Below, one piece after another: positions 1-64,000 of a stretch of 64,000 bases of DNA. Source of the DNA: Geodermatophilus sp. YIM 151500 (GTDB lineage: Bacteria > Actinomycetota > Actinomycetes > Mycobacteriales > Geodermatophilaceae); NCBI RefSeq assembly GCF_025716945.1, contig NZ_JAOVZT010000001.1:530271-594270 (forward strand), read 5' to 3'. Numbering within the stretch: the first letter of the stretch is position 1; the number at the start of each line of letters is the position of its first letter. The notes beneath the pieces were generated by a model, which was not told where the DNA came from, ran no database searches, and saw nothing but the letters and a program-made list of their open reading frames with translations. A program made the position numbers and the translations under genes.

Positions 1-98
1 ACGAACTTCTTGATCTTGGCCTGGTTGTGCGGCTTGCGGGCCTCGTCGATGACCTTCTTCGCGATGCCGGCCTTGGCCGCCTTGCTGAACAGCCCCAT
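1..98 (-). CDS. Small basic protein, partial (C-terminus outside window)
   Basis: An ATG at 98 opens a frame that runs off the left edge. The visible 32 residues are rich in Lys, Ala and Ile and begin MGLFSKAAKAGIAKK. The sequence upstream of the ATG, read on the minus strand, contains GGAGG-like purines that could serve as a ribosome binding site. No domain can be recognised in so short a piece. Function is unknown; the coding call rests on the start, the RBS and the absence of stops. Confidence 0.6.
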   Translation of the reverse strand, partial: MGLFSKAAKAGIAKKVIDEARKPHNQAKIKKF

Positions 99-179
99 GT
101 CGGCCTCCTTCCGTCCGTTCCGGGCCGCTGACATGCCCGGAGGGCGGCGGTGCCAACCGTGACCGTCACCTCTCCGTGA

Positions 180-503
180 TCAACCGACCGCGCGGACGGC
201 GACCAGCGCCAGCGCGGCCACCCCCAGGGTCACCGTGGCCGCGGTCAACAGCAGCACCGCGCCGGGGGCCGCCCGTACCCGCCCCTGCCGGAGCCGCTGC
301 TCCTGGACCCACGAGACCCCGAGCGCGCTTCCCGCGCCGAGCACCGTGACCGCGACGGCCCCCGGCCCGTGGTCGGCGGTGAGCCGGAGGGCGAGCAGGG
401 CGCAGGCGGCGAGGGCGAGCGAGGTGCGGGTCCACGCCTTGTGGGTGCGCTCGGGCTGGGCGCCCGGGTCCCACAGCGGCCGGCCGCGGCCGAGCACCTT
501 CAC
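180..503 (-). CDS. DUF202 family small membrane protein
   Basis: This 107-residue product has a short N-terminal segment with the DUF202 signature (RTHKAWTRTSLALAA), followed by three hydrophobic stretches that look like membrane helices. DUF202 proteins are small integral membrane proteins of unknown role. The GTG at 503 is chosen because the reading frame upstream overlaps the previous gene in a different frame; the true start is not certain. It lies 19 bases downstream of another DUF202 gene and is probably co-transcribed with it. Two adjacent DUF202 genes, one YidH-like and one shorter, are a common actinobacterial arrangement. Confidence 0.75.
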   Translation of the reverse strand: MKVLGRGRPLWDPGAQPERTHKAWTRTSLALAACALLALRLTADHGPGAVAVTVLGAGSALGVSWVQEQRLRQGRVRAAPGAVLLLTAATVTLGVAALALVAVRAVG

Positions 504-522
504 GACGACGCCCGCGACGCGG

Positions 523-906
523 TCACGCCGGGGTGAGCAGGCCGACGAGCAGCACCACGCCGGCGACCGCCAGGGCCAGCGCGAGCACCGGACCGATCGC
601 CAGGCCGGGCAGCGACCGGCCGTCCCGCAGCGCCCGCTCGCTGAGCAGCCACCGGCGGAAGGCGATGACCGCCAGCGCCGCGCCGAGCAGCAGCAGCCCG
701 GCCGCCAGCCCCTGCCGCACGCCGGGGCGGAGCACGTCACCAACGAACGCCTCCAGGCCGATGCCGGCGGCGAGCAGGGCCAGCGCGGTCCGGATCCAGG
801 CGAGGAAGGTGCGCTCGTTGGCGAAGGTGAAGCGCGGGTCGGGGTCGGTGCCGCGGGCCATGAGCCGGCCGACCCAGCCCCGCGGCCGCCGATCCGGACC
901 GGTCAC
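523..906 (-). CDS. YidH family DUF202 membrane protein
   Basis: The protein carries the typical YidH/DUF202 core: FTFANERTFLAWIRTALA, then three predicted membrane helices and the WLLSERALRDG loop. The GTG at 906 gives 127 residues and overlaps the stop of the upstream enoyl-CoA hydratase by 4 bases (GTGA), which suggests translational coupling. An ATG at 861 would give a shorter protein starting just before the conserved domain and is the alternative. The family resides in the inner membrane and its function is not established. Confidence 0.8.
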   Translation of the reverse strand: MTGPDRRPRGWVGRLMARGTDPDPRFTFANERTFLAWIRTALALLAAGIGLEAFVGDVLRPGVRQGLAAGLLLLGAALAVIAFRRWLLSERALRDGRSLPGLAIGPVLALALAVAGVVLLVGLLTPA

Positions 907-1703
907 CGACCCTTCCACCGCGGCGCGCGCTGCTCCAGCCGGGCGGCGATGCCCTCGGCGCGGTCCTCGCTCGTGTAGGGGTCCGGGCCGACCTCCAGCC
1001 GCAGTGCCTGCCACAGCGGCATGTCGGCGGTCTTGACCACCGTCTCCTTCATCCGGCGGACGGACACCGGTGCGTTGGCGGCGATCCGCCGTGCCAGGTC
1101 GAGCGCGGCGTCCAGCAGCTCGGGCGCCGGGACGACGCGGTTGACCAGCCCGTGCCGGACCGCCTCGTCGCTGGTCATCGGGTCGCCGGTGAACAGCAGC
1201 TCCAGCGCCAGACCGCGCGGGACCAGCTTGGGCAGCAGCACCGAGCCGAAGTTGGCGCCCATGCCGATCTTCGCCTCCGGCAGGCCCATCGGGATCCCCG
1301 GTGCGGCCAGCCGGATGTCGCAGGCCAGCGCCAGCTCGAAGCCCCCGGCGACGGTCGCGCCGTTCAGCGCGGCGATCGTGGGCTTCGGGCACTCGGTGAC
1401 CACCTCGAGGAACGACCGGGTGGTGCGGTGCATCGGCGAGCGGAACCGCTCGCCGCGCGCGTCGAGCTCGCGGATCTCCTTGAGGTCGAGGCCGGCGCTG
1501 AACGCCGGCCCGGTGCCGGTGAGGACGACGGCACGCACGTCGGGGCTCTCGCCGGCGTCGAGGAACTCCTCGACCAGGTCCTCCTGCAGCGCGGTCGACA
1601 GCGCGTTGCGCCGCTCCGGGCGGTCGAGGGTGAGCAGGCGGACGTGCTCGCGGCTCTCGACGACGAGTCCGGACGTACGGCGCCTCGGTTCGGGGTCGGG
1701 CAT
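903..1703 (-). CDS. Enoyl-CoA hydratase/isomerase family protein
   Basis: This 266-residue crotonase-fold enzyme probably hydrates or isomerises a CoA thioester. The sequence shows the oxyanion-hole region FSAGLDLKEI, then GGFELALACDIRLAA and LPEAKIGMGANFG. These carry both glutamates expected in hydratase-competent family members. The ATG at 1703 has AGGAG a few bases upstream on the minus strand. The gene is followed immediately by two DUF202 genes, the first overlapping by 4 bases. The natural substrate (fatty acid beta-oxidation or another acyl-CoA) cannot be read from the sequence. Confidence 0.9.
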   Translation of the reverse strand: MPDPEPRRRTSGLVVESREHVRLLTLDRPERRNALSTALQEDLVEEFLDAGESPDVRAVVLTGTGPAFSAGLDLKEIRELDARGERFRSPMHRTTRSFLEVVTECPKPTIAALNGATVAGGFELALACDIRLAAPGIPMGLPEAKIGMGANFGSVLLPKLVPRGLALELLFTGDPMTSDEAVRHGLVNRVVPAPELLDAALDLARRIAANAPVSVRRMKETVVKTADMPLWQALRLEVGPDPYTSEDRAEGIAARLEQRAPRWKGR

Positions 1704-2127
1704 GGCTCTCCTCGGGGTCGTCGTCCGGTCGGCCCATCCTGGCGCGTGCCCGGGACCCCGTCCGGCCGGACCCACCTGCTGTGAGATCGACCACGTAGCG
1801 TCACCGGCCGAGGGGGGCGTCGTCCACGGCCCGCTCGCGGCCCGCTGGCAGTGGTCGTGAGACCTGCGTCACTGACGCAACGCCAATCGCGCTTTACACG
1901 GAGTCATGCCGTGCGGCGTGTCGCGATGTTACGCAGCGTCATGTCGTTACCTGACCGAGACCTGGCCGCCCGGTGACGAGTTACGGAACTCCACTGGTGG
2001 AGCGCGCAATCATCTCCCTTCACCGGGCGTGACCGGATTGCGCACAACTCCCTCGATCGTCGTCCGGTGGCGCTCGCAACCTCATCGCTCCACCCCCTAC
2101 GGTCGTCGCCGTCCGTGCCGGGGTCCT

Positions 2128-2295
2128 CGCCGCCGAACCGTGGTGGCACCCGCCGGACCCGCCGAACCGGGGCGACGACGACGTCCGCCCGGACCGGGGA
2201 CCCAACCGCAGCACTGGGGTGAAGCGCGCCCGCACACGGGCGCGCCGGGCGACTCCCCCGCCCGAACCCGTCAGCTAACTCGGTAGGCGGCCGTG
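2128..2295 (+). promoter_or_regulatory. Cyclic di-AMP riboswitch (ydaO/yuaA class)
   Basis: The 165 bases ahead of the NlpC/P60 gene contain the conserved blocks of the ydaO-yuaA aptamer in order: CCGAACC motifs near 2133 and 2162, GGGGTGAA at 2216-2223, a GC hairpin, GGGCGACTCCC at about 2247, and CCGAACCCGTCAGCTAAC followed by CGGTAGGCGG. In actinobacteria this c-di-AMP sensor typically sits upstream of cell-wall hydrolase genes, and the gene downstream here is one. Exact ends are approximate. The rest of the 614-base gap (1704-2127) shows no gene and presumably holds the promoter. Confidence 0.9.
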
Positions 2296-2317
2296 GAGAA
2301 CAGGAGAACCCGTCGTC

Positions 2318-2839
2318 TTGACGACCCCCCGTACCACCCCTGCTCGTCGCACCGCCCGCTTCGCGCGCCGCGCCGCGCTCGCGCTGGCCGCCGGCACCGG
2401 CATCGCCCTCGCCCCGATGCCCGCGCAGGCGGCTCCGCTCGCCCAGGCCACCGCGCCGTCCGCCGAGCTGCCGTGGGCCCCCACCCACCAGGCGCAGGTC
2501 GCCGTCCAGACGGCGCTCGCCCAGCAGGGCGACCCGTACGTGTGGGGCGGCGGCGGCCCGAACTCCTTCGACTGCTCGGGCCTGACCCAGTTCGCCTACG
2601 GCACCGCCGGCGTTGGGCTGCCGCACTCGTCGCGGATCCAGGGCACCATCGGCCGCGACGTGGCCAAGCGGGACCTGCTGCCCGGCGACCTGGTCTTCTT
2701 CTACAGCCCGATCGGGCACGTCGGCATGTACATCGGCAACGGCCAGATGGTGCACTCGCCGTCCGCCGGCAAGTCCGTGCACATCACCAGCGTCGACAGC
2801 GTCCCCGGCTTCAACCACGCCCGCCGCATCGTCGGCTGA
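2318..2839 (+). CDS. Secreted NlpC/P60 peptidoglycan endopeptidase
   Basis: The product has 173 residues. Residues 1-39 form an export signal with twin-Arg-like basic start, hydrophobic core and an AQAA cleavage site. The NlpC/P60 domain follows, with catalytic Cys86 in FDCSGLT, His134 in GHVGMY and a third polar site near His146. Such enzymes cut stem peptides in peptidoglycan outside the membrane. Translation appears to start at TTG 2318, with AGGAG about 12 bases upstream. The preceding c-di-AMP riboswitch implies control by the second messenger, tying wall hydrolysis to envelope or osmotic state. A strong hairpin follows the stop. Confidence 0.92.
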   Translation: MTTPRTTPARRTARFARRAALALAAGTGIALAPMPAQAAPLAQATAPSAELPWAPTHQAQVAVQTALAQQGDPYVWGGGGPNSFDCSGLTQFAYGTAGVGLPHSSRIQGTIGRDVAKRDLLPGDLVFFYSPIGHVGMYIGNGQMVHSPSAGKSVHITSVDSVPGFNHARRIVG

Positions 2840-2848
2840 TCCGCCGCG

Positions 2849-2882
2849 GGGTGCCCCGACCGCTCGGGGGGTCGGGGCACCC
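2849..2882 (+). terminator. Hairpin terminator after NlpC/P60 gene
   Basis: A perfect 13-bp inverted repeat (GGGTGCCCCGACC and its complement) with an 8-base loop begins 9 bases after the stop codon. There is no clear T-tract, as is common for actinobacterial terminators. Confidence 0.75.
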
Positions 2883-2976
2883 TCGCCGCGCCGTTCCTCC
2901 GCGGCGGTGACACGGCCGGTCCGGCCGGTCGCCGACCTACGATGACCCTTCGCGGCGTCGGCGGGAGGGGCACGGG

Positions 2977-4026
2977 GTGACGCACGTACCGCCGGGACGG
3001 TCGACCGGTCCGTACGGGTACGGGCCGCCGTCCGACCCGCCCACCCGGGTCTTCCCGCCGGCCGGCCCGGCGGGCGAGCCGTATCCACCCGGGCCGCCGT
3101 ACCCGCCGGGTGCCGGGCAGCCGCCCGCGTACCCGGAGCCGGAGGAGCGCCGGCACCGCCGGTTCGGCCGGCGCGGGCGCGGGATCGACGTCGAGGAGCG
3201 GCCGCCGCGCCGCCGGCGGCGCCGGGGGCTGCTCCGCCGGGTCGCCAAGCTCCTCGTCCTCGTCCTGGTGGTGCAGGCGCTGGTCGTGCTGTCCCTGCGC
3301 TGGATCACCCCGCCGACGACGGCGTTCATGTGGGCCAACCCGGCCGGCGCGGTGTACGAGTTCGTCGCCGTCGAGCACGTGTCGCGCAACTTCCTCGCCG
3401 CGGTGATCGCGCACGAGGACCAGCAGATGCCCTACCGCGAGGGCGCCTTCGAGTGGGAGCAGCTGCGTGACCGCGCCACGGCGCACCTGGCCGGCCAGGA
3501 GGACCCGCACGGTTCGACCATCCCGCAGCAGCTGGCCAAGAACCTGTTCCTCAACTCCGAGATGAGCGCCTGGCGCAAGGCCGTCGAGGCCGGCCTGTCG
3601 GTGGAGGTCGCCGCCATGCTCGACGACCGCCGGGTGCTGGAGCTGTACGTCAACTACGCGCAGCTCGGACCCAACCTGTACGGCATCTGCGCGGCCAGCT
3701 GGTACTACTTCGACACCCCGCCCTCGACCCTGCTGCCCGAGCAGGCGGTGCAGCTGGTGGGGCTGCTCCCCTCCCCCGGCCACGTGCAGCGGGCACCCGG
3801 CGGCGGGCTGGACTTCGAGGTCGACGACGGCCTGGGCTGGCTGTCGCGGTCGCACGTGATCAACGCCCAGAACCGGGTGCCCCGGCACCTGGCGGAGCGG
3901 GGTTTCCAGCCGGTGGAGGACGCCGGCATCCCCGGCCTCGCGGCCGACCAGCCGCCCTCGGACGACGACTGCTCGGCGCGGCCGGACGAGGTCGCCGAGC
4001 TCGTCGCGGCACAGGGCACCGCCTGA
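2977..4026 (+). CDS. Monofunctional GT51 peptidoglycan transglycosylase-like protein
   Basis: The 349-residue product begins with a Pro/Gly/Arg-rich cytoplasmic tail (1-88). One membrane helix (about 89-109) precedes a GT51 domain. Family motifs are visible: HEDQQM (E147), GAFEW, GSTIPQQLAKNLF (179-191) and RVLELYVNYAQLG. GT51 enzymes polymerise lipid II glycan strands on the outer face of the membrane. No transpeptidase domain follows, so it is monofunctional. The usual EDxxF signature reads EDQQM, a mild deviation. The start is GTG 2977; a GGGAGG-like stretch lies upstream. It neighbours another cell-wall gene but is probably transcribed separately, since a terminator intervenes. Confidence 0.87.
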   Translation: MTHVPPGRSTGPYGYGPPSDPPTRVFPPAGPAGEPYPPGPPYPPGAGQPPAYPEPEERRHRRFGRRGRGIDVEERPPRRRRRRGLLRRVAKLLVLVLVVQALVVLSLRWITPPTTAFMWANPAGAVYEFVAVEHVSRNFLAAVIAHEDQQMPYREGAFEWEQLRDRATAHLAGQEDPHGSTIPQQLAKNLFLNSEMSAWRKAVEAGLSVEVAAMLDDRRVLELYVNYAQLGPNLYGICAASWYYFDTPPSTLLPEQAVQLVGLLPSPGHVQRAPGGGLDFEVDDGLGWLSRSHVINAQNRVPRHLAERGFQPVEDAGIPGLAADQPPSDDDCSARPDEVAELVAAQGTA

Positions 4027-4035
4027 CCGACCCTG

Positions 4036-4623
4036 TCACGCCGGCGGGGTCCAGGCCGGGTCGCGACCGGTCTGCCCGAGCAGCCGGTCGAGCACCGGTG
4101 CGTCGTCCGGCACGGGGACGACGGGCCCGTACATTCCCCTGCGGGCCTCCGGGTCGCCGCGGCCGAAGTCGCTCGCGAAGTCGAGGCAGACCCGGGCGTC
4201 GGCCGGGTCGACCGAGTAGGGCTGTCCGGTGGCGACGGCGAGGTCCCAGCCGTGGACGACGACCTCGTCGAGGGCCACGACGCCCATCGCGCCGGCCGGC
4301 ATGCGCACGCCGCCGGCCTCGGTCGTGCCCTCCCACGCCGCCGGGTCGCGCCACGCCTCCGCGAGCGCGTCGAGCTGGGCGGGCAGCCGCTCCCGCCAGT
4401 CCGGGGCGAGGTCCTCGGCGGAGAACGACGCCCCGCCGGGCGCCGGCTGCTTCTCCGCGGCGAGCCGGAAGGCCAGGGTCAGGCCGACGAGGTGCTCGAG
4501 CAGCCCGGCCACCGACGTCCCCTCGTCCGGCGTCGGCGCGGTGAGCTGGTCGTCCCGCACGCCGGCCACCACGCGGGCGACCTCCGTCGTGGCGCGCGTC
4601 AGGTCGAGAGTCTTGGTCTCCAC
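4036..4623 (-). CDS. TIGR03086 family DinB-type metal-binding protein
   Basis: The 195-residue protein matches the DinB/mycothiol-dependent maleylpyruvate isomerase superfamily. It has an N-terminal helix bundle with GLLEHLVGLTLAF, a central WEGTTEAGGVRMPAG segment and the conserved DEVVVHGWDLAVATGQ carrying metal-ligand His. Members are typical of mycothiol-producing actinobacteria and often act in thiol-dependent isomerisation or detoxification, but the substrate here is unknown. It converges with the transglycosylase gene, ending 9 bases from it. Confidence 0.85.
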   Translation of the reverse strand: METKTLDLTRATTEVARVVAGVRDDQLTAPTPDEGTSVAGLLEHLVGLTLAFRLAAEKQPAPGGASFSAEDLAPDWRERLPAQLDALAEAWRDPAAWEGTTEAGGVRMPAGAMGVVALDEVVVHGWDLAVATGQPYSVDPADARVCLDFASDFGRGDPEARRGMYGPVVPVPDDAPVLDRLLGQTGRDPAWTPPA

Positions 4624-4696
4624 GCCGGTACCGACCGGTCGCCGTGCTCGGACTCATCGGTCGGCACCATCTCGGCGGTCCGGGCACCCTGTCCCC

Positions 4697-5611
4697 GTGG
4701 CGCCCGAGCCGCTGCCCGGCTGGCCGCGCCCCGCCGGCCGGGGGCCGGTGGTGGCGCTGGGCAAGCTCGTGGCCGACTCGCTGCTGGAGCTGTCCGCGCC
4801 GCTGGTGGTGGGCGGGCAGCAGCGCGTCGTGCGGACGACGACGGCGGGTGGCGCGCCGGCCAACGTGACGGCGAACCTGGCGCGGCTGGGCGTGCCGGCG
4901 CGGCTGGCCGGCTGGGCCGGCGCGGACCCGCTCGCCGACGGGCTGCTGGCCGCGCTGGCCGGGCGCGGGGTGGAGACGGCGGTGGTGCGCCGCGGCCGGA
5001 CGCCGCTGTCGACGGTGCTGGTGCACCCGGACGGCGAGCGGACGCTGCTCACCGACCGCGGCGAGGGCGGGCTCGAGCCGGCCGACGTCCGCCGCTCGTG
5101 GCTTGCCGGGGCCGCCGTCGTGCACCTGGACGGCTACGACCTGCTGCCCGGCCGGTTCCCCGAGGCGGTCTGGGCGGCGGCGTCCGTCGCGCACCGCGCC
5201 GGCGTGCCGGTCGGCGTCGACGTGGCCGCGGCCTCCCGGATCCGCGACCACGACGCGGAGGCGTACGTCGAGCTGCTCGCCGGGCTGCGGCCCGACGTCC
5301 TGTTCTGCAACGCGGCCGAGGCCGCGGCCCTGGGGCTCGACGGTGACCTGCCCGGGTGGGCGCCGGAGCTGCTGCTGGTGCACGCCGGCGCGGAGCCGAC
5401 CCGGGTGCTGTCGCGGGCGGGCGTGGCCGAGGTGCCGGTGGATCCGCTGCCGGAGGGCCTGCTGCGCGACACCACCGGCTGCGGCGACGCCTTCGCCGCC
5501 GGTGTGCTGGCCGGGTGGCGCTCCGGGTCGTCGGTGCTCGACGCCGTCCGCGCCGGTCACGCGGCGGCCGCGGTGGTGGCCGGCGTGGTCGGCGCCCAGC
5601 CGCCACCGTGA
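4697..5611 (+). CDS. PfkB family carbohydrate kinase
   Basis: This 304-residue ribokinase-like kinase shows the PfkB N-terminal signature (TAGGAPANVTANLARLG) and the C-terminal ATP/catalytic signature (DTTGCGDAFAAGVLAG, with the catalytic Asp near 265). It should phosphorylate a sugar or sugar-like alcohol using ATP in the cytoplasm. Sequence does not tell whether the substrate is ribose, fructose, a nucleoside or another sugar. GTG 4697 is chosen because homology starts shortly after it; the open frame extends further upstream but overlaps the divergent DinB gene. Confidence 0.88.
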   Translation: MAPEPLPGWPRPAGRGPVVALGKLVADSLLELSAPLVVGGQQRVVRTTTAGGAPANVTANLARLGVPARLAGWAGADPLADGLLAALAGRGVETAVVRRGRTPLSTVLVHPDGERTLLTDRGEGGLEPADVRRSWLAGAAVVHLDGYDLLPGRFPEAVWAAASVAHRAGVPVGVDVAAASRIRDHDAEAYVELLAGLRPDVLFCNAAEAAALGLDGDLPGWAPELLLVHAGAEPTRVLSRAGVAEVPVDPLPEGLLRDTTGCGDAFAAGVLAGWRSGSSVLDAVRAGHAAAAVVAGVVGAQPPP

Positions 5612-5651
5612 CCGCGGGGACGTCAGCGCGTCGCAGGACCTCCGTGCCGGC

Positions 5652-5813
5652 TCACAACCACTCGACCAGGCCGGGCTCTGCCCAGTCCGCGGCCTCCCGG
5701 TTCGCGTTGGTCTCCAACCAGCTGCGGAGGGCTGCGGCCACACGCGGGAGGCCGCTCGACGTACGGGGCCGGCGCCGGGCGTTGACCAGCAGCAGCCCGG
5801 CAGGCGACGGCAT
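5652..5813 (-). CDS. Possible small protein, 53 residues
   Basis: An ATG at 5813 with GGAG four bases upstream opens a 53-residue frame between the PfkB kinase and the HAD gene. The peptide starts MPSPAGLLLVNARRRP and ends with an acidic, Trp-rich helix-like tail (ADWAEPGLVEWL). I recognise no family. It is the only plausible content of this 300-base gap. It may be a real small protein or chance; codon composition is acceptable but not decisive. Confidence 0.3.
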   Translation of the reverse strand: MPSPAGLLLVNARRRPRTSSGLPRVAAALRSWLETNANREAADWAEPGLVEWL

Positions 5814-5918
5814 GGACTCCACGCGTCGGCACGAAGCCGACGCCCGCCGTCCGGTCCAGGACGCGCACGCGGTGGCAGTCTCGGACGTCGTCCGGCCCGC
5901 CACTCCGAGGAGCTCCGC

Positions 5919-6437
5919 ATGACGCCGAGCAGCGACGTCCCGATCCTGCTGCTGGACGTCGACGGCGTGCTGAACGCGGCCAGCCTCGACCTGCCGGAGG
6001 GCTGGGAACGCGGGATCTTCAACGGCTTCCTGCTCTCCTGGGACCCGTCGGTCACCGCCCGGCTGCGGGAGCTGCACGAGTCCGGCCGGGTCGAGATCCA
6101 GTGGCTCACCACCTGGGCGGAGAACGCCGACCGGCTGCTGGCCGAGCCGATGGGGCTGCCGCGCGGGCTGAAGGTGCACGCGCGGCAGGGAGCCGCGCCG
6201 ACCGGGTTCCTCGGCCGGCTGGGCGGCGCGTCGGGGTGGTGGAAGCTGGCCGCCGCCCGCGCGGTCGCCGAGGCCGAGCCCGACCGGCGCATCGTGTGGA
6301 TCGACGACGACCTGGCCGAGCAGGCCGCCGACACCGGGGACTGGCTGGCCGCGAACCCGCACGTCCTCGTCGTGGCCCCGAACCTGTACGCCGGGCTCAC
6401 CCACGAGCAGCTCGACGAGATCGAGGCGTGGCTGTGA
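5919..6437 (+). CDS. HAD-superfamily protein (Swiss-Army-Knife RNA-repair type)
   Basis: The 172-residue protein begins with the HAD motif I, LLLDVDGVLN, and later has WLTTWAENAD (motif II region) and IVWIDDDL (motif IV, acidic metal ligands). The size and the WLTTW-like motif fit the small HAD family found attached to Swiss Army Knife RNA repair proteins and also free-standing. A phosphatase activity is expected from the conserved aspartates; the substrate is unknown. The ATG at 5919 has GAGGAG eight bases upstream. Confidence 0.78.
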   Translation: MTPSSDVPILLLDVDGVLNAASLDLPEGWERGIFNGFLLSWDPSVTARLRELHESGRVEIQWLTTWAENADRLLAEPMGLPRGLKVHARQGAAPTGFLGRLGGASGWWKLAAARAVAEAEPDRRIVWIDDDLAEQAADTGDWLAANPHVLVVAPNLYAGLTHEQLDEIEAWL

Positions 6438-6440
6438 GCG

Positions 6441-6755
6441 CTATCCGCTGCGCAGCGAGTCCCGCCATTCGATGCCGCGCGTCTCGGCGGCGACGGCGTC
6501 CATGACGTCGAGCACCGGCTCCACCGTGAAGGCGAACGGCGCGTAGACGGTGGTGAGGTAGTGCAGGTCGGCCGGCTCGTCGGTCTCGATGACGGCGTAG
6601 CCGCCGAACTCGCCGACGCGGACGACGAACTGGTGGAAGACCAGGCTCTTCGGCATCTCCCACACCGCGAACACGCCGAGGATGCGCTTCTGCGCCGCCT
6701 CGTACTCCGCTGCCGACCCCGTCGGTCGCTCCCGCCAGGTGACGACGTACTTCAT
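6441..6755 (-). CDS. DUF3303-like dimeric alpha-beta barrel protein
   Basis: The 104-residue protein starts MKYVVTWRERPTGS and contains the FHQFVVRVGEFGGYAVIE strand typical of DUF3303/ABM-like ferredoxin-fold proteins. The biochemical role is not known. The ATG at 6755 has GGGGAGAG just upstream. It converges with the HAD gene (3 bases between stops). Confidence 0.75.
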   Translation of the reverse strand: MKYVVTWRERPTGSAAEYEAAQKRILGVFAVWEMPKSLVFHQFVVRVGEFGGYAVIETDEPADLHYLTTVYAPFAFTVEPVLDVMDAVAAETRGIEWRDSLRSG

Positions 6756-6854
6756 GCCGCTCTCCCCTCGGACCCCGTGGACGGGCGGAGGGTCCCGACG
6801 CGCGGAGCCGGCACGCAAGGAGAACTGCTCCGTCCGGCGCGGTGGTCCGGCCGG

Positions 6855-7814
6855 TCAGGCCGGCGACATCACCCGGACCGGCGCGCCGGCCAGGAACGCG
6901 AGGACGTCCTCCACGGCCTCGCCGTGGTAGATCGCGTAGCTGCCGCGCGTGCCGAAGCCGATGTGCGGGGTGAGCACGACGCGGCGCAGTTCGCGGAGCG
7001 GGTGCTCGACCGGCAGCGGCTCCACGTCGAACACGTCGAGGCCGGCGCTGGCGATGCGGTTCTCGCGGATCGCGTCGACCAGCGCCCGCTCGTCGACGAT
7101 CGGGCCGCGCGAGGTGTTGACCAGCACCGCGGTGGGCTTCATCAGCGCCAGCTCGTCGCGCCCGACGAGCCCGCGGGTGCGGTCGGAGAGGACGACGTGG
7201 ACGGTGACGACGTCCGCCGTCCGGAACAGCTCGTCCTTGCCCACGCGGCGGACGCCGACCTCCGCGGCGCGCTCGTCGGTGAGGTTCTGGCTCCAGGCGA
7301 CGACCTCCATGCCGAACGCCTGGCCGATGCGGGCCACGCGCTCGCCGAGCCGGCCCAGTCCGATGACGCCCAGCGTGGCGCCGTCGAGGTCGCCGCCGAC
7401 CGTGTGCTGCCACCCGCCGGCGCGCACCGCGGCGTCCTCCTGCGGGATGTTGCGGACGGCGGCGAGGACCAGCCCCCAGGTGAGCTCGACGGCCGGGGTC
7501 GCGAGGTTGCCGGTGCCGCAGACGGTGACGCCGCGTTCGTTCGCGGCGGCTACGTCGACGGACTTGTTGCGGACGCCGGTGCTGACCAGCAGGCGCAGGT
7601 TCGGCAGGCGCTCGAGCAGGGAGCGCGGGAAGGGCGTGCGCTCGCGCATCGCGACGACGATGTCGAACGGGGCCAGCCGGGCGGCGAGGGCGTCCTCGTC
7701 GTGCACGTGGTCGGCGAAGACGACGACCTCGGCGTCGGGGACCTGCGACCAGTCCGCGAAGGTGGTGGCGATCTGCTGGTAGTCGTCGAGGACGGCGATG
7801 CGATGCACCGCCAC
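6855..7814 (-). CDS. D-isomer specific 2-hydroxyacid dehydrogenase
   Basis: The 319-residue enzyme has the D-2-hydroxyacid dehydrogenase layout. A catalytic lobe is followed by the Rossmann motif GLGRLGERVARIG, then NTSRGPIVDE (catalytic Arg region) and LTPHIGFGTRGS (catalytic His). It should interconvert a 2-keto acid and a D-2-hydroxy acid with NAD(P)H; phosphoglycerate is possible, but no ACT domain is present. The gene stands alone on the minus strand. Confidence 0.92.
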   Translation of the reverse strand: MAVHRIAVLDDYQQIATTFADWSQVPDAEVVVFADHVHDEDALAARLAPFDIVVAMRERTPFPRSLLERLPNLRLLVSTGVRNKSVDVAAANERGVTVCGTGNLATPAVELTWGLVLAAVRNIPQEDAAVRAGGWQHTVGGDLDGATLGVIGLGRLGERVARIGQAFGMEVVAWSQNLTDERAAEVGVRRVGKDELFRTADVVTVHVVLSDRTRGLVGRDELALMKPTAVLVNTSRGPIVDERALVDAIRENRIASAGLDVFDVEPLPVEHPLRELRRVVLTPHIGFGTRGSYAIYHGEAVEDVLAFLAGAPVRVMSPA

Positions 7815-7933
7815 GGTTTACTACAGCGGAGCTCCCTCCTCAGCGGCGGCTCCGCCGGGTCGGTCCAGGAGGTTGGTGGATACCGGCGAGGGGGACGGCC
7901 GAGACCGACGGCGTGCTGAGTCGGGCTGTCGCT

Positions 7934-8896
7934 TCAGGCCGACTCGTCGTGGAATCGGCGCAGCAGTTCGGCCGGGATGCGACCGCGGTCGCTGACCTCG
8001 ATGCCCTGGGCCCGGGCCCACGCGCGGACCTCGGCCGGCGACGCCGGTGCGTCGGGCACCGCCCCGCCGGGCGCGAAGGACGCTTCGAGGTCTTCGGTGG
8101 ACCGGGCCGCGCCCACCTCGGCGAGACAGGCCCCGAGCCAGCGGTAGGTCCACTCCTGGGCGAGCGGCCGGCTCTCGCAGAAGACGATCGGCACGGCCGG
8201 GAAGCGGGCCTGCGCCTCGGCCAGCACCTCGGCGAGGCGCGCGCCGGGCTCGTGCGGCAGCTTGAAGAGTCGGCTGTAGCGGTCCTCGACGACGACGGCG
8301 GCCCGCGGGAGCGCGGTGAGGTCGGCCAGCGCGTAGGTCAGCTTGCCGGAGAGGAGGCTGCCGGCGAGGTCCTCGAGGGTCTTGCGCTCGACGGCGGCGA
8401 CCACCCGTCCGCCGAGCTCGACCGCGTAGTCGCCCGCGGCCAGCCGCTGGCGCCTCGTCGTGGCCTGCTGGGAGCCGAACGCGTAGGGGTAGCGCTCGCC
8501 GGTGTCGACGAGGATGTCGAGCACCTGGCCGTGCGCGCGGGCGGTGGGCAGGTGGACGCCGGGGCGGGCCTGCTTCGCCGTCCGGGGCGACTGCCAGAAG
8601 ATGACCTCCCGGCCGCGGGCGCGGGTGATGACGAGCTGGGAGCGGTTCTCGCGGGCGCGGGTCAGCACGAGGTCGATCGCCGGGCCACGGCGGGAGCAGG
8701 ACCGGACGGTGTGCCGCTCGAGGATTTCCGCGTCGTCCGGCCAGCCCTCGGCGCGGTGGCAGTAGACCTTGCTCGCGCGTGGCCACGGCTCCCTGGCCTT
8801 GAGCACGACGCCGGTCGGGCCGAGCGGCACGCGGACCAGGTAGGGCAGCCGCGAGTCGGGGTCGGGGTTGCGCGCCACGATGAGGTCGTCGACCAC
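7934..8896 (-). CDS. ERCC4-type nuclease with C-terminal Lsr2-like domain
   Basis: The 320-residue protein contains the ERCC4/XPF nuclease core: an acidic GDYAVEL strand, then VERKTLEDL matching the catalytic ERKxxxD motif, and VEDRYSRLF. The last 40 residues (VRAWARAQGIEVSDRGRIPAELLRRF) match the Lsr2 DNA-binding tail, which docks into the minor groove of AT-rich DNA. The combination suggests a structure-specific nuclease guided to AT-rich or xenogeneic DNA; that last step is inference. It is followed by a Nudix gene upstream on the same strand, about 40 bases away. Confidence 0.85.
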   Translation of the reverse strand: MVDDLIVARNPDPDSRLPYLVRVPLGPTGVVLKAREPWPRASKVYCHRAEGWPDDAEILERHTVRSCSRRGPAIDLVLTRARENRSQLVITRARGREVIFWQSPRTAKQARPGVHLPTARAHGQVLDILVDTGERYPYAFGSQQATTRRQRLAAGDYAVELGGRVVAAVERKTLEDLAGSLLSGKLTYALADLTALPRAAVVVEDRYSRLFKLPHEPGARLAEVLAEAQARFPAVPIVFCESRPLAQEWTYRWLGACLAEVGAARSTEDLEASFAPGGAVPDAPASPAEVRAWARAQGIEVSDRGRIPAELLRRFHDESA

Positions 8897-8936
8897 GCCG
8901 CCAGGGTGGCACGCCGCCCGGGCTCGACGACGCCGG

Positions 8937-9428
8937 TCAGCTCGTGTCCTCGGACGCGCGGACGGCCGCCAGGTGCTCGAGGAGGCGGTCGAGCAACGGG
9001 ACCTGTCCCGCGACGAGCTTGCCGCGGGCCTCGTCGACCGGGAGCCAGGCGGCGCGGTCGACCTCGGGGAACTGTTGGATGCGGCCCGACCGGGGCGGCC
9101 ATTCCAGCTCGAAGGTGTTGCTGGACGTCGTGGCGGCGTCGAGGTCGCCCTCGGCGGCCCAGACGGTGAGCACCTTGCCGCTGCTCTGCCGCACCTCTCC
9201 GAGCGGCACCAGCTCGGCGGCCGGGACGGGTGAGCCGAGCTCCTCCTCGAACTCGCGACGGGCGACGGCGAGCGGGTCCTCGTCGGGGCCGTGCTCGCCT
9301 TTCGGGATCGTCCAGGCGCCGGCGTCCTTGCGGGCCCAGAACGGCCCGCCCATGTGCCCGATCAGCACCTCGGGGTGGCCGGCGGGACCGATCCGGTGGA
9401 GCAGGATCCCGGCGCTGCGTCTCGGCAC
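8937..9428 (-). CDS. Nudix hydrolase
   Basis: The 163-residue protein has a complete Nudix box: G x5 E x7 REFEEELG, within GEHGPDEDPLAVARRE onward, after the conserved WTIPKGE strand. Such enzymes cleave nucleoside diphosphates linked to another moiety. The IPKG element resembles Ap4A-type or NDP-sugar hydrolases, but the substrate is not fixed by the motif. It may be co-transcribed with the ERCC4 gene. Confidence 0.9.
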   Translation of the reverse strand: MPRRSAGILLHRIGPAGHPEVLIGHMGGPFWARKDAGAWTIPKGEHGPDEDPLAVARREFEEELGSPVPAAELVPLGEVRQSSGKVLTVWAAEGDLDAATTSSNTFELEWPPRSGRIQQFPEVDRAAWLPVDEARGKLVAGQVPLLDRLLEHLAAVRASEDTS

Positions 9429-9476
9429 GGCACCAGCCTCCCGGACGGCCTGGGACGTCGCGCGATCGGCTGGCGG

Positions 9477-9671
9477 TCAGCCGCCTCGTGCGAGACGTCT
9501 CACCGTGCCGAACACGTAGATGACCGAAAGCACGAAGAACAGCGCGCCCACCGCAGCTCGCACCTGGTCGTCGGTCATACCTGAGTGCCTGGCGATCGGC
9601 CCGGCGACGGCATCTCCGACCTTCGCTCGCCACCCTTGGAGGCCGGCCTTGCCGAACGAGACTGGGTCCAT
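9477..9671 (-). CDS. Small single-pass membrane protein
   Basis: The 64-residue product has an amphipathic N-terminal half (MDPVSFGKAGLQGWRAKVG), then one strong membrane helix (VGALFFVLSVIYVFGTV) ending in Arg-rich residues. ATG 9671 is preferred; GTG 9677 two codons earlier is possible. I recognise no named family. It lies between the Nudix and P450 genes, all on the minus strand. Confidence 0.55.
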   Translation of the reverse strand: MDPVSFGKAGLQGWRAKVGDAVAGPIARHSGMTDDQVRAAVGALFFVLSVIYVFGTVRRLARGG

Positions 9672-9723
9672 GGACACCTACTACCCGTCGGGGCCCTCGG
9701 AGTAGACCGCGCCGTCCCCCGTG

Positions 9724-10938
9724 TCAGCGGAGCCTGACCGGTAGGTGGGTGAGGCCGCGCATGAGGATGCTCCGGCGCCAGGTCAGCCCGTCGGGGTCCG
9801 CGGCGAGGGCCAGGTCGGGGAAGCGGCCGAGCAGCGTCCGGAACGCGACCTCGCCCTCGAGCCGGGCCAGCGGAGCGCCCAGGCAGTGGTGGATGCCGTG
9901 CCCGAAGGCCAGGTGGCCGGCGTCGCGGTGCAGGTCCAGCTCGTCGGGCGCGGGGTAGCGGTCCGGGTCGCGGTTCGCCGACGCCAGGGACACCAGCACC
10001 ACCTCGCCCGCCGGGATGGTGCTGCCGCCGACCTCGACCGGCTCGGTGGTGTGCCGGAACGTGGCCAGGTTGACCGGCCCGTCCAGACGCAGGAACTCCT
10101 CGACCGCGGCGGGGACCAGCGTGGGGTCGGCGCGCAGCTCCGCGAGTCGGTCGGGACGGCGCAGCAGCGCCAGGACGCCGTTGCCGATGAGGTTGACCGT
10201 GGTCTCGTGGCCGGCCACCAGCAGCAGGAACGCCATCGCGACGGTCTCGTCGGCCGACAGCCGGTCGGCGTCCTCGGAGGCGGCCACGATCGCCGAGAGC
10301 ATGTCGTCGGCCGGCCGGGCCCGCTTCTGCGCGACGAGGGTTGAGAGGTAGTCGGCGATCGCCAGCCCGGCGGCGGTGCGGTCGGCGGCGGTGCCGTCCG
10401 AGGCGAGCAGCGTGTTGGACCAGCGGCGGAACGACGTCCGCTCGCCCTCGGGCACGCCGAGCAGCTCGCAGATCACGGCCATCGGCAGCGGGAAGGCGAA
10501 GGTGTCGAGCAGGTCGACCTCGGCCGGCCCGGCGGCCATCCGGTCGGCGAGGCCGGCGGCGATCTCCTCGATCCGCGGCCGCAGGGCGGCGATGGCCCGG
10601 ACGGTGAAGGCCCGGCCGACCAGCTTGCGCAGGCGGGTGTGGTCGGGCGGGTCGGAGCTGAGCATGTGCCGGGTGAGCTCCTGGGCGAACACGGCGCGGG
10701 CCTCGGGCGGCACCGGCTGGCGTTCCAGCGCCTGCGCGAACCCGTCCGCGTCCTTCGCCAGCCGGGGGTCGGTGAGCAGCTGCCGGACGTCGTCGTAGCG
10801 GGTCACCAGCCAGACCGGCAGGCCGACCGGGGTGACCGCGCGGGCCACCGGCTGCTCGACGCGCAGCCGCGCGTAGAGCTCGTGCGGATCGGCGAAGAAG
10901 GCCGCGTCGAGCGGGACCACCGGGGTGGAGACGTCCAT
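9724..10938 (-). CDS. Cytochrome P450
   Basis: The 404-residue soluble bacterial P450 shows every diagnostic motif: I-helix AGHETT, K-helix EEFLR (ExxR), and the heme loop FGHGIHHCLG with the thiolate Cys near residue 350. The N-terminus lacks a membrane anchor. It belongs to the CYP105/107-like class by general appearance and should oxidise a small organic substrate with external ferredoxin partners. No ferredoxin gene is adjacent. The start is ATG 10938; a longer in-frame extension lacks conserved sequence. Confidence 0.95.
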   Translation of the reverse strand: MDVSTPVVPLDAAFFADPHELYARLRVEQPVARAVTPVGLPVWLVTRYDDVRQLLTDPRLAKDADGFAQALERQPVPPEARAVFAQELTRHMLSSDPPDHTRLRKLVGRAFTVRAIAALRPRIEEIAAGLADRMAAGPAEVDLLDTFAFPLPMAVICELLGVPEGERTSFRRWSNTLLASDGTAADRTAAGLAIADYLSTLVAQKRARPADDMLSAIVAASEDADRLSADETVAMAFLLLVAGHETTVNLIGNGVLALLRRPDRLAELRADPTLVPAAVEEFLRLDGPVNLATFRHTTEPVEVGGSTIPAGEVVLVSLASANRDPDRYPAPDELDLHRDAGHLAFGHGIHHCLGAPLARLEGEVAFRTLLGRFPDLALAADPDGLTWRRSILMRGLTHLPVRLR

Positions 10939-11024
10939 CGCCCGAGGCTGGCGGCAGTGTGCGCCATCCACCAGGTACGGAGGTCCCGGACCGGCGACGG
11001 GTGAGGCGCACTAGCCTGCGGTGG

Positions 11025-12293
11025 ATGGCGAAGCGGGCGAAGCGCAGGGGCGGCGCGGGCAAGGGTCCGCGCCGGGCCGGCCGCGGTCGCCGTCCGCAGC
11101 AGCGCCGGGCTCGGGAGTCGTCGGCCGACGGCCTGCTCACCTCGATCGAGGCAGCCCTGGACGCCGACGAGCCGCTGCCGCTCCTCGGCCTCGCCAGCAC
11201 CGCGCTGCACTTCCTCGACCCGCGCAACGACCTGCTCCGGCAGGGCCGGACACCGGACGAGTCGATGGACACCCTGCTGGCCAACCTGTTCGCCGCGCCC
11301 ATCCCCGAGACGTCGGCCCTGCTGACCGCCGTAGCGACGCTGGCACGGGACGACGAGCTCCGCCGGCGGGTGCGCCGCGAGGTGGCCGATCGCGGGGACG
11401 TCCTCCCCCGCTGGCTGGTGCAGCTGGCGACCTCGCGGCCTGCCCGGGTGCTCACCGTCGAGCACGTGCTGGGCGACGGCGACCAGTTCCTGCTCGGCGT
11501 CGAGCTGCCCGACGGCCGCCCGCTGACCGCGTCCGTCTACGTCGACCACAACCTGGGCACGGTCGTGAAGGACGCCTTCGTGCTGCCGGCCGGGCCGGAC
11601 GCCGTGGTGGACGTCCTGCGCGACGAGTTCGACGCCGACACCACCGTGCGCGAGCTCGACCCGGCCGACGCGCGGGCCCGGCTGACCGAGGCGATCGACC
11701 ACGGGGCGCACGTCTACCCGCCGCTGGAGAGCGACACGTGGCCGAGCAGCCGCCCGCTCATCGAGTGGATGGTGGGCCTCCTGCCGGAGGGCGGCACGGG
11801 CTACTCGCGTCCGGAATCGACGCCGGAGCAGCGGCAGGAGTTGGCCGCCCGGTTCCTCGCCTCGCCGTTCGCGGCGGACCTGACCGTGGACGACGACCTG
11901 CGGGAGCTGCTCGACGACCTTCTTTGGTTCGGCACGGACTACGGCCCCGGCGACCCGCTGCGCTGGAGCCCGGTCAACGTCGAGATCCTCCTGGCCGACT
12001 GGATCCCGAGAAAGATCATCGCGGAGGTGTCGCGGCTGGAGCGGGCCCCGGAGTTGTTGCGGGCGCTGATCCGCTACAGCCATGACGAGCGCGGCATTCG
12101 CGAGGAACTGACCACCGAGACGCTGGACGCCGTCGACGAGTGGGAGACGGAGTACCAGGAGGCGATCCGGACTCCCCGGCTGCAGGGCCCCGAGGCTCTG
12201 CTCGCGCGGATGGGCATGCTGGACGAGGACGAGGCCCTGGCCGCTCGGCAGGAGGACACGGATGCGGACGACGAGTCGCCCGACCGCGGATAG
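11025..12293 (+). CDS. Conserved actinobacterial protein of unknown function
   Basis: The 422-residue protein starts with a very basic tail (about 30 residues rich in Lys, Arg, Gly). An acidic, Leu-rich body follows with no motif I can name; the C-terminus is strongly acidic (EDTDADDESPD). It has no signal peptide or membrane helix. The even codon use and strong third-position GC support a real gene. The basic tail might bind nucleic acid, which is only a guess. It diverges from the P450 gene. Confidence 0.75.
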   Translation: MAKRAKRRGGAGKGPRRAGRGRRPQQRRARESSADGLLTSIEAALDADEPLPLLGLASTALHFLDPRNDLLRQGRTPDESMDTLLANLFAAPIPETSALLTAVATLARDDELRRRVRREVADRGDVLPRWLVQLATSRPARVLTVEHVLGDGDQFLLGVELPDGRPLTASVYVDHNLGTVVKDAFVLPAGPDAVVDVLRDEFDADTTVRELDPADARARLTEAIDHGAHVYPPLESDTWPSSRPLIEWMVGLLPEGGTGYSRPESTPEQRQELAARFLASPFAADLTVDDDLRELLDDLLWFGTDYGPGDPLRWSPVNVEILLADWIPRKIIAEVSRLERAPELLRALIRYSHDERGIREELTTETLDAVDEWETEYQEAIRTPRLQGPEALLARMGMLDEDEALAARQEDTDADDESPDRG

Positions 12294-12303
12294 CGCTCCG
12301 CGT

Positions 12304-12336
12304 GCGCTGTGGACGAGGCAGCGCATCCCACAGCGC
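12304..12336. terminator. Hairpin between convergent genes
   Basis: A perfect 9-bp inverted repeat, GCGCTGTGG and CCACAGCGC, with a 15-base loop lies 10 bases after the stop of the upstream plus-strand gene. The rest of the 304-base gap to 12597 is GC-rich and shows no gene. Confidence 0.5.
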
Positions 12337-12597
12337 CGTCGACGTCCTCGACGAGGTCAGTGAGGCGATCCTGGTCGTGCGCCGAGGGACCGCTGCCCTG
12401 CGCTACCTGCGGACCGCCGGCCACCCGGCAGGCTCGCGCGGCCGCCTACGGGCGCGGACGCAGGCATGCGCAGCCGCGGACCACGGCTCGTGCGGACGCA
12501 GGCAGCCGCGGCCGCTGGCAGGCGGGGATCCCGGCCTCCGGGGAGCGGGCTCGTCGGCCGGTGGTCTGACCGGGGGGAGGGCGCCGAACGGCGGAGG

Positions 12598-13802
12598 TCA
12601 GACGAGCAGCGGTGGGCTGATCGTGATCTCGGTGCCGTCGGGCCGGTAGGTGCGCCATCGGCCGCCGGGATCTCGCTGGACCCGGAAGCCGTGGTGGACC
12701 TTGGTGTGGTGACGCTCGCAGAGCAGCGCCGAGTTCCCGACGCTGGTCACGCCTCCGAGCACCCATTCGATCAGGTGGTGGACGTCGCACCAGTGCTTGG
12801 GCGCCGCGCAGCCGGCGAACACGCAGGCCCGGTCGCGCAGCTCGACCGCCTTGCGGATGTGCGGCGGGACGACCCGCATGGTGCGCCCGACGTCCAGCGG
12901 GAGCCCGTCGGGGTCGAGGAGGACGCGGATGACGCTGCCGTCGCACGCGAGGCTGCGCGCACCTGCGGCGGAGAGCGGGCTGCCGAAGGCCGTCGTCGCG
13001 GCGCCCGGCCCGGTCGTCGCGTCGAAGAAGTCGACCGCCGGCACGGTGACGACGATGGTGGGCTTGACGGTGCGCAGGATGGGCAGGTCGCCGGACGCCA
13101 GCTGGTTGTCGGCCAGCTGCACCAGCGCGTCGGCGAGCTGCGCGCCCGGGTGCGCCCGTCGCCCTTGGGTCGGTTGGCCTGCACGATCGACTCGATCGCG
13201 GCCATGAGCTTCTCCCCGCCGATGGCGTCGAGCTGGCCGCGGATCAGCACCATGCCGTCGCCGTAGGGGGCGATGGACAACGCGCGGCATTCGGTCGGGT
13301 CGGGTTCGGGACCATCGGTGTCGAGGCGCGCGAGGTAGTGCCGGACCGCGCCCTTCAACCGGGCGACCGACCCCTCGGCGGCGAGCGTCGCGAGCGTCCG
13401 GTCGACGTCGCCGAGATCGACGCCCTGCTCGCCGGCGGCCGTTCTCCTCGCCTCGTCGGCGATGGGTGCGACGACGTCGACCTGGTCGGTCGTGACGGCA
13501 CCAGCGGCGTAGGCGGCAGCGACCGCCGGCAGGTGCTCCAGCGCGCGGCCGTTGCGGACGAGCTGGGCGGCCGTGCCGGGCGCGGCGTGACCTCGGCCGC
13601 GCAACCACGACTGCATGGTGGCCATGCCGTCGAACTCGGCCGCCGAGGTCATGTCGGCCTCGCGGATGGTGCGGGTCAGCTCCGCGTCGAGGCGGTTGCG
13701 CGCGGCGAGCAGCTGGGCGGCGCGCTCGAGCAGCTGGGGGCCGAACATGCCGTGGAGGTCGTCCGCGGCGAGCGCGTCGAGTGCCGACTGCAGTTCGCCC
13801 AC
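12598..13802 (-). pseudogene. DUF222/HNH endonuclease (13E12-like), frameshifted
   Basis: The N-terminal DUF222 domain begins at GTG 13802, with GGAGG four bases upstream. The C-terminal HNH domain has RDRACVFAGC, CDVHHLIEW and LLCERHHTKVH, the full set of metal-binding residues. The two halves are in different frames; the switch falls near 13140-13160, where GCGCGC would be in frame as GCGC, a 2-base gain or 1-base loss. Without it the protein would be about 400 residues, normal for the family. An SOS-like box lies just upstream. It may be a true pseudogene or a sequencing error. The family resembles the mobile-looking 13E12 repeat proteins of mycobacteria. Confidence 0.85.
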
Positions 13803-13816
13803 GACCCCTCCTTGCT

Positions 13817-13832
13817 TCGATCGAATGTTCGA
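13817..13832. promoter_or_regulatory. LexA/SOS box
   Basis: TCGATCGAATGTTCGA matches the actinobacterial SOS box TCGAAC-N4-GTTCGA at 11 of 12 fixed positions. It lies 15 bases upstream of the DUF222/HNH start codon. 13E12-family genes of Mycobacterium are known LexA targets, which supports the call. Confidence 0.75.
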
Positions 13833-14056
13833 ACGATACCCGCCCGCAGGAACGCTCGCAACGCGAAACTGCAGGTCAGGGCGCCCTGTGGACGACGTGG
13901 TCGATCGAGACCCGCGCGTGGTAGCGGGCGCCCTCCGCCCGGCGGGACCCCCGGGCAACGCGTGACTCCGCCCGGCCCGCTCGACGGTGGTCATGCTGGA
14001 TGCGGAACCGCCGGGTGCGCCGGCGGCCGGACCCGACTTCCCGGGGAGGACCAGCA

Positions 14057-15520
14057 GTGCTCAGGAGGACATCCGCCGCCGGCACCCAGCCCGCCGACAC
14101 GGGGTCCGGCAGCGCCCGGCCCGCGCCCACGCGGCGGGCCGTCGTCGTCGGCGCCAGCATGGCCGGACTGCTGGCGGCGCGCGTGCTCGCCGACCACTTC
14201 GAGCAGGTCTTGGTCGTGGAGCGGGACCGGCTCGCCGACGCGCCGGAGCACCGCCGGGGCGTGCCGCAGGACTGGCAGCCGCACCTCGTCCTGGGGCGCG
14301 GACGACGGGTCATCGAGCGACTGCTGCCCGGCTACGGCGACGAGCTCCGCGCGGCGGGGGCCGTGCCGATGCGGCTGCCGGCCGACCTGCTCATGCTCAA
14401 CCCCTGCGGCTGGGTCGACCGCCGGGCGCCCGGCTGGGAAGCGCTGTCGGCCAGCCGCCCGCTGCTGGAGGCGACCGTGCGCCGCCGGCTGCGAGCGGAG
14501 CCCCGGGTGGCCGTGCTCGACGGCCACGACGTCACCGCGCTGATCGCGTCGCCGGATGGTCGCGCGGTCACCGGGGTGACCGCCCGGCCGGTCGACGGGC
14601 CGGACGGCGCGATCGAACTGGACGCCGATCTGGTGGTCGACGCGTCCGGGCGCGGGTCGCGCGCCGTGGCCTGGCTCGGGGACCTGGGCTTCGCGGCACC
14701 CGCGCGGGAGCACATCGGATCGGGCACGACCTACAGCAGTCGCCTCTTCCGGATCCCGGACGACTTCGCCGCCGACTGGAAGGCGGTGATGCTCACCACC
14801 CGGCCGCCGTCGATCCGGCGCAGCGGCTCCCTGTTCGCCGTCGAGGGCGGCCGCTGGCTGGTCACGCTGACGGGTACCGGCGGCGAGCGGGCGCCGTCCG
14901 ACGAGGACGGCTGGCGCGCCTACGCGCGGAGCCTGCGCGATCCGGTCCTCGCCGAGGCGATCGAGGACGCCGAACCGCTGTCGCCCGTCCGGGTCCACCG
15001 CGGTACGAGCAACCGGCGGTGGCACTTCGAGCGGATGCGGCGCCGTCCCGAGCGCTTCGTCGTCCTCGGTGACGCGGCGTGCGTCTTCAACCCGGTCTAC
15101 GGGCAGGGCATCACCGTGGCCGCCCTGGCGGCCGAGACGCTGGACGCCTGCCTCCGCCGGCGCGGTCCGGCGGGGCTTGACGCGCTGGCCGGCCGGTTCC
15201 AGCGCCGGCTCGCCCGGGTCACCGCCTCCCCCTGGATGCAGTCGACCGGTGAGGACCTGCGCTTCCCGACGACCACCGGCACGCGACCCAACGCCCTCTT
15301 GCGCGCCCAGTACCGCTACCTCGACCGGCTCGGCCTCGCCGTCACCCAGGACCCCTCCGTCGCCGACGTCTGCATCCGGGTCTACGGGATGCTCGAGCGG
15401 CCGTCGGCGCTGTTCGGCCCCCGGCTGCTGCTCGCCGCGGCCCGCGCCCGCGTCGGCGACGTCCCCGCGATGCCGCCGTCACCACCACGGGACGCCGTGG
15501 GAGCTGCGACCCTCCCCTGA
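14057..15520 (+). CDS. FAD-dependent oxidoreductase / monooxygenase
   Basis: The 487-residue flavoprotein has an N-terminal Rossmann fold (VVVGASMAGLLAARVLA, then LVVERDRL). It also has the central DLVVDASGRGS motif and the FAD-ribityl motif VVLGDAACVFNPVYGQG of the PHBH/squalene-epoxidase/halogenase superfamily. It likely hydroxylates or epoxidises a hydrophobic substrate. No partner reductase is adjacent. The GTG at 14057 has GGGGAGGA six bases upstream; a longer frame starting at 14000 lacks such a site. A hairpin terminator follows. Confidence 0.87.
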   Translation: MLRRTSAAGTQPADTGSGSARPAPTRRAVVVGASMAGLLAARVLADHFEQVLVVERDRLADAPEHRRGVPQDWQPHLVLGRGRRVIERLLPGYGDELRAAGAVPMRLPADLLMLNPCGWVDRRAPGWEALSASRPLLEATVRRRLRAEPRVAVLDGHDVTALIASPDGRAVTGVTARPVDGPDGAIELDADLVVDASGRGSRAVAWLGDLGFAAPAREHIGSGTTYSSRLFRIPDDFAADWKAVMLTTRPPSIRRSGSLFAVEGGRWLVTLTGTGGERAPSDEDGWRAYARSLRDPVLAEAIEDAEPLSPVRVHRGTSNRRWHFERMRRRPERFVVLGDAACVFNPVYGQGITVAALAAETLDACLRRRGPAGLDALAGRFQRRLARVTASPWMQSTGEDLRFPTTTGTRPNALLRAQYRYLDRLGLAVTQDPSVADVCIRVYGMLERPSALFGPRLLLAAARARVGDVPAMPPSPPRDAVGAATLP

Positions 15521-15552
15521 GTGAGGCGACGTCCGTCGGCGGTGGTACCGCG

Positions 15553-15574
15553 GGCACCGGTCGCAACCGGTGCC
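15553..15574. terminator. Bidirectional hairpin terminator
   Basis: A perfect 9-bp stem (GGCACCGGT/ACCGGTGCC) with loop CGCA sits between the convergent FAD oxidoreductase gene and the 56-residue protein gene. Confidence 0.7.
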
Positions 15575-15590
15575 GGCGAGTGCGCCGCGG

Positions 15591-15761
15591 TCAGCGCGCC
15601 TCTGCGTCCTCGCCCTGCCGAGGTGCGGGCGCGGGACGCGGCCGCTGTCGGCCCGAGTCGAACCGCTGGGTGATGTCCAGCTCGCCCGTCTCCGGGGCGG
15701 CGTGCCGCGCCAGCCGGGGCATCGTGAACTCGGCCGTCTCGTCGAGCAGGTGCTTACTCAC
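15591..15761 (-). CDS. 56-residue conserved small protein, paralog 1
   Basis: GTG 15761 (with GGAAGGGA about 10 bases upstream) opens a 56-residue frame. It has a second copy of identical length in the same window (38329-38499). The paralogs share SKH/AKH at the start, DETAEF, MP, RHAA, then GEL D-x-T-Q-R-F-D, and end in a variable, Pro/Arg-rich acidic tail. Conservation of the N-terminal two thirds and divergence of the tail indicate a real protein under selection. No signal peptide, membrane helix or known domain is seen. The D-x-TQ-x-F segment resembles targets of actinobacterial Ser/Thr kinases, which is speculation. Confidence 0.7.
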   Translation of the reverse strand: MSKHLLDETAEFTMPRLARHAAPETGELDITQRFDSGRQRPRPAPAPRQGEDAEAR

Positions 15762-15977
15762 AGGCGCGTCCCTTCCATGGTGGTCCCGACCCAGCGTAAG
15801 GACGCGTGACGGCCCCTCGTGGGACTCACGAGGATTCTCAGGTCGCCGGTTGCGGATGGGGCGATTGTGGCGATCGAGAGACCGATGTCGGCCACCGCCT
15901 CGTGCAGTGGCGCTCTGGCACGTCGTCGACGAGGCGCGTCGGCTTGCCGCGATGACGAGGGCAGGCATGGTGAGCGC

Positions 15978-16886
15978 GTGACGGACGGCGTCGTCGTGGT
16001 GGCGGACGTGCTGGACCGGTTGTCGTCGCTGCGGCAGCACCAGCGGGACGGCAAGCGGTCGCCGCACAAGCCGCTGCTCGTGCTCCTCGCGCTCGGGCGG
16101 CTCGCCGCCACGGGGTCGAGCCGGCTGCCGTGGTCGGCCGCGGAGACGCGGCTGGCCGAGCTGATCGGCGAGTTCGGTCCGCCGTCGAAGACGGGCGCGG
16201 CGCAGAGCGCCGCCTACCCGTTCACCCGGCTGCGTGCCGACGGCGTGTGGACGCTGGACCGGGACGTCGAGATGGACAACCTGCGGCCGCTGCGGGCCGG
16301 CGCGGTGACGGGTCAGTTCGAGGCGTCGCTCGAGGCCGCGCTGCGGAGCCGTCCCGAGGTCGTCGCGACGGTCGCCCGGGCGCTCGTCGACAGCCACTTC
16401 CCCCCGACGGTCGGGGCGGACGTGCTCGCCGCGGTCGGCTTCGACCCGGAGGCGCCGGCCTTGTTCCCGGCCGCGGAGACGGCGACGGAGCGCAGGCGGC
16501 GAGCGACGTGGCGAGCCGACGTCCTGGAGGCCTGGGACCGGCAGTGCGCCTTCTGCGGCTACGACGGCCAGGCGGCCGGGGTGCCCGTCGGCATCGAGGC
16601 CGCCCACGTGCGCTGGTTCGCGGTGGACGGCCCGGACGACCTGGACAACGGGCTGGCGCTGTGCATGCTGCACCACAAGCTGTTCGATCGCGGGATGCTC
16701 GGTCTGGACGACGACCGGGCGGTCGTCGTCTCGTCCAGCTTCTCGGCGCGCACCCCGGCCGGCCGGGCGGTCTACGACCTCCACGGACGACGTCTGGCCG
16801 CACGGCCGGGCACACCGCTCCCGGCCCATGCACACGTCTCCTGGCACCGTGACCAGGTGTTCAAGGGCATGGCGCTGGCGGTGTGA
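15978..16886 (+). CDS. Phosphorothioated-DNA-binding HNH restriction endonuclease
   Basis: The 302-residue protein has two parts. Residues 20-155 resemble the sulfur-binding domain of ScoMcrA/SprMcrA-type enzymes (RSPHKPLLVLLALGRL, then YPFTRL and FPPTVGADVLAAVG). The C-terminal HNH nuclease has C190xxC193, the H210 region (IEAAHVRWF), N224 in DLDNGLALC and H232-H233. Such type IV enzymes bind phosphorothioate-modified DNA and cut nearby, restricting foreign DND-modified DNA. No dnd modification genes occur in the window, which fits a stand-alone restriction role. The GTG at 15978 is the best start; no strong RBS is visible. Confidence 0.85.
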   Translation: MTDGVVVVADVLDRLSSLRQHQRDGKRSPHKPLLVLLALGRLAATGSSRLPWSAAETRLAELIGEFGPPSKTGAAQSAAYPFTRLRADGVWTLDRDVEMDNLRPLRAGAVTGQFEASLEAALRSRPEVVATVARALVDSHFPPTVGADVLAAVGFDPEAPALFPAAETATERRRRATWRADVLEAWDRQCAFCGYDGQAAGVPVGIEAAHVRWFAVDGPDDLDNGLALCMLHHKLFDRGMLGLDDDRAVVVSSSFSARTPAGRAVYDLHGRRLAARPGTPLPAHAHVSWHRDQVFKGMALAV

Positions 16887-16921
16887 CCGGGCGTCGTCGA
16901 CGGTTCGCCCCCGGATGCCGA

Positions 16922-17138
16922 TCAGGGCCACAGTTCGCTCCGCGAGAGGGCGAACCAGGGCAGCACATCCTCGCCGTGCAGCACCTGCTGACCGAGCAGC
17001 ACGGTGGCCCCGTCCGGCCGGTACCCGGTGACGGTGGGGTTCTCCGGATCCACCACCCAGACGAGCCGCCCCCCGGCGTCCAGCCAGGACAGCGCCTTGC
17101 CCGCCACCTCGACCGCACGGTCGCTCGGACTGACGACC
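16922..17138 (-). pseudogene. Uma2 family endonuclease remnant (C-terminal 70 residues)
   Basis: The segment encodes the last third of a Uma2 (DUF820) protein. From VVSPSDRAVEV through LSWLDAGGRLVWVVDPEN to the final ELW it closely matches the intact Uma2 gene at 25696-26253. The homology stops abruptly at 17138, and the sequence beyond has nothing to do with Uma2. It is therefore a truncated copy with no start of its own. Confidence 0.85.
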
Positions 17139-17173
17139 CCCGCGGGTCCGCTCGGCCGGGCGCGGACGGACGG

Positions 17174-17674
17174 TCAGCCGGTCAGGGCCAGCGCGAGCAG
17201 CAGGACGACGACGGCGGCCGCGACGGTGCGGACGGCGTTCCAGCGGCGCCACCGCGGCTCGAAGGCGCGGCGTTCGCGCTCGGTCCCGGCCGCGTCGAGG
17301 GCGCCCACGTCGACGGCCTGCAGCCGGTTGTTCAGCGGGACGTTCACCGCGACCGTCGGAGCGTGGACGCCGATCAGGGAGAGGGCGGCAGCCGCGACCA
17401 GCAGGCCCAGCATGGGGCCGCTGTCGGAGAGCAGCCGCACCACGACCGCGACGAGCGGCAGGATCGCCGAGCCGGCCCACACGGTGATGAAGAGCGGCTG
17501 CCCCCGCTGGATGACCCCGTCCACGGCGCGGAACGCGCGCAGGTACTCGGAGTCGCCGAGCCCGCCCAGACCCGGCATCACGACGACCGCGAAGGCGAAC
17601 AGCAGGCCCGCGACCAGCGCGCAGCAGAGCACGGCCGCGAGCACGATCGGGTCGACGGGCAGCGTGAGATCCAT
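17174..17674 (-). CDS. DUF1772 family membrane protein
   Basis: The 166-residue protein has four hydrophobic helices and the DUF1772 (anthrone oxygenase-like) pattern, including VVVMPGLGGL near the N-terminus, VNVPLNNRLQ, and the C-terminal WNAVRT before the last helix. Some relatives oxidise polyketides; most have no known role. ATG 17674 has GGGAGGA close upstream. A decayed copy of its 3' end lies at 22837-22936. Confidence 0.85.
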   Translation of the reverse strand: MDLTLPVDPIVLAAVLCCALVAGLLFAFAVVVMPGLGGLGDSEYLRAFRAVDGVIQRGQPLFITVWAGSAILPLVAVVVRLLSDSGPMLGLLVAAAALSLIGVHAPTVAVNVPLNNRLQAVDVGALDAAGTERERRAFEPRWRRWNAVRTVAAAVVVLLLALALTG

Positions 17675-17778
17675 GGGTCCTCCCGGCGGTCTGCCGGCCG
17701 GCGGCCGCCTCCGTCCGCGGGCGGCGCCCATCGCACCACGCGTCCCCGGGCTCGTGTTGTCGCGGGGTCGCCGTCCGT

Positions 17779-18468
17779 TCAGAGCCAGGCGGGCAGCTCC
17801 GGGCCGTCGCCGGTCAACCCGTCGGCGCGCGACCGGGTCAGCCAGGCGGCGACCGCCGACACCGGGCCCTCGAGCCGGGCGGCTCCCGCGCCCCAGGTGC
17901 GCTGGACGTCGGTGGCGACGAGGGTGACGTCGGGCGTCTGGTCCCGGGAGGCGAACAGCGCGAGGACGTCGTCGACCAGGGCGACGAGGGCGTCGGCCGG
18001 CGCGTCGGTGAAGCCGAGGCCCGCGTCGAGGTCGACGCCGTGCACCCACAGCTCCTTGGCCCGCATCCACGGGATCTCCCGGGCGGCGATCGACCGGCCC
18101 TGACCGTTGCGGACGGGCGCCGTCCAGGCGTCGTCCGGCAGGGTCGCGACGGCCTCGGCGAGCCGGGCCTCGCTGTCGCGGAAGTCGGCGCGCAGGTCGT
18201 CGGCCGGCACCGCGGCGGAGGTCTCGATGCCGGCGTCGCGGGCCTCCCGGGAGGGGTACATCGGCGTCTCGACGCCGGTGCGCGCCCAGGCGCACAGGTT
18301 GAGCAGCGCGTCGGCGTTGCGGGCTAGATGGGCGACGACGTGCGCGCGGGTCCAGCCGGGCAGCGCCGACGGCCGGCCGAGCTCGTCGTCCGTCAGCTGG
18401 TCGAGCGCGCCGGTGACGGCCCGCGCGCCGTCGGCCCACCAGCGGCGGGCGGTGTGCAGGTCGGTCAT
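17779..18468 (-). CDS. Mycothiol-dependent maleylpyruvate isomerase family protein
   Basis: The 229-residue DinB-fold enzyme has LPGWTRAHVVAHLARNADAL, with the first metal-ligand His, and MRAKELWVHGVDLDAG, with the others. The C-terminal MDMPI-type domain follows. Family members use mycothiol as cofactor in isomerisation or detoxification in the cytosol. It lies 4 bases from the WS/DGAT gene stop on the same strand and is likely co-transcribed with it. Confidence 0.9.
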   Translation of the reverse strand: MTDLHTARRWWADGARAVTGALDQLTDDELGRPSALPGWTRAHVVAHLARNADALLNLCAWARTGVETPMYPSREARDAGIETSAAVPADDLRADFRDSEARLAEAVATLPDDAWTAPVRNGQGRSIAAREIPWMRAKELWVHGVDLDAGLGFTDAPADALVALVDDVLALFASRDQTPDVTLVATDVQRTWGAGAARLEGPVSAVAAWLTRSRADGLTGDGPELPAWL

Positions 18469-18472
18469 CGGG

Positions 18473-19798
18473 TCATGATGGCGCGGCCGCGCGGACCAGC
18501 TCGGACGCCTCCCTTTCGAGGGCCGCGGCGAGCACGTCGACGTCGTCGACCACCGCGGGGTCGGCGACGAACCCGAAGCACAGCCGGTCGGCGACCGACA
18601 CCACGGCCACCCGGAGGGCGTGGTGCTGGGCGACCTCGGCGAGCGAGTGCATCGTGTCGACGGGCGCGCCGAGCACGGTGACCGGCCGGTCGGGACCCCG
18701 CACGTTCGACACGTTGAGCGCGAAGGCCCGCCCGCTGCGCTGCAGCCGCTCCGACCAGCGCGCCAGGTGCGGCGAGAAGCGCGCCAGCCGGGCCATCAGC
18801 TCGTCGAGCTCCTGGGCGTCGTGCCGGGACTTGCGCAGGGCGGTCTCCGTGCGGACGGCGGCCAGCCGCGCGCCGACGTCCGGCTCGTCCACCGGCAGGT
18901 CGACCCGGAACCACGAGTCGCGGTTGCCGGCGGCGTCGCCGGGGTGGTGCAGGGTGACCGGCACCTTGACGCGCAGGGCGTGGATCGGCCCGTGCCGGTG
19001 CTCCAGCCAGCGGCGCAGCGCGCCGGCCAGGACGGCGAGCACCGCGTCGTTCACCGTCGCGCCGGCCAGCGTGCGGGCGGCGTCGTGCAGGTCGGGCAGC
19101 GGGGCCGCGGCGAAGGCGACCGCCCGGTCGCGGCCCACCCGAGCGTCGAACGGGGAGCGGCGCAGGCCGGGCAGGAGCTCGCCGCTCAGCAGACCGGCGA
19201 GGTCGTGCCGCCGCGGCTCGCCCGCCGGGCTAGCGGGCCCGGCCCCCGCCGGGCTAGCGAGCTCGGCCCCCGCCGGGCTAGCGAGCTCGGCCCCCGCCGC
19301 GGTCGCGGGCTCGGGCGCTGCGCGGGGGGCCGGCGCCGGGGCGGGGTCCCAGAGCACGTCCCGGGCCAGGCGCACGACCGTCGTCCCGTCGGCCAGGGCG
19401 TGGTGCACCCGCCACACCAGGGCGGCGCCGCCGCCGGCCAGCGGCCCGACGAGGTCCATCCGCCACAGCGGCCGGCTGCGGTCGAGGTGCTGGACGAACA
19501 GCCGCGCCACCTCGCGGCGCAGCCCGGCCGCGTCGAGCGGTGCGTCCGTGCGGACAGCGCCCACGTGGGCGGCGACGTCCACCGCCTCGTCCGGGAGCCA
19601 CACCGGCGCGTCGGCGGCGCCGGAGAGTCGCCAGGTCAGCCGCGGCGCGGCCGGCAACCGGCGGGCCACGGCGTCGCGGAGCTCCGCCACGTCGGGGGCG
19701 CCGGCCGGCAGGCGGATCACCTTGCACGTGTGCCCGACCAGCTGCGGGCCCTCGAGGGCCAGGATCGCCCGGTCCTCGGCGGTGAGCGGTACCTGCAC
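18473..19798 (-). CDS. Wax ester synthase / diacylglycerol acyltransferase (WS/DGAT)
   Basis: The 441-residue acyltransferase has the condensing active-site motif HHALADG (132-138) and the C-terminal NVSNVRGP motif typical of WS/DGAT enzymes. These transfer acyl-CoA to diacylglycerol or fatty alcohol at the cytoplasmic membrane or lipid droplet, storing triacylglycerol or wax. A linker around residues 165-195 is built from a 24-bp tandem repeat coding ELASPAGA-type units, an expansion absent from most members. The GTG at 19798 begins directly at homology. A decayed copy of the 3' end lies at 22937-23047. Confidence 0.9.
   Translation of the reverse strand: MQVPLTAEDRAILALEGPQLVGHTCKVIRLPAGAPDVAELRDAVARRLPAAPRLTWRLSGAADAPVWLPDEAVDVAAHVGAVRTDAPLDAAGLRREVARLFVQHLDRSRPLWRMDLVGPLAGGGAALVWRVHHALADGTTVVRLARDVLWDPAPAPAPRAAPEPATAAGAELASPAGAELASPAGAGPASPAGEPRRHDLAGLLSGELLPGLRRSPFDARVGRDRAVAFAAAPLPDLHDAARTLAGATVNDAVLAVLAGALRRWLEHRHGPIHALRVKVPVTLHHPGDAAGNRDSWFRVDLPVDEPDVGARLAAVRTETALRKSRHDAQELDELMARLARFSPHLARWSERLQRSGRAFALNVSNVRGPDRPVTVLGAPVDTMHSLAEVAQHHALRVAVVSVADRLCFGFVADPAVVDDVDVLAAALEREASELVRAAAPS
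19220..19299 (+). repeat. 24-bp tandem repeat inside WS/DGAT gene
   Basis: Three 24-bp units with core GGGCTAGCG at 19227, 19251 and 19275 encode an 8-residue repeat (ELASPAGA-like) in the linker of the acyltransferase. The copies stay in frame. Confidence 0.85.
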
Positions 19799-19853
19799 CG
19801 GGGCAGCGTGTCGCCTCGTCGTCGTCCCGGGCAAGCCACTGGCATGCGGCCGA

Positions 19854-20986
19854 TCAGCGGCGGAGGCGCTGCCGGGTGTGCCGGTCGTAGAGCTCGAGCA
19901 GCTCGCTGGTGGCGGCGGCGTCGAAGGCGTCGGGGTCGAACTCCCCGCCGACCCACTCCAGCAGCTCGTCGTGGTCGGGGTCAGCGGGGTCGGCGAGCAC
20001 CGCGAGCAGGCGCGCGTAGCCGTGCGGACCGCCGCAGTCCTCCGGCGGGCAGGCGCGGGCACCGTCGAGGCACCGCGGCGTCCCGGAGCCCACGGCGGCG
20101 AGCCGCTGGCCGAGGCGGACGTCGTGCTCCCAGCCGTCGCCGAAGTCGTACTCGTACGTGAATTGCTGGGCGACGGCCGCGGCGTCAGCGACGGTGAAGG
20201 TGTCCTCGTCGCCGAGCGGGTCCGGGAAGTCTTCGACGTCGCCGTAGCGGACGCCGGCGACCTCGAACATGTGCAGGTGGGCGTCCTGCCAGCCCATCGC
20301 GGTCTGGAGCACCGCGTGCAGCTGCCGCAGCGTCAGCGAGGCCGGGACGAGCAGCCGGCGCCAGACCGCTGGCTCGGTGTCGCGAAGGACGACGGTCAGC
20401 TCGACGGTCTCGTCCCGCCGGGTGCCCGCCGGCGATGGGTCGGTGGGGACGGCGGCCGGCTGCGGGGCGCCGGTCCCCTGCCCGGCGGGCCGGTCCGGGG
20501 CGCCGTGGCCGATCAGCGCGGCGCGGGCCAGCTGGACCGCACCGGGGCCGGGCCGGCGCTCGGTGTAGCGGCGACCCTCGAGCAGGCCCAGCTGGTCGAG
20601 GACCGCGGCAGGCGCTCGGCGAGGTGCCACCACAGCCCGACCGGGTCGTCGGTGAGCCGCCGTCCGGCCACGGTGCGCAGCAGGACGCCACGGGAGGTGC
20701 GCAGCAGGCCGAACCGGCGGGCGAAGTCGCGGAGCAGCAGGACGGGGAGGGTCTGGTCCTCCCGGTTGTGCTTGCCGATCCAGCGGTCCTCCCAGCCGAG
20801 GCTTCGCATCGTCTCAGTGACCATGGCGGGCGGCAGGTAACCGGCTTGGGTGAGCCGGACGCCGTCCCCGACCCGCGCGAGCAGCCACCGGTAGGGCTCG
20901 ACGGCGGCCGGGTCGGGCGCCGGCGGCGGGGCGGTGTCGAGGCCCGCGCCGTCGAGCAGCCGGAGCAGCCGCCATGCGCTCCGCAT
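19854..20986 (-). pseudogene. Plasmid pRiA4b ORF-3 family protein, frameshifted
   Basis: The 5' part (20986 to about 20605) encodes a helical domain with GYLPPAMVTETMRSLGW and LLLRDFARRFGLLR. The 3' part encodes the pRiA4b ORF-3 domain: VWRRLLVPASLTLRQLH, MGWQDAHLHMF, YEYDFGDGWEHDV, ending near ELYDRHTRQ. The parts are in different frames; the switch lies at about 20600-20615 (1-base loss or 2-base gain). The pRiA4b domain is widespread near mobile elements and its function is unknown. ATG 20986 is chosen for lack of a better start; no RBS is visible. It could be a sequencing error or real decay. Confidence 0.8.
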
Positions 20987-21000
20987 GGCACGCGACGCCG

Positions 21001-21477
21001 TCAGCCGGACAGGGGCATGTTGAGTTCGGTCCGCAACGTGGCCGGGTCCATGTCGGGTGACGGCCGGGTGAGGTAGACCTCCCAGAACACCTCGCCCGGC
21101 GTCAGGCCCTGTTCCTGCACCCACGTGGCGAGCCTGTCCCACGAGGCCCCGAGCCCGTCGAAGCCGCCGACGTGCACGAGCCGGGCGACGCGGCCACCGG
21201 GCAGCGAGCCGGGCACCACGTCCCCGTCGGGCCCTACCGCGCGCTCGACGACGAAGCCGACCTCGAGCTCGACGGTCGCCGACGGCGCCCGGTGGTAGAG
21301 CCCGAACGCCGCACTCGTCGGACGAACTCCCTGTGCGGCCAATGCCCGGGGCAGGCGCTGGAACGCACGGTCGAAGAACTCCGGCAGCTCGTCGGCCGGC
21401 ACCTCACCGCGGACGACGGCGGTCGGTACCGCTGCCACGGTGACCACACCGGGCTGCTCCACGTCGGTCCCGCTCAT
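21001..21477 (-). CDS. GyrI-like small-molecule-binding domain protein
   Basis: The 158-residue protein matches the GyrI-like/AraC effector-binding fold. It has an N-terminal strand (VVTVAAVPTAVVRGEV), AFGLYHR, ELEVGFVVER, ARLVHVGGFDGLGASWDRL and WEVYLTRP. Stand-alone members bind hydrophobic ligands; some inhibit gyrase or hydrolyse cyclopropanoids. ATG 21477 has GAGGAGG about 6 bases upstream. The 391-base gap to the next gene (21478-21868) shows no other gene and probably holds divergent promoters. Confidence 0.85.
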   Translation of the reverse strand: MSGTDVEQPGVVTVAAVPTAVVRGEVPADELPEFFDRAFQRLPRALAAQGVRPTSAAFGLYHRAPSATVELEVGFVVERAVGPDGDVVPGSLPGGRVARLVHVGGFDGLGASWDRLATWVQEQGLTPGEVFWEVYLTRPSPDMDPATLRTELNMPLSG

Positions 21478-21868
21478 GCGTCCTCCTCGGTCGGGGCCAC
21501 GGGTTCCGCCGTGCAGACTCCCGCGGCAGGAGGAAGTCATCCTCAGCCGGCAATTCGTGTACGGACACGTCGGTCGGCGCCGTAACCGGCACGTGGGGCG
21601 CACGAGCCGCTCGACGGCGCAGCACCTGCCTACCCCGGGCGTGCACCGGGACGAAAGCCGGTCCACAGCCCTACCAGTAGCCGGGCACGGCTACGAGGAG
21701 TTCCACGCCGCGAGCTGGTGCAGCCCTCTCCAGGACGGCGCGGGCACCGGCTGCCTCGACACACCGTGGAGCACTCGGACGAGGGCTACCCGCAGCGGGC
21801 TCCGGATGATCGACTTGGACTCTCCGACGCCGTCACGACCCGGCGTCCCGGCTGTCATCGGAGGCGAC

Positions 21869-22819
21869 GTGGCGCACCACGGCCGGCGGCACGCGTGCCG
21901 CTCGACGTTGGCCGCGGCCGCCCTTCTCGTCGTGGTCAGCGGCTGCGGGATGGCCGCCGGACCCTCCGAGCGCGGGGAGCGAGCGGCAGTTGCCCGGCAA
22001 CCGATCGCCGGCACCGCGCCCACGGTCCCATCGCCCTCGGCGTCCGCAGAGCCGTCCGTGCCCGCCGAGCCGTCCGTGCCCGCCGAGCCGTCCGCGCCCG
22101 CCGAGCCGTCCGCGCCCGCCGAGCCGTCGGCGTCGCCGCTGGCGTTGGCGTCGTCGGATGCTCCGCTCGCCGGCAGGATCGTGGTGCTCGATCCAGGGCA
22201 CAACCGGGACAACGGGCGCTACCCGTCCGAGATCAACCGTCCGGTCGACGCCGGAGGCTTTCCCAAGCAGTGCAACACCACGGGCACCGCCACCGACTCG
22301 GGTGTCGCGGAGTCGACCGTCAACTGGCTGCTCGCGCTGGCCCTCCGCGACCGTCTGCTCGCGCTGGGGGCCGATGTGCAGCTGACCCGTCAGGCCGACG
22401 AGGGCTGGGGGCCGTGCATCGACGAGCGCGCGGCGATCGCCAACCGCGCAGGAGCGCACCTCCTGCTGTCCCTGCACGCCGACGGCGCGGCGCCCGGGGC
22501 GCGTGGCTTCCACGTCATCACCCCCGGCCTGATCGAAGGCTGGACCGACGACATCGCTGCTGACAGCCAGCGGCTCGCGATCGCCGTCCGCGACGCCCTC
22601 GTCGCCGCCGGCCTACCCACGTCCGACTACCTGGGCGAACAGGGCATCGACGTCCGCAGGGACCTGGGGACGCTGAACCGCGCCGACGTGCCCGCGGTCA
22701 TGCTCGAAGCAGGCAACCTGCGGAATGCCGACGACGCGGCGCTCCTCACCAGCGATCAGGGACGACGGGCGATCGCGGAGGGGCTCAGCTCGGCGGTCGT
22801 GGCGTTCCTGCACGGCTGA
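21869..22819 (+). CDS. Lipoprotein N-acetylmuramoyl-L-alanine amidase (Amidase_3)
   Basis: The 316-residue product has a lipoprotein signal with lipobox VSGC (Cys26). An EPSVPA/EPSAPA repeat linker (about 61-88) follows, then an Amidase_3 domain. Zinc and catalytic residues are visible: H111 in LDPGHNRDN, E148, H203 in SLHADGA and E280 in VMLEAGN. It should cleave the amide between MurNAc and the stem peptide while tethered to the outer membrane face. GTG 21869 has GGAGG six bases upstream; an ATG at 21806 lengthens it without a signal advantage. Confidence 0.92.
   Translation: MAHHGRRHACRSTLAAAALLVVVSGCGMAAGPSERGERAAVARQPIAGTAPTVPSPSASAEPSVPAEPSVPAEPSAPAEPSAPAEPSASPLALASSDAPLAGRIVVLDPGHNRDNGRYPSEINRPVDAGGFPKQCNTTGTATDSGVAESTVNWLLALALRDRLLALGADVQLTRQADEGWGPCIDERAAIANRAGAHLLLSLHADGAAPGARGFHVITPGLIEGWTDDIAADSQRLAIAVRDALVAAGLPTSDYLGEQGIDVRRDLGTLNRADVPAVMLEAGNLRNADDAALLTSDQGRRAIAEGLSSAVVAFLHG
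22049..22129 (+). repeat. 18-bp tandem repeat encoding EPSxPA linker
   Basis: Four full 18-bp units (GAGCCGTCCGYGCCCGCC) and a partial fifth code for the flexible Pro-rich linker between the lipid anchor and the amidase domain. Confidence 0.85.
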
Positions 22820-22836
22820 CCCACCACCTCGCGCCG

Positions 22837-22936
22837 GCGGCCGCGACGGGGCGGACGGCGTGCCAGCGCCGCCACCGCGGCTCGAGGCGCTGCGCTCACG
22901 TTAGGCGCCGGCCTCGTCGAGAGCGCCCACGTCGAG
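22837..22936 (-). pseudogene. DUF1772 gene remnant
   Basis: The DNA matches the 3' part of the intact DUF1772 gene (17205-17310) with many substitutions and small indels; GCCACCGCGGCTCG and GAGCGCCCACGTCGA are shared. No reading frame survives. The fragment directly abuts a WS/DGAT fragment. Confidence 0.8.
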
Positions 22937-23047
22937 ACCAGCGCGGACGCCTCCGCTCCGGTCGCTGCGGCGAGCACGTCGGCGCCATCTCCCCGCGTTC
23001 GCGACAACCTGGGAGCACAGCCGGTTGGGAGGGGCACCACGGCCACC
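22937..23047 (-). pseudogene. WS/DGAT gene remnant
   Basis: The DNA matches the 3' end of the intact WS/DGAT gene (about 18490-18610). Shared blocks include CGGACGCCTCC, GCGGCGAGCACGTCG, AGCACAGCCGGT and CACCACGGCCACC. On the minus strand it still spells VAVV and DVLAAA-like pieces. It is noncoding decay. Confidence 0.8.
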
Positions 23048-23054
23048 ACTGGTC

Positions 23055-23096
23055 GCGCACGTGCGTGCGTGGTTCAGCGCACGTGCGCGCTACCCT
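23055..23096 (+). promoter_or_regulatory. Two palindromic operators and -10 of the vapBC operon
   Basis: A perfect 12-bp palindrome GCGCACGTGCGC (23077-23088) follows a near-perfect copy at 23055-23066, centre to centre 22 bp, two helical turns. TACCCT at 23091-23096 is a plausible -10, placing the vapB ATG only 7 bases later (leaderless). The layout fits cooperative binding by a VapB/VapBC complex. Confidence 0.6.
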
Positions 23097-23102
23097 TGGC
23101 GC

Positions 23103-23333
23103 ATGAGGACGACGGTGGAGTTCGACGCCGACACCACCCGCGCGATCGAGGCCCTCCGCCGGGAGCGCGGCATGGGCGTGTCCGAGGCGGTGAACGAGCT
23201 GGTCCGCCGTGGGTTGCTCGCCCAGCCGGCCAGGCCGCCGTTCCGGCAGCGCACTGCCTCGCTCGGGGTGGGTATCGACGTCTCCAGCGTCGCGGACGCC
23301 CTCGAGGTCCTCGACGGCCCCACGAGCCGGTGA
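23103..23333 (+). CDS. vapB: VapB-type ribbon-helix-helix antitoxin
   Basis: The 76-residue protein begins with the short beta strand and two helices of a ribbon-helix-helix domain (MRTTVEFDADTTRAIEALRRERG, split here as MRTTVEFDADTT and the helix GVSEAVNELVRRGLL). An acidic tail that would wrap the toxin follows. It should neutralise the PIN toxin encoded next and bind the palindromes upstream. Its TGA overlaps the toxin ATG by one base, the usual coupling in VapBC pairs. Confidence 0.88.
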   Translation: MRTTVEFDADTTRAIEALRRERGMGVSEAVNELVRRGLLAQPARPPFRQRTASLGVGIDVSSVADALEVLDGPTSR

Positions 23334-23761
23334 TGCTGGTCGACGCCAGCGTCCTGCTGTACGCGGTCGACGAACGCGCGCGGGCCCATGCCGCCGCGCG
23401 CGACTGGCTCGAAGGAGCCCTCAACGGCTCGCGCCGGGTCGGGTTGCCGTGGCAGTCCCTGATCGCGTTCGTGCGCATCGTGACCCACCCGCGGGCGCTG
23501 CCGGCACCGCTGGCACCGGCCGAGGCGTGGGCGTTCGTCACCGACTGGCTCGAGGCACCCGCCGCGTGGGTGCCGGAGCCGGGCCGCGGATACCGGGACA
23601 TCCTCGGGCAGCTCGTCAGCGATCTGGACCTGCGCGGCAACCTGGTCACCGACGCGGCGCTCGCCGCGCTCGCCCTCGAACACGGGCTGGCCGTCGTCAG
23701 CGCCGACTCCGACTTCGCCCGCTTCCCCGGGCTCACCTGGATCAACCCGGTCGCACCCTGA
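23333..23761 (+). CDS. vapC: VapC PIN-domain ribonuclease toxin
   Basis: The 142-residue PIN-domain protein has VDASVLLYAVDE with the first catalytic Asp near the N-terminus. The C-terminal acidic group lies in LVTDAALAALAL and VVSADSDFARFPGL. VapC toxins are Mg-dependent RNases that cut tRNA or rRNA and stop growth when the antitoxin is lost. The pair looks intact. It sits directly beside decayed gene fragments, so it may have arrived or survived during local rearrangement. Confidence 0.9.
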   Translation: MLVDASVLLYAVDERARAHAAARDWLEGALNGSRRVGLPWQSLIAFVRIVTHPRALPAPLAPAEAWAFVTDWLEAPAAWVPEPGRGYRDILGQLVSDLDLRGNLVTDAALAALALEHGLAVVSADSDFARFPGLTWINPVAP

Positions 23762-23808
23762 CCACGGCACAGGAGGCGCCGGCCGACACCGCCGGCGCCC
23801 CGGCGGGG

Positions 23809-24270
23809 TCACCCGAGGACGGTGGCCATCTCCACCAGCCGGCACAGGGCGTTGACCTGGCGCAGCTGCCCCGGCGTGCGGACGGCGGCGTCGAGCAGCC
23901 TCTCGCACAGCACCACGACCGCCAGCCTCTGCCCCTGGAACTCGTCCACGGTGCCCACCCGCGCGCCGTCGGGCAGCAGCCGGCGGATGAGCCCGACCTG
24001 GTTGTTTCCGGCGCGACCACCAGCACGTCGTCCGCACCGATCAGCGAGCGGTCACCGGCGGCGTACACCCAGCCGACCCCTTGGAGCGACCGCCACAGCT
24101 CTGCCACGGCAGCTGCCTCCTCGGCCGACGCGGCCGCCGAGGGCCGGGTGTGCCGGACGAACCGGACGGCGAGCCCGCTGGTCCACCCGTCGACGGCGAT
24201 CCGCTCCCGCCCGGGTGCCGACTCCAGCCGCCCCTCGTAGGCCAGGTCGGACACGAACGCGGTCAGCGCG
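23809..24270 (-). pseudogene. RecB-like nuclease/helicase remnant
   Basis: This is a decayed copy of the 3' end of the intact gene at 26638-29886. DLAYEGRLESAPGRERIAVDG, VRFVRHTRPSAAASAEE and SLQGVGW are near-identical; a frameshift follows after VVAPE. About 110 bases around the QEAPVVVYSMTS segment are missing. Homology begins at the position coding ALTAFVSDL and stops there sharply. Confidence 0.88.
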
Positions 24271-24272
24271 GG

Positions 24273-24608
24273 TCAGCTGTCCCCGACGGCGCCGAGCAAC
24301 CGGGTGAGGGCTTCACGGAGGCGTGGCAGGTCCTGCGTCACGGTGCTGGCGACGATCGCGTGCGTCGTGTCGAAGTAGCGGCGCGCGAGTTGGTCGCGCA
24401 TCCGCGCGATCTTCGACCAGGGGAGGTCGGGCTCGGAAGCCAGGAGGTCGCGCGGCAGCGCCTTGACCGCCTCGCCGATTTCGATCAGTCGCACGCGGAC
24501 CGCGTCGAAAACCATGCCGTCCGAGAGATCACCGCGGCCGACGTGGGAGTCGATGGCATCGAGAGCGGCCAGCACGTCGAGCAGGCGCTGACGGCGGTAC
24601 CGCGTCAC
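24273..24608 (-). CDS. HepT-like DUF86 protein with altered RNase motif
   Basis: The 111-residue helical protein fits the HepT/DUF86 family, with VRVRLIEIGEAVKALP and the C-terminal MRDQLARRYFDTTH. HepT toxins carry Rx4HxY; here the position of the His is Arg (RDQLARRY), so the canonical catalytic His is absent. GTG 24608 overlaps the stop of the upstream nucleotidyltransferase gene, matching HepT-MntA operons. The partner gene is frameshifted. Together this suggests an inactive or inactivating TA locus. Confidence 0.8.
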   Translation of the reverse strand: MTRYRRQRLLDVLAALDAIDSHVGRGDLSDGMVFDAVRVRLIEIGEAVKALPRDLLASEPDLPWSKIARMRDQLARRYFDTTHAIVASTVTQDLPRLREALTRLLGAVGDS

Positions 24609-25128
24609 AGCGCGACGATTTCGGCCGCGATGCGGTCGTACACCTCCGGTTTCAGCCCCCCCGCGGGCACCACGTCGACTCGGGCGGACAAGAGGTCTTC
24701 CAGATCCCGACGCAGACCCCCAGCGTGAACAGGCCGGTGCCGAGGGGCAGATCGACCAGGACGTCGATGTCGCTGTCGGGCCGCTCGACACCCCGGGCGA
24801 CGCTGCCGAAGATCCGCACGTTCCGGGCGCCGTAGCGCTCGGCGATGCCCACGATCTCCCGGCGGTGCCGGCGCACCCGTCGCCCGAGCGTTCCGGCGAG
24901 CGGCACCGGCTGTCCGCGCTTCGTGGCCACCAGGCCGCCCTCGAGCGCGTGCCCGGTGGCGGCGATCAGTCGTAGCAGGACCGGCAGGGACGGCTGGCGA
25001 TGACCCGACTCGTAGGCGCTGACCACGCTCTGTGTGGTGTCGGCTCGCGCGGCCAGTTCGGCCTGCGTCATGCCTGCCCGGCTGCGCGCCTCCCGCAGCA
25101 GGCTGCCCGCTGACGCGATGACCGGCAC
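24605..25128 (-). pseudogene. XRE-MntA type antitoxin nucleotidyltransferase, frameshifted
   Basis: The N-terminal half is an XRE helix-turn-helix ([20 protein letters not shown], then [20 protein letters not shown]). The C-terminal half is a minimal nucleotidyltransferase with [18 protein letters not shown]. After LFTLG the frame breaks at a run of five C (about 24716-24720); the other frame continues [13 protein letters not shown] to the stop overlapping hepT. MntA enzymes AMPylate HepT to silence it. GTG 25128 sits just after a TATGAC -10-like hexamer, so the message may be leaderless. A longer start at about 25238 with AAGGAG is an alternative. The lesion lies in a homopolymer and could be an error. 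Confidence 0.8.
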
Positions 25129-25695
25129 CGGTGGGTCATAGCGGATCGTCGATACGGCAGGTCGGCACCAAACTCGGCGAGCAATGCTCAGCCGTCGCCG
25201 CACATCGCGGAGGCTGTCAGCTGGGCGCGCCGTCACCGACCTGCTCCTTCGCGAATCTGCACCACGCCTCCCCGTAACCTGCCGCAGCAAAAGGTGCCGG
25301 TGCACCGACGCCCGGCGCGGCACACGGCGCCTCGTGTCCGCCGCACGGGGCAGGTGATCCCTCGGCCGGGAGGCCGAGCGACCACGACGACGTCGACTGG
25401 GGCCTCGAAGGCGTCGTCTCGGGGTTCGGCGCCGACGCCGAGCCGCGGTCGACCACTCCCCCGCCGCGGACGGTGCCGCGGGAGGGGGTGCCGACGTCCG
25501 CGCCGTCGGGCAACGGGTTCCGCGACCGGGGAAGCCCACGCCCTCGGCCTGCGCCACCGGCGCATCCCGGGTGGCCGGTGACCATCGGACCGGCGCGCTC
25601 CGGGGCCCGCCCAGCACTCCACGTCCGGTCGGTGGGTGGGGCGACAGTCCGGGCCGCGGCAGTCTGCCGGATCAGCTGTGTGACGCGGAGGTCGA
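25129..25695. other. Noncoding gap, no gene recognised
   Basis: I see no coding frame with sensible composition, no RNA gene and no repeat here. The right end presumably carries the promoter of the XRE-nucleotidyltransferase gene. The stretch between two decayed zones may itself be gene debris too far gone to identify. Confidence 0.5.
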
Positions 25696-26253
25696 TCAGG
25701 TCCACAGCTCGCGCAGCGGCAGGGCGAACCCCGGCAGCACGTCCTCGCCGTGCAGCACATCCTGAGCCCGCAGCACGCTGGCCCCGTCCGGCCGGTGCAC
25801 GGTGACCGTGCGGTTCTCGGGATCGACCACCCAGACGAGCCGCACCCCGGCATCCAGCCAAGACAGGGCCTTGCCTGCCACCTCGACCGCGCGGTCGGTG
25901 GGACTGACGACCTCGGCGACCAGGTCGGGCGCCAGCGGCACGAAACCCGGGACACGGGCGTCGGGCACGCGGTCGGCACGGACGAAGGCCACATCGGGCG
26001 CCCGCACCGTGTCCGGGTCCCGCGCCAGCCAGAACCCCGTCTCGGCCGTGAACACCTCACCCAGCTGCTGGGCCTCCACGAACACGCCGACGCGGATGAG
26101 CAGGCGTGCGCCGATGCGCCCGTGCTCACCTCCTGCTGGCGTCATCGTGCGCAGAGTCCCCTCCACCAGTTCGTGACGCAGGCCGTCGTCGGGCAGGTCG
26201 ATCAGCTGCGCCGCGGTCACCGGCGGAGCCTGCTGGTTCGGCGCACTCGCCAT
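25696..26253 (-). CDS. Uma2 family (DUF820) putative nuclease
   Basis: The 185-residue protein has the PD-(D/E)xK-like Uma2 fold: GLRHELVEGTLRTMTP, APDVAFVR, PDLVAEVVSPTDR (acidic catalytic strand) and KALSWLDAGVRLVWVVDPE. The family is very common in cyanobacteria and actinobacteria and is assumed to be a nuclease of unknown target. The gene is complete; a 70-residue 3' fragment of a paralog lies at 16922-17138. Confidence 0.85.
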   Translation of the reverse strand: MASAPNQQAPPVTAAQLIDLPDDGLRHELVEGTLRTMTPAGGEHGRIGARLLIRVGVFVEAQQLGEVFTAETGFWLARDPDTVRAPDVAFVRADRVPDARVPGFVPLAPDLVAEVVSPTDRAVEVAGKALSWLDAGVRLVWVVDPENRTVTVHRPDGASVLRAQDVLHGEDVLPGFALPLRELWT

Positions 26254-26513
26254 GCGATCAGCCTACGAAGATGCGCGGCCGCCGCGGCCCTGCTCGCGGC
26301 CGGCCGGCCGGCAACCGGCCGTGGCGCACCAGCCTTCCGGATGCCGAAGCGTGCCAGGGGTGGCCGCCCGCCGGGAGTTCCAGCGGTGGGGCGAACGGAT
26401 GAACCGGTCGAGCGATCGACTGGGAGCGCTCTCCAGGCACCTCGACGCCGGACGCTGACCGGCCGCTACGGGCGGCACGCGGCGGTCCGGCTCCGACGAC
26501 CCGAGGTGGCACC

Positions 26514-26621
26514 CAGCTCGCCGTCGTGCTCGAGCGCCTCGGGGAGCTCGTCGGCCGCGTGAGCGGCCGGAGACTGCAGGACATCGACGACGCCCTGCTC
26601 CTGGTGTTCTCGCTCGACTGA
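26514..26621 (+). pseudogene. MazF-like toxin remnant (C-terminal 35 residues)
   Basis: The frame LAVVLERLGELVGRVSGRR then LQDIDDALLLVFSLD and stop matches the last two helices of PemK/MazF toxins, which typically end with a VDDALRLVLGL-like helix. No start or N-terminal part remains; the 260 bases upstream hold no identifiable gene. It ends 16 bases before the stop of the convergent helicase gene. Confidence 0.6.
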
Positions 26622-26637
26622 CCCGCGTCCGGCCGGG

Positions 26638-29600
26638 TCACCCGACGAACGTGGCCATCTCCACCAGCCGGCACAGGGCGTTGACCTGGCGCAGCTGCTC
26701 CGGCGTCCGGACCGCGGCGTCGAGCAGCTCCTCGCTCAGCACCACGACGGCCAGCGCCTTCGCCCGGGACACCGCGACGTTGAGCCGGTGCAGGTCGTAG
26801 AGGAAGTCGATGCCGCGCGGGGCGTCGTCCGCGCTGGACGACGTCATCGAGTAGACGACGACCGGCGCCTCCTGCCCCTGGAACTTGTCCACGGTGCCCA
26901 CCCGGGCGCCGTCGGGCAGCAGCCGGCGAATGAGCCCGACCTGGTTGTTGTACGGCGCGACCACCAGCACGTCGTCCGCACCGATGACCGACCGCTCCCC
27001 CGCGGCGTCCACCCAACCGACCCCCTGCAGCGACCGCCACAGCCCGGCGACGGCGGCAGCCTCCTCGGCCGACGCGGCCGCCGAGGGCCGGGTGTGCCGC
27101 ACGAACTTCACGGCGAGCCCGCTGGCCCACCCGTCGACGGCGATCCGCTCCCGGCCGGGAGCCGACTCCAACCGCCCCTCGTAGGCCAGGTCGGACACGA
27201 ACGCGGTCAGCGCCGGGTGCATCCGCCAGGTGCGGTCGAGGAAGACGCCGCGGTCCTCGGGCACGGTCGGGTGCCCCTCGAGCAGGTGCTCCAGCGCCGA
27301 GAGCCCCGACTCGCCGGGGTGCACGGCCTGCGTCGGCTGCGCCAGCTGCTGCGGGTCGCCGAGCAGCACCAGCGAGCGGGCCGACCGGGCGACGGCGACC
27401 GCGTTGGCCAGCGAGAACTGCCCCGCCTCGTCGTCCACCAGCACGTCGACGGCCCCGGCCAGCTCCGGGCGGCACCAGAACCACGCCGTCCCGCCGACGA
27501 GCGACGCCGACCCGTCGAGCAGCCGGGCGGCGACGTCGCCGGAGTCCTTGGACCACTCGACGCCGGGCGCCCCGCACGCCTGGTGCTCGTCGCACTTCTG
27601 CAGCGCCGGCCGCCCGACCGCGCTGAGCACGTTGCCGATCACCGCGTGGGAGGTCGCCGTGACGCCGACCTTCTTGCCGGCGTCCAGCAGCGCGCGGATC
27701 AGCCGCGACGCCGCCCGCGTCTTGCCGCTGCCGGGCGGCCCCTGCACGGCGAGCACCTCGCCGTCCAGCGTCAACCCGAGCCGGACGACGGCGTCGCCGG
27801 CCTCCTCCCCCGGCAGCCGCCGGGTGCCGGCCGGGACTCGACGGTCGAGCAGCGCCTGCCCCAGGCATGGCCTCCCGGCGAGGACGTCGTCCGCCGTCGC
27901 GGCGATCGACTCGCGCATCGGCCTGTCGTCCAGCGGTCCCTCCGGGCCGAGCCCGCGGACGGCGTCCGGCGCCTTCGTGCTCTTGACGACGACCCGCCCG
28001 GCGACGGCGTCGATCTCGCGCACCTCGCCGACGCGCGCCTTGGTGTCGACGTCGAAGGCCTTCGACCCGACCGAGAGCTTGGTGTCCTGCGGCGAGAAGT
28101 CGAAGGCGTAGAGCTTGCTGCGCTTCTCGGTGCCGACCTCGGCGCCGCAGGAGAGCCCGCCGAGCGCGGTGCGGTCCTCGACGAGCTGCTCGTCCTCCAG
28201 CTCGCCGCGGGCGAAGAACTCCCACCAGCCGGGCCGGGCCTCGCGGCGGTGCCACTGCACGAGGTCGCCGAGCAGCGGGTGCCCGGCGTCGGCCAGCCGG
28301 TCGACCAGGGCCAGCTCGGCGAGCTCGGCGTCCGACCGCTGTACCGGCGCGTCGACGTCGGAGACGATCGGGCGCGCCAGCTCGCCGTGCTCGGCCGCCA
28401 GCTCGGCCCGCTGGGTCTCCAGCCAGTCGTGCAGCTCGCGGGTCGAGTCGACGTCGTCCCGGTTGTAGTCCTCGATGGCCTGCAGGCGGGCCGGGTCGCG
28501 GTCGATCAGCCACTTCTCGTACTCGACGACACTGGACATCGCGTCGGCGACGTCGCCGGTGTGCTCGCGCCCGTAGAAGGCCTCGACCTTCTTGATCGAG
28601 TACGACTCCTTGCTGATCCGCATCGACTGGCAGACGACGGGCAGCAGGTCGACGAACCGCTCGGCGCGCAGCAGCGCGTCGAGCTCGGCCTCGCGGACGC
28701 CGTACCGGCCGGTGAGCCGCTTGAGCGCACTGACCTCGTAGGCGGCGTAGTGGTAGACGTGCATGCCGGGGTCGGCCCGCCACGCCGCGACGAGGCGGTC
28801 GACCAGGTCTTCGACCATGCGCTTCTCCTGCTCCGCGTCGTGCGCCCAGAGCGCGGTGAAGCGGCCGGCGCGGTCGCCGAGGCCGGCCAGGTACTCCAGG
28901 CCCTGGCCGTCGCCGGAGAGCGGGTCACCCTCGAAGTCGAGGTAGAGGTCGCCGGGGCTGGGCGCGGGGAGGCGGGCCAGCCCCTGGGCGGGCGCGGGCG
29001 CGAGGAGCGTGCGGGTGGGGCGGCCCTCCCGTCGGCCGCGGAGCTGCTCGCGGGCCTGGTCGCGGAGGCGCTCGCGGGTGGCCCGGCCGATGCCGGTGGT
29101 CTTGAGGACGTCGTCGGTCGCGCCGGCGAGCTGCTCGAGGGTGGCGACGCCGGCGTCGCGGAGGGCGGCACGGTGGTCGCGGCGCATGCCGGCGACCAGG
29201 CTGAGGTCGTCCTGCTGCCGGAGCTCGGCGTCGCACCTCGGCTGCCAGGTGCAGCGGTCGCAGGCCGCGACGGGGACGGGTTCGGTGATCGCCGGGTGCT
29301 CGATGAAGGCCTCGAGCCGGGTGCGGGCGCGGCGGGCGTAGGCGGCGACGTCGACCAGCCGCCACGGGCGGGTCTCGCCGTCGCCGGTGACGACGCAGAT
29401 GCGCTCGGGTGCGCGGCCCTGGAGGGTGGTGAGCCGGTCGGCGTAGGTGGCCATCTGCAGCAGGGCGGGCACCTTGACGCGGCGGGCGAGCTTGGCGTCG
29501 GCGACCTCGTAGGACCAGTCGCCGAGGTCGGACGGCGCCGGGGTCTTGAGCAGGAAGTCGGCCTGACCGCCCCAGGTGCCGTCGAACAGGGTGGCCTGGT

Positions 29601-29886
29601 GGACGACGTCGACGCCGGCGCGCATCGCCTCGAGCGTGGCTGCCTCGCTGCGCCGGCCCTGGAGGCGGACGACGTCGAGGCCCTGCTCCTCCAGCGACTC
29701 CAGGTAGCGCAGCTCGTGGGCGATGCCGAGGTCGGCGACGAGCACGGTCTGGTCGCTGACGCCCTCGGCCGGCGGGTCGAGCACGCGGTCGGCCACCTGC
29801 AGGTTGAGCGCGGTGAGGTGGGTGCACTCCTGGTGCCGGGTCAGGTCACTGGGGCTGAGCACCAGCCGCCCGTCGACGCGGTACAC
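26638..29886 (-). CDS. TM0106 family RecB-like nuclease / SF1 helicase
   Basis: The 1082-residue protein combines an N-terminal RecB-like nuclease module with a C-terminal superfamily 1 helicase. The nuclease module carries DAKLARRVKVPALLQM and a Cys cluster (CDRCTWQPRC), suggesting a Cas4/AddB-like Fe-S nuclease. The middle DLYLDFEGDP and HYAAYEVSALKRL form an RNase H-like fold. The helicase has GPPGSGKT near residue 713, DDEAGQF, VLLGDPQQL and VAVSRAKALAVVV. It likely processes DNA ends or branched nucleic acid in the cytoplasm. All key motifs are intact. A decayed 3' copy lies at 23809-24270. Confidence 0.9.
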   Translation of the reverse strand: MYRVDGRLVLSPSDLTRHQECTHLTALNLQVADRVLDPPAEGVSDQTVLVADLGIAHELRYLESLEEQGLDVVRLQGRRSEAATLEAMRAGVDVVHQATLFDGTWGGQADFLLKTPAPSDLGDWSYEVADAKLARRVKVPALLQMATYADRLTTLQGRAPERICVVTGDGETRPWRLVDVAAYARRARTRLEAFIEHPAITEPVPVAACDRCTWQPRCDAELRQQDDLSLVAGMRRDHRAALRDAGVATLEQLAGATDDVLKTTGIGRATRERLRDQAREQLRGRREGRPTRTLLAPAPAQGLARLPAPSPGDLYLDFEGDPLSGDGQGLEYLAGLGDRAGRFTALWAHDAEQEKRMVEDLVDRLVAAWRADPGMHVYHYAAYEVSALKRLTGRYGVREAELDALLRAERFVDLLPVVCQSMRISKESYSIKKVEAFYGREHTGDVADAMSSVVEYEKWLIDRDPARLQAIEDYNRDDVDSTRELHDWLETQRAELAAEHGELARPIVSDVDAPVQRSDAELAELALVDRLADAGHPLLGDLVQWHRREARPGWWEFFARGELEDEQLVEDRTALGGLSCGAEVGTEKRSKLYAFDFSPQDTKLSVGSKAFDVDTKARVGEVREIDAVAGRVVVKSTKAPDAVRGLGPEGPLDDRPMRESIAATADDVLAGRPCLGQALLDRRVPAGTRRLPGEEAGDAVVRLGLTLDGEVLAVQGPPGSGKTRAASRLIRALLDAGKKVGVTATSHAVIGNVLSAVGRPALQKCDEHQACGAPGVEWSKDSGDVAARLLDGSASLVGGTAWFWCRPELAGAVDVLVDDEAGQFSLANAVAVARSARSLVLLGDPQQLAQPTQAVHPGESGLSALEHLLEGHPTVPEDRGVFLDRTWRMHPALTAFVSDLAYEGRLESAPGRERIAVDGWASGLAVKFVRHTRPSAAASAEEAAAVAGLWRSLQGVGWVDAAGERSVIGADDVLVVAPYNNQVGLIRRLLPDGARVGTVDKFQGQEAPVVVYSMTSSSADDAPRGIDFLYDLHRLNVAVSRAKALAVVVLSEELLDAAVRTPEQLRQVNALCRLVEMATFVG

Positions 29887-30356
29887 CGCCTCAGCCCCTC
29901 ATCGAGCGGACGACGACCTGCAGGACTGAGTACGGCAACGTTCCCCCGTGGTGCGGCGTGCAGAGCCTCAGGAGGGTGTCACGGACGACGCCGTCCCGGA
30001 ACCTCCCGCGCCGACCAGCTCTCCGTGCAGGGGTGCGGCAGCGGCGCTGGCCAGCTCAGCGCACGTCGGCGGCATCGGCTGGGACTGCAGGTCGATTCCT
30101 GCGCGGCACAACACAGACGAGCGCAGATTCTCACCTTGTCCACTTGGCCACGGCCGAGCCGCTCGGACCGGAGCTGACAGACTTCGTCACCTGCGGCTCC
30201 AAGCTGGCCACCGCGGCGACCGAGGTGGCCTTCCCAAGACGTCACCGTCCTGACCTGGTGTGCCACCGACCGAAGCGGCGTCCCGCGACGTGTTACGCGA
30301 TGACCCTGGCGAGTAGCGGGCAGCCGGAGAACCACGGTGCTGTCAGGCCCTGCGCG
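29887..30356. other. Intergenic stretch without recognisable gene
   Basis: These 470 bases between the divergent helicase and antitoxin genes show no convincing coding frame, RNA or repeat. Presumably they contain the helicase promoter and unidentified debris. Confidence 0.5.
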
Positions 30357-30390
30357 TGTGGTAACAATGTGCATCCCACAGCGGTACCAT
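30357..30390 (+). promoter_or_regulatory. Promoter/operator of the RHH-MazF operon
   Basis: TGTGG (30357-30361) and CCACA (30376-30380) form an inverted repeat. TACCAT at 30385-30390 is a fitting -10, with the antitoxin ATG only 7 bases downstream, implying a leaderless message. Autoregulation through the repeat is an inference from other TA operons. Confidence 0.4.
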
Positions 30391-30396
30391 GGCTGG

Positions 30397-30633
30397 ATGA
30401 GCACGCAGATCGCCATCCGGCTCCCCGAGGAACTCGTCGAGTTCATCGACCGACTGGTGGCCGACGGCCGCGCTCCCTCGCGCGCCGCGGTCGTCAGTCA
30501 GGCGCTCCAGCGGGAGCGGCGCCGTGAGATCGCCGCGCGCGACGCGGCCATCCTGGCCACCGCCGCCGAGGACGACGATCTGGACGCACTCGCCGAGCAC
30601 GCCGCCCGGACGCCGCTCGACGACCTCGACTGA
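30397..30633 (+). CDS. Ribbon-helix-helix antitoxin (MazE-like)
   Basis: The 78-residue protein has an N-terminal RHH DNA-binding domain (MSTQIAIRLPEELVEFIDRL, then GRAPSRAAVVSQALQRE) and an acidic C-terminal tail (TAAEDDDLDALAEHAA) expected to bind the toxin. The TGA overlaps the toxin ATG by one base. It would repress its own promoter and neutralise the MazF-like RNase. Confidence 0.88.
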   Translation: MSTQIAIRLPEELVEFIDRLVADGRAPSRAAVVSQALQRERRREIAARDAAILATAAEDDDLDALAEHAARTPLDDLD

Positions 30634-30950
30634 TGCGTCCGATCCATCTGGCTCACCTGGACAAGACCCGACCCGTGCTGGTGCTGACCCGGGAACTCGT
30701 GCGCCCGCATCTCTCACGGGTCACCGTCGCGCCCATCACCAGCACCATCCGCGGCCTCTCGACAGAGGTGCCCGTCGGCCCGGCCAACGGCCTCGACCAT
30801 CCGAGCGTCGTCAGCTGCGACAACGTCGTCACCGTGCCGAAGTCGGCGCTCGGTCGGCAGATCGGCCGACTGCGCCCGGAGCAGGAAGCGGCTCTCACCG
30901 CGGCGCTGCATGCCGCCTTCGACCTCGAGGACCTGCCCGGTCCTCGCTGA
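30633..30950 (+). CDS. PemK/MazF family mRNA interferase toxin
   Basis: The 105-residue protein matches the PemK/MazF fold: an N-terminal HLDKTRPVLVLTRE strand pair, TVAPITSTIRGL, VVSCDNVVTVPKSAL and a final helical pair ending LEDLPGPR. MazF toxins cleave mRNA or tRNA at short motifs. It is complete and coupled to its antitoxin. A 3' remnant of another MazF gene lies at 26514-26621. Confidence 0.9.
   Translation: MRPIHLAHLDKTRPVLVLTRELVRPHLSRVTVAPITSTIRGLSTEVPVGPANGLDHPSVVSCDNVVTVPKSALGRQIGRLRPEQEAALTAALHAAFDLEDLPGPR
30926..30946 (+). terminator. Hairpin at 3' end of mazF
   Basis: CGAGGACC and GGTCCTCG form a perfect 8-bp stem with a 5-base loop, ending two bases before the mazF stop codon. 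It could terminate or stabilise the TA mRNA. The 216 bases after the gene show nothing further. Confidence 0.4.
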
Positions 30951-31166
30951 ACAGCTGCGCGCCCATCCCCTGCAGGGCTCGAGCAGTCACCCACCGGCCG
31001 CCCGGTGCGGCTGTTCCGACGTCCGGCACCGTGGCGCCGGTGGTACCGCGCGAGTCAATGTGAGAACGCGGCGTGGTCAAGCCCGCGGCGGACCTGTTGC
31101 CGCCGTCACGCTTGCGAGCGACGAGCGCCCCGACCGCGAAGGGAGCCGCAACTCGGCTCCGAGCCG

Positions 31167-32480
31167 TCATGCAGCGACGGCGGGAAACACCACCAGCGAT
31201 CCATCGCTACGCCGCTCGATGTCGATGGCGACGTCGGACCGGCCGGTCCCACCGGCGACGCCCTCACCCAACGCACGAAGGCGGTAGGCGCTCCTGAGCA
31301 GATCGTCCACGGCTCCCTGGGTCCACATCAGGCTGTGGAACCCACCGGAGGGCTTGAGCTTCAGGCTCGACAGCCGCAGGAGCACCGACGAGATGCCGCG
31401 CTCGAGCTCGTCGACGCGTCGCTCGTCGCCCTGCAGGGTCTGGAGGAAGGCCTTGAAGGGGTGGTTGGCACCCTCCTGCTGCGAGTGCTCGACGGCCTGG
31501 AGGACGAGCACGCGTCGCTTGAGCGCGATCGCCAGTCTCGCGATCTCCAGGTGGGCGCGGAAGGCGCCGCCGTCGCCGTCGATGCCAGGGAAGGCCTTCG
31601 TCAGGGACGCGATGTCGACCGGCCCGTCCGGCAGATCGGCGAGGGCGGTCTGCCACTTCCTCAGCCGGCTCCGTGTCTTCTCGATCGACGTGCCGATCGC
31701 GTGCACCGCCGAGTCGAGGCCGAGCGATGCTCCGATGCGGCCCTGGTCGAGCAGGACGGAGGTGGCCTTGTCAATGGCCTCGCGGCAGCCGCCGAGCTCG
31801 TCGCGCTCGTCGTCCAGCCGCGCCTCGTGCAGTCGCTCCAGCAGGTCGGTGATGCGTTCGACGGCCGCCTGCCGCTGGTGGTCGGCGTGCGCGCTGACGG
31901 CGACGGCCACGGCCATCAGCACCAGCGGCGCAGCCACCGTCGCGGCCCCCGCGCCGGCTGCGGCCACTCCTGCCGTCGCGGCCGAGCCCCCCGCCGCACC
32001 GGCCGCCGCCGCCTTGCCTGCGACGGGGACGAAGGTGGCGTGCGCTGCCACTCCGGCGGGTCCCATGAGAGCGCTGCGGACACCGCCGGCCACCTGCTTC
32101 GAGGGCATGGAGCGGATGAGCCCCTCGCCGAACTGGGCCGCCACCTTCGCCGGCACGACCATCCGGAAGAGCACCTCGCCGCTGCCCGAGACGACGTCGC
32201 GAGTCGGCGACGACGTGGCGGTCCGCGCCACGAGCTGCGACAACTCCTGCGCGAGCGGGCTGACCGCGGTCAGCGCGATGCCACCGGAGCGTTCACGCTG
32301 CTCGGCGATGGGACGCGCTTCCAACGTCGCGATCGGGGTGTCCGCCATGGCCGCCAGGGCCGTTCGCAGCTCGGCGAGGCGCGCCGGTGTCATCACCTCG
32401 TCGGTCATCAGATCCGGGACGTCCACCTCCTCGGTGGCGAGCGTCCACACCGGCACGGGCTGGTTGCTGGCGGCAGTCAT
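31167..32480 (-). CDS. Ala-rich protein of unknown function, 437 residues
   Basis: No family is recognised. The protein has an acidic, soluble N-terminal third. A highly Ala/Gly/Val-rich stretch (about 165-210) reads like a hairpin of two membrane or pore-like helices. Long amphipathic helices follow (HADHQRQAAVERITDLLERL onward, with probable coiled coil), and it ends in a short beta-rich tail. The ATG at 32480 has GGGGGAGGA upstream; an ATG at 32543 is possible but lacks an RBS. The layout, a central hydrophobic hairpin within a helical body, recalls membrane-active effectors, but there is no sequence homology to prove this. It lies between a TA operon and an IS110 element. Confidence 0.6.
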   Translation of the reverse strand: MTAASNQPVPVWTLATEEVDVPDLMTDEVMTPARLAELRTALAAMADTPIATLEARPIAEQRERSGGIALTAVSPLAQELSQLVARTATSSPTRDVVSGSGEVLFRMVVPAKVAAQFGEGLIRSMPSKQVAGGVRSALMGPAGVAAHATFVPVAGKAAAAGAAGGSAATAGVAAAGAGAATVAAPLVLMAVAVAVSAHADHQRQAAVERITDLLERLHEARLDDERDELGGCREAIDKATSVLLDQGRIGASLGLDSAVHAIGTSIEKTRSRLRKWQTALADLPDGPVDIASLTKAFPGIDGDGGAFRAHLEIARLAIALKRRVLVLQAVEHSQQEGANHPFKAFLQTLQGDERRVDELERGISSVLLRLSSLKLKPSGGFHSLMWTQGAVDDLLRSAYRLRALGEGVAGGTGRSDVAIDIERRSDGSLVVFPAVAA

Positions 32481-32739
32481 GTCGTGGTCCTCCCCCGTGC
32501 GGACGCCGTGCGCGAGCGAGGCAGCAGGTGGCGTCACGGTCATCGGGGGTTGACGCTAGGTGCTCGCGCGGACGGCGGTGGGATCCCCAACCGCCGTGCA
32601 GGCGTGGCGACCTCGTGCGTCTCCGATGCCCCAGGCTCCCCGTCCGGGTGCGACGTCGTCGGGCTACCCACCTCCGGAGGTGAGCCGCCGGACGACGACC
32701 TCCTCTGACTGTGAGGCTGGCCGGGTCGGCTCACGGGTG

Positions 32740-34035
32740 ATGGGCTGACGGTCGGCAGCAGTGGGCGTGACCCTTCGTCTGACTGGCTTCGTGCCTTTGA
32801 CCGGACTTGTCCGCCTGCTGCTGCCGGCACCGGCCCGGCCGGAGACGTTGGCCTGATCAGGAGCTTGACCGCCAGTAGGCGCTGGCGTGTCTCATCACAG
32901 TCCTGCCATCTCCGCACCGGACCGGGACCTGCTGCGTCCCCCCGGTCAAGGAGAAGAACGCATGACCATGCTGGCAGAGCTGGTCGAGGTCGTCATCGGC
33001 GTCGACACCCACAGCCAGACCCACACCGCCGCGGTCCTCGACGCCCGCACCGGCGGCGTGCTGGCCCGCGCGACGGTGCCCGCCGATCCCGACGGCTACA
33101 CCGCACTCGTCGCCCTGGCCGAGGCGCACGCCGGGCTGCGCGCCTGGGCGATGGAGGGCACCGGCGGCTACGGCGCCGGCCTGGCCCGGCACCTGGCCGA
33201 CGCCGGCGAGCTGGTCGTCGAACTCGACCGGCCCAAGCGCCCGGCGCGGCGGGCCGGGGCGAAGTCCGATCCGATCGACGCCGAGCGCGCCGCCCGCGAC
33301 GCCCTCGCCCGCGGCCGGCTGGCCCAGCCCAAGACCGGCGCCGAGCGGGCCGCGCTGCAGATGCGCCTGACCGCCCGCCGCGCCGCGGTGGAGGCCGCCA
33401 CCGCCGGCCAGCGGCAGCTGCTGGCGCTGGTCATCACCGCTCCCGAGGTGGTGCGGGCGCGGTTCCGCGGGCAGACCACCCGCGCCATGATCGCTACCGC
33501 TGCGCGGCTGCGCCCGGGCGCCAGCAGCGGGGACGTCGAGGCCCTCACCGCGCTGACCGTGCTGCACGACCTCGCCGGGCGCATCCGCTTCCTCGAGGCC
33601 GAGGCGCTCGACCACGAGAAGGCCATCCGCGCCATCGTGCGGTCCTGGCGGCCAGACCTGCTCGAGCTGACCGGAGTCGGTCCGATCGTGGCCGCCACCG
33701 TGCTCACCGCCTGGTCCCACCCCGGCCGCTGCCGCGACGACGCCGCCTTCGCCATGCTCGCCGGCACCGCCCCCATCCCGGCGTCCTCGGGCAAGACCGT
33801 GCGCTACCGGCTCAACCGCTCCGGTGACCGCCAGCTCAACCGGGCCCTGCACACCGTCGTCCTCACCCGGCTGCAACGCGACGAGCGCACCCGCGCCTAC
33901 GCCGACCGCCGCCGAGCCGACGGCAAGACCGACCGCGAGATCAAGCGCTGCCTCAAGCGCTACATCGCCCGCGAGCTCGACCGACGCCTCGAATCACCAC
34001 CGGAAGCGGCTTGACGTGTCATAGGAGCGTCCCGC
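32740..34035 (+). mobile_element. IS110-family insertion sequence
   Basis: The element contains one transposase gene flanked by about 200 bases of upstream noncoding sequence. IS110 elements lack terminal inverted repeats, so the ends are estimates. The right end probably falls shortly after the transposase stop, where helicase-remnant homology begins at 34037. No target duplication is expected or seen. Confidence 0.65.
32962..34014 (+). CDS. IS110 family transposase
   Basis: The 350-residue transposase has an N-terminal DEDD RuvC-like domain (VIGVDTHSQTHTAAV; GTGGYGAGLARHL). Its C-terminal Tnp_20 domain has LTGVGPIVAATVLTAW, FAMLAGTAPIPASSG and RYRLNRSGDRQLNRAL, which carries the serine-type residue region. 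IS110 enzymes use a DEDD plus Ser mechanism and in several members a bridge RNA from the noncoding end. The 220-base noncoding stretch left of the gene would be the place for such an RNA. AGGAGAAGAACG precedes the ATG. The gene looks intact. Confidence 0.93.
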   Translation: MTMLAELVEVVIGVDTHSQTHTAAVLDARTGGVLARATVPADPDGYTALVALAEAHAGLRAWAMEGTGGYGAGLARHLADAGELVVELDRPKRPARRAGAKSDPIDAERAARDALARGRLAQPKTGAERAALQMRLTARRAAVEAATAGQRQLLALVITAPEVVRARFRGQTTRAMIATAARLRPGASSGDVEALTALTVLHDLAGRIRFLEAEALDHEKAIRAIVRSWRPDLLELTGVGPIVAATVLTAWSHPGRCRDDAAFAMLAGTAPIPASSGKTVRYRLNRSGDRQLNRALHTVVLTRLQRDERTRAYADRRRADGKTDREIKRCLKRYIARELDRRLESPPEAA

Positions 34036-34036
34036 C

Positions 34037-34145
34037 GGATCAGGTCCAAGTCGCCCAATACGACGAGCAGGTCCCGCGCCCGCGACAGCCCGACGTAGAG
34101 CATCTTCCTGGCCAGCTCTTCGTCGCGAAAATCGTCGACGGCGAG
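34037..34145 (-). pseudogene. UvrD/Rep-type helicase remnant
   Basis: On the minus strand the frame reads VDDFRDEELARKMLYVGLSR then ARDLLVVLGDLDLIRR. The YVGLSRARDLLVV part is helicase motif VI of UvrD/Rep-type superfamily 1 enzymes. Only about 36 residues survive, ending next to the IS110 right end, so the insertion or its aftermath probably removed the rest. The sequence up to 34353 shows no further gene. Confidence 0.7.
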
Positions 34146-34353
34146 CGCGACGGCCGACCACGGTGACGTCCCCGCTGGTCGTGAAAGTCCCGAAGGCAAC
34201 AGCCGCAACGCCTTCCACGCCGAGCTGACAGAGGTTCGTCGACGCGCGGTCGCCACCGCGAACGCACTACCCGTGGTGCCCGATTCGCGCGTCGGTGGCC
34301 GCTAGCCGAGTGGCGATACCAGCCGACGGTGGCGTTCCGGTTACGGTCCGTCC

Positions 34354-37300
34354 GTGGGAGACCTGGCGCCAGGGCTGTACGAACACCTGCTGACGGCGGC
34401 ACTGCACGGTCGGTTAGCGAGCACGGACCCGGAGCTGGTGTCCCTCGGCGAGCCCGACCCGGTCGATGCGCACGAGGCGCTCACCCGCCACGTCGCCGCG
34501 CTGGTGTCACGGGCCCTGCGCATCGCCGGCGGCAATGACCGGGCAGCGGTCCAGCGACAGGTGCACCTGGCCAACGAGATGGTCAAGGCCATCACCGCCC
34601 TGGCGCCCGACGCGGCCACCGCGAGCGACGACATCGTCGAGTCGCCGCGAACGCTCCTCGCCATCGCCCCGCCCGCGACCACGCCCGGGCCGACGTCCTT
34701 CCCCGAGCGGCCCGCCGTCCCCCTGTCCACCAGCGCCCTGCTGGTCAACGGTCGCGGTCAACCGGGCATCGGCTTCGAGGTCGCCCGCGAGCTCGCCTCC
34801 GCGGACTCGGTGGACCTCCTCTGCGCCTTCATTAAGTGGCAGGGCCTGCGCGTGATCGAGAAGCAGCTTGGCGACATGCGCGAGCGCGGCGGCCGACTGA
34901 AGGTCATCACCACCACGTACCTGGGCGCGACCGACCAGCGGGCGCTCGACCGCCTCGTCGAGCTCGGCGCCGAGGTCAAGGTCTCGTACGAGACGCGCAC
35001 GACGCGGCTGCACGCCAAGGCCTGGCTGTTCCACCGCGCCACGGGTCTCTCGACGGCCTACGTCGGCTCGTCCGACCTCTCCCGCAACGCGCTGACCGAC
35101 GGCCTCGAGTGGAACGTGCGGCTGTCCAACGTCGAGCAGGCGCACCTGCTCACCACCTTCGCCGAGACCTTCGACTCCTACTGGCTCGACCCGTCGTTCG
35201 AGACCTACGACCCGCACCGCGACGGCGACCGGCTCCGCGAGGCACTAGCCGCCGAGCGCGGCGGCCCATCGGACCTCCCGATCGAGATCACCACGCTCGA
35301 CGTCCGCCCCTTCGGCTACCAGCGGGAGATCCTCGAAGCGCTCGATGCCGAGCGCAGCGTCCACGACCGGTGGCGCAGCCTCGTGGTGATGGCGACCGGC
35401 ACCGGCAAGACGATCGTCTCCGCGCTGGACTACCGGCGGCTGCGGGACAGCGGCACGGCCGACCGCCTGCTGTTCGTCGCCCACCGCGAGGAGCTGTTGT
35501 CCCAGAGCCTGTCGACGTTCCGGCACGTGCTGCGCCAGGGCGACTTCGGTGAGCTGTTCGTCGGCGGGCAGCGTCCGCGCGAGTGGCGCCACGTGTTCGC
35601 GTCGATCCAGTCGCTTCACCAGATCGACCTCGCCGACCTCGACCCGCGCCATTTCGACGTGGTCGTCGTGGACGAGTTCCACCACGCTGAGGCGGTCACC
35701 TACCGGCGGCTGCTCGAGCACATGCAACCCGCCGTCCTGCTCGGGCTGACCGCGACGCCCGAGCGCACCGACGGCGCCGACGTGCGGACTTGGTTCGACG
35801 GGCGCATCGCCGTCGAACGGCGGCTCTGGGAGGCGCTGGAGCAGGGCTTGCTCGCGCCGTTCCAGTACTTCGGCATCCACGACGACGTCGCGCTCGACCA
35901 GCTGCGGTGGAAGCGCGGCCGCGGCTACGACGTCGCGGAGCTGACGAAGGTCTACACCGGTGACGACCACCGCGTCCGGCTCGTCCTGCAGGCGGTCAAG
36001 GACAAGGTCGAGGACGCCGGCAGGATGCGGGCGCTCGGCTTCTGCGTCAGCGTCCAGCACGCGCAGTACATGGCCGAGCGGTTCTCCCGGGCCGGCATCC
36101 CCAGCCGCGCGGTGACGTCGAGTCGACCCGCGAGGAGCGCGCGGCGGCGGGGCCGCTCTGCGCGACCGGACGGTCAATGTCCTGTTCACCGTCGACCTGT
36201 TCAACGAGGGCCTCGACATCCCGACCGTCGACACGGTGCTGTTCCTCCGCCCCACCGAGAGCGCGACGGTGTTCCTGCAGCAGCTGGGCCGCGGGCTGCG
36301 GCTGGCCGAGGACAAGGCGTGCCTGACCGTGCTGGACTTCATCGGCGCCCAGCACCGGGAGTTCCGCTTCGACCTGCGCTTCCGTGAGCTGACCGGCAGC
36401 TCGCGCCGAGGTCTGCAACGCGACGTCGAAGCCGGCTTCCCCACCCTGCCGGCGGGCTGCCACATTGAGCTGGACCGGGTGGCGCAGCAGGTCGTCATCG
36501 ACAGCATCAAGCAGTCGCTCACCGTGTCCTGGAAGGGGCTGGTCAGCGAGGCCACGAGCCTGCAGTCGCCCTCGCTGGCCGAGTTCCTCGAGGAGACCGG
36601 GGTCGAGGTGGAGGACCTGTACCGCGGGAACGGCCGCAGCTGGCTGGACCTCAAGCGGGCCGCCAGCTGGGACGAGGAGGAGCCGGGCCCGGACGACGCG
36701 GCGCTCGGTGCCGCATTCGGCCGCATGCTGCACGTCGATGACCTGGAGCGACTGCAGCTCTTCCGGTCGCTGACGCGGGACGACGCCGCGGGGCAGCGGA
36801 ACGCTCGCCTCCGCCGCCTGGTCGCGATGCTGCACTTCTCGCTCTACGGCTCGCGGACGCCGTTCAGCAGCGTCGAGGCGTCAGTCGCGCGGTTGCTCGC
36901 GAACCGGGGCCGCGCCGACGAGCTCGTCGAGCTCAGCGGTGTGCTGCACGAGCGCATCCAGCGCGTGACCCCGCCGCTGGGTGAAGCGAGTGACCGGCCC
37001 CTGCACGTCCACGCGCGGTACAGCCGCGACGAGGCCCTGGCGGCCTTCGGGTTGGAGAACCTCAACGGCACCTGGGGCTCGGGCGTGCGCTGGGTGAAGG
37101 GCGACCGGGCCGACGTCTTCTTCGTGACGCTGGAGAAGACCGAGGCGCACTTCTCCCCCACCACGATGTACGCCGACCACGCCATCACTCCGACGCTGTT
37201 CCAGTGGGAGTCACAGAACGCGACGGCCGCGGTGTCCCCGACCGGGCAGCGCTACGTCCACCACCGGGAGATGGGGTCGTCCGTGCACATGTTCGTGCGG

Positions 37301-37459
37301 GAGACCAAGACGGCGGACGGGACTCTGGGCACGCCGCCATACCTCTACGCCGGGCCCATGTCCTACCTGTCCCACACCGGCGAGCATCCGATGCGCGTCC
37401 TCTGGCAGCTGGACCATGCCCTGCCTGCAGACGTCTTCCACGCCGCCAAGGTTGCGTGA
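34354..37459 (+). pseudogene. PLD-nuclease/SF2 helicase/DUF3427 protein with two frame lesions
   Basis: The gene would encode about 1035 residues. Order: N-terminal DUF3427-associated helical region; phospholipase D-like nuclease (LHAKAWLFH near 219, then VGSSDLSRNAL); SF2 helicase (MATGTGKT 346-353, DEFHH near 440, LGLTATPER, then QQLGRGLRL); C-terminal DUF3427. Two 1-base losses near 36116 and 36150 shift the frame twice within 40 bases, between AGIPSRAV and LFTVDLFNEG. Such proteins occur in defence islands and probably process foreign DNA. If the lesions are real the gene is broken; if they are errors it is a full-length defence helicase. The GTG at 34354 is the best start. Confidence 0.87.
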
Positions 37460-37483
37460 GCTAGTGCTGCGGCTGCACTAGTT
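37459..37483. terminator. Bidirectional hairpin between helicase and GIY-YIG genes
   Basis: CTAGTGC (37461-37467) and GCACTAG (37475-37481) form a 7-bp stem, extendable with A-T and G-T pairs, with a 7-base loop. It overlaps both stop regions of the convergent genes. Confidence 0.65.
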
Positions 37484-38305
37484 GGCGTTGAGGCCGAACC
37501 GCCGCGTGAGCAGCTTGAACTTCCAGTACGACTCGATCTGCTCGATGGTGTCGTCGGGGGTATTGCCGTCGACGACTTCCAGCACCGACACCTGGTAGTT
37601 GCGGCGGCCGTGCCGGGCTACGGCCTTGAGGCGGACGTCGCCGCCGTCACCGCCGTTGGCGTACTCCAGCCAGCGGCCGAGCAGGCTGTCGGCACCCTTC
37701 GCCGAGCCGACGTACTGTAGTCCGGACTCGACGTCGACCAGCAGGTACACCCCCTTCACGGTGCGCAGCACCTGCTGCCAGCCGTGCGGGAGGGTGGGGA
37801 TGTCGTCGACCGGCCGGACGAACTCGCGGAACCCAGGGAAACGGGGTTCGTACTGCTCGGCGATCTCGAGGACCGGCTTGGGCTGGTTGGCAGCTCGCTG
37901 GACCCAGCTTCGAGTGCCGGCGCCCCAGTCGATGACGATCTTGTCGGTGTAGTCGCCGAGTCGCCCGAGCAGCCGCAGGTCGTAGTCGTGGTAGCCGGAC
38001 ACGTCGCCGCCGGTCAGGACGTCGACGGTGCCCGCCGGGCAGGTGGTGACGCCGGCGACCTTGTAGAGGCCGACGAACACGGTCTTCCGGGCCTCGGTCA
38101 CGATGAAGCTGGCGAGCAGGTCGCCCACGTCGAACAGGTTGCGCTGCTGGACGCTCTGGTACCGCTCGAACGCGGATCTGTCGCTTCGCCAGGCCTCGTA
38201 GAGCCGGCCGGGCTTCAGCCGGTTGTCCTGGTGCCGGACCAGGCGGACCTGCGCCGACTTTATGCCCTCGAGGGACAGCAGGTCGTTGAACGTCAGCATC
38301 GGCAT
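37478..38305 (-). CDS. GIY-YIG domain nuclease
   Basis: The 275-residue protein has a unique N-terminal region of about 175 residues. A GIY-YIG domain follows: KGVYLLVDVESGLQYVGSA (the GVY and YVG strands), then the Arg of LLGRWLEYANGG, a Glu in IEQIESYWKFKLLTRRFGLNAN and the C-terminal Asn. The catalytic set is present. The N-terminal part contains TVFVGLYKVAG and may bind DNA or a modified base. It ends 18 bases from the convergent PLD-helicase gene, suggesting a shared defence module, though opposite orientation rules out one operon. Confidence 0.82.
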   Translation of the reverse strand: MPMLTFNDLLSLEGIKSAQVRLVRHQDNRLKPGRLYEAWRSDRSAFERYQSVQQRNLFDVGDLLASFIVTEARKTVFVGLYKVAGVTTCPAGTVDVLTGGDVSGYHDYDLRLLGRLGDYTDKIVIDWGAGTRSWVQRAANQPKPVLEIAEQYEPRFPGFREFVRPVDDIPTLPHGWQQVLRTVKGVYLLVDVESGLQYVGSAKGADSLLGRWLEYANGGDGGDVRLKAVARHGRRNYQVSVLEVVDGNTPDDTIEQIESYWKFKLLTRRFGLNAN

Positions 38306-38328
38306 CCCCCGGCTGGGCCGCGCCTGGG

Positions 38329-38499
38329 TCAGCGGCTCTCGTCGTCCCGCGGAGAAACTGCCGGCACCGCGGGCCGCCGGCGCGAGAAGCCGGGGTCGAA
38401 CCGCTGGGTCATGTCCAGCTCGCCGGGGTCGGCGGCAGCGTGCCGCCCGGGCACGGGCATCTTGAACTCGGCGGTCTCATCCGTGAAGTGCTTGGCCAC
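38329..38499 (-). CDS. 56-residue conserved small protein, paralog 2
   Basis: GTG 38499 starts a 56-residue frame closely matching the protein at 15591-15761. Shared features are KH near the start, DETAEF, MP, RHAA, then GELD-x-TQRFD, with a variable Pro/Arg tail ending in acidic residues. The two genes also share DNA around the GAACCGCTGGGT block. Both are on the minus strand and both are single genes not part of an evident operon. No domain is recognised. The gene lies 23 bases downstream of the GIY-YIG gene start on the same strand. Confidence 0.7.
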   Translation of the reverse strand: MAKHFTDETAEFKMPVPGRHAAADPGELDMTQRFDPGFSRRRPAVPAVSPRDDESR

Positions 38500-38599
38500 G
38501 GCCCCACGCTACGAAGCGGAACCGGTTCAGTGCGGTAGGCGCGAGAGGCGTCCCGCGCGGCTGGGACCAGAAGGGCGCCTGTGGTCGATTTGTCGACTT

Positions 38600-39420
38600 G
38601 TCCCCGGGTCGATCGGCCAGCGGCAGCGTGATCAACGAGGGTGCGGCGCCCCCGTGGCTGATCCGATGGTGGGTCGGCAGCCCGTGCGAGGACTGACCGA
38701 CCGGCTCGCCGGTGCCGAGATTGCGCGCGTACCTCCGGATGGGCACCGCCGGAGACCTGCAGCCGGACCCGCCGCCGGCCCGGAAGTGCTGCGCGGTGTC
38801 GGGCAGCGTCGTCTCCACCACCCGCTCCCCCTTGACCGGCTCCTCCCCCGGCGCGGGGTCGAGCCGGACCAGCCGGTCGGTGATGTTGACCGACTTCCCG
38901 TTCAGGCCGACGTCACACAGACGCACGAACACGTCGGCGTACGGGTTGTCCGACTCGACGAACAGCCGGACACGCACCTCGACCGGTTTTCGGAGCGGCG
39001 GCGTGGTGAAGCTGCGGACGTCGTCGCGCGCCTCCAGCTCCGTGTTGTCACGCGGGCCGGCGCCCCGCGCGAGCACGCGGCCGCCAACCGACGGCGTGGG
39101 GTCCATGGGGTCGTAGCGGAACGTCGTGGCCGAGGCCTGGGCCGGCGGGTGGTCCTGCAGACGTCCGTCCGACGCCAGGAACCAGGTGCGGTCGGTGGTG
39201 GCCGACGGCCAGTCGGGCAGCTTGCGCCAGGTGCGCGCGACGGTGACGTAGACGCGGACGCGGCTCTCTCGCGGCGGCACGGGGTCGGCCCCGGAGATCG
39301 GCAGGTGAGTGTTCAGCCAGGCGAGGCTCTTGACCGCCGACACCGCCGGGTCGATGGTGAGGTGCGCCCACGGGAGGATCGTCATCCCGACGTCGACCCC
39401 GCGGTCGCGCAGCGTGCCGC
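38600..39420 (-). pseudogene. CocE/NonD family hydrolase remnant (C-terminal half)
   Basis: The minus-strand frame encodes the C-terminal beta-sandwich of CocE/X-Pro dipeptidyl-peptidase-like esterases: PWAHLTIDPAVSAVKSLAWL, a WRKLPDWPS segment, FTTPPLRKPVEVRVRLFV, FVRLCDVGLNGKSVNITD and RYARNLGTGEP. The N-terminal alpha/beta-hydrolase catalytic domain is absent. Sequence after VETTLPDTAQHFRAGG is degraded, though the true end (about SLITLPL) is still visible. The gene is truncated at the 5' side, where an unrelated plus-strand fragment begins. Confidence 0.85.
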
Positions 39421-39422
39421 GC

Positions 39423-39572
39423 GGCTGGCTGGCGCGCGAGAAGGGGATGTCGGTCGAGGAGGCAACGGCGCTCGTGGCCGAGCGCTGGCCGCACCTGGGT
39501 CTGTGGAACCAGAGCTTCACCGCCGCGCTCGAGCGCCTTGCCACGCAATCCCACGACGACGGGCAGCGATGA
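39423..39572 (+). pseudogene. Fragment of an unidentified plus-strand gene
   Basis: The frame LAREKGMSVEEATALVAERW then PHLGLWNQSFTAAL and stop at 39572 looks like the C-terminus of a real soluble enzyme, but the family is not certain. It has no upstream start of its own and butts directly against the truncated CocE gene, so it is likely a gene tail left by a deletion. Confidence 0.45.
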
Positions 39573-40011
39573 ACGCCATCGACTTCGCGAGGTCTGCCGG
39601 CAGATCACCGTACGCGTCGCCGAGTGGACGACTGCCTCCAGCGGCTGATGCCACTCTGTCGGACCCCTCGCCTAGCCTTAGCCGCGGCCACTTGATCGCG
39701 CCGGCAGAACGATGATCCACTGCCTCAGTCAGGCGTCCGTCCGCGCTCCGACCCGCCGACACCCCCGGAGACCACCCCTCCCTCACGACTGAAGGAAGCG
39801 AGCAGCACGAACACGGAGTCGGCGGCGGCGCAACGACCGCCGGCCAACGCAGGTCACAGCATGTGTGGCTGCAGACGAGACGGCGGGTCCCCCACAGGGC
39901 GACCTAGGCCTCGACTACGTTGGACACCGTGCACGGCCGACCGTTTTCCGTAACAGACGAGATAAGCAATCCCCACCGTGCCATTAGTTTGTCATAGTCG
40001 AGGGGAATACG
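39573..40011. other. Intergenic gap and left edge of low-GC island
   Basis: No gene is seen in these 440 bases. GC content falls visibly from about 39930 onward (for example AACAGACGAGATAAGC and TTAGTTTGTCATAG), marking the likely junction of the foreign restriction-modification island. GAGGGG at about 40000 serves the methyltransferase start. Confidence 0.55.
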
Positions 40012-41265
40012 GTGACAAACGACCTTACGTACATCAGCCTCTTTAGCGGCATAGGCGGCCTGGAACACCCCGAGGCAGCACCTGTGCTGGTTTGCGAATC
40101 AGACCCCGATTGCCAGGTTGTACTCCGGCGACAATACCCAAATAGCGAGATTTGGCCCGACGTCGAAACGCTCGATCCCCCGCCGGCACAGATGATCGTG
40201 GGCGGATGGCCATGTCAAGACCTCAGTTCCGCTGGGCTGCAGACCGGACTATCCGGTGTGCGCTCGAGTCTTTTCTTTGAAATGCTGCGAGTGGCCAAGG
40301 ATAGTGGTGCCGAGACAATAATCGGGGAAAACGTTCCGAATCTCCTCTCCCTGAAGAAGGGGGCAGACTTCGCGGCGCTTCTGCGCGCCCTCACTGACGG
40401 CGGATACCCCTTCGTCGCTTGGCGAGTGATCAATGCGCGCTCCTTCGGCCTGCCTCAGGACCGTAAGCGCTTGTTTATTGTCGCCTCCAAAACAAGGGAA
40501 TGCGCTGAGGCCATCCACGCGCGCCTCCCCCACCAGCCGCAGTCCATCGCCGCTTTCGAGGGCGGGCCAGCGGGATTCTACTGGACTGGCGGTAAGAGGT
40601 CGATCTGCTTTTCTGAGGGTTTTGTCCCTGCCCTCAAGATCGGCGCCACGGACGATGCCGGCCGCTCCCCAGTTGCCGTCCTCATCGACGGACGTGTCCG
40701 GAAACTCAATCTGCCTGAAAGCCTGCGACTTCAGGGGCTTAGCCACCTGCGCCTGACAGGAGTGAGCCGATCCGCCGCTTTGCGGATGACCGGCAATGCC
40801 GTTGCAGCCCCCGTAGGACGTTTCGTCGTGGAGTCGGTCAGCCAATGCGCATCACCCGCGGGCAACCCAACAAAGACCGCAGCATTTACCCCGTCGGGAC
40901 TTCTCCTGCGTAACGGCGAAGTACTGTCCGTGCAGCACAAGAGTGGTCCGATGGCCAGAAACTTGGACGACTTTCTGGACCGTGCCGACAAGGGTAGCCT
41001 CAGCGCACAGGCCGCCGCTGGACTCATCGTTCGTTCAGTGCGCTCCGGACTACCCATGCCGCGCGAATTGTTCGATGCTCTGGCCGACACGGCCATGGAT
41101 CGCGAAGGTGGCCTCCGGCCGTCGCGGTCTGATAGCTTCGCCGCACTTGACGGCATGCAGGCACACGTTAGTAGCTACGCACAGCACCTTCCACGCATGA
41201 TCGACAGCCGTCGGGGGCGGTCGCGCTTGTTGCGCACCAAAGAACTGTACAGGAGCGCAAGTTGA
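40012..41265 (+). CDS. dcm: C5-cytosine DNA methyltransferase
   Basis: The 417-residue enzyme has all core C5-MTase motifs: FSGIGGLE (11-18), GGWPCQDLS with catalytic Cys68, GENV (105-108), LPQDRKRLF (148-155) and GNAVAAPVG (261-269). The target-recognition region between motifs VIII and IX is short. After motif X an extra 145 residues of unknown type follow. The GTG start has GAGGGG upstream. TTGA overlap couples it to the next methyltransferase. Codon use is AT-richer than its chromosomal surroundings. It presumably protects host DNA against the linked nuclease or supplies a second modification. Confidence 0.93.
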   Translation: MTNDLTYISLFSGIGGLEHPEAAPVLVCESDPDCQVVLRRQYPNSEIWPDVETLDPPPAQMIVGGWPCQDLSSAGLQTGLSGVRSSLFFEMLRVAKDSGAETIIGENVPNLLSLKKGADFAALLRALTDGGYPFVAWRVINARSFGLPQDRKRLFIVASKTRECAEAIHARLPHQPQSIAAFEGGPAGFYWTGGKRSICFSEGFVPALKIGATDDAGRSPVAVLIDGRVRKLNLPESLRLQGLSHLRLTGVSRSAALRMTGNAVAAPVGRFVVESVSQCASPAGNPTKTAAFTPSGLLLRNGEVLSVQHKSGPMARNLDDFLDRADKGSLSAQAAAGLIVRSVRSGLPMPRELFDALADTAMDREGGLRPSRSDSFAALDGMQAHVSSYAQHLPRMIDSRRGRSRLLRTKELYRSAS

Positions 41266-43073
41266 ATTACTCTGGCGAGCCCTCCGGCCCGCAGTCACCG
41301 CTCGCGTATCGCCTTGCGTTGCTCCAGGAAGCGTTTCCCGAAGCCTTTCTCGACGGCCAGCTTGACGTCGCCCTGATCGCGGACTTAGCGGGAACCGAAG
41401 AGGCCACGGCAAGCGAGGAACCGGTCGGATTCTCCTGGCCCGGGCGCACGGCGGCGCTTCACAGCCTGCGTCAGAAGCCAGCATCTGCCCTCGCGCCGAC
41501 GGCCTCCGTGGTGGGGGCGGCTTGCCACGTCTTCGTCACCGGCGACAACTACGAAGTTATGAAGCTGCTCCAACCCGCCTATGGCGGCGCGGTGAAGATG
41601 GCTTTCTTGGACCCCCCATATAACAATGGCCAAGATGAAGTGTACGTGGACGATTTCGACGACGCCTGGACTCGATACTCGGAGCACGAGGCAGCTGTCG
41701 ATGACGGTCGCCGGTCGCCAGCGCTAGCGTCGAGCGGCGGGCGCGGCCGCCATAGTCGCTGGTTGACCATGATGCTGCCGCGTCTTTACGTTACACGGAA
41801 CCTTCTGAGTGAAGATGGGGTCGCCTTCGTCGCGATCGACGACCACGAGGTACACCGCCTGCGACTTCTCATGGATGAGGTTTTCGGACCCGAGAACTTC
41901 GTCTGTAACCTTGTTTGGGAGAAGCGCTATTCGCCGGCTCCGGACGCCAAAGACGTGGGTTACGTCCACGAGAACATCCTGTGCTATCGGAAGTCCGCGT
42001 CCTTCGGCGCCTCGCTGCTACCCATGTCCGAGGCGCAGCGGAGCCGGTACCAGAATCCCGACAATGACCCCCGCGGGCCCTGGAAGTCGGCCGACTATAC
42101 TTGCCGGTTCACAGCCGACGAGCGGCCAAATCTGTACTACCCCATCAGTCACCCACAGACCGGCCAGGAAGTATGGCCGAAGAGGAGCCGTGTTTGGGCG
42201 TGCACCAAAGAGGAACACGAGCGCCAGAAGGCTGAGGGCCGGCTGTGGTGGGGGCTTGACGGAAGCAACTCGGTGCCTGCACGGAAGGCGTACTTGTCAG
42301 AGATCCGCCAGGGCCGTATGCCTTCGACTCTTCTACGACACACGGACGTTGGCCACACGGATGATGCGGCTAAGGAGATCCGCAGATTCTTTCCCGACCT
42401 TCGGTACAGCGGGAAGCCTGTAGCGCTGATCAGGCAGTTGATGCAAATCGCGGGAGTAACTCACGGCGACGTAGTCCTTGATCCTTTCGCCAGGACGGGG
42501 ACAACGGCTGAGGCAGTGATCGCCGAACGGCTCTCGACCGGGAGTTCGGCACGATTCCTGCTTATTGGGCTACCTGAACCCGTGGGCGGTGCTGGACCCT
42601 CGCGAACCCTACCTGAGGTTGCGCTCGCGAGGGCTCAGAGTTGCTTGACGGCCGGAGGAGAACCCGCAGGCAGACTCCGCGCATTCCGTCAAAGGCGGGG
42701 CATCTTCCTTCCCGCGCTTCCGCAGACCGCAACTGAAGAAGCCCAGGATCATCTTTTCGAAGGCGTTCGATACATTGACCGGACAGCGACCGACGAGTCC
42801 TTGGCGGTGAATATCGCGCTTGCCGACGGTATCCCCTTGGACGCTGTCGTCGAGGCCCACTCGCTCTCTGGGGGTTCCCAGGCGTACGTATTCGGCGGCG
42901 AGCTTGCAGTGTGTGTCGCAACGTCTCTGACGTCCTTCGCCGTTGATGCGCTCAGCGCATTGACGGTTCATCGCATCATCTGTCTTGAGGAGAGCTTCAC
43001 CGGACAGGACGAGCTGTTGATGAATACGAGACTTCGAATGAAGGAGCGCTGGATCTCCTTCGAGACACTGTAG
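41262..43073 (+). CDS. Type III-like site-specific N6/N4 DNA methyltransferase (Mod)
   Basis: The 603-residue amino-methyltransferase has motif IV DPPYN (117-121) before a long target-recognition region, and the late motif I-like DPFARTGTTAEAV near 406, the beta-class order used by type III Mod subunits. An amino-terminal extension and a C-terminal domain of about 170 residues flank the core. It would methylate adenine (or N4-cytosine) at the site used by the Res subunit downstream. Translation starts at TTG 41262 with AGGAG nearby, overlapping the dcm stop. It lies 7 bases from res. Confidence 0.9.
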   Translation: MNYSGEPSGPQSPLAYRLALLQEAFPEAFLDGQLDVALIADLAGTEEATASEEPVGFSWPGRTAALHSLRQKPASALAPTASVVGAACHVFVTGDNYEVMKLLQPAYGGAVKMAFLDPPYNNGQDEVYVDDFDDAWTRYSEHEAAVDDGRRSPALASSGGRGRHSRWLTMMLPRLYVTRNLLSEDGVAFVAIDDHEVHRLRLLMDEVFGPENFVCNLVWEKRYSPAPDAKDVGYVHENILCYRKSASFGASLLPMSEAQRSRYQNPDNDPRGPWKSADYTCRFTADERPNLYYPISHPQTGQEVWPKRSRVWACTKEEHERQKAEGRLWWGLDGSNSVPARKAYLSEIRQGRMPSTLLRHTDVGHTDDAAKEIRRFFPDLRYSGKPVALIRQLMQIAGVTHGDVVLDPFARTGTTAEAVIAERLSTGSSARFLLIGLPEPVGGAGPSRTLPEVALARAQSCLTAGGEPAGRLRAFRQRRGIFLPALPQTATEEAQDHLFEGVRYIDRTATDESLAVNIALADGIPLDAVVEAHSLSGGSQAYVFGGELAVCVATSLTSFAVDALSALTVHRIICLEESFTGQDELLMNTRLRMKERWISFETL

Positions 43074-43080
43074 GAGCGAA

Positions 43081-45669
43081 GTGTCACTGAAGTTTGATGC
43101 GAGTCAAGCCCATCAGCTTGCCGCGATCCACGCCGTAGACGCGGTCTTTCATGGGCAGGCCGCCGACATCGCTGCCGGGGCCTCCACACTGCGTGACGAC
43201 GATGCCATCATCGTCGGAAACTCCCTCATCCTCAGTGCGGATGAAGTCTTGGCAAACTTGAGGGACGTGCAGGTATCCCAGGGGCTTCCACCTTCTGACG
43301 GCGTTGGATCCCGGCTCGACCTGACCGTCGAAATGGAAACCGGGACGGGGAAGACCTACACCTACCTGCGCACGATCCATCACCTATACCGCACGCGTGG
43401 CCTACGAAAGTTTGTTGTCGTCACCCCGTCGGTGGCGATTCGGGAGGGCGTCGCCAAGTTCGAAAACATGACGCGGTCGCATTTTGCGTCGTTGTTTGGC
43501 CCTGACCGGGCGACGTTTCGCGTCTATGACTCGTCTAGACCTTCTTTGATTAGACAGTTCGCAACTTCTGACCGTGCAGAAATCTTGCTTATCGGCCTCG
43601 ACTCTTTCAACCGAGTTTCTAATCTGATGTTTCAGGAGGCGGAGGCACTTGACTATAGTCGACCGATAGATCTCATCAGCTCGTGCATGCCAGTCGTAAT
43701 ACTTGACGAGCCGCAGAATATGGAGGGCGATGCAGCGAGGCTAGCAATAAGCCGACTGCGTCCGCTGATTGTACTTAGATACTCGGCTACCCACCGGGAA
43801 GTTGTTAATCCAATCTATAGGCTGGGCCCAGTCCAAGCATACGAGCGCGGTCTCGTCAAGAAGGTCGATGTTCTGTCGGTAACCGACGCAATGACGGGTG
43901 CCGCCCGTATTGAACTTGTCTCCGTAGACGTTCGCCCACATAGTCCGCCCAGGGCAGTTGCTAAGATTTGGGTGAAGACGGCCGCTGGTGTAACGCAGAA
44001 GAGCATCCGACTCTCCGTTAATGACGATCTAAGAGACCTGAGCGGAGGTCGGGACGAGTACCGGGGCTACGTTGTGTCCCGGGTCGATGGTGGCCGATCC
44101 GCTATTCACTTCGCAAATGGCACCTCGATCCGTGCCGGCGAGAGATACGGTGTAGACCTCGCCGCTATTCAACGCGCACAGATAGCTGAGACGATTCGCG
44201 AGCACCTGGAGCGCGAGCTGCTACACCGGGAGCACGAACTCCCGCTCAAGGTGTTAAGCGTCTTCTTCATAGATCGGGTTGCGCGATATGCGGCTTCCGA
44301 GGGGGATATCCGGACACACTTTGTGCAGGCTTATAAGGAGCTTGCGGCCGAACCACGATTTGCCGGCTTGCACCTTCCGTCAGTGGAGCATGTGCATCGC
44401 GGCTATTTTGCGTCACGCCGCGGCGTTGCTGTGGACACGACCGGCGACAGCAAGGCCGATCGGGACACCTACGAGCTCATCATGCGGGATAAGGAGCGCC
44501 TGCTCAGCCTTTCAGAACCGACGCGCTTTATTTTTTCACATAGCGCACTGCGCGAGGGCTGGGACAACCCGAATGTGTTCCAGATCTGTACGCTCAACCA
44601 GACGAAGAGCTCTCTGAAGAAGCGGCAGGAAATCGGGCGGGGGCTTCGGCTGCCCGTGCTGGACGACGGCAGTCGATGCGTGGATCCAAACATTGCGCGG
44701 CTCACGGTAGTTGCAAACGAGTCCTATGAAGAGTTCGCAAGGGAACTGCAGCGCGAGTTCGAGGAAGACTGTGGAGAATCCTTCCACGGGACCACGAATC
44801 GACGCGAACTAATAGATATTAACCTGATAGACGGTTGGAGGCAGAGTCCACTGCTGCGGAAGCTGTGGCGAGGGATCTCACGCGAGGCTACGTATAGTGT
44901 GGTGCTCGACGAGGAGGCGCTCATCAGGGAAGCCGCAGATTCAGTCAAGCACCTGGACGTCGAAGAGGGTCGGTCAGTTGTGTCCACGAAGGCGTCCCTA
45001 GACATTGGAACGCAGGGTGTCGTCCCAGTAGTCAGCGCTATCAGCACGTCGGCTCGGGAAACATCCCGGGCTGGCAGTGACATTCGGAGTTTGTTGACTG
45101 CTTTGCACGCACGGACGGGTGTGACCCGCGATGCTCTACTTCGAGTTCTGCAAACGTCCGGGCGTACTCGAGAACTGCTCGAGTATCGGAGGTCGGTGTG
45201 GGACCGCCTTGCCGAAGAGATCAACGGCGCCGTAGCGCGAGTGATTCTTGATGGGCTCAACTACACGCAAACGAGGACGGCCAAGCCCCTGGCCCTTCTC
45301 GAGCGGCCCGGTAGAGCGATTGCTTCGAAGACGGTCGTCTCTACAAAGTCTCTTTATGACCGAACCCCCTGGCAATCCGAAGTTGAGAGAGACTTCGCTG
45401 TTGGCCTGGAGGCGCGTCAGGACGTTAAATATTACATCAAGTTGCCTCAGGCCTACACGGTGAGCACAGTGCTTGGACCACATACGCCGGACTGGGCCAT
45501 TGTGCTGGACCGAAACGGCGAAGAGGTTGTCGTTATTGCCGAGACGAAGGGCGATCCAAGTCAGTTGCAGCTCCGCGAGGCCGAGTGGATGAAGATTCGT
45601 TGCGCGGAGGACCACTATCGTGCCTTAGGCGTGGAGTACCGGGTGCTGTCGAGCATCTCCAATCTCTAG
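43081..45669 (+). CDS. Type III restriction subunit Res (SF2 helicase-nuclease)
   Basis: The 862-residue protein has METGTGKT (Walker A, 85-92), ILDEPQNM (Walker B, near 209), IGRGLRLPV (motif VI, near 520) and a C-terminal PD-ExK nuclease (TPDWAIVLD then AETKGD at about 820). These make it the translocating and cleaving subunit of a type III-like enzyme. AGGAG precedes GTG 43081. Its codon use includes many A/T-ending codons that are rare in the flanking genome. It forms one operon with the two methyltransferases. Confidence 0.92.
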   Translation: MSLKFDASQAHQLAAIHAVDAVFHGQAADIAAGASTLRDDDAIIVGNSLILSADEVLANLRDVQVSQGLPPSDGVGSRLDLTVEMETGTGKTYTYLRTIHHLYRTRGLRKFVVVTPSVAIREGVAKFENMTRSHFASLFGPDRATFRVYDSSRPSLIRQFATSDRAEILLIGLDSFNRVSNLMFQEAEALDYSRPIDLISSCMPVVILDEPQNMEGDAARLAISRLRPLIVLRYSATHREVVNPIYRLGPVQAYERGLVKKVDVLSVTDAMTGAARIELVSVDVRPHSPPRAVAKIWVKTAAGVTQKSIRLSVNDDLRDLSGGRDEYRGYVVSRVDGGRSAIHFANGTSIRAGERYGVDLAAIQRAQIAETIREHLERELLHREHELPLKVLSVFFIDRVARYAASEGDIRTHFVQAYKELAAEPRFAGLHLPSVEHVHRGYFASRRGVAVDTTGDSKADRDTYELIMRDKERLLSLSEPTRFIFSHSALREGWDNPNVFQICTLNQTKSSLKKRQEIGRGLRLPVLDDGSRCVDPNIARLTVVANESYEEFARELQREFEEDCGESFHGTTNRRELIDINLIDGWRQSPLLRKLWRGISREATYSVVLDEEALIREAADSVKHLDVEEGRSVVSTKASLDIGTQGVVPVVSAISTSARETSRAGSDIRSLLTALHARTGVTRDALLRVLQTSGRTRELLEYRRSVWDRLAEEINGAVARVILDGLNYTQTRTAKPLALLERPGRAIASKTVVSTKSLYDRTPWQSEVERDFAVGLEARQDVKYYIKLPQAYTVSTVLGPHTPDWAIVLDRNGEEVVVIAETKGDPSQLQLREAEWMKIRCAEDHYRALGVEYRVLSSISNL

Positions 45670-45936
45670 ACGCGGCGGCATGGCGGTGGTGTGGCGAGAG
45701 CCTGAGCGACGGCTTGCAACTGCTGCTCGTGCACGGTAGATGCTTGTCTTCAGTGCTCAGGAGATTGCGCGCATTAGGCCTGCGACGGAGCACGTCTTCA
45801 GTTAAAATTGCGCCTCCGGCGAACTAGGCCGATGAGCGCTCCCTCGCAAGCCTGAACCCACCGGCACTCTTGTCTCTTTGCTAATGTCAAGGGAGCAAGC
45901 GGACAGTCGTCGGAAAGAGGGCGCACCAGGGCATGC

Positions 45937-46425
45937 CTAGTCGATGGCATGCTTCTGTGGCGTCGACTGTTGCTTCCTAGTGCGCCTTTTGTGCACCACG
46001 CGATATATCTGGGTGGCAACAGAGGCGGGTTCCTCGTGGGCCCAGAATCTTAACGCCACCCATCCCGCTTGGTCGAGCAGTTCGTTCGTTTCATTATCGC
46101 GGAGCCTATTGGCTGCAATCTTGTTGTCCCAAAAGTCTCTGTTCGTCTTCGATGCAACGTAGTGCCGCGGGCACCCGTGCCAAAAGCATCCGTCAACGAA
46201 CACAGCTACTCGTTGCCCGGGAAATACCAGGTCGGCGGTGCGTCGGACGCCAGCTAGGGGCGCCGTCGCGACTCGGTAGCGCAAACCGAGTGCGTGCGCC
46301 GCTCGCCGTACGGCGAGCTCCGGACGCGAATCCCTGTGTCGGTTTCCGCGCATGACTCGTTGCGCGGCAGCACTTGAGGCCCATGAGGGTTTGCCGCCGC
46401 GTGAGGGCGGGAGGTTGTCAGTCAC
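45937..46425 (-). CDS. vsr: Very short patch repair endonuclease (Vsr)
   Basis: The 162-residue protein carries the Vsr motifs: SRPELAVRRAAHALGLRYRV, TADLVFPGQRVAVFVDGCFW (catalytic Asp and metal ligands), HGCPRHY, and NRDFWDNKIAANRLRDNE. Vsr nicks T:G mismatches created when 5-methylcytosine deaminates, so its presence beside a C5 methyltransferase makes functional sense. It converges on the res gene. GTG 46425 is the start; the RBS is weak. Confidence 0.93.
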   Translation of the reverse strand: MTDNLPPSRGGKPSWASSAAAQRVMRGNRHRDSRPELAVRRAAHALGLRYRVATAPLAGVRRTADLVFPGQRVAVFVDGCFWHGCPRHYVASKTNRDFWDNKIAANRLRDNETNELLDQAGWVALRFWAHEEPASVATQIYRVVHKRRTRKQQSTPQKHAID

Positions 46426-46456
46426 TCAGGCTCAGCTTCGCTGCCGCAGTTTCTGC

Positions 46457-47056
46457 CTACTTCAAGCTTCGCAGAACTCCCACCACCCTGCCTAGTGCTT
46501 GCGTCTCGGCACCGGCCTGGTGCGACTCAGGCTCGCAGGAGTTGTCTGGATAGTAGCCGGCCTGGACTCGCCCTCCGCACACGAAAGCGTAAAGGCGTCC
46601 TACTTGGGGCGTTCTCTCCGAGATGACGAGAAGGTCTCCAGCCAGAATGGCGGCGGCAGGAAAGGGGTCATCGGCTCGGACCAGGACGGCATCGACCGGA
46701 ACGAGGGCATCAGGCAGAGCCAGGACGCGACGCTCTCGAGCATTGCTCCCACGTCTATTCATTATCGCTTCCGCGGACATAAGGGGCGTGTAGTTAAGCG
46801 TGCTTTCGAGATTTGATGACACGCCAGCTAGCTGGAGCGAAGTAGCTCTGGGTCTGCGCGCTTCACGCTGCACTGCACCGAGAGCTTGTAGGGCACGCAG
46901 GTGTGCCAGAACCGTCCCCGGACTCTTATATCCGAGTCTTGAGGCCAATTCGCGCATGGATGGCGGATAACCATCGCGGTTGAGCAGATCTTGGAACGCG
47001 TCGAGAACTGCACGCTGCTTGGGGGTGAGCAGTGCTTGTGTCGATGCGCCAGTCAC
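46457..47056 (-). CDS. LexA-like repressor with degenerate S24 protease domain
   Basis: The 199-residue protein has a LexA winged-helix N-terminus (LTPKQRAVLDAFQDLL; RDGYPPSMRELASRLGYKSPG) and a C-terminal S24-type fold (ILAGDLLVISERTPQVG). The self-cleavage parts are gone. The catalytic Ser position (GxSM in LexA) reads ADDPF with Pro131, no Lys aligns with the LexA general base, and no Ala-Gly cleavage pair occurs in the hinge. It would therefore be a repressor that does not respond to RecA by autolysis. It starts at GTG 47056 with AGGAAG upstream and lies upstream of vsr on the same strand, so it may control vsr and the R-M genes. Confidence 0.8.
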   Translation of the reverse strand: MTGASTQALLTPKQRAVLDAFQDLLNRDGYPPSMRELASRLGYKSPGTVLAHLRALQALGAVQREARRPRATSLQLAGVSSNLESTLNYTPLMSAEAIMNRRGSNARERRVLALPDALVPVDAVLVRADDPFPAAAILAGDLLVISERTPQVGRLYAFVCGGRVQAGYYPDNSCEPESHQAGAETQALGRVVGVLRSLK

Positions 47057-47069
47057 GGCTTCCTCACGA

Positions 47070-47094
47070 TCACTGTACGTCTCCCATGCAGTGA
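47070..47094. promoter_or_regulatory. Inverted repeat upstream of the LexA-like gene
   Basis: TCACTG (47070-47075) and CAGTGA (47089-47094) are inverted with a 13-base spacer, 14 bases upstream of the repressor start codon. It could be an autoregulatory operator, though six-base arms may occur by chance. No canonical TCGAAC-N4-GTTCGA box is seen here. Confidence 0.3.
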
Positions 47095-47715
47095 CCCGAA
47101 CAAAGATGGGTCTTGAGTCCCGCGACGGATGTCGTCACTGAGGCGCAGTAGCCCAGGCGTCGGCACACAGAGCCGGCGCTGCTCTCGTGCGATCGGGTGT
47201 GCTCATCCGGCTGAAAGACGTCTGCTCCACCTTCGAGTTGGGCGCTGCTCCGCGGGTGACGTTACAACGTACGCTGGGCGTTGACTGTCTCTCCAGGGCG
47301 GCTCGCTGCGTCCGCAAGGAGCAGCGACTGGAGGCCTCAAGAGTCCCACGCTTGAGCATTGCAGAGGTCCCGCTGCCGGTCACGCTTGCTGCTATGGCTG
47401 GGCGGGCGAGCGAGGCTCACCCGCGCGATCGCACAGGGCCGTTGAGGCGCTGCGTTACAGCGATCCAACGCCCGGTCGCGGGCCTGCAAACTGCCGTGGA
47501 AGAGATCGCAGCCGTACGGGTCTTCCTGCCGTCCCATCGGGGCATCATGGCTCTGTTCCGCCGTCTGCCGTAGGCCGCTGAGGCCGCGCACGAGGCGACG
47601 CGCCTAGCCGCGAGAGCGGCCACCGGCGCTGCATCGCGGCAGACGTCGATCACAGCCAAGGTGAGCCCGTTAGCGACGTCGCCGGGGCGCCGCCACGAGC
47701 GGAAGGTGCGGCGGC
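47095..47715. other. Intergenic gap at right edge of island
   Basis: These 620 bases carry no recognisable gene. Frames of up to 128 codons exist but their composition is not protein-like. The GC content climbs back toward the chromosomal level, so the right junction of the R-M island lies somewhere here. Confidence 0.5.
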
Positions 47716-48305
47716 ATGCACGCTCGATCCCTCGACGCCGGCATCGCCTTCACACGTGACGAGGTGATGCCGGCGATCCAGCAGATCGACGGCTGCATCG
47801 GCCTGTCCATGCTCACCGACCGCGAGAGCGGCCGCTGCCTCGTTACGACGTCCTGGGCCAACGCCGACGCCATGCGCGCCGCCACCGAGGACGTCCACCC
47901 CATCCGACTCATGCAGGCCCTCGGCGCCCAAAGCCTCGACATTTTAGGAGTGGGAGATCGCCGTCCTGCACCGGGAACGCCCGGCCGGGGACGGCGCCGG
48001 CGCCCAGGTCACCTGGGCCCGCATCCCGCCGACCACCTGAACGAGCTCCTCGACGCCTACCGCCACAACCTAATGCCGCGACTGCAGGACCTAATGGGCT
48101 TCGACAGCCTGAGCATGCTGGTCGACCGGCGCACCGGTCGCACGGTCAGCGTCACCGCCTTCGAGACCCGCGACGCCCTCGTGCTGGTCCGCAAGCAGGC
48201 CAAGCACCTGCGCGAGCAGTTCGCCCAGGCCATGGGCGCTCGCATCACCGACATCGCCGAGATGGACCTCGCCGTCGCCCACCTGCGGGTCCGAAAACGA
48301 TCTGA
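47716..48305 (+). pseudogene. Antibiotic-biosynthesis monooxygenase-like protein, frameshifted
   Basis: The gene encodes two tandem ABM-like halves: CIGLSMLTDRESGRCLVTTS and FDSLSMLVDRRTGRTVSVTA each precede a helix. Three frame breaks interrupt it: near 47945 (before WEIAVLHRERP), near 48030 (before DHLNELLDAY) and near 48288 (before a plausible C-terminal PKTI stop). The usual product is about 200 residues. ATG 47716 has a GGAAGGTG-like RBS. It is a pseudogene unless the sequence has base-loss errors. Confidence 0.75.
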
Positions 48306-48347
48306 CGGACGTCGCTGCCCGAGGAGGAGCGCCAGTAGCGTCAGCGC

Positions 48348-48709
48348 ATGGCGATCGTCCCCGCGGTGCAGACCTCAAGCGCTACCTCCAGGAGGACCCC
48401 GGCGGTCCCGTGGTGATGCTCAACCTGCTCCGCTTCGCGGAGGGCGGCCGCGAGTCCTACGACCAGTACGCCAAGGCCCTGTCCGAGACCTTCCTCCCCC
48501 GCCACGGCGGCGAGGTCCTCTACGCCGGGGACGGCGGCACGCCGCTCGTCGCCGAGCAGGGCCAGGACTGGGACGCCGTCCTGCTCGTCCGCTATCCCTC
48601 CCGCGAGGCGTTCAGCCGCATGGCCGCCGACCCCGAGTGCCAGGACGTCACGCACCTGCGCACCCAGGCGCTCACCGAGGCCGTGCTCCAGCCGACGACA
48701 CCCTGGTAG
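48348..48709 (+). pseudogene. DUF1330-like protein, 5' frameshift
   Basis: After ATG 48348 (MAIVP) one base appears lost near 48362; the other frame then reads GADLKRYLQEDPGGPVVMLN, a typical DUF1330 start, to LTEAVLQPTTPW. If the loss is genuine, only an internal GTG at 48410 could start translation, cutting off the first strand. DUF1330 proteins are small dimeric ferredoxin-fold proteins of unknown role. Confidence 0.7.
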
Positions 48710-48711
48710 CC

Positions 48712-49036
48712 GTGCCCGATCAGGACGAGGGGACGCCGGCGCGGGGCCGCCTCGCCCAGACGGTCCGTCTCGCCGCACTGCCGGACGCCTACGCGGGCCG
48801 CACCGCCCTCGGTCTCGGCAAGCGCCTCGGCGGCCGCCCCGCGGAAGTGGTCGCCGAGCAGGTCCAGCAGCGCACCACCGAGCGGCTGTTCGCCACCCTC
48901 GGCCATCTCAAGGCGCCGCAGAAGTGGGCCAGGCGTTCTCCGCCATGGAGGCAGTTCTCCTGAGCAGATGGCCGGCCCCCACCGCGAGACGCTGGTCAAG
49001 CTGCAGGAACGTCGACCGCCGGAGCCACCCGTCCAT
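48712..49036 (+). pseudogene. AarF/UbiB kinase-like remnant (N-terminal part)
   Basis: The frame from GTG 48712 reads RLAQTVRLAALPDAYAGRTA, then RTTERLFATLGHLK, matching the N-terminus of AarF/ABC1/UbiB family kinases. After HLK, where KGGAMKVGQ is expected, several single bases are missing; pieces such as QAFSAMEAV and ETLVKLQE appear in shifted frames. It ends against the SDR gene with the kinase domain missing. Confidence 0.75.
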
Positions 49037-49042
49037 GTGCCG

Positions 49043-49807
49043 TCACTCCGGCGTCACGTACGCCCCCGAGATCCCGCCGTCCACCAGGAACGTCGAGGCG
49101 GTCATGAACGACGAGTCGTCGCTGGCCAGGAAGGCGACGGCCGCGGCGATCTCCTCGGGCTCGGCGAAGCGGCCCAGCGGCACGTGCACCAGCCGGCGCG
49201 CTGCGCGCTCCGGGTCGGTCGCGAACAGCTCCTGCAGCAGCGGCGTGTTCACCGGCCCTGGGCACAGCGCGTTGACCCGGATCCCCTCCCGGGCGAACTG
49301 CACCCCGAGCTCCCGGCTCATCGCCAGCACCCCACCCTTGGAGGCGCTGTACGAGATCTGCGACGTCGCCGCGCCCATCACCGCCACGAACGACGCGGTG
49401 TTGATGATCGAGCCCTTGCCCTGGCGCTGCATGTACGGGATCGCCGCCTTGCAGCACAGGAACACCGACGTCAGGTTCACCTCCTGCACCCGGCGCCAGG
49501 CGTCCAGGCCGGTCACCAGGATGGAGTCGTCGTCCGGCGGCGAGATGCCCGCGTTGTTGAACGCCACGTCCACCGAGCCGTAGGTCTCGTGCGCCGCCGC
49601 GAACAGCGCCTCCACGTCCGACTCGCTCGTCACGTCACAGCGCACGAACGTCCCGCCGCACTCGTCGGCCGCCCGCTTGCCGGCGTCCTCGTCGACGTCG
49701 GCCACCACCACCCGGGCGCCCTCCGACGCCAGCCGCAGCACCGACGCCAGCCCGATCCCGCTCCCCCCGCCGGTCACCACCGCGACCCGGCCGCTCAACC
49801 GCTCCAT
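49043..49807 (-). CDS. Short-chain dehydrogenase/reductase
   Basis: The 254-residue SDR has TGGGSGIG (cofactor), DVDED, NNAGIS, the catalytic YSASKGG pair (Tyr and Lys), and the C-terminal VDGGISG motif. It oxidises or reduces an alcohol or ketone with NAD(P). It is the last gene of the minus-strand operon with aldehyde dehydrogenase, PuuD-like hydrolase and glutamine synthetase homologue; its ATG overlaps the aldehyde dehydrogenase stop by one base. A role in amino-alcohol or amine breakdown follows from context only. Confidence 0.92.
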   Translation of the reverse strand: MERLSGRVAVVTGGGSGIGLASVLRLASEGARVVVADVDEDAGKRAADECGGTFVRCDVTSESDVEALFAAAHETYGSVDVAFNNAGISPPDDDSILVTGLDAWRRVQEVNLTSVFLCCKAAIPYMQRQGKGSIINTASFVAVMGAATSQISYSASKGGVLAMSRELGVQFAREGIRVNALCPGPVNTPLLQELFATDPERAARRLVHVPLGRFAEPEEIAAAVAFLASDDSSFMTASTFLVDGGISGAYVTPE

Positions 49808-51174
49808 CAGCGCTCCTCCGTCGCCAGGAAGACGTTCTTCGTCTCGGTGAACGAGGCCAGCGCGTCCGGGCCCAACTCCCGCCCCAGCCCCGACTGCTTG
49901 AACCCGCCGAACGGCGTCGCGTACCGCACCGACGAGTGCGAATTCACCGACAGGTTGCCGGCCTCCACCCCCCGCGACACCCGGAAGGCCCGGCCGACGT
50001 CCCGCGTCCAGATCGAGCCGCTCAGCCCGTACTCGCTGTCGTTGGCGATCCGCACCGCGTCGTCCTCGTCGTCGAACGGCACCACCGCCACCACCGGGCC
50101 GAACACCTCCTCGCGCAGCAGCGGGTCGTCCGCCCGCGACGGCGTCACCACCGTCGGCGGGAACCAGAACCCCGGCCCCTCCGGCGCGCTCCCCCGGAAC
50201 GCCACCGGCGCATCCGACGGCACGTACGAGGCCACCTTCGCCCGGTGCTCCCCCGAGATCAGCGGCCCCATCTCCGTGTCCGCCGACGCCGGATCACCCA
50301 CCCGGAACCCCGTCACCGCTGGCTCCAGCAGCTCCATGAACCGGTCGAACGCCGATCGCTCCACCAGGATCCGCGAGCGCGCGCAGCAGTCCTGACCCGC
50401 GTTGTCGAACACCCCGCCCGGCGCCGCGGCCGCCGCCTTCTCCAGGTCGGCGTCGGCGAACACGATGTTCGCGCTCTTGCCCCCGAGCTCCAGCGTCACC
50501 CGCTTCACCTGCGCGGCGCAGCCGGCCATCACCTGCTTGCCCACCTCGGTGGACCCGGTGAACGACACCTTGCGCACCAGCGGGTGCTCGACGAACCGCT
50601 GCCCCACCACCGAGCCCTTGCCCGGCAGCACCTGGAACACGTCCTCGGGCAGCCCCGCCTCGCGCGCCAGCGACGCCAGCCGCATCGCCGTCAGCGGCGT
50701 GATCTCCGCCGGCTTGAGCACCACGCAGTTCCCCGCCGCCAGCGCCGGCGCGAACCCCCACACCGCGATCGGCATCGGGAAGTTCCACGGCACGATCACC
50801 CCGACCACGCCCAGCGGCTCCTGGAACGTCACGTCGACCCCGCCGGCCACCGGGATCTGCCGGCCGAACAGCCGCTCCGGCGCCGCCGCGTAGTACTCGA
50901 GCACGTCGCGCACGTGCCCGGCCTCCCACCGCGCGTTGGTCAGCGTGTGCCCGCTGTTGCGCACCTCCAGCGACGCCAGGTGCTCCACGTCGGCGTCCAC
51001 CGCGTCGGCGAAGCGGCGCAGCAGCCGCGCCCGGTCGGCCGGCGCCATCCGGCGCCACGACGCGTGCGCCGCGGCGGCCCGCGCTATCGCAGCGTCCGTC
51101 TCCGGAGCCGACGTCAGCGCCACCTCCTCCAGCGGCGTCTCATCGGCCGGGTTGACCAGCTGGATCGTGCTCAC
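49807..51174 (-). CDS. Aldehyde dehydrogenase (PuuC/GabD-like)
   Basis: The 455-residue NAD(P)-dependent aldehyde dehydrogenase shows VVPWNFPMPI, SFTGSTEVGKQVM, the active-site glutamate in LELGGKSANIVFADAD, and the catalytic Cys in NAGQDCCARSRI. It likely oxidises the gamma-glutamyl amino-aldehyde formed from ethanolamine or a polyamine. It overlaps the PuuD-like gene by 4 bases and the SDR gene by 1, which indicates a tight operon. Confidence 0.93.
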   Translation of the reverse strand: MSTIQLVNPADETPLEEVALTSAPETDAAIARAAAAHASWRRMAPADRARLLRRFADAVDADVEHLASLEVRNSGHTLTNARWEAGHVRDVLEYYAAAPERLFGRQIPVAGGVDVTFQEPLGVVGVIVPWNFPMPIAVWGFAPALAAGNCVVLKPAEITPLTAMRLASLAREAGLPEDVFQVLPGKGSVVGQRFVEHPLVRKVSFTGSTEVGKQVMAGCAAQVKRVTLELGGKSANIVFADADLEKAAAAAPGGVFDNAGQDCCARSRILVERSAFDRFMELLEPAVTGFRVGDPASADTEMGPLISGEHRAKVASYVPSDAPVAFRGSAPEGPGFWFPPTVVTPSRADDPLLREEVFGPVVAVVPFDDEDDAVRIANDSEYGLSGSIWTRDVGRAFRVSRGVEAGNLSVNSHSSVRYATPFGGFKQSGLGRELGPDALASFTETKNVFLATEER

Positions 51175-51908
51175 GTCGTCCCTTCACGAGTCGCGTCCAC
51201 CAGCGCGGCGAACAGCCGGCAGTCGTCGCCGTCCACCTCGGGATGCCACTGCACCCCCACCGCGAACCGCGGACCGCGCAACTCCACTGCCTCCACCGTG
51301 CCGTCGTCCGCCCGGCCGACGGCGACCAGGTCGTCAGACAGCACGTCCACCGCCTGGTGGTGGTAGCACGCCACCTCCACCTCGTCGCCGAGCAGCCCAC
51401 CCACCACGCTGTCGGCCGCCAGCGAGACGCGGGTGCGGCCGAACTCCGCCGGCGCCGGCCGGTGCCCCTCGTGCCCCACCACGTCGGGCAGGTGCTGCGC
51501 GAGCGTCCCGCCGAGCACCACGTTGAGCACCTGCATGCCCCGGCAGACCCCGAGCACCGGCACGTCCCGCGCCAGCGCCCCGCGCAGCAGCCCCTCCTCG
51601 GCGGCGTCGCGCTGGGCCGACGTCCCCCCGGTGCGCGGGTGCGGCGACGCCCCGTACCGCGCCGGGTCGACGTCCCCTCCCCCGCTGAGCACCAGCCCGT
51701 CCAGCGCGCCCACCACCGACGCGTCGAGGTCGGCCACCGGCGGCAGCAGCACCGGCCAGCCGCCCACCCGCGCGACGACCTCCACGTACGCCCGCGGCAG
51801 CAGCGCCGCCTCCTGCGACCACACCCCGTACCGCGCGGGCTCCAGGTAGGTCGTCAGGCCGATCCGCGGACGACGGTCGCCGGCCGGCTCAGAGCCGCTC
51901 GAAGCCAC
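51171..51908 (-). CDS. Gamma-glutamyl-gamma-aminobutyrate hydrolase-like protein (PuuD)
   Basis: The 245-residue class I glutamine amidotransferase-like hydrolase has LSGGGDVDPARYG, the nucleophile elbow GVCRGMQVLN, and VGVQWHPE with the catalytic His and Glu. PuuD enzymes remove the gamma-glutamyl group at the end of the glutamylated amine pathway. The start at GTG 51908 overlaps the glutamine synthetase 3' end by 20 bases. Confidence 0.92.
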   Translation of the reverse strand: MASSGSEPAGDRRPRIGLTTYLEPARYGVWSQEAALLPRAYVEVVARVGGWPVLLPPVADLDASVVGALDGLVLSGGGDVDPARYGASPHPRTGGTSAQRDAAEEGLLRGALARDVPVLGVCRGMQVLNVVLGGTLAQHLPDVVGHEGHRPAPAEFGRTRVSLAADSVVGGLLGDEVEVACYHHQAVDVLSDDLVAVGRADDGTVEAVELRGPRFAVGVQWHPEVDGDDCRLFAALVDATREGTT

Positions 51909-53253
51909 GCACCCGCTCCCAGTCGGTCACCGCCGCGTCGAAGGCGGTCACCTCCACCCGGGCGGCGTTCAGGTAGTGCTCGACCACCTCGTCGCCGAAG
52001 GCCTTCCGCGCCATCGCGCTCTCGGCGAGCCGGGCCGCCGCATCGCGCAGGGTGCCGGGCACCTTCTCCCGGCCGGCCGTGTAGGCGTTGCCGGTCAGCG
52101 CCGGTTCCAGCGGCAGCTCGTTCTCCACCCCGTGCAGCCCGGCCGCGATCAGCGCGGCGACGGCGAGGTAGGGATTGACGTCGGCGCCGGGCAGCCGGTT
52201 CTCGAACCGCAGCGACTCGCCGTGCCCGACCACCCGCAGCGCGCACGTCCGGTTGTCCAGGCCCCAGGCCACCGCGGTCGGCGCGAAGCTGCCCTCGGCG
52301 AACCGCTTGTACGAGTTGATGTTCGGCGCGAGGAACGCCGTCAGCTCGCCCAGGCAGGCCAGCTGCCCCGCGAGGAAGTGCTCCATCAGCGGGCTGAACC
52401 CGTGCTCGCCGTCCCCGGCCATGGCCGGGCGGCCGTCGGCGTCCCGGAGGCTCAGGTGGATGTGGCACGAGTTGCCCTCGCGCTCGTCGTACTTGGCCAT
52501 GAAGCTCACGCTCATGCCCTGCTGGGCGGCGATCTCCTTGGCCCCGGTCTTGTAGACGACGTGGTTGTCGCAGGTGGTCAGCGCGTCGCTGTAGCGGAAG
52601 GCGATCTCGTGCTGGCCGCGGTTGCACTCCCCCTTGGCCGACTCCACGTACAGGCCCGCGCCGGTCATCCCGTGGGTGATCGCGCGCAGCAGCCCGTCGA
52701 TGCGGCCGGTGCCGACCAGCGAGTAGTCGACGTTGTACTGGTTGGCCGGCTCCAGGTGCCGGTAGCCGGACCGCCAGGCGTCCTCGTACGACGTCCGGAA
52801 GGTGAAGAACTCCAGCTCGGTGCCGCAGTGGGCGGTCAGACCGCGCTCGGCCAGCCGGTCGAGCTGGCGGCGGAGCACCTGGCGGGGGGACGGCGCCACC
52901 GGCTCGCCGGCGTGGTCGAGGACGTCGCACAGCACGAGCGCCGTCCCCGGGTGCCACGGCACCCGGCGCATGGTCCTGAGGTCCGGGCGCAGTGCGAAGT
53001 CGCCGTACCCGGTGTCCCACGACGACATCGCGTAGCCGGCGACGGTGTTCATCTCGACGTCGACGGCGAGCAGGTAGTTGCACGCTTCGGCACCGTGCGG
53101 CAGCACCTCCTCCAGGAAGTACCGCGCCGAGCAGCGCTTGCCCTGAAGCCGACCCTGCATGTCGGTCATCGCGACGAGGACGGTGTCGATCTCACCGGGC
53201 CCGACGGCCGAGCGCAGCTGCTCGACGGTCAGCGGTGCCGGACGTCGGTCCAC
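51889..53253 (-). CDS. Glutamine synthetase-family gamma-glutamylamine synthetase
   Basis: The 454-residue protein belongs to the GlnA-like family that ligates glutamate to amines. Motifs: ELEFFTF, ESAKGECNRGQHEIAFRYSD, CHIHLSL, NINSYKRFAEGSFAPT, and RLPGADVNPYLA. The neighbours (PuuD-like hydrolase, aldehyde dehydrogenase, ethanolamine permease) point to a gamma-glutamylethanolamide or gamma-glutamylpolyamine synthetase. GTG 53253 has GGGGAGGCGCC directly upstream; an ATG at 53301 extends it by 16 residues without an RBS. It starts the minus-strand catabolic operon. Confidence 0.88.
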   Translation of the reverse strand: MDRRPAPLTVEQLRSAVGPGEIDTVLVAMTDMQGRLQGKRCSARYFLEEVLPHGAEACNYLLAVDVEMNTVAGYAMSSWDTGYGDFALRPDLRTMRRVPWHPGTALVLCDVLDHAGEPVAPSPRQVLRRQLDRLAERGLTAHCGTELEFFTFRTSYEDAWRSGYRHLEPANQYNVDYSLVGTGRIDGLLRAITHGMTGAGLYVESAKGECNRGQHEIAFRYSDALTTCDNHVVYKTGAKEIAAQQGMSVSFMAKYDEREGNSCHIHLSLRDADGRPAMAGDGEHGFSPLMEHFLAGQLACLGELTAFLAPNINSYKRFAEGSFAPTAVAWGLDNRTCALRVVGHGESLRFENRLPGADVNPYLAVAALIAAGLHGVENELPLEPALTGNAYTAGREKVPGTLRDAAARLAESAMARKAFGDEVVEHYLNAARVEVTAFDAAVTDWERVRGFERL

Positions 53254-53334
53254 GGCGCCTCCCCGGGACGGCGGCAGGGCATCGGATCGCGACTGATCCA
53301 TTGACCGCGCATGCAACCGGTTGGCGACGTCGGC

Positions 53335-53350
53335 GTCAACGGTCTTGACA
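53335..53350. promoter_or_regulatory. Candidate operator and -35 in the divergent promoter region
   Basis: GTCAA-CGGTC-TTGAC is a 5-base inverted repeat with a 5-base spacer, overlapping TTGACA (53345-53350), a consensus -35. A 10-bp palindrome CAACCGGTTG lies at 53314-53323. Both are in the 198-base region between the divergent catabolic operons and are candidate sites for the local GntR regulator. Confidence 0.3.
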
Positions 53351-53451
53351 GCGCCGTCCGACCGCTCCACCCTTCGCGCCACGTGCCCGGCCAAAGGTCC
53401 GGCCGCGATCCATTGCCCGCTGCGGGCGGGCCCTGATCCCGGAGTGCGCCC

Positions 53452-54900
53452 ATGGCCGACCGTCGCCAGATCCACGGGGTCGAGTACGAGCGGATGGGCG
53501 CCGACTACCTGCAGCACCGGCAGCTCAAGCGCGGCGCCGCCGGCTGGGTGCTGCTGGCCGGGCTCGGCGTCGCCTACGTCATCTCCGGCGACTTCGCCGG
53601 CTGGAACTTCGGCCTGGCCGAGGGCGGCTGGGGCGGGCTGCTCGTCGCCACCGTGCTGATGGCGGTCATGTACACCGCGATGGTGTTCGGCCTGGCCGAG
53701 CTGGCTTCGGCGCTGCCGGTCGCCGGCGCCGGGTACGGCTTCGCCCGGCGGGCGATGGGCCCGCTGGCCGGCTTCGCCACCGGGACGGCGATCCTCATCG
53801 AGTACGTCATCGCCCCGGCCGCGATCGTCGTGTTCATCGGCGGCTACGTCGAGGCGCTGGGCCTGTTCGGGCTGACCAGCGGCTGGCCGGTCTACCTGGT
53901 CTGCTACGCGATCTTCGTCGGCGTCCACCTGTACGGCGTCGGCGAGGCGCTCAAGCTGATGTTCGCCATCACCGCGATCGCCGTCGTCGCGCTGGCGGCG
54001 TTCGTCATCGGCATGCTGCCGCAGTTCAGCACGTCGAACCTGTTCGACATCGAGCCGACGTCCGCGGCCGGCGCCAGCGAGTTCCTGCCGTTCGGCCTCG
54101 CCGGCGTGATCGCCGCGTTCGTCTACGGCATCTGGTTCTTCCTCGCCGTCGAGGGCGTGCCGCTGGCCGCCGAGGAGTCGCGCGACCCGAAGCGGGACAT
54201 GCCCCGCGGCATCATCGCCGCGATGATGGTGCTGCTGGTCTTCGCGGCGCTCATCCTGTTCACCGCCCCCGGCGGGGCCGGGTCGGCGGTGATCTCCGAG
54301 TCGGACAACCCGCTGCCGCTCGCCCTGCGCGAGGCCTACGGCGGCAACCCGTGGGTGGCCGACTTCGTCAACTACGCGGGCCTGGCCGGCCTGGTCGCCA
54401 GCTTCTTCTCGATCGTCTTCGCCTACTCGCGGCAGCTGTTCGCGCTCTCCCGGGCCGGCTACCTGCCCCGCTGGCTGTCGAAGACCGGCTCCCGGCGGAC
54501 GCCGTACCTCGCCCTGGTCGTCCCGGGCACGATCGGCTTCCTGCTCGCCGCCATCACCCAGGACGGCGCCCTGCTGATCAACATCGCCGTCTTCGGGGCG
54601 ACCGTCTCGTACGTGCTGATGATGCTCGCGCACATCGTGCTGCGCCGCCGCGAGCCCGACCTGCCCCGGCCGTACCGGACGCCGGGCGGCGTCGTGACCA
54701 CCGGCGTCGCGCTGGTGCTGGCCGCGGCCGCGGTGGTGGCCACCTTCTTCGTCGACGAGCTCGCCGCCGGCATCACCGCGTTGATCTTCGTCGCGGCGCT
54801 GGCCTACTTCTGGTTCTACAGCCGGCACCGGCTCGTGGCGAACGCCCCGGAGGAGGAGTTCGAGGCGATCGAGCGGGCCGAGGCCGAACTGGGCGGATGA
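53452..54900 (+). CDS. Ethanolamine/amino-acid permease (APC superfamily)
   Basis: The 482-residue transporter has about 12 membrane helices and APC features: VAYVISGDFAGWNFGLAEGG, AELASALPVAGAGYGFARRA, and AVEGVPLAAEESRDPKRDMPR. This last segment is typical of ethanolamine permeases of the EAT type. It would import ethanolamine or a similar amine across the cytoplasmic membrane. The gene overlaps the GntR regulator by 4 bases (ATGA) and diverges from the synthetase operon. Confidence 0.88.
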   Translation: MADRRQIHGVEYERMGADYLQHRQLKRGAAGWVLLAGLGVAYVISGDFAGWNFGLAEGGWGGLLVATVLMAVMYTAMVFGLAELASALPVAGAGYGFARRAMGPLAGFATGTAILIEYVIAPAAIVVFIGGYVEALGLFGLTSGWPVYLVCYAIFVGVHLYGVGEALKLMFAITAIAVVALAAFVIGMLPQFSTSNLFDIEPTSAAGASEFLPFGLAGVIAAFVYGIWFFLAVEGVPLAAEESRDPKRDMPRGIIAAMMVLLVFAALILFTAPGGAGSAVISESDNPLPLALREAYGGNPWVADFVNYAGLAGLVASFFSIVFAYSRQLFALSRAGYLPRWLSKTGSRRTPYLALVVPGTIGFLLAAITQDGALLINIAVFGATVSYVLMMLAHIVLRRREPDLPRPYRTPGGVVTTGVALVLAAAAVVATFFVDELAAGITALIFVAALAYFWFYSRHRLVANAPEEEFEAIERAEAELGG

Positions 54901-55616
54901 CCTCGTCGCTGCGGTCGTCGGGGGCGGACGCAGCGCTCTTCCGGCCGCTGCGCGGCGGCAACGCCTTCGAGGAGACCGTCGAACGGCTGCTGCAGGCGCT
55001 GCGGCTGGGCGTGGTCGCGCCCGGCGGCCGGCTGCCGCCGGGCCGCGAGCTCGCGGCGCGGCTCGGGGTGAGCCGGGCGACGCTGCGGGAGGCGCTGGCC
55101 ACGCTGCAGGACGCCGGCTACCTGGAGTCGCGGCGCGGCCGCTACGGCGGCACGTTCGTCCGGGCGGCGCCGCCGGCCGACCGCATCGTCCGCAGCCCGT
55201 CGGGGGCCGAGCTGGACGACGTGCTGCAGTTCCGGCTGGTGCTCGAGGAGGGTGCGGCCGAGGCGGCCGCCGCCCGCGCACTGACCCGCGCCGAGCGGGA
55301 GCACCTCTCCTCGCGGCTGGCCGCCTGCACCGGCGCGCCGCTGGCCGACTACCGGCGGCTGGACTCGCGGCTGCACCTCGCCGTGGCCGAGGTGGCGGGT
55401 TCACCGTCCCTGACAACGGCGGTGGCCGACGTCCGCATCCGGGTCAACGAGCTGCTCGACGCCATCCCGCTGCTGCCGCCGAACATCGAGCACTCCGACC
55501 GGCAGCACGCGGCGGTGGTGACGGCGATCCTCGCCGGGGACCCGGACGGCGCCCGGCGGCACATGGCCGAGCACCTGGCCGGGACGGCGGCGCTGCTGCG
55601 CGGCTTCCTCACCTGA
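54897..55616 (+). CDS. GntR/FadR family transcriptional regulator
   Basis: The 239-residue regulator has an N-terminal winged helix (LPPGRELAARLGVSRATLRE, then LQDAGYLESRRGRYGGTFV). The C-terminal FCD ligand domain has FRLVLEEGAAEAAAAR, the metal-ligand region DSRLHLAVAEVAGS, and HAAVVTAILAGDPDGARRHM. It is coupled to the permease gene by an ATGA overlap. By position it should sense an amine pathway metabolite and control both divergent operons. Confidence 0.92.
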   Translation: MTSSLRSSGADAALFRPLRGGNAFEETVERLLQALRLGVVAPGGRLPPGRELAARLGVSRATLREALATLQDAGYLESRRGRYGGTFVRAAPPADRIVRSPSGAELDDVLQFRLVLEEGAAEAAAARALTRAEREHLSSRLAACTGAPLADYRRLDSRLHLAVAEVAGSPSLTTAVADVRIRVNELLDAIPLLPPNIEHSDRQHAAVVTAILAGDPDGARRHMAEHLAGTAALLRGFLT

Positions 55617-55776
55617 GGGCGCCGCGGCGGTCGGCTGAGCCTGCGACGCGGCGACGCGGCGACGCGGCCCTCGTGCGTCCACGGCTCGCCCAGGCACTGG
55701 AGCCACGCGACCTATCGCCAGCACCTCGGCCCGCCGCCGCTGCCCACCCGGGCCCGACCTGCCGACATGCCCGCAC

Positions 55777-56922
55777 TCACCCCCGGCCGGCGTAGTCGGC
55801 CAGCCGCTCGCTGACCGCGGTGACGGTAGGCAGGGGCGGCCGCGCGAAGTGCTCCGGCTTGGCCGACCGCAGCAACTCCTCTCCGTCGCGGGCCCAGTCG
55901 AACCGCGGTCGCTTCAGCAGCCGCCGGAAGACGGTGCTGACCGTGTCCGGGTGCCGGTCGGCCAGCCGGCGCAGCACCATCGGTGCGACGCTGTCGTCGT
56001 CCAGGTATGACAACACCGTGTCCCGGTACCGACGGCGCCGCAGCAGATCGGGGTCGGCGAAGGCCTCCTCGACCAGGCCGAACTCGGCGAGGAAGTCCAT
56101 CCCGTCGTCCTCGTCGTAGATGAACGCCACCGTCTCGGCGTCCACCAGCTCCGGAGGCAGCTCGACGACCGGCGTGGGGGCCGTGCCCGCCAGGTGCGCC
56201 CGCTCCGGGTGCTCCCGCAGGATCTCCTGCTGGCGGAACGCGTAGAACTCGTCGAGCCGCCGCTGCGCCTGCTCCCCCGGCACGACCACGAGGTCGGTGC
56301 CGAAGAACCGGACGAAGCGCTGCCGCTCCGCCCGCTGCATCTCCCACGCCCGGGCCAACTTCTCCGGGTTGCGGAACACCGACTCCGGCGAGCGCAGCGA
56401 CATGTCCAGTGCCAGCTGGGCGGCGAGCTTGCGCTCGGCCGGCCGCAGCACGCTGATCGGCCCGCTGAACACCCACTCGTCGCCGACCGCCACCAGGCGG
56501 GTGAGCAGGAACGACCGCTTCGGCGTCCGGCGGAACACCGACGGGCCGAGGGTGGACCGCGTCCGGTACGTCAGGTCGTCGACGAGGTTGACCAGGATCA
56601 GCGCGGGTCCGTCGCGGCGCTGGACTTCGAAGACCCCCGAGACCACGTCGTGCCAGCCGAGCAGCATCTGCCGGTCCTGCGGCGACAGCTCGGGGCGCGC
56701 GTCGACGAACTGCTCGACGACGGTGCGGCCGTCGCGCAGGCGGTGCTCGAGGACGAAGGAGTCCCAGAGCAGCATCAACTGGCTCTCGTCCCACACCTCG
56801 ACCGCGTCGCCGTAGTCGGCCAGCATCGAGCGGAAAGCCCGGTCGTAGCGCGGCTGCTGCGAGAACTCCACCAACTGCTGCTTCAGTTCACCGGCCCGCG
56901 CGACGAGGTCTTCCACCACCAT
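55777..56922 (-). CDS. Conserved protein of unknown function, 381 residues
   Basis: No domain is recognised. The protein is soluble, acidic and rich in Arg/Asp pairs, with many helices; it contains VRFFGTDLVVVPGEQAQRRL and a central RRTPKRSFLLTRLVAVG segment. ATG 56922 has GGTGGAG just upstream; an in-frame start at 56961 is possible. It stands alone between the GntR gene and the nucleotidyltransferase-HepT pair. Confidence 0.75.
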   Translation of the reverse strand: MVVEDLVARAGELKQQLVEFSQQPRYDRAFRSMLADYGDAVEVWDESQLMLLWDSFVLEHRLRDGRTVVEQFVDARPELSPQDRQMLLGWHDVVSGVFEVQRRDGPALILVNLVDDLTYRTRSTLGPSVFRRTPKRSFLLTRLVAVGDEWVFSGPISVLRPAERKLAAQLALDMSLRSPESVFRNPEKLARAWEMQRAERQRFVRFFGTDLVVVPGEQAQRRLDEFYAFRQQEILREHPERAHLAGTAPTPVVELPPELVDAETVAFIYDEDDGMDFLAEFGLVEEAFADPDLLRRRRYRDTVLSYLDDDSVAPMVLRRLADRHPDTVSTVFRRLLKRPRFDWARDGEELLRSAKPEHFARPPLPTVTAVSERLADYAGRG

Positions 56923-57183
56923 GACTCCACCACCATGAGCAGCCTCCGCACAGGTGGGCATCCGCGGTCGAGCTCACCGTATGCCTCCCACGCCGTCCGC
57001 TGCCTGATCACGAAGTCCGGGGAGCGACGCACCGACAGGACCCGGCGTGCTCACCGCTCGGCGGGCCGAAGGGCTGCGGGTCGTCGATCCACGAGCACGA
57101 GAGCGCTCACGGGGGCCGTGCGAGAAGGCCTGGCGCACCGCCCTCGAGCCCGCGGGGGCTCCTGCGCCTCCTACCCTCGGGCC

Positions 57184-57591
57184 GTGCCCGTCGCCGACTC
57201 GCTCAAACGCCTGCGTGCTGCCGCCGATGACGGGCGACTCGACGAGCTGGCACGCCGGCACGGCGTCGCGCTGGTCACCGTCTTCGGCAGCGCCGTCCGC
57301 ACCCCGGAGCGCGCCCTCGATCTCGACGTCGCGGTGTCCCTTCCGGCGGGAACGCACGGGCTGCTGGAGCTGGTGGGAGAACTCGCCGACCTGACCGCCA
57401 GTGACGACGTCGACGTGCTGGTTCTCGACGGCGCCTCCCCGACGGCGCGGTTCGCCGGGCTCGTCGGCGCGGAACCGCTGCACGAGGCATCGGCCGGTCT
57501 GTTCGCCCGGACGCAGATGGCGGCGGCCCTCGAGTTCTACGAGACGGCCTGGCTGCGCGACCTGGAACTGCAGCGACTGGCGGAGTCGTGA
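57184..57591 (+). CDS. MntA-like minimal nucleotidyltransferase antitoxin
   Basis: The 135-residue protein has the minimal nucleotidyltransferase signature FGSAVRTPERALDLDVAV (GSx10DxD form) and a third acidic position in DDVDVLVLDGA. MntA AMPylates the HepT toxin. Unlike canonical GSxARG the sequence reads GSAVRT. The TGA overlaps the next gene's GTG by 4 bases, as in hepT-mntA operons. Confidence 0.85.
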   Translation: MPVADSLKRLRAAADDGRLDELARRHGVALVTVFGSAVRTPERALDLDVAVSLPAGTHGLLELVGELADLTASDDVDVLVLDGASPTARFAGLVGAEPLHEASAGLFARTQMAAALEFYETAWLRDLELQRLAES

Positions 57592-58025
57592 CACCTCGTC
57601 CCGTCGACGTCGCCTCGGTGCAGGCGAAGCTCCGCTCGCTCGACGAATTGGTCCGTGCCCTGCGCCTGGTCGGAGAGGTCGACGGCACCCGGCTGCAGGC
57701 GGACCTACTGCTCCGGCTGGCGGTGGAACGGGCCCTGACCCAGGCGGTCGACCTGGTCGTGGCGGTGTGCAGCCATGTGCTGGCCGCCGAGTCGGCCGCG
57801 GTGCCGACGACGTACCGCGACGCAGTCCGCGGCGCGGCCGAGCACGGTCTGGTCACCGCGGACCTGGCCCGGTCGCTGGTGGCCGCCGTCGGGCTGCGCA
57901 ACATCTTGGTGCACGAGTACGCCCGTGCGGACCTCTCGATCGTCGCCGCGGCCGTGCCCGTGGCGCAGCGGGACCTGGCCGACTTCGTGCGGCAGGTCGC
58001 GAGCTGGGTGCAGCCCCGGATGTGA
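57588..58025 (+). CDS. HepT-like HEPN ribonuclease toxin
   Basis: The 145-residue helical protein is a DUF86/HepT member with the intact Rx4HxY motif in GLRNILVHEYAR (Arg, His, Tyr). The Tyr is the residue AMPylated by the partner nucleotidyltransferase in studied systems. It should cleave tRNA or mRNA when released. The pair here is intact, in contrast to the locus at 24273-25128 whose HepT lacks the His. Confidence 0.87.
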   Translation: MTPRPVDVASVQAKLRSLDELVRALRLVGEVDGTRLQADLLLRLAVERALTQAVDLVVAVCSHVLAAESAAVPTTYRDAVRGAAEHGLVTADLARSLVAAVGLRNILVHEYARADLSIVAAAVPVAQRDLADFVRQVASWVQPRM

Positions 58026-58099
58026 TCCGGGGGCCGGTCCAAGCCGGGTCGGGAACCCACGTGCTGTCGTGCGGCGATCCCGGCACCCTGCCGGCCGCG

Positions 58100-58473
58100 A
58101 CCATCGAGCCCCGCCGAGCACGGGGTCGTGCTCCGTGACCCGTCGGCCGCGTTGGACTGCCCGTGCATCTGCCATCCGCGCGTGGACGTCGGCGCGCACG
58201 GCGGCGGGAGGCAGGCGGGCTGCGGCTGCAGCGCACCCCGGAGGAGCGGCAGGCGGCGCTACGGCAGCTGTTCGCCTCGCTGATCCGACCGTCGACGGGC
58301 GCGGGTTCTACCTGCGGGAACGCACAACCTCTGCGGGTGACGACCCGGACGACGGCCCGGCCAGCGATCCGTGGGCGGCCGAGCCCCATGCACCCGCCAT
58401 CGACATCGCCGACGGTGACGGCGACCGGCTGCTCGGCGACGCCCATCGGCGGACGGCTGGTCGTGCTGGGACG
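58100..58473 (+). pseudogene. Decayed Cys-rich gene
   Basis: Pieces of a protein-like sequence appear in different frames: DCPCICHPRVDVGAHGG, QRTPEERQAALRQLFASL, then ADPTVDGRGFYLRERTTSAG. The clustered Cys (CPCICH, GCGC) look like a metal site. No single frame joins them; at least two breaks are needed. The family is unknown and the call is tentative. Confidence 0.35.
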
Positions 58474-59148
58474 TCAGGCCAGCAGGGCAAGGCTGAGCAG
58501 GTGACCGAAGACAGCGATCGCCGGGTCGTGGTTCCCCCGGAAGTTAGGCGGCCGGCCCATCGACTCACGAGCGGCACGGGCGTAGGCGACGTCGTCCGGC
58601 CGCGGCTTCGAGGTGATGAAGACCGGTAGCGAGTACCGCAGTGCGATGGCCGCGGCCCAGGTCCGTGCCGTCCGGCCGTTGCCGTTGGCGAAAGGATGGA
58701 TTCGCACCCACTCGCCGTGCACGACCGCGGCCAACGCGACCACGTCGTGCAGGTGGTCGACCGACCGGGGTCGCTGCCCCACCGGCAACAGGTCGTCCAG
58801 GTACTGCAGCCCCGCGTGGATCTTCGGGATCAGGTCCGCGATCTCGGCGTCGACCTGTGTCGACCACACGCCGACCCGTTCGGGGAGGCCGTCCGCCAGC
58901 GGTGGACCGACCCCGACCTCGTGGTCGACCAGTTCGGGGACACGAGGATCACCGCGCAGGTGCCCCACGTAGCCGGGCACCGGCACGCGGCAGCCGGCGT
59001 AAAGCCTGCTGTGCCAGCCGAGCGCGTCAGCGAGCGTGGGCAGCGCCCGCCCTCCCGCCGCAGCCTGCAGCGACGAGATCACGGTGGCGGCATTTCGCCC
59101 GATGAGCGGCAGGTCGCGCGGGTCGTCCTCCCAGGGCGGCCCCGGCAC
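58474..59148 (-). CDS. Fic/DOC family toxin
   Basis: The 224-residue protein has the Fic core motif HPFANGNGRTARTW (HPFx[N]GNGRxxR), complete for AMP or other nucleotidyl transfer. Fic proteins modify Tyr, Thr or His residues of target proteins such as gyrase. No obvious inhibitory S/TxxxE(G/N) helix is visible in this protein, so inhibition may come from the neighbouring gene. GTG 59148 lies 2 bases after the upstream gene stop region (59151), indicating a short operon. Confidence 0.88.
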   Translation of the reverse strand: MPGPPWEDDPRDLPLIGRNAATVISSLQAAAGGRALPTLADALGWHSRLYAGCRVPVPGYVGHLRGDPRVPELVDHEVGVGPPLADGLPERVGVWSTQVDAEIADLIPKIHAGLQYLDDLLPVGQRPRSVDHLHDVVALAAVVHGEWVRIHPFANGNGRTARTWAAAIALRYSLPVFITSKPRPDDVAYARAARESMGRPPNFRGNHDPAIAVFGHLLSLALLA

Positions 59149-59150
59149 GG

Positions 59151-59540
59151 TCAGCGGTGGCCGGTGCGGAAGGCCGCCAGGACGCCGGCCTGCTCCTGGC
59201 CGGCCGGCTGCTGCGGCGCGCCGTGGGCCGGTCCACGTCCGACGTCGCTGTGCAAGGCGAACGACTGCAGCGGCTCGGGCCGCCCCTCCCCCTCGGCGAA
59301 GTCGCGCATGCTGCGCGCCACGACGTCGCCGTACGCCTCGTCGGACAACTGACCCAGGCGCGACGCTGCGGCCTGCAGGTCGGCAGCCAGCAGCCGCCCC
59401 CGCATGACCATGTCCCCCTCGATCGCGTGCTCGATCAGCTCGTTCTGGCTGACACCTTCCTGCCGTGCCACGTCCCGCACCAGCGCGCGCAATCGCGGGT
59501 TCCGCAGACGGAGGGGGAACGCGGAGGAGCGATCAGCCAC
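59151..59540 (-). CDS. Putative Fic antitoxin
   Basis: The 129-residue protein begins with a ribbon-helix-helix-like segment (FPLRLRNPRLRALVRDVARQ, then GVSQNELIEHAIEGDMVMRG) and a long helical C-terminus. Its place directly upstream of a Fic gene, with 2 bases between, makes an antitoxin likely. The start is uncertain: GTG 59540 fits the conserved region; TTG 59576 adds 12 residues. Confidence 0.6.
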   Translation of the reverse strand: MADRSSAFPLRLRNPRLRALVRDVARQEGVSQNELIEHAIEGDMVMRGRLLAADLQAAASRLGQLSDEAYGDVVARSMRDFAEGEGRPEPLQSFALHSDVGRGPAHGAPQQPAGQEQAGVLAAFRTGHR

Positions 59541-59721
59541 GTTCTCGATGGTCCACGCCGGACTGCGTGATGTCAATCGCGTCCCGTGACATCAACGTCG
59601 GCGAGCGACGAGGGCCACGCGCCGAGCCGTCGATGCCCTGACACGCACGCCACTGCGGCCGGTTTCGTCGTAAGCCCTCCCTAACATCGCCGCGACACAT
59701 CCCACGGGGGTCGGAGGCGGC

Positions 59722-61161
59722 ATGGAGCACGACGACGTCGCCACGCTGCGCCAGCACAGCGCCGCCTGGCGGCTGCTGCGCGCCGACTCCGCGCCGCTGG
59801 TGCTGAGCTTCCTCGACGACGTCTTCGTCGCCGGCGGCGTCCGCGGCATCGCCGCCGGCGAGCTGGTCGAGCGGCTCGACGACGTGCTCTACGCCCTCAA
59901 CGAGGGCAGCGACCCGCCGCGCCATCCCCGCCCGGCGCGCGCCTACCTCGACGACTGGGCCGGCCCGCAGGCCGGCTGGCTGCGCAAGTACTACCCGGCC
60001 GGCTCCGACGAGGCCCACTTCGACGCCACCCCGGCAGCGGAGAAGGCGATCGCCTGGGTGGCCTCGCTGCGGGAGCGGAGCTTCGTCGGCACCGAGTCGC
60101 GCCTCAACACCGTCGTCGAGCTGCTCCGCCAGATGGTCTACGGCGCCGAGGCCGACCCCGACGTCCGCCTCGCCGAGCTCGAACGGCGCCGCGCCGAGAT
60201 CGACGCCGAGATCGAGCGGGTGCGCGCCGGTGACGTGCCGGTGCTCGACCCCTCGGCCCAGCGCGACCGCTACCAGCAGTTCGCCGGCACCGCCCGCGAG
60301 CTGCTGGCCGACTTCCGCGAGGTGGAGGCCAACTTCCGCGCCCTCGACCGCGACCTGCGCGAGCAGATCACCACCTGGGACGGCGCGAAGGGTGGGCTGC
60401 TGGAACACGTGGTGGCCGGCCGGGCCAGCATCGCCGACTCCGACCAGGGCCGCAGCTTCCACGCCTTCTTCGACTTCCTGCTCTCCCCCGCCCGCCAGGA
60501 GGAGCTGGCCGACCTGCTCCGCAGGGTGCACGAGCTGCCCGCCCTCTCGGCCGCCGACGCGCGGCTGCGGGGCATCCACCACGAGTGGCTGGCCGCCGGC
60601 GAGCGCACCCAGGCCACCGTCCGCACCCTCTCCGAGCAACTGCGTCGCTACCTCGACGACCGGGTCTGGCTGGAGAACCGCCGGGTGATGGACATCCTGC
60701 GCAGCATCGAGACGCACGCCCTCGCGCTGCGCGGCGAGACGGTCGGGCTGACCTGCGAGCTCGACGCGCTGGCGCCCACCGTCGTCCTGCCGATGGAACG
60801 CCCCCTGTACTCGCCGCCGGTCAAGGCCGTGGTCGACAGCATCGGGCTGGAGAGCGGCGACGACGACTTCGACCCGACCGCCCTGTTCGGCCAGGTCCAC
60901 GTCGACCCTGCGCCGCTGACCGCGCACGTGCGCCGCGCGCTGCTCCAGCGCCCGCAGGTCGGCCTGGCCGCGCTGGTCCGCGACCATCCGCTGGAGCAGG
61001 GCCTGGCCGAGCTGATCACCTACTTCTCCCTCGCCGACGACACCTTCGACGTCGTCTTCGACGAGGTTCCCGAGCAGGTCCGCTGGGAGGACGACGACGG
61101 GCGGGCCCGGGAGGCCACGGTCCCCCGCGTCACCTACGCCCGCCGCCAGGAGGTCCCGTGA
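59722..61161 (+). CDS. jetA: Wadjet type I subunit JetA (DUF3375)
   Basis: The 479-residue protein matches DUF3375: an N-terminal winged-helix region (SAAWRLLRADSAPLVLSFL), FVGTESRLNTVVELLRQMVYG, a long charged coiled-coil section (about 150-220), and FHAFFDFLLSPARQEEL. JetA is the kleisin-like subunit of the Wadjet complex, which recognises and cuts circular plasmid DNA by loop extrusion. The ATG has GGAGGCGGC upstream. It overlaps jetB by GTGA. Confidence 0.92.
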   Translation: MEHDDVATLRQHSAAWRLLRADSAPLVLSFLDDVFVAGGVRGIAAGELVERLDDVLYALNEGSDPPRHPRPARAYLDDWAGPQAGWLRKYYPAGSDEAHFDATPAAEKAIAWVASLRERSFVGTESRLNTVVELLRQMVYGAEADPDVRLAELERRRAEIDAEIERVRAGDVPVLDPSAQRDRYQQFAGTARELLADFREVEANFRALDRDLREQITTWDGAKGGLLEHVVAGRASIADSDQGRSFHAFFDFLLSPARQEELADLLRRVHELPALSAADARLRGIHHEWLAAGERTQATVRTLSEQLRRYLDDRVWLENRRVMDILRSIETHALALRGETVGLTCELDALAPTVVLPMERPLYSPPVKAVVDSIGLESGDDDFDPTALFGQVHVDPAPLTAHVRRALLQRPQVGLAALVRDHPLEQGLAELITYFSLADDTFDVVFDEVPEQVRWEDDDGRAREATVPRVTYARRQEVP

Positions 61162-61817
61162 CAGCACCCCCGCCCGCTCGCTCCGAGCTCGATCTCCCCC
61201 TGGTCGCCACCACGCTGATGAAGGGCGTGGTCTACCGCGACACCCACGAGCAGGTGTGGCGCCACCTGATCCCGCTGCAGGCCCAGTTGCGCGACCACAT
61301 GGCCACCCTCGGCCTGGTCCCGGTCGTCGACGAGGCCGAGGGCTACGCCTTCCTCCGCCAGCGCGACGACGACGGCGCGGACGACGGGCCGGACGACGGC
61401 CCCGCCGGCGGCAGTGCCACCGGCGCGAAGATCCCCCGCCTGGTCGCCCGCCGGTCGCTGTCCTTCCCGGTCAGCCTGCTGCTGGCGCTGCTGCGACGGC
61501 GGATGGCCGAATTCGACGCCACCGACGCCGGCAGCCGCCTGGTGCTCACCCGCGAGCAGATCGTCGCGCTGATCCGGGTCTTCCTCCCCGAGCGCAGCAA
61601 CAAGGCCCGGCTGGTCGACCAGGTCGACGCGCACATCGCCAAGGTCGTCGAGCTGGGCTTCCTACGCCGGGTGCCCGGTCCGGACGACGCCTTCGAGGTG
61701 CGCCGCATCCTCAAGGCCTTCGTCGACGCGCAATGGCTGGCCGACTTCGACCGGCGGCTGGCCGGCTACGCCGCCGTCCTCCGAGGCGCCCCGACCGACC
61801 CCGAGGAGGCCCCGTGA
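61158..61817 (+). CDS. jetB: Wadjet type I subunit JetB (DUF4194)
   Basis: The 219-residue DUF4194 protein is the KITE-like subunit. It has LVATTLMKGVVYRDTHEQVW, EGYAFLRQRD, ARRSLSFPVSLLLALLRRRM, TREQIVALIRVFL and a final winged helix with VRRILKAFVDAQWL. A short Asp/Gly-rich insertion (DDGADDGPDDGP) is unusual. It is overlapped by both neighbours by 4 bases. Confidence 0.92.
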   Translation: MTAPPPARSELDLPLVATTLMKGVVYRDTHEQVWRHLIPLQAQLRDHMATLGLVPVVDEAEGYAFLRQRDDDGADDGPDDGPAGGSATGAKIPRLVARRSLSFPVSLLLALLRRRMAEFDATDAGSRLVLTREQIVALIRVFLPERSNKARLVDQVDAHIAKVVELGFLRRVPGPDDAFEVRRILKAFVDAQWLADFDRRLAGYAAVLRGAPTDPEEAP

Positions 61818-64000
61818 GCCTGCAGCTGACCCTCGACCCGACGGAAGGGAGCACCGCACCCGCGGGCTACCGGCTCGACCGGCTGGAGCTGCTCAACTGG
61901 GGCACGTTCGACCAGAAGGTGTGGACCCTGCGCGCCGACGGGGCCAACACGCTGCTCACCGGCGACATCGGCTCGGGCAAGTCCACCGTCGTCGACGCGG
62001 TCACCACCCTGCTGCTGCCGGCCCAGCGCATCTCCTACAACAAGGCCGCCGGCGCCGAGACCCGGGAGCGCAGCCTGCGTTCCTACGTGCAGGGCCACTG
62101 GCGGTCCGAGCGCAGCGAGCTGACCGGCACCACGCGCCACGTGGGCCTGCGCCCGGGGAGCACCTACAGCGTCCTGCTCGCGGTCTTCCGCAACGCCGGC
62201 TACGACAGCACGGTCACCCTCGCGCAGGTGCTGTGGCTCCGGGACGGCGACGCCGGCCAGCCCGACCGCTTCTACGTCACCTCCGACCGCGACCTGACCA
62301 TCGCCGCAAACTTCGCCGACTTCGGGAGCGACCTCACCGCGCTGCGCAGGCGGCTGCGCGGCCGCTCCGGTGCGAGCGTGTTCTCCGCCTTCCCCGACTA
62401 CGGCCGCGAGTACCGGCGCCGGCTGGGCATCGACTCCGAGCAGGCCCTGGAGCTGTTCCACCAGACGGTGTCGATGAAGGCGGTCAGCGACCTCAACGGC
62501 TTCGTCCGCAGCCACATGCTCGAGCCGTTCGACGCCGCCGGCTGGGTGGACCGGCTGGTCGCCCACTTCGACGACCTCACCCGTGCCCACGGGTCGGTGG
62601 TCCGCGCCCGCACCCAGCTCGAGCAGCTGCGCCCGATCCTGGCCGACGCCGACACCCACGCCCGGCTCGGCGCCGAGGTCGACGCCCTGGGTGCCCAGTG
62701 GGACGCCCTGCCCGCGTTCGTCGCCGGGCGGCAGGCGGAGCTGCTGGCCGCCCGCATCGGGCAGCTGCGCGAGGCCGTCGCCGCCGGTGACCGCGAGCTG
62801 GCCCGGCTCTCCGGCGAGCTGACCCGCCTCCGCGCCCGCGAGCAGGAGCTGGTGGTGCAGCGGGCCGGCCACGGGGGTGACCGGCTGGCCCGCATCGACG
62901 AGCTGGTCGCGAGCGAAGGCGAGCTGCAGGCCGGCCGCCGGCGGCGGGCCGACCGGTTCGCGGCGCTGCTCGCCGGCACCGGCCTGGACCCGGTCGCCGA
63001 CGAGCACGCCTTCGCCGCCCGGCGCGCCGAGATCGCCGGGGCCGCCGAACGGGTGGCGGCCGAGACGGCCGAGGCCGAGGGGCGCCGGTCGGAGCTCGAC
63101 GTCGCCCTCGCCGGCCTCCGCGCGGATGCCGAGGAGCTGCGCGCCGAGCTGGCCAGCCTGCGCGGGCGGACCAGCAACCTGCCCCGGCAGAGCCTGGACC
63201 TGCGCGCCCGGCTGGTCGCCGAGCTGGGCATCCCCGTCGCAGCGCTGCCGTTCGCCGGCGAGCTCGTCCGGGTCGCCGACGCGCACCGGCCCTGGGAGGG
63301 CGCCGCCGAACGATTGCTGCGCGGATTCGCGCTCTCCCTGCTCGTCCCCGACGAGTACTACGCGGCGGTCTCCCGCTGGATCGACGGCCGGCACCTGGGC
63401 ACCCGGCTGGTCTACTACCGGGTCCCCGCCGCGCTCGCCGCTGCGCCCGAGCTGCCTCCGGCGCGCTCGTTGGCCGCCGTCCTCGAGGTCAAGGACTCCC
63501 CGTTCCGGCCGTGGCTGGAGGCCCAGCTGGCCCGCCGGGCCGGGCACGACCGCGTCGACGGCATCGAGGAGTTCCAGCGCACCCCGAAGGCGATCACCCG
63601 CGCAGGGCAGATCAAGGAGCCGGGCGGGCGGCACGAGAAGAACGACTCGACCCGCATCGACGACCGCCGCTCCTACGTCCTGGGCTGGAGCAACGAGGAG
63701 AAGGTCGACGCGCTGCTCCGCCAGGCACAGCAGCTGCAGCAGCGGCTGAACCGCCACGAGCAGGAGCGGGCGGGCGTGCAGTCGACCATCGACGGCGCCC
63801 GCGAGCGGGAGACCGGCCTGGGCCAGCTGCGGCTGTTCGACAGCTGGACCGAGCTGGACTGGGCGGCCTGCGTCACGCGGATCGCCGAGCTCACCGCCGA
63901 GCGCGAGCGGGTGCTGGCCGCCTCCGGCGAGCTGGACCGGATCGACCGGGAGCTCGCCGCACTGCGCGAGACCACCGCCGCGACCGACGACGAGCGTGCC
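61814..64000 (+). CDS. jetC: Wadjet type I subunit JetC, SMC-like ATPase (partial)
   Basis: The frame from GTG 61814 is open to the window end (729 codons). The N-terminal ABC head has the Walker A motif GDIGSGKST (50-58) after LELLNWGTFD. Long charged coiled-coil arms follow from about 220 to the right edge (RLARIDELVASEGELQAGR and later segments). JetC is the SMC-type motor of Wadjet that extrudes DNA loops. The C-terminal half and jetD are outside the window. Confidence 0.93.
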   Translation, partial: MSLQLTLDPTEGSTAPAGYRLDRLELLNWGTFDQKVWTLRADGANTLLTGDIGSGKSTVVDAVTTLLLPAQRISYNKAAGAETRERSLRSYVQGHWRSERSELTGTTRHVGLRPGSTYSVLLAVFRNAGYDSTVTLAQVLWLRDGDAGQPDRFYVTSDRDLTIAANFADFGSDLTALRRRLRGRSGASVFSAFPDYGREYRRRLGIDSEQALELFHQTVSMKAVSDLNGFVRSHMLEPFDAAGWVDRLVAHFDDLTRAHGSVVRARTQLEQLRPILADADTHARLGAEVDALGAQWDALPAFVAGRQAELLAARIGQLREAVAAGDRELARLSGELTRLRAREQELVVQRAGHGGDRLARIDELVASEGELQAGRRRRADRFAALLAGTGLDPVADEHAFAARRAEIAGAAERVAAETAEAEGRRSELDVALAGLRADAEELRAELASLRGRTSNLPRQSLDLRARLVAELGIPVAALPFAGELVRVADAHRPWEGAAERLLRGFALSLLVPDEYYAAVSRWIDGRHLGTRLVYYRVPAALAAAPELPPARSLAAVLEVKDSPFRPWLEAQLARRAGHDRVDGIEEFQRTPKAITRAGQIKEPGGRHEKNDSTRIDDRRSYVLGWSNEEKVDALLRQAQQLQQRLNRHEQERAGVQSTIDGARERETGLGQLRLFDSWTELDWAACVTRIAELTAERERVLAASGELDRIDRELAALRETTAATDDERA

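What the first reader, a model, noticed from the sequence alone, without database searches (positions are those of the whole stretch)
39930..47095. Foreign low-GC island carrying a hybrid C5 plus type III-like R-M system with Vsr and a LexA-like repressor
One operon combines a C5-cytosine methyltransferase, a beta-class Mod methyltransferase and a Res helicase-nuclease, all overlapping or 7 bases apart. A Vsr gene faces it, with a repressor on the far side. Classic type III systems need only Mod and Res, and Vsr normally pairs with a lone C5 enzyme, so this five-gene set is not a textbook class. Lower GC and A/T-ending codons show recent transfer. The two methylations could be used by one nuclease, or the C5 arm may be a separate protector.
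Basis: partly seen in the sequence, partly recalled or inferred. Interest (0 to 1): 0.75.

Follow-up and report, generated by a model that had tools for sequence, protein, structure and literature searches.

The report
Type III restriction system plus cytosine methyltransferase
A foreign-looking defence island pairs an ATP-driven type III DNA-cutting system with an extra cytosine-marking enzyme and its repair nuclease; one far-related bacterium has the same enzyme pair, which hints that the two marking enzymes work together, although their real DNA targets are untested.

Summary
C5 methyltransferase, type III Mod and Res form one tight operon, a Vsr gene faces it, and a LexA-derived repressor gene precedes vsr. 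All five genes share one foreign composition (GC3 0.59-0.70; six nearby genes 0.88-0.98).

Best filed as a type III R-M system with added genes, not a new class. Most relatives lack the extras: C5 lies near 2 of 80 Res relatives and 0 of 20 actinobacterial Mod relatives. But one of the two, in an Acidobacteriota MAG, carries Vsr-C5-Mod-Res in one operon, and its C5 is by far the closest found (54%). Its Mod and C5 recognition regions match the window's unusually well, while its Res and Vsr look differently derived. That suggests C5 and Mod travel as a modification pair with linked targets (inferred, two examples).

Oddities: Mod has arginine in SAM motif I where 77 of 77 homologues have glycine, and the repressor lacks LexA's Ser-Lys dyad, so SOS self-cleavage is unlikely. 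Boldest open reading: C5 supplies host protection while Mod mainly recognises DNA. Rivals: independent cargo, or early decay.

The parts
40012..41265 (+). C5-cytosine DNA methyltransferase, 417 aa, GTG start; motifs FSGIGG, GGWPCQ, ENV, QDRKR, ESLRLQG, GNAV present; C-terminal extension of about 130-140 aa
   Evidence: extension aligned with L147 C5
40567..40689 (+). recognition-like core of the C5 enzyme (residues 186-226), 78% identical to the L147 C5 enzyme, mean 27% to the other C5s of the set
   Evidence: boundaries chosen after seeing the alignment
41262..43073 (+). type III Mod, beta-class amino-methyltransferase, 603 aa, TTG start overlapping the C5 stop by 4 bases
   Evidence: PDB 6k0w E 3e-53 and EcoP15I Mod 4zcf E 2e-39; AlphaFold2 model mean pLDDT 82.5 matches 4zcf and 6k0w best
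41907..42410 (+). target-recognition region of Mod (residues 216-383), 57% identical to the L147 Mod
   Evidence: boundaries chosen after seeing the alignment
42492..42494 (+). codon 411 of Mod: Arg inside SAM-binding motif I (FARTG) where 77 of 77 full-length homologues have Gly
   Evidence: 77 of 95 Mod ORFs were at least 500 aa; 18 shorter ones dropped
43081..45669 (+). type III Res, helicase plus C-terminal PD-(D/E)XK nuclease, 862 aa; Walker A GTGKT, DEPQ, SATH, GRGLR, PD...ETK intact
   Evidence: EcoP15I Res 4zcf_C E 2.5e-51
45937..46425 (-). Vsr-type mismatch endonuclease, 162 aa, convergent to Res
   Evidence: 1cw0 alignment
46457..47056 (-). LexA-derived repressor, 199 aa: LexA winged helix kept, Ser-Lys dyad replaced (Pro and Gly by alignment), no Ala-Gly cleavage motif seen by eye
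   Evidence: contrast with host LexA L193 and L041
39987..40020 (.). possible operator: perfect 8-base inverted repeat GTTTGTCA/TGACAAAC around the C5 start codon (weak, inconclusive)
   Evidence: 2 matches in the window against 0.29 expected; 6 of 100 shuffles had at least as many

Best explanation
A horizontally acquired type III restriction-modification system with a doubled modification arm. Shown: the gene set, its composition, and a C5 whose closest relative found sits in another Mod-Res operon. Inferred: the C5 enzyme and Mod mark the same or overlapping asymmetric target, for example one strand each, as in the type II systems Hin4II and HpyAV. Mod with Res then cuts DNA that lacks the protecting mark, using ATP and two opposed sites. 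Vsr repairs the T:G mismatches that arise when 5-methylcytosine deaminates. The LexA-derived repressor controls the unit by some signal other than RecA-driven self-cleavage.
For: Four-base overlap and 7-base gap in the C5-Mod-Res operon. Same foreign composition in all five genes. A Res-based scan, blind to C5, brought in L147, whose operon is Vsr-C5-Mod-Res; its C5 is 54% identical to the window's and its sister with support 1.0 among 34 rows. Surveys of 396, 396 and 388 genomes found no other member of that C5 subfamily, nor did two narrower ones of 191 and 200; in them at most 4, or 9, candidates per genome were scored. Mod recognition regions are 57% identical; of 1027 other Mod pairs with similar core identity only 5 reach that, mean 19%. 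C5 recognition core 78% against 27% to others. A clade of the two Res proteins is rejected (AU p 6e-5), and L147's Vsr groups with three acidobacterial Vsr proteins (0.94) with the window's outside, so C5 and Mod are the parts that stay together. Looser cases: L120 has another C5 plus Vsr between a Mod remnant and Res; viral contig L237 has another C5 before Mod and a Res-like helicase, without Vsr. Precedent for C5 plus adenine enzymes on one asymmetric site: PMC2816704, section 5.
Against: Only two loci share this C5, both without methylome data. Without its recognition columns, the window's Mod has a very long branch and its place is unresolved; a clade with L147 is neither shown nor rejected (AU p 0.485). 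The Res test also rests on a long window branch, for which the tool warns. In the Vsr tree the window's protein lies just outside the group of seven that holds L147's (0.89). Plasmid locus L151 has a related Mod recognition region (46%) and no C5 by annotation or search, though IS genes crowd its upstream side. The Mod motif I change could mean Mod methylates poorly or not at all. 78 of 80 Res relatives show no C5 in the DNA held; only 50 of the 80 have 1.5 kb or more upstream of Mod.
Confidence: 0.45

Rival explanations
1. Independent cargo. A C5-Vsr(-repressor) cassette happened to join a type III operon in a defence island; the C5 enzyme is a separate methyltransferase whose gene is kept because Vsr or the repressor makes its loss costly.
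For: Vsr lies near 11 of 14 actinobacterial and 8 of 9 acidobacterial C5 relatives that have no Mod or Res match nearby. Mod-Res operons often carry something between: gap of 500 bases or more in 35 of 67 and 5 of 14 loci, measured between profile matches, so broken genes count too. L041 has LexA-Vsr facing two C5 genes with another putative nuclease pair. Caulobacter VsrA makes loss of the C5 enzyme ScmA costly (PMC12907096, passages). L120 and L237 show C5s of other lineages joining Mod-Res.
Against: In window and L147 the two C5s are each other's closest found, both sit directly before Mod, and both recognition regions are better kept than expected.
Confidence: 0.35
2. Early decay. The Mod-Res part is under relaxed constraint in this host and may be partly inactive; the C5-Vsr part may be what still works.
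For: Arg in motif I; long Mod and Res branches (6.06 against median 0.61; 2.38 against 0.25); 13 of 54 highly conserved Mod columns changed, where the median homologue has 1.
Against: All five frames are open; Res helicase and nuclease motifs are intact; the window's Mod is not the most changed of its set, two homologues have 25 and 20 changed columns; the Mod recognition region is not accelerated against L151; the Mod model is confident around motif I.
Confidence: 0.2
3. The C5 enzyme has taken over host protection and Mod is kept mainly as the DNA-recognition subunit of the Mod-Res nuclease.
For: Motif I Gly to Arg unique among 77; non-recognition parts of Mod fast, recognition part not (100/37 against 12/25 with L151 as outgroup, Fisher p 1e-5); the C5 gene is kept before Mod. 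EcoP1 and EcoP15 cut, incompletely, with or without SAM (PMC3874151 section 17).
Against: Other outgroups give p 0.0002, 0.002, 0.04, 0.056, 0.23 and 1.0; Res is fast too; L147 Mod has a normal motif I; SAM makes EcoP15 complexes more stable and faster cutting (same section).
Confidence: 0.12

Closest known systems
Type III R-M (EcoP1I/EcoP15I; m4C type III systems such as Eco86II and BspHIV)
   Same: Mod and Res order, families and motifs; best solved matches are 4zcf (EcoP15I) and 6k0w. An extra helicase-like ATPase gene 5' of mod is described for some (PMC8259958, whole text read); L147 has an SNF2-type gene there, with near full-length relatives (40-54%) in 7 other loci of L051-L150. That this is the ATPase of the paper is inferred.
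   Different: An in-operon C5 enzyme, Vsr and a repressor; no SNF2-like gene in the island; Arg in motif I.
Hin4II / HpyAV type II systems
   Same: A C5 and an N6-adenine methyltransferase for the two strands of one asymmetric site; separate M1 (C5) and M2 (N6A) genes precede the R gene in Hin4II (PMC2816704 section 5).
   Different: HNH nuclease, no ATP-driven Res, no Mod-Res complex; shared target in the window is unproven.
C5-Vsr cassettes, LlaJI-like systems included
   Same: C5 with a Vsr gene nearby; L041 also has a LexA gene before vsr. LlaJI has two C5 enzymes for one asymmetric site (PMC1459862, abstract).
   Different: No Mod or Res match nearby; C5s are about 26-37% identical to the window's over most of their length, up to 45% over shorter stretches; L041's LexA keeps the Ser-Lys dyad. 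The LlaJI likeness of L041 is by eye; its two middle proteins gave no Pfam match.
MORC/paraMORC-associated R-M neighbourhoods
   Same: Published neighbourhoods mix type III-like helicases, C5 methylases and Vsr (PMC2292703, passages); L120 resembles them, with a HATPase_c_3 protein.
   Different: The window has no such ATPase gene in the island.

Membership tests
Type III R-M | beta-class Mod with motif IV DPPY and recognition region between IV and I | tested here: met
   DPPYN at 117, motif I at 409; PF01555 and MTase_III profiles; fold
Type III R-M | intact SAM motif I FxGxG | tested here: not met
   FARTG; 77 of 77 homologues have Gly at that position. This touches activity more than descent, so I file the locus as a type III variant whose methylation is unproven
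Type III R-M | Res with SF2 helicase motifs and C-terminal PD-(D/E)XK | tested here: met
Type III R-M | ATP-dependent cleavage about 25 bases from one of two opposed sites; one-strand methylation | not testable with these tools
   needs biochemistry
C5 DNA methyltransferase | motifs I, IV (PC), VI (ENV), VIII (QxRxR), IX, X | tested here: met
Vsr endonuclease | profile match above curated cut-off | tested here: met
   TIGR00632 114 bits, cut-off 98
Vsr endonuclease | repairs T:G at the cognate C5 site | not testable with these tools
   needs assay
LexA repressor | LexA winged-helix DNA-binding domain | tested here: met
   PF01726 E 3e-17
LexA repressor | Ser-Lys dyad for self-cleavage | tested here: not met
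   aligned to 3k2z: Ser to Pro, Lys to Gly; host LexA L193 shows GDSM and ATVK
Two-methyltransferase system for one asymmetric site (Hin4II type) | both enzymes mark the same site | not testable with these tools
   only indirect support from recognition regions

The most novel reading that the evidence does not exclude
A type III restriction system whose self-recognition has moved, wholly or partly, to a C5 methyltransferase: Mod reads the site for Res but no longer supplies the main protecting mark, so 5-methylcytosine, with Vsr to repair its deamination, is the password for an ATP-driven Mod-Res nuclease.
Probability: 0.13. Interest if true: 0.75.

Novelty: new variant of a known kind. Interest (0 to 1): 0.45.

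Why it matters
Type III systems mark one strand only, which leaves one daughter duplex without a mark after each replication (PMC3874151, passages). A second enzyme tied to the same operon would be a new answer to that problem and would put 5-methylcytosine into type III restriction; PMC8259958 (whole text) knows m6A and m4C there. The pairing is testable by sequencing methylated bases in one strain.

Tried and rejected
SOS boxes (actinobacterial, Bacillus, Caulobacter, E. coli styles; the direct-repeat style on one strand only) at 39-48 kb: none. Shared junction repeats between 39400-40012 and 47056-47750: none of 11 bases or more. An SOS-cleaved LexA: rejected on the missing dyad. A viral origin: P0001 found no relative in viral contigs; the C5 pair alignment found five, all of other C5 lineages by segment identity of 28-46%; phage records cover only 63-74% of the C5 at 26-30% in the ten rows shown of 1280. 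Of 80 viral Mod loci, 55 have a Res match, 5 a C5, none Vsr. One of the five, L237, reads C5, Mod, Res-like helicase in one direction; its C5 and Res belong to other lineages (Res profile 45.6 bits; Pfam ResIII), so it shows that a C5 can stand before Mod elsewhere but is not the same set. Plasmid C5 and Mod relatives stay below 60% identity; of the 763 Mod records two neighbourhoods were opened, neither with an annotated C5, and two of the C5 records, one of which has no annotation. Plasmid Res hits were listed, their neighbours not opened. An empty-site comparison with relatives was not conclusive: the matches listed begin about 670 bases right of the island. Neighbours of the two Pseudomonadota C5 relatives (L190, L191) were not fetched. 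The idea of one frozen C5-Mod-Res-Vsr unit was dropped because Res and Vsr look differently derived.
Full report
What is there. The five genes are real and complete. C5 (40012-41265), Mod (41262-43073) and Res (43081-45669) run in one direction with a 4-base overlap and a 7-base gap; Vsr (45937-46425) and a LexA-like gene (46457-47056) run towards them on the other strand. Profile matches are clear for C5, Mod, Res and Vsr; the repressor has a LexA DNA-binding domain but stays below the curated LexA cut-off. All five share GC3 of 0.59-0.70 against 0.88-0.98 in six nearby genes, so they are compositionally one unit, foreign to this GC-rich genome (GC by block).

Surroundings. To the left lie a GIY-YIG gene matching PADLOC UzuA, a PLD-helicase-DUF3427 gene split over two overlapping frames, and an IS110 transposase. 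The island thus sits beside other defence-type genes. No junction repeat was found and I saw no integrase.

How usual is the set. 68 of these 80 have both Mod and Res matches in the DNA held, 50 have at least 1.5 kb upstream of Mod, and C5 occurs in 2, L120 and L147. Of 20 actinobacterial Mod relatives, 15 have both, 13 have 1.5 kb upstream, none has C5. In the other direction, 14 C5 relatives from 11 other genomes among 396 of the phylum, and 9 from 396 genomes of the Acidobacteriota, have no Mod or Res match in the stretch held, but 11 of 14 and 8 of 9 have Vsr there. So C5 with Vsr is common, Mod with Res is common, and the union is rare.

The key comparison. L147, from an Acidobacteriota MAG, reads SNF2-like helicase, Vsr, C5, Mod, Res, all in one direction with tiny gaps or overlaps. 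It was found through Res, and its Res is not close to the window's: it is 77th in the list of 80 and a clade of the two is rejected (AU p 6e-5; the window's row has a long branch, about which the tool warns). Yet its C5 is the closest C5 found in any search here (54%, sister with support 1.0 in a tree of 34 rows). The Mod recognition region is 57% identical, slightly more than the catalytic core at 53%; among 1027 other Mod pairs of similar core identity the mean is 19% and only 5 do as well. The C5 recognition core is 78% identical. I chose the region boundaries after seeing the alignments. Its Vsr belongs with three acidobacterial Vsr proteins (0.94), and the window's lies just outside the group of seven that holds them (0.89). 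The parts that stay together across two phyla are therefore C5 and Mod, with recognition kept, while Res and probably Vsr differ in origin. I read this as a modification pair with linked targets. That step is inference.

Limits of that reading. FastTree joined the two Mods with 0.99 support, but when the recognition columns are left out a better model gives the window's Mod an end branch of 6.06 and no firm place, and neither shows nor rejects the pair (p 0.485). The plasmid Mod of L151 has a 46% similar recognition region without a C5. L120 is a weaker case: another C5 lineage with Vsr and a HATPase_c_3 protein, a Mod remnant without DPPY, and a Res gene with one in-frame stop. Viral contig L237 has yet another C5 before Mod and a Res-like helicase of another lineage, without Vsr. 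The genome surveys scored at most 4 candidates per genome (9 in the narrower ones), so absence there is not complete.

Signs of change in the window's system. Mod motif I reads FARTG. In 77 of 77 full-length homologues the position of the Arg is Gly (18 of 95 Mod ORFs were shorter and were dropped). 13 of 54 highly conserved Mod columns differ, the median homologue differing at 1, two homologues at 25 and 20 and one more at 13; for Res it is 16 of 155, median 2, two homologues higher, with helicase and nuclease motifs intact. With L151 as outgroup, changes private to the window and to L147 are 100 and 37 outside the recognition region but 12 and 25 inside (Fisher p 1e-5); six other outgroups give 0.0002, 0.002, 0.04, 0.056, 0.23 and 1.0. 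Res is fast as well (178 to 93, same outgroup). So the type III part changes fast in this lineage while Mod's recognition does not, at least against L151. This fits a Mod kept for reading DNA more than for marking it, but also early decay. The structure model is confident (mean pLDDT 82.5; 93-94 in the blocks around motif I), except for residues 121-162 next to motif IV, which are below 50. It matches EcoP15I Mod and the sinefungin-bound Mod 6k0w best; it cannot tell whether SAM still binds.

Repressor. Aligned with a solved LexA (3k2z), the catalytic Ser and Lys are replaced by Pro and Gly. The host has another LexA at G000:C11:739789 with GDSM, ATVK and an IAAG cleavage site, and the LexA gene of L041, which also precedes vsr, has GESM, ATVK and VSAG. 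A RecA-driven self-cleavage switch is therefore unlikely here. The operator is not known; an 8-base inverted repeat over the C5 start codon is weak evidence.

Mechanism proposed. Marks: C5 puts 5-methylcytosine and Mod an amino-methyl mark on the same or overlapping asymmetric site (inferred; Hin4II and HpyAV are type II precedents, PMC2816704 section 5). Cutting: Mod-Res acts on unmarked DNA with ATP (by family). Upkeep: Vsr repairs deaminated 5-methylcytosine (by family) and may make loss of C5 costly, as VsrA does for ScmA in Caulobacter (PMC12907096, passages). Control: a LexA-derived repressor with an unknown signal.

Prior work. Searches for type III together with C5, Vsr or an extra methyltransferase showed no paper on such an operon by title or abstract start among the rows listed (1 of 1, 6 of 6, 15 of 24, 15 of 26, 2 of 2 and 12 of 23 papers). 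The closest are PMC8259958 (whole text: m4C type III systems and an extra helicase-like ATPase gene) and PMC2292703 (passages: neighbourhoods mixing type III-like helicases, C5 methylases and Vsr around MORC genes). REBASE and most subscription papers could not be searched. I rate it a new variant of a known kind.

Noticed in passing
window 34354-36387 and 36236-37459 (+): One PLD-helicase-DUF3427 gene (PADLOC mREase_IV) split over two overlapping frames that match successive parts of the same profile; it looks broken or frameshifted.
   Followed up: partly
window 37478-38305 (-): GIY-YIG protein matching PADLOC UzuA over nearly its whole length.
   Followed up: no
window 26638-29886 (-) and 32887-34014 (+): TM0106-family RecB-like nuclease joined to a helicase, and an IS110-type transposase.
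   Followed up: no
window 50149-50221 (-): ARAGORN calls a tRNA-Ala (AGC) inside what looks like an aldehyde dehydrogenase gene (49807-51174, named by eye); probably a false call.
   Followed up: no
window 47060-47730: About 670 bases right of the island have no match among those listed for 20 relatives, while the next stretches do; the right edge may lie here.
   Followed up: partly
L041:2744-9744: LexA-Vsr facing two C5 genes, with a P-loop protein and a partner between; LlaJI-like by eye, no Pfam match.
   Followed up: partly
L051-L150 (Mod-Res loci): Mod and Res matches are often apart: gap of 500 bases or more in 35 of 67 and 5 of 14 loci with Mod upstream of Res. In L149 two further genes lie between a Mod remnant and Res.
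   Followed up: partly
L237 (viral contig) 4174-10333: C5 of another lineage, then Mod, then a ResIII-type helicase, all in one direction, no Vsr: a looser C5-Mod-Res arrangement on a contig classed as viral.
   Followed up: partly
L247 (viral contig): Type III Mod-Res with a different C5 gene about 2 kb downstream on the other strand.
   Followed up: no
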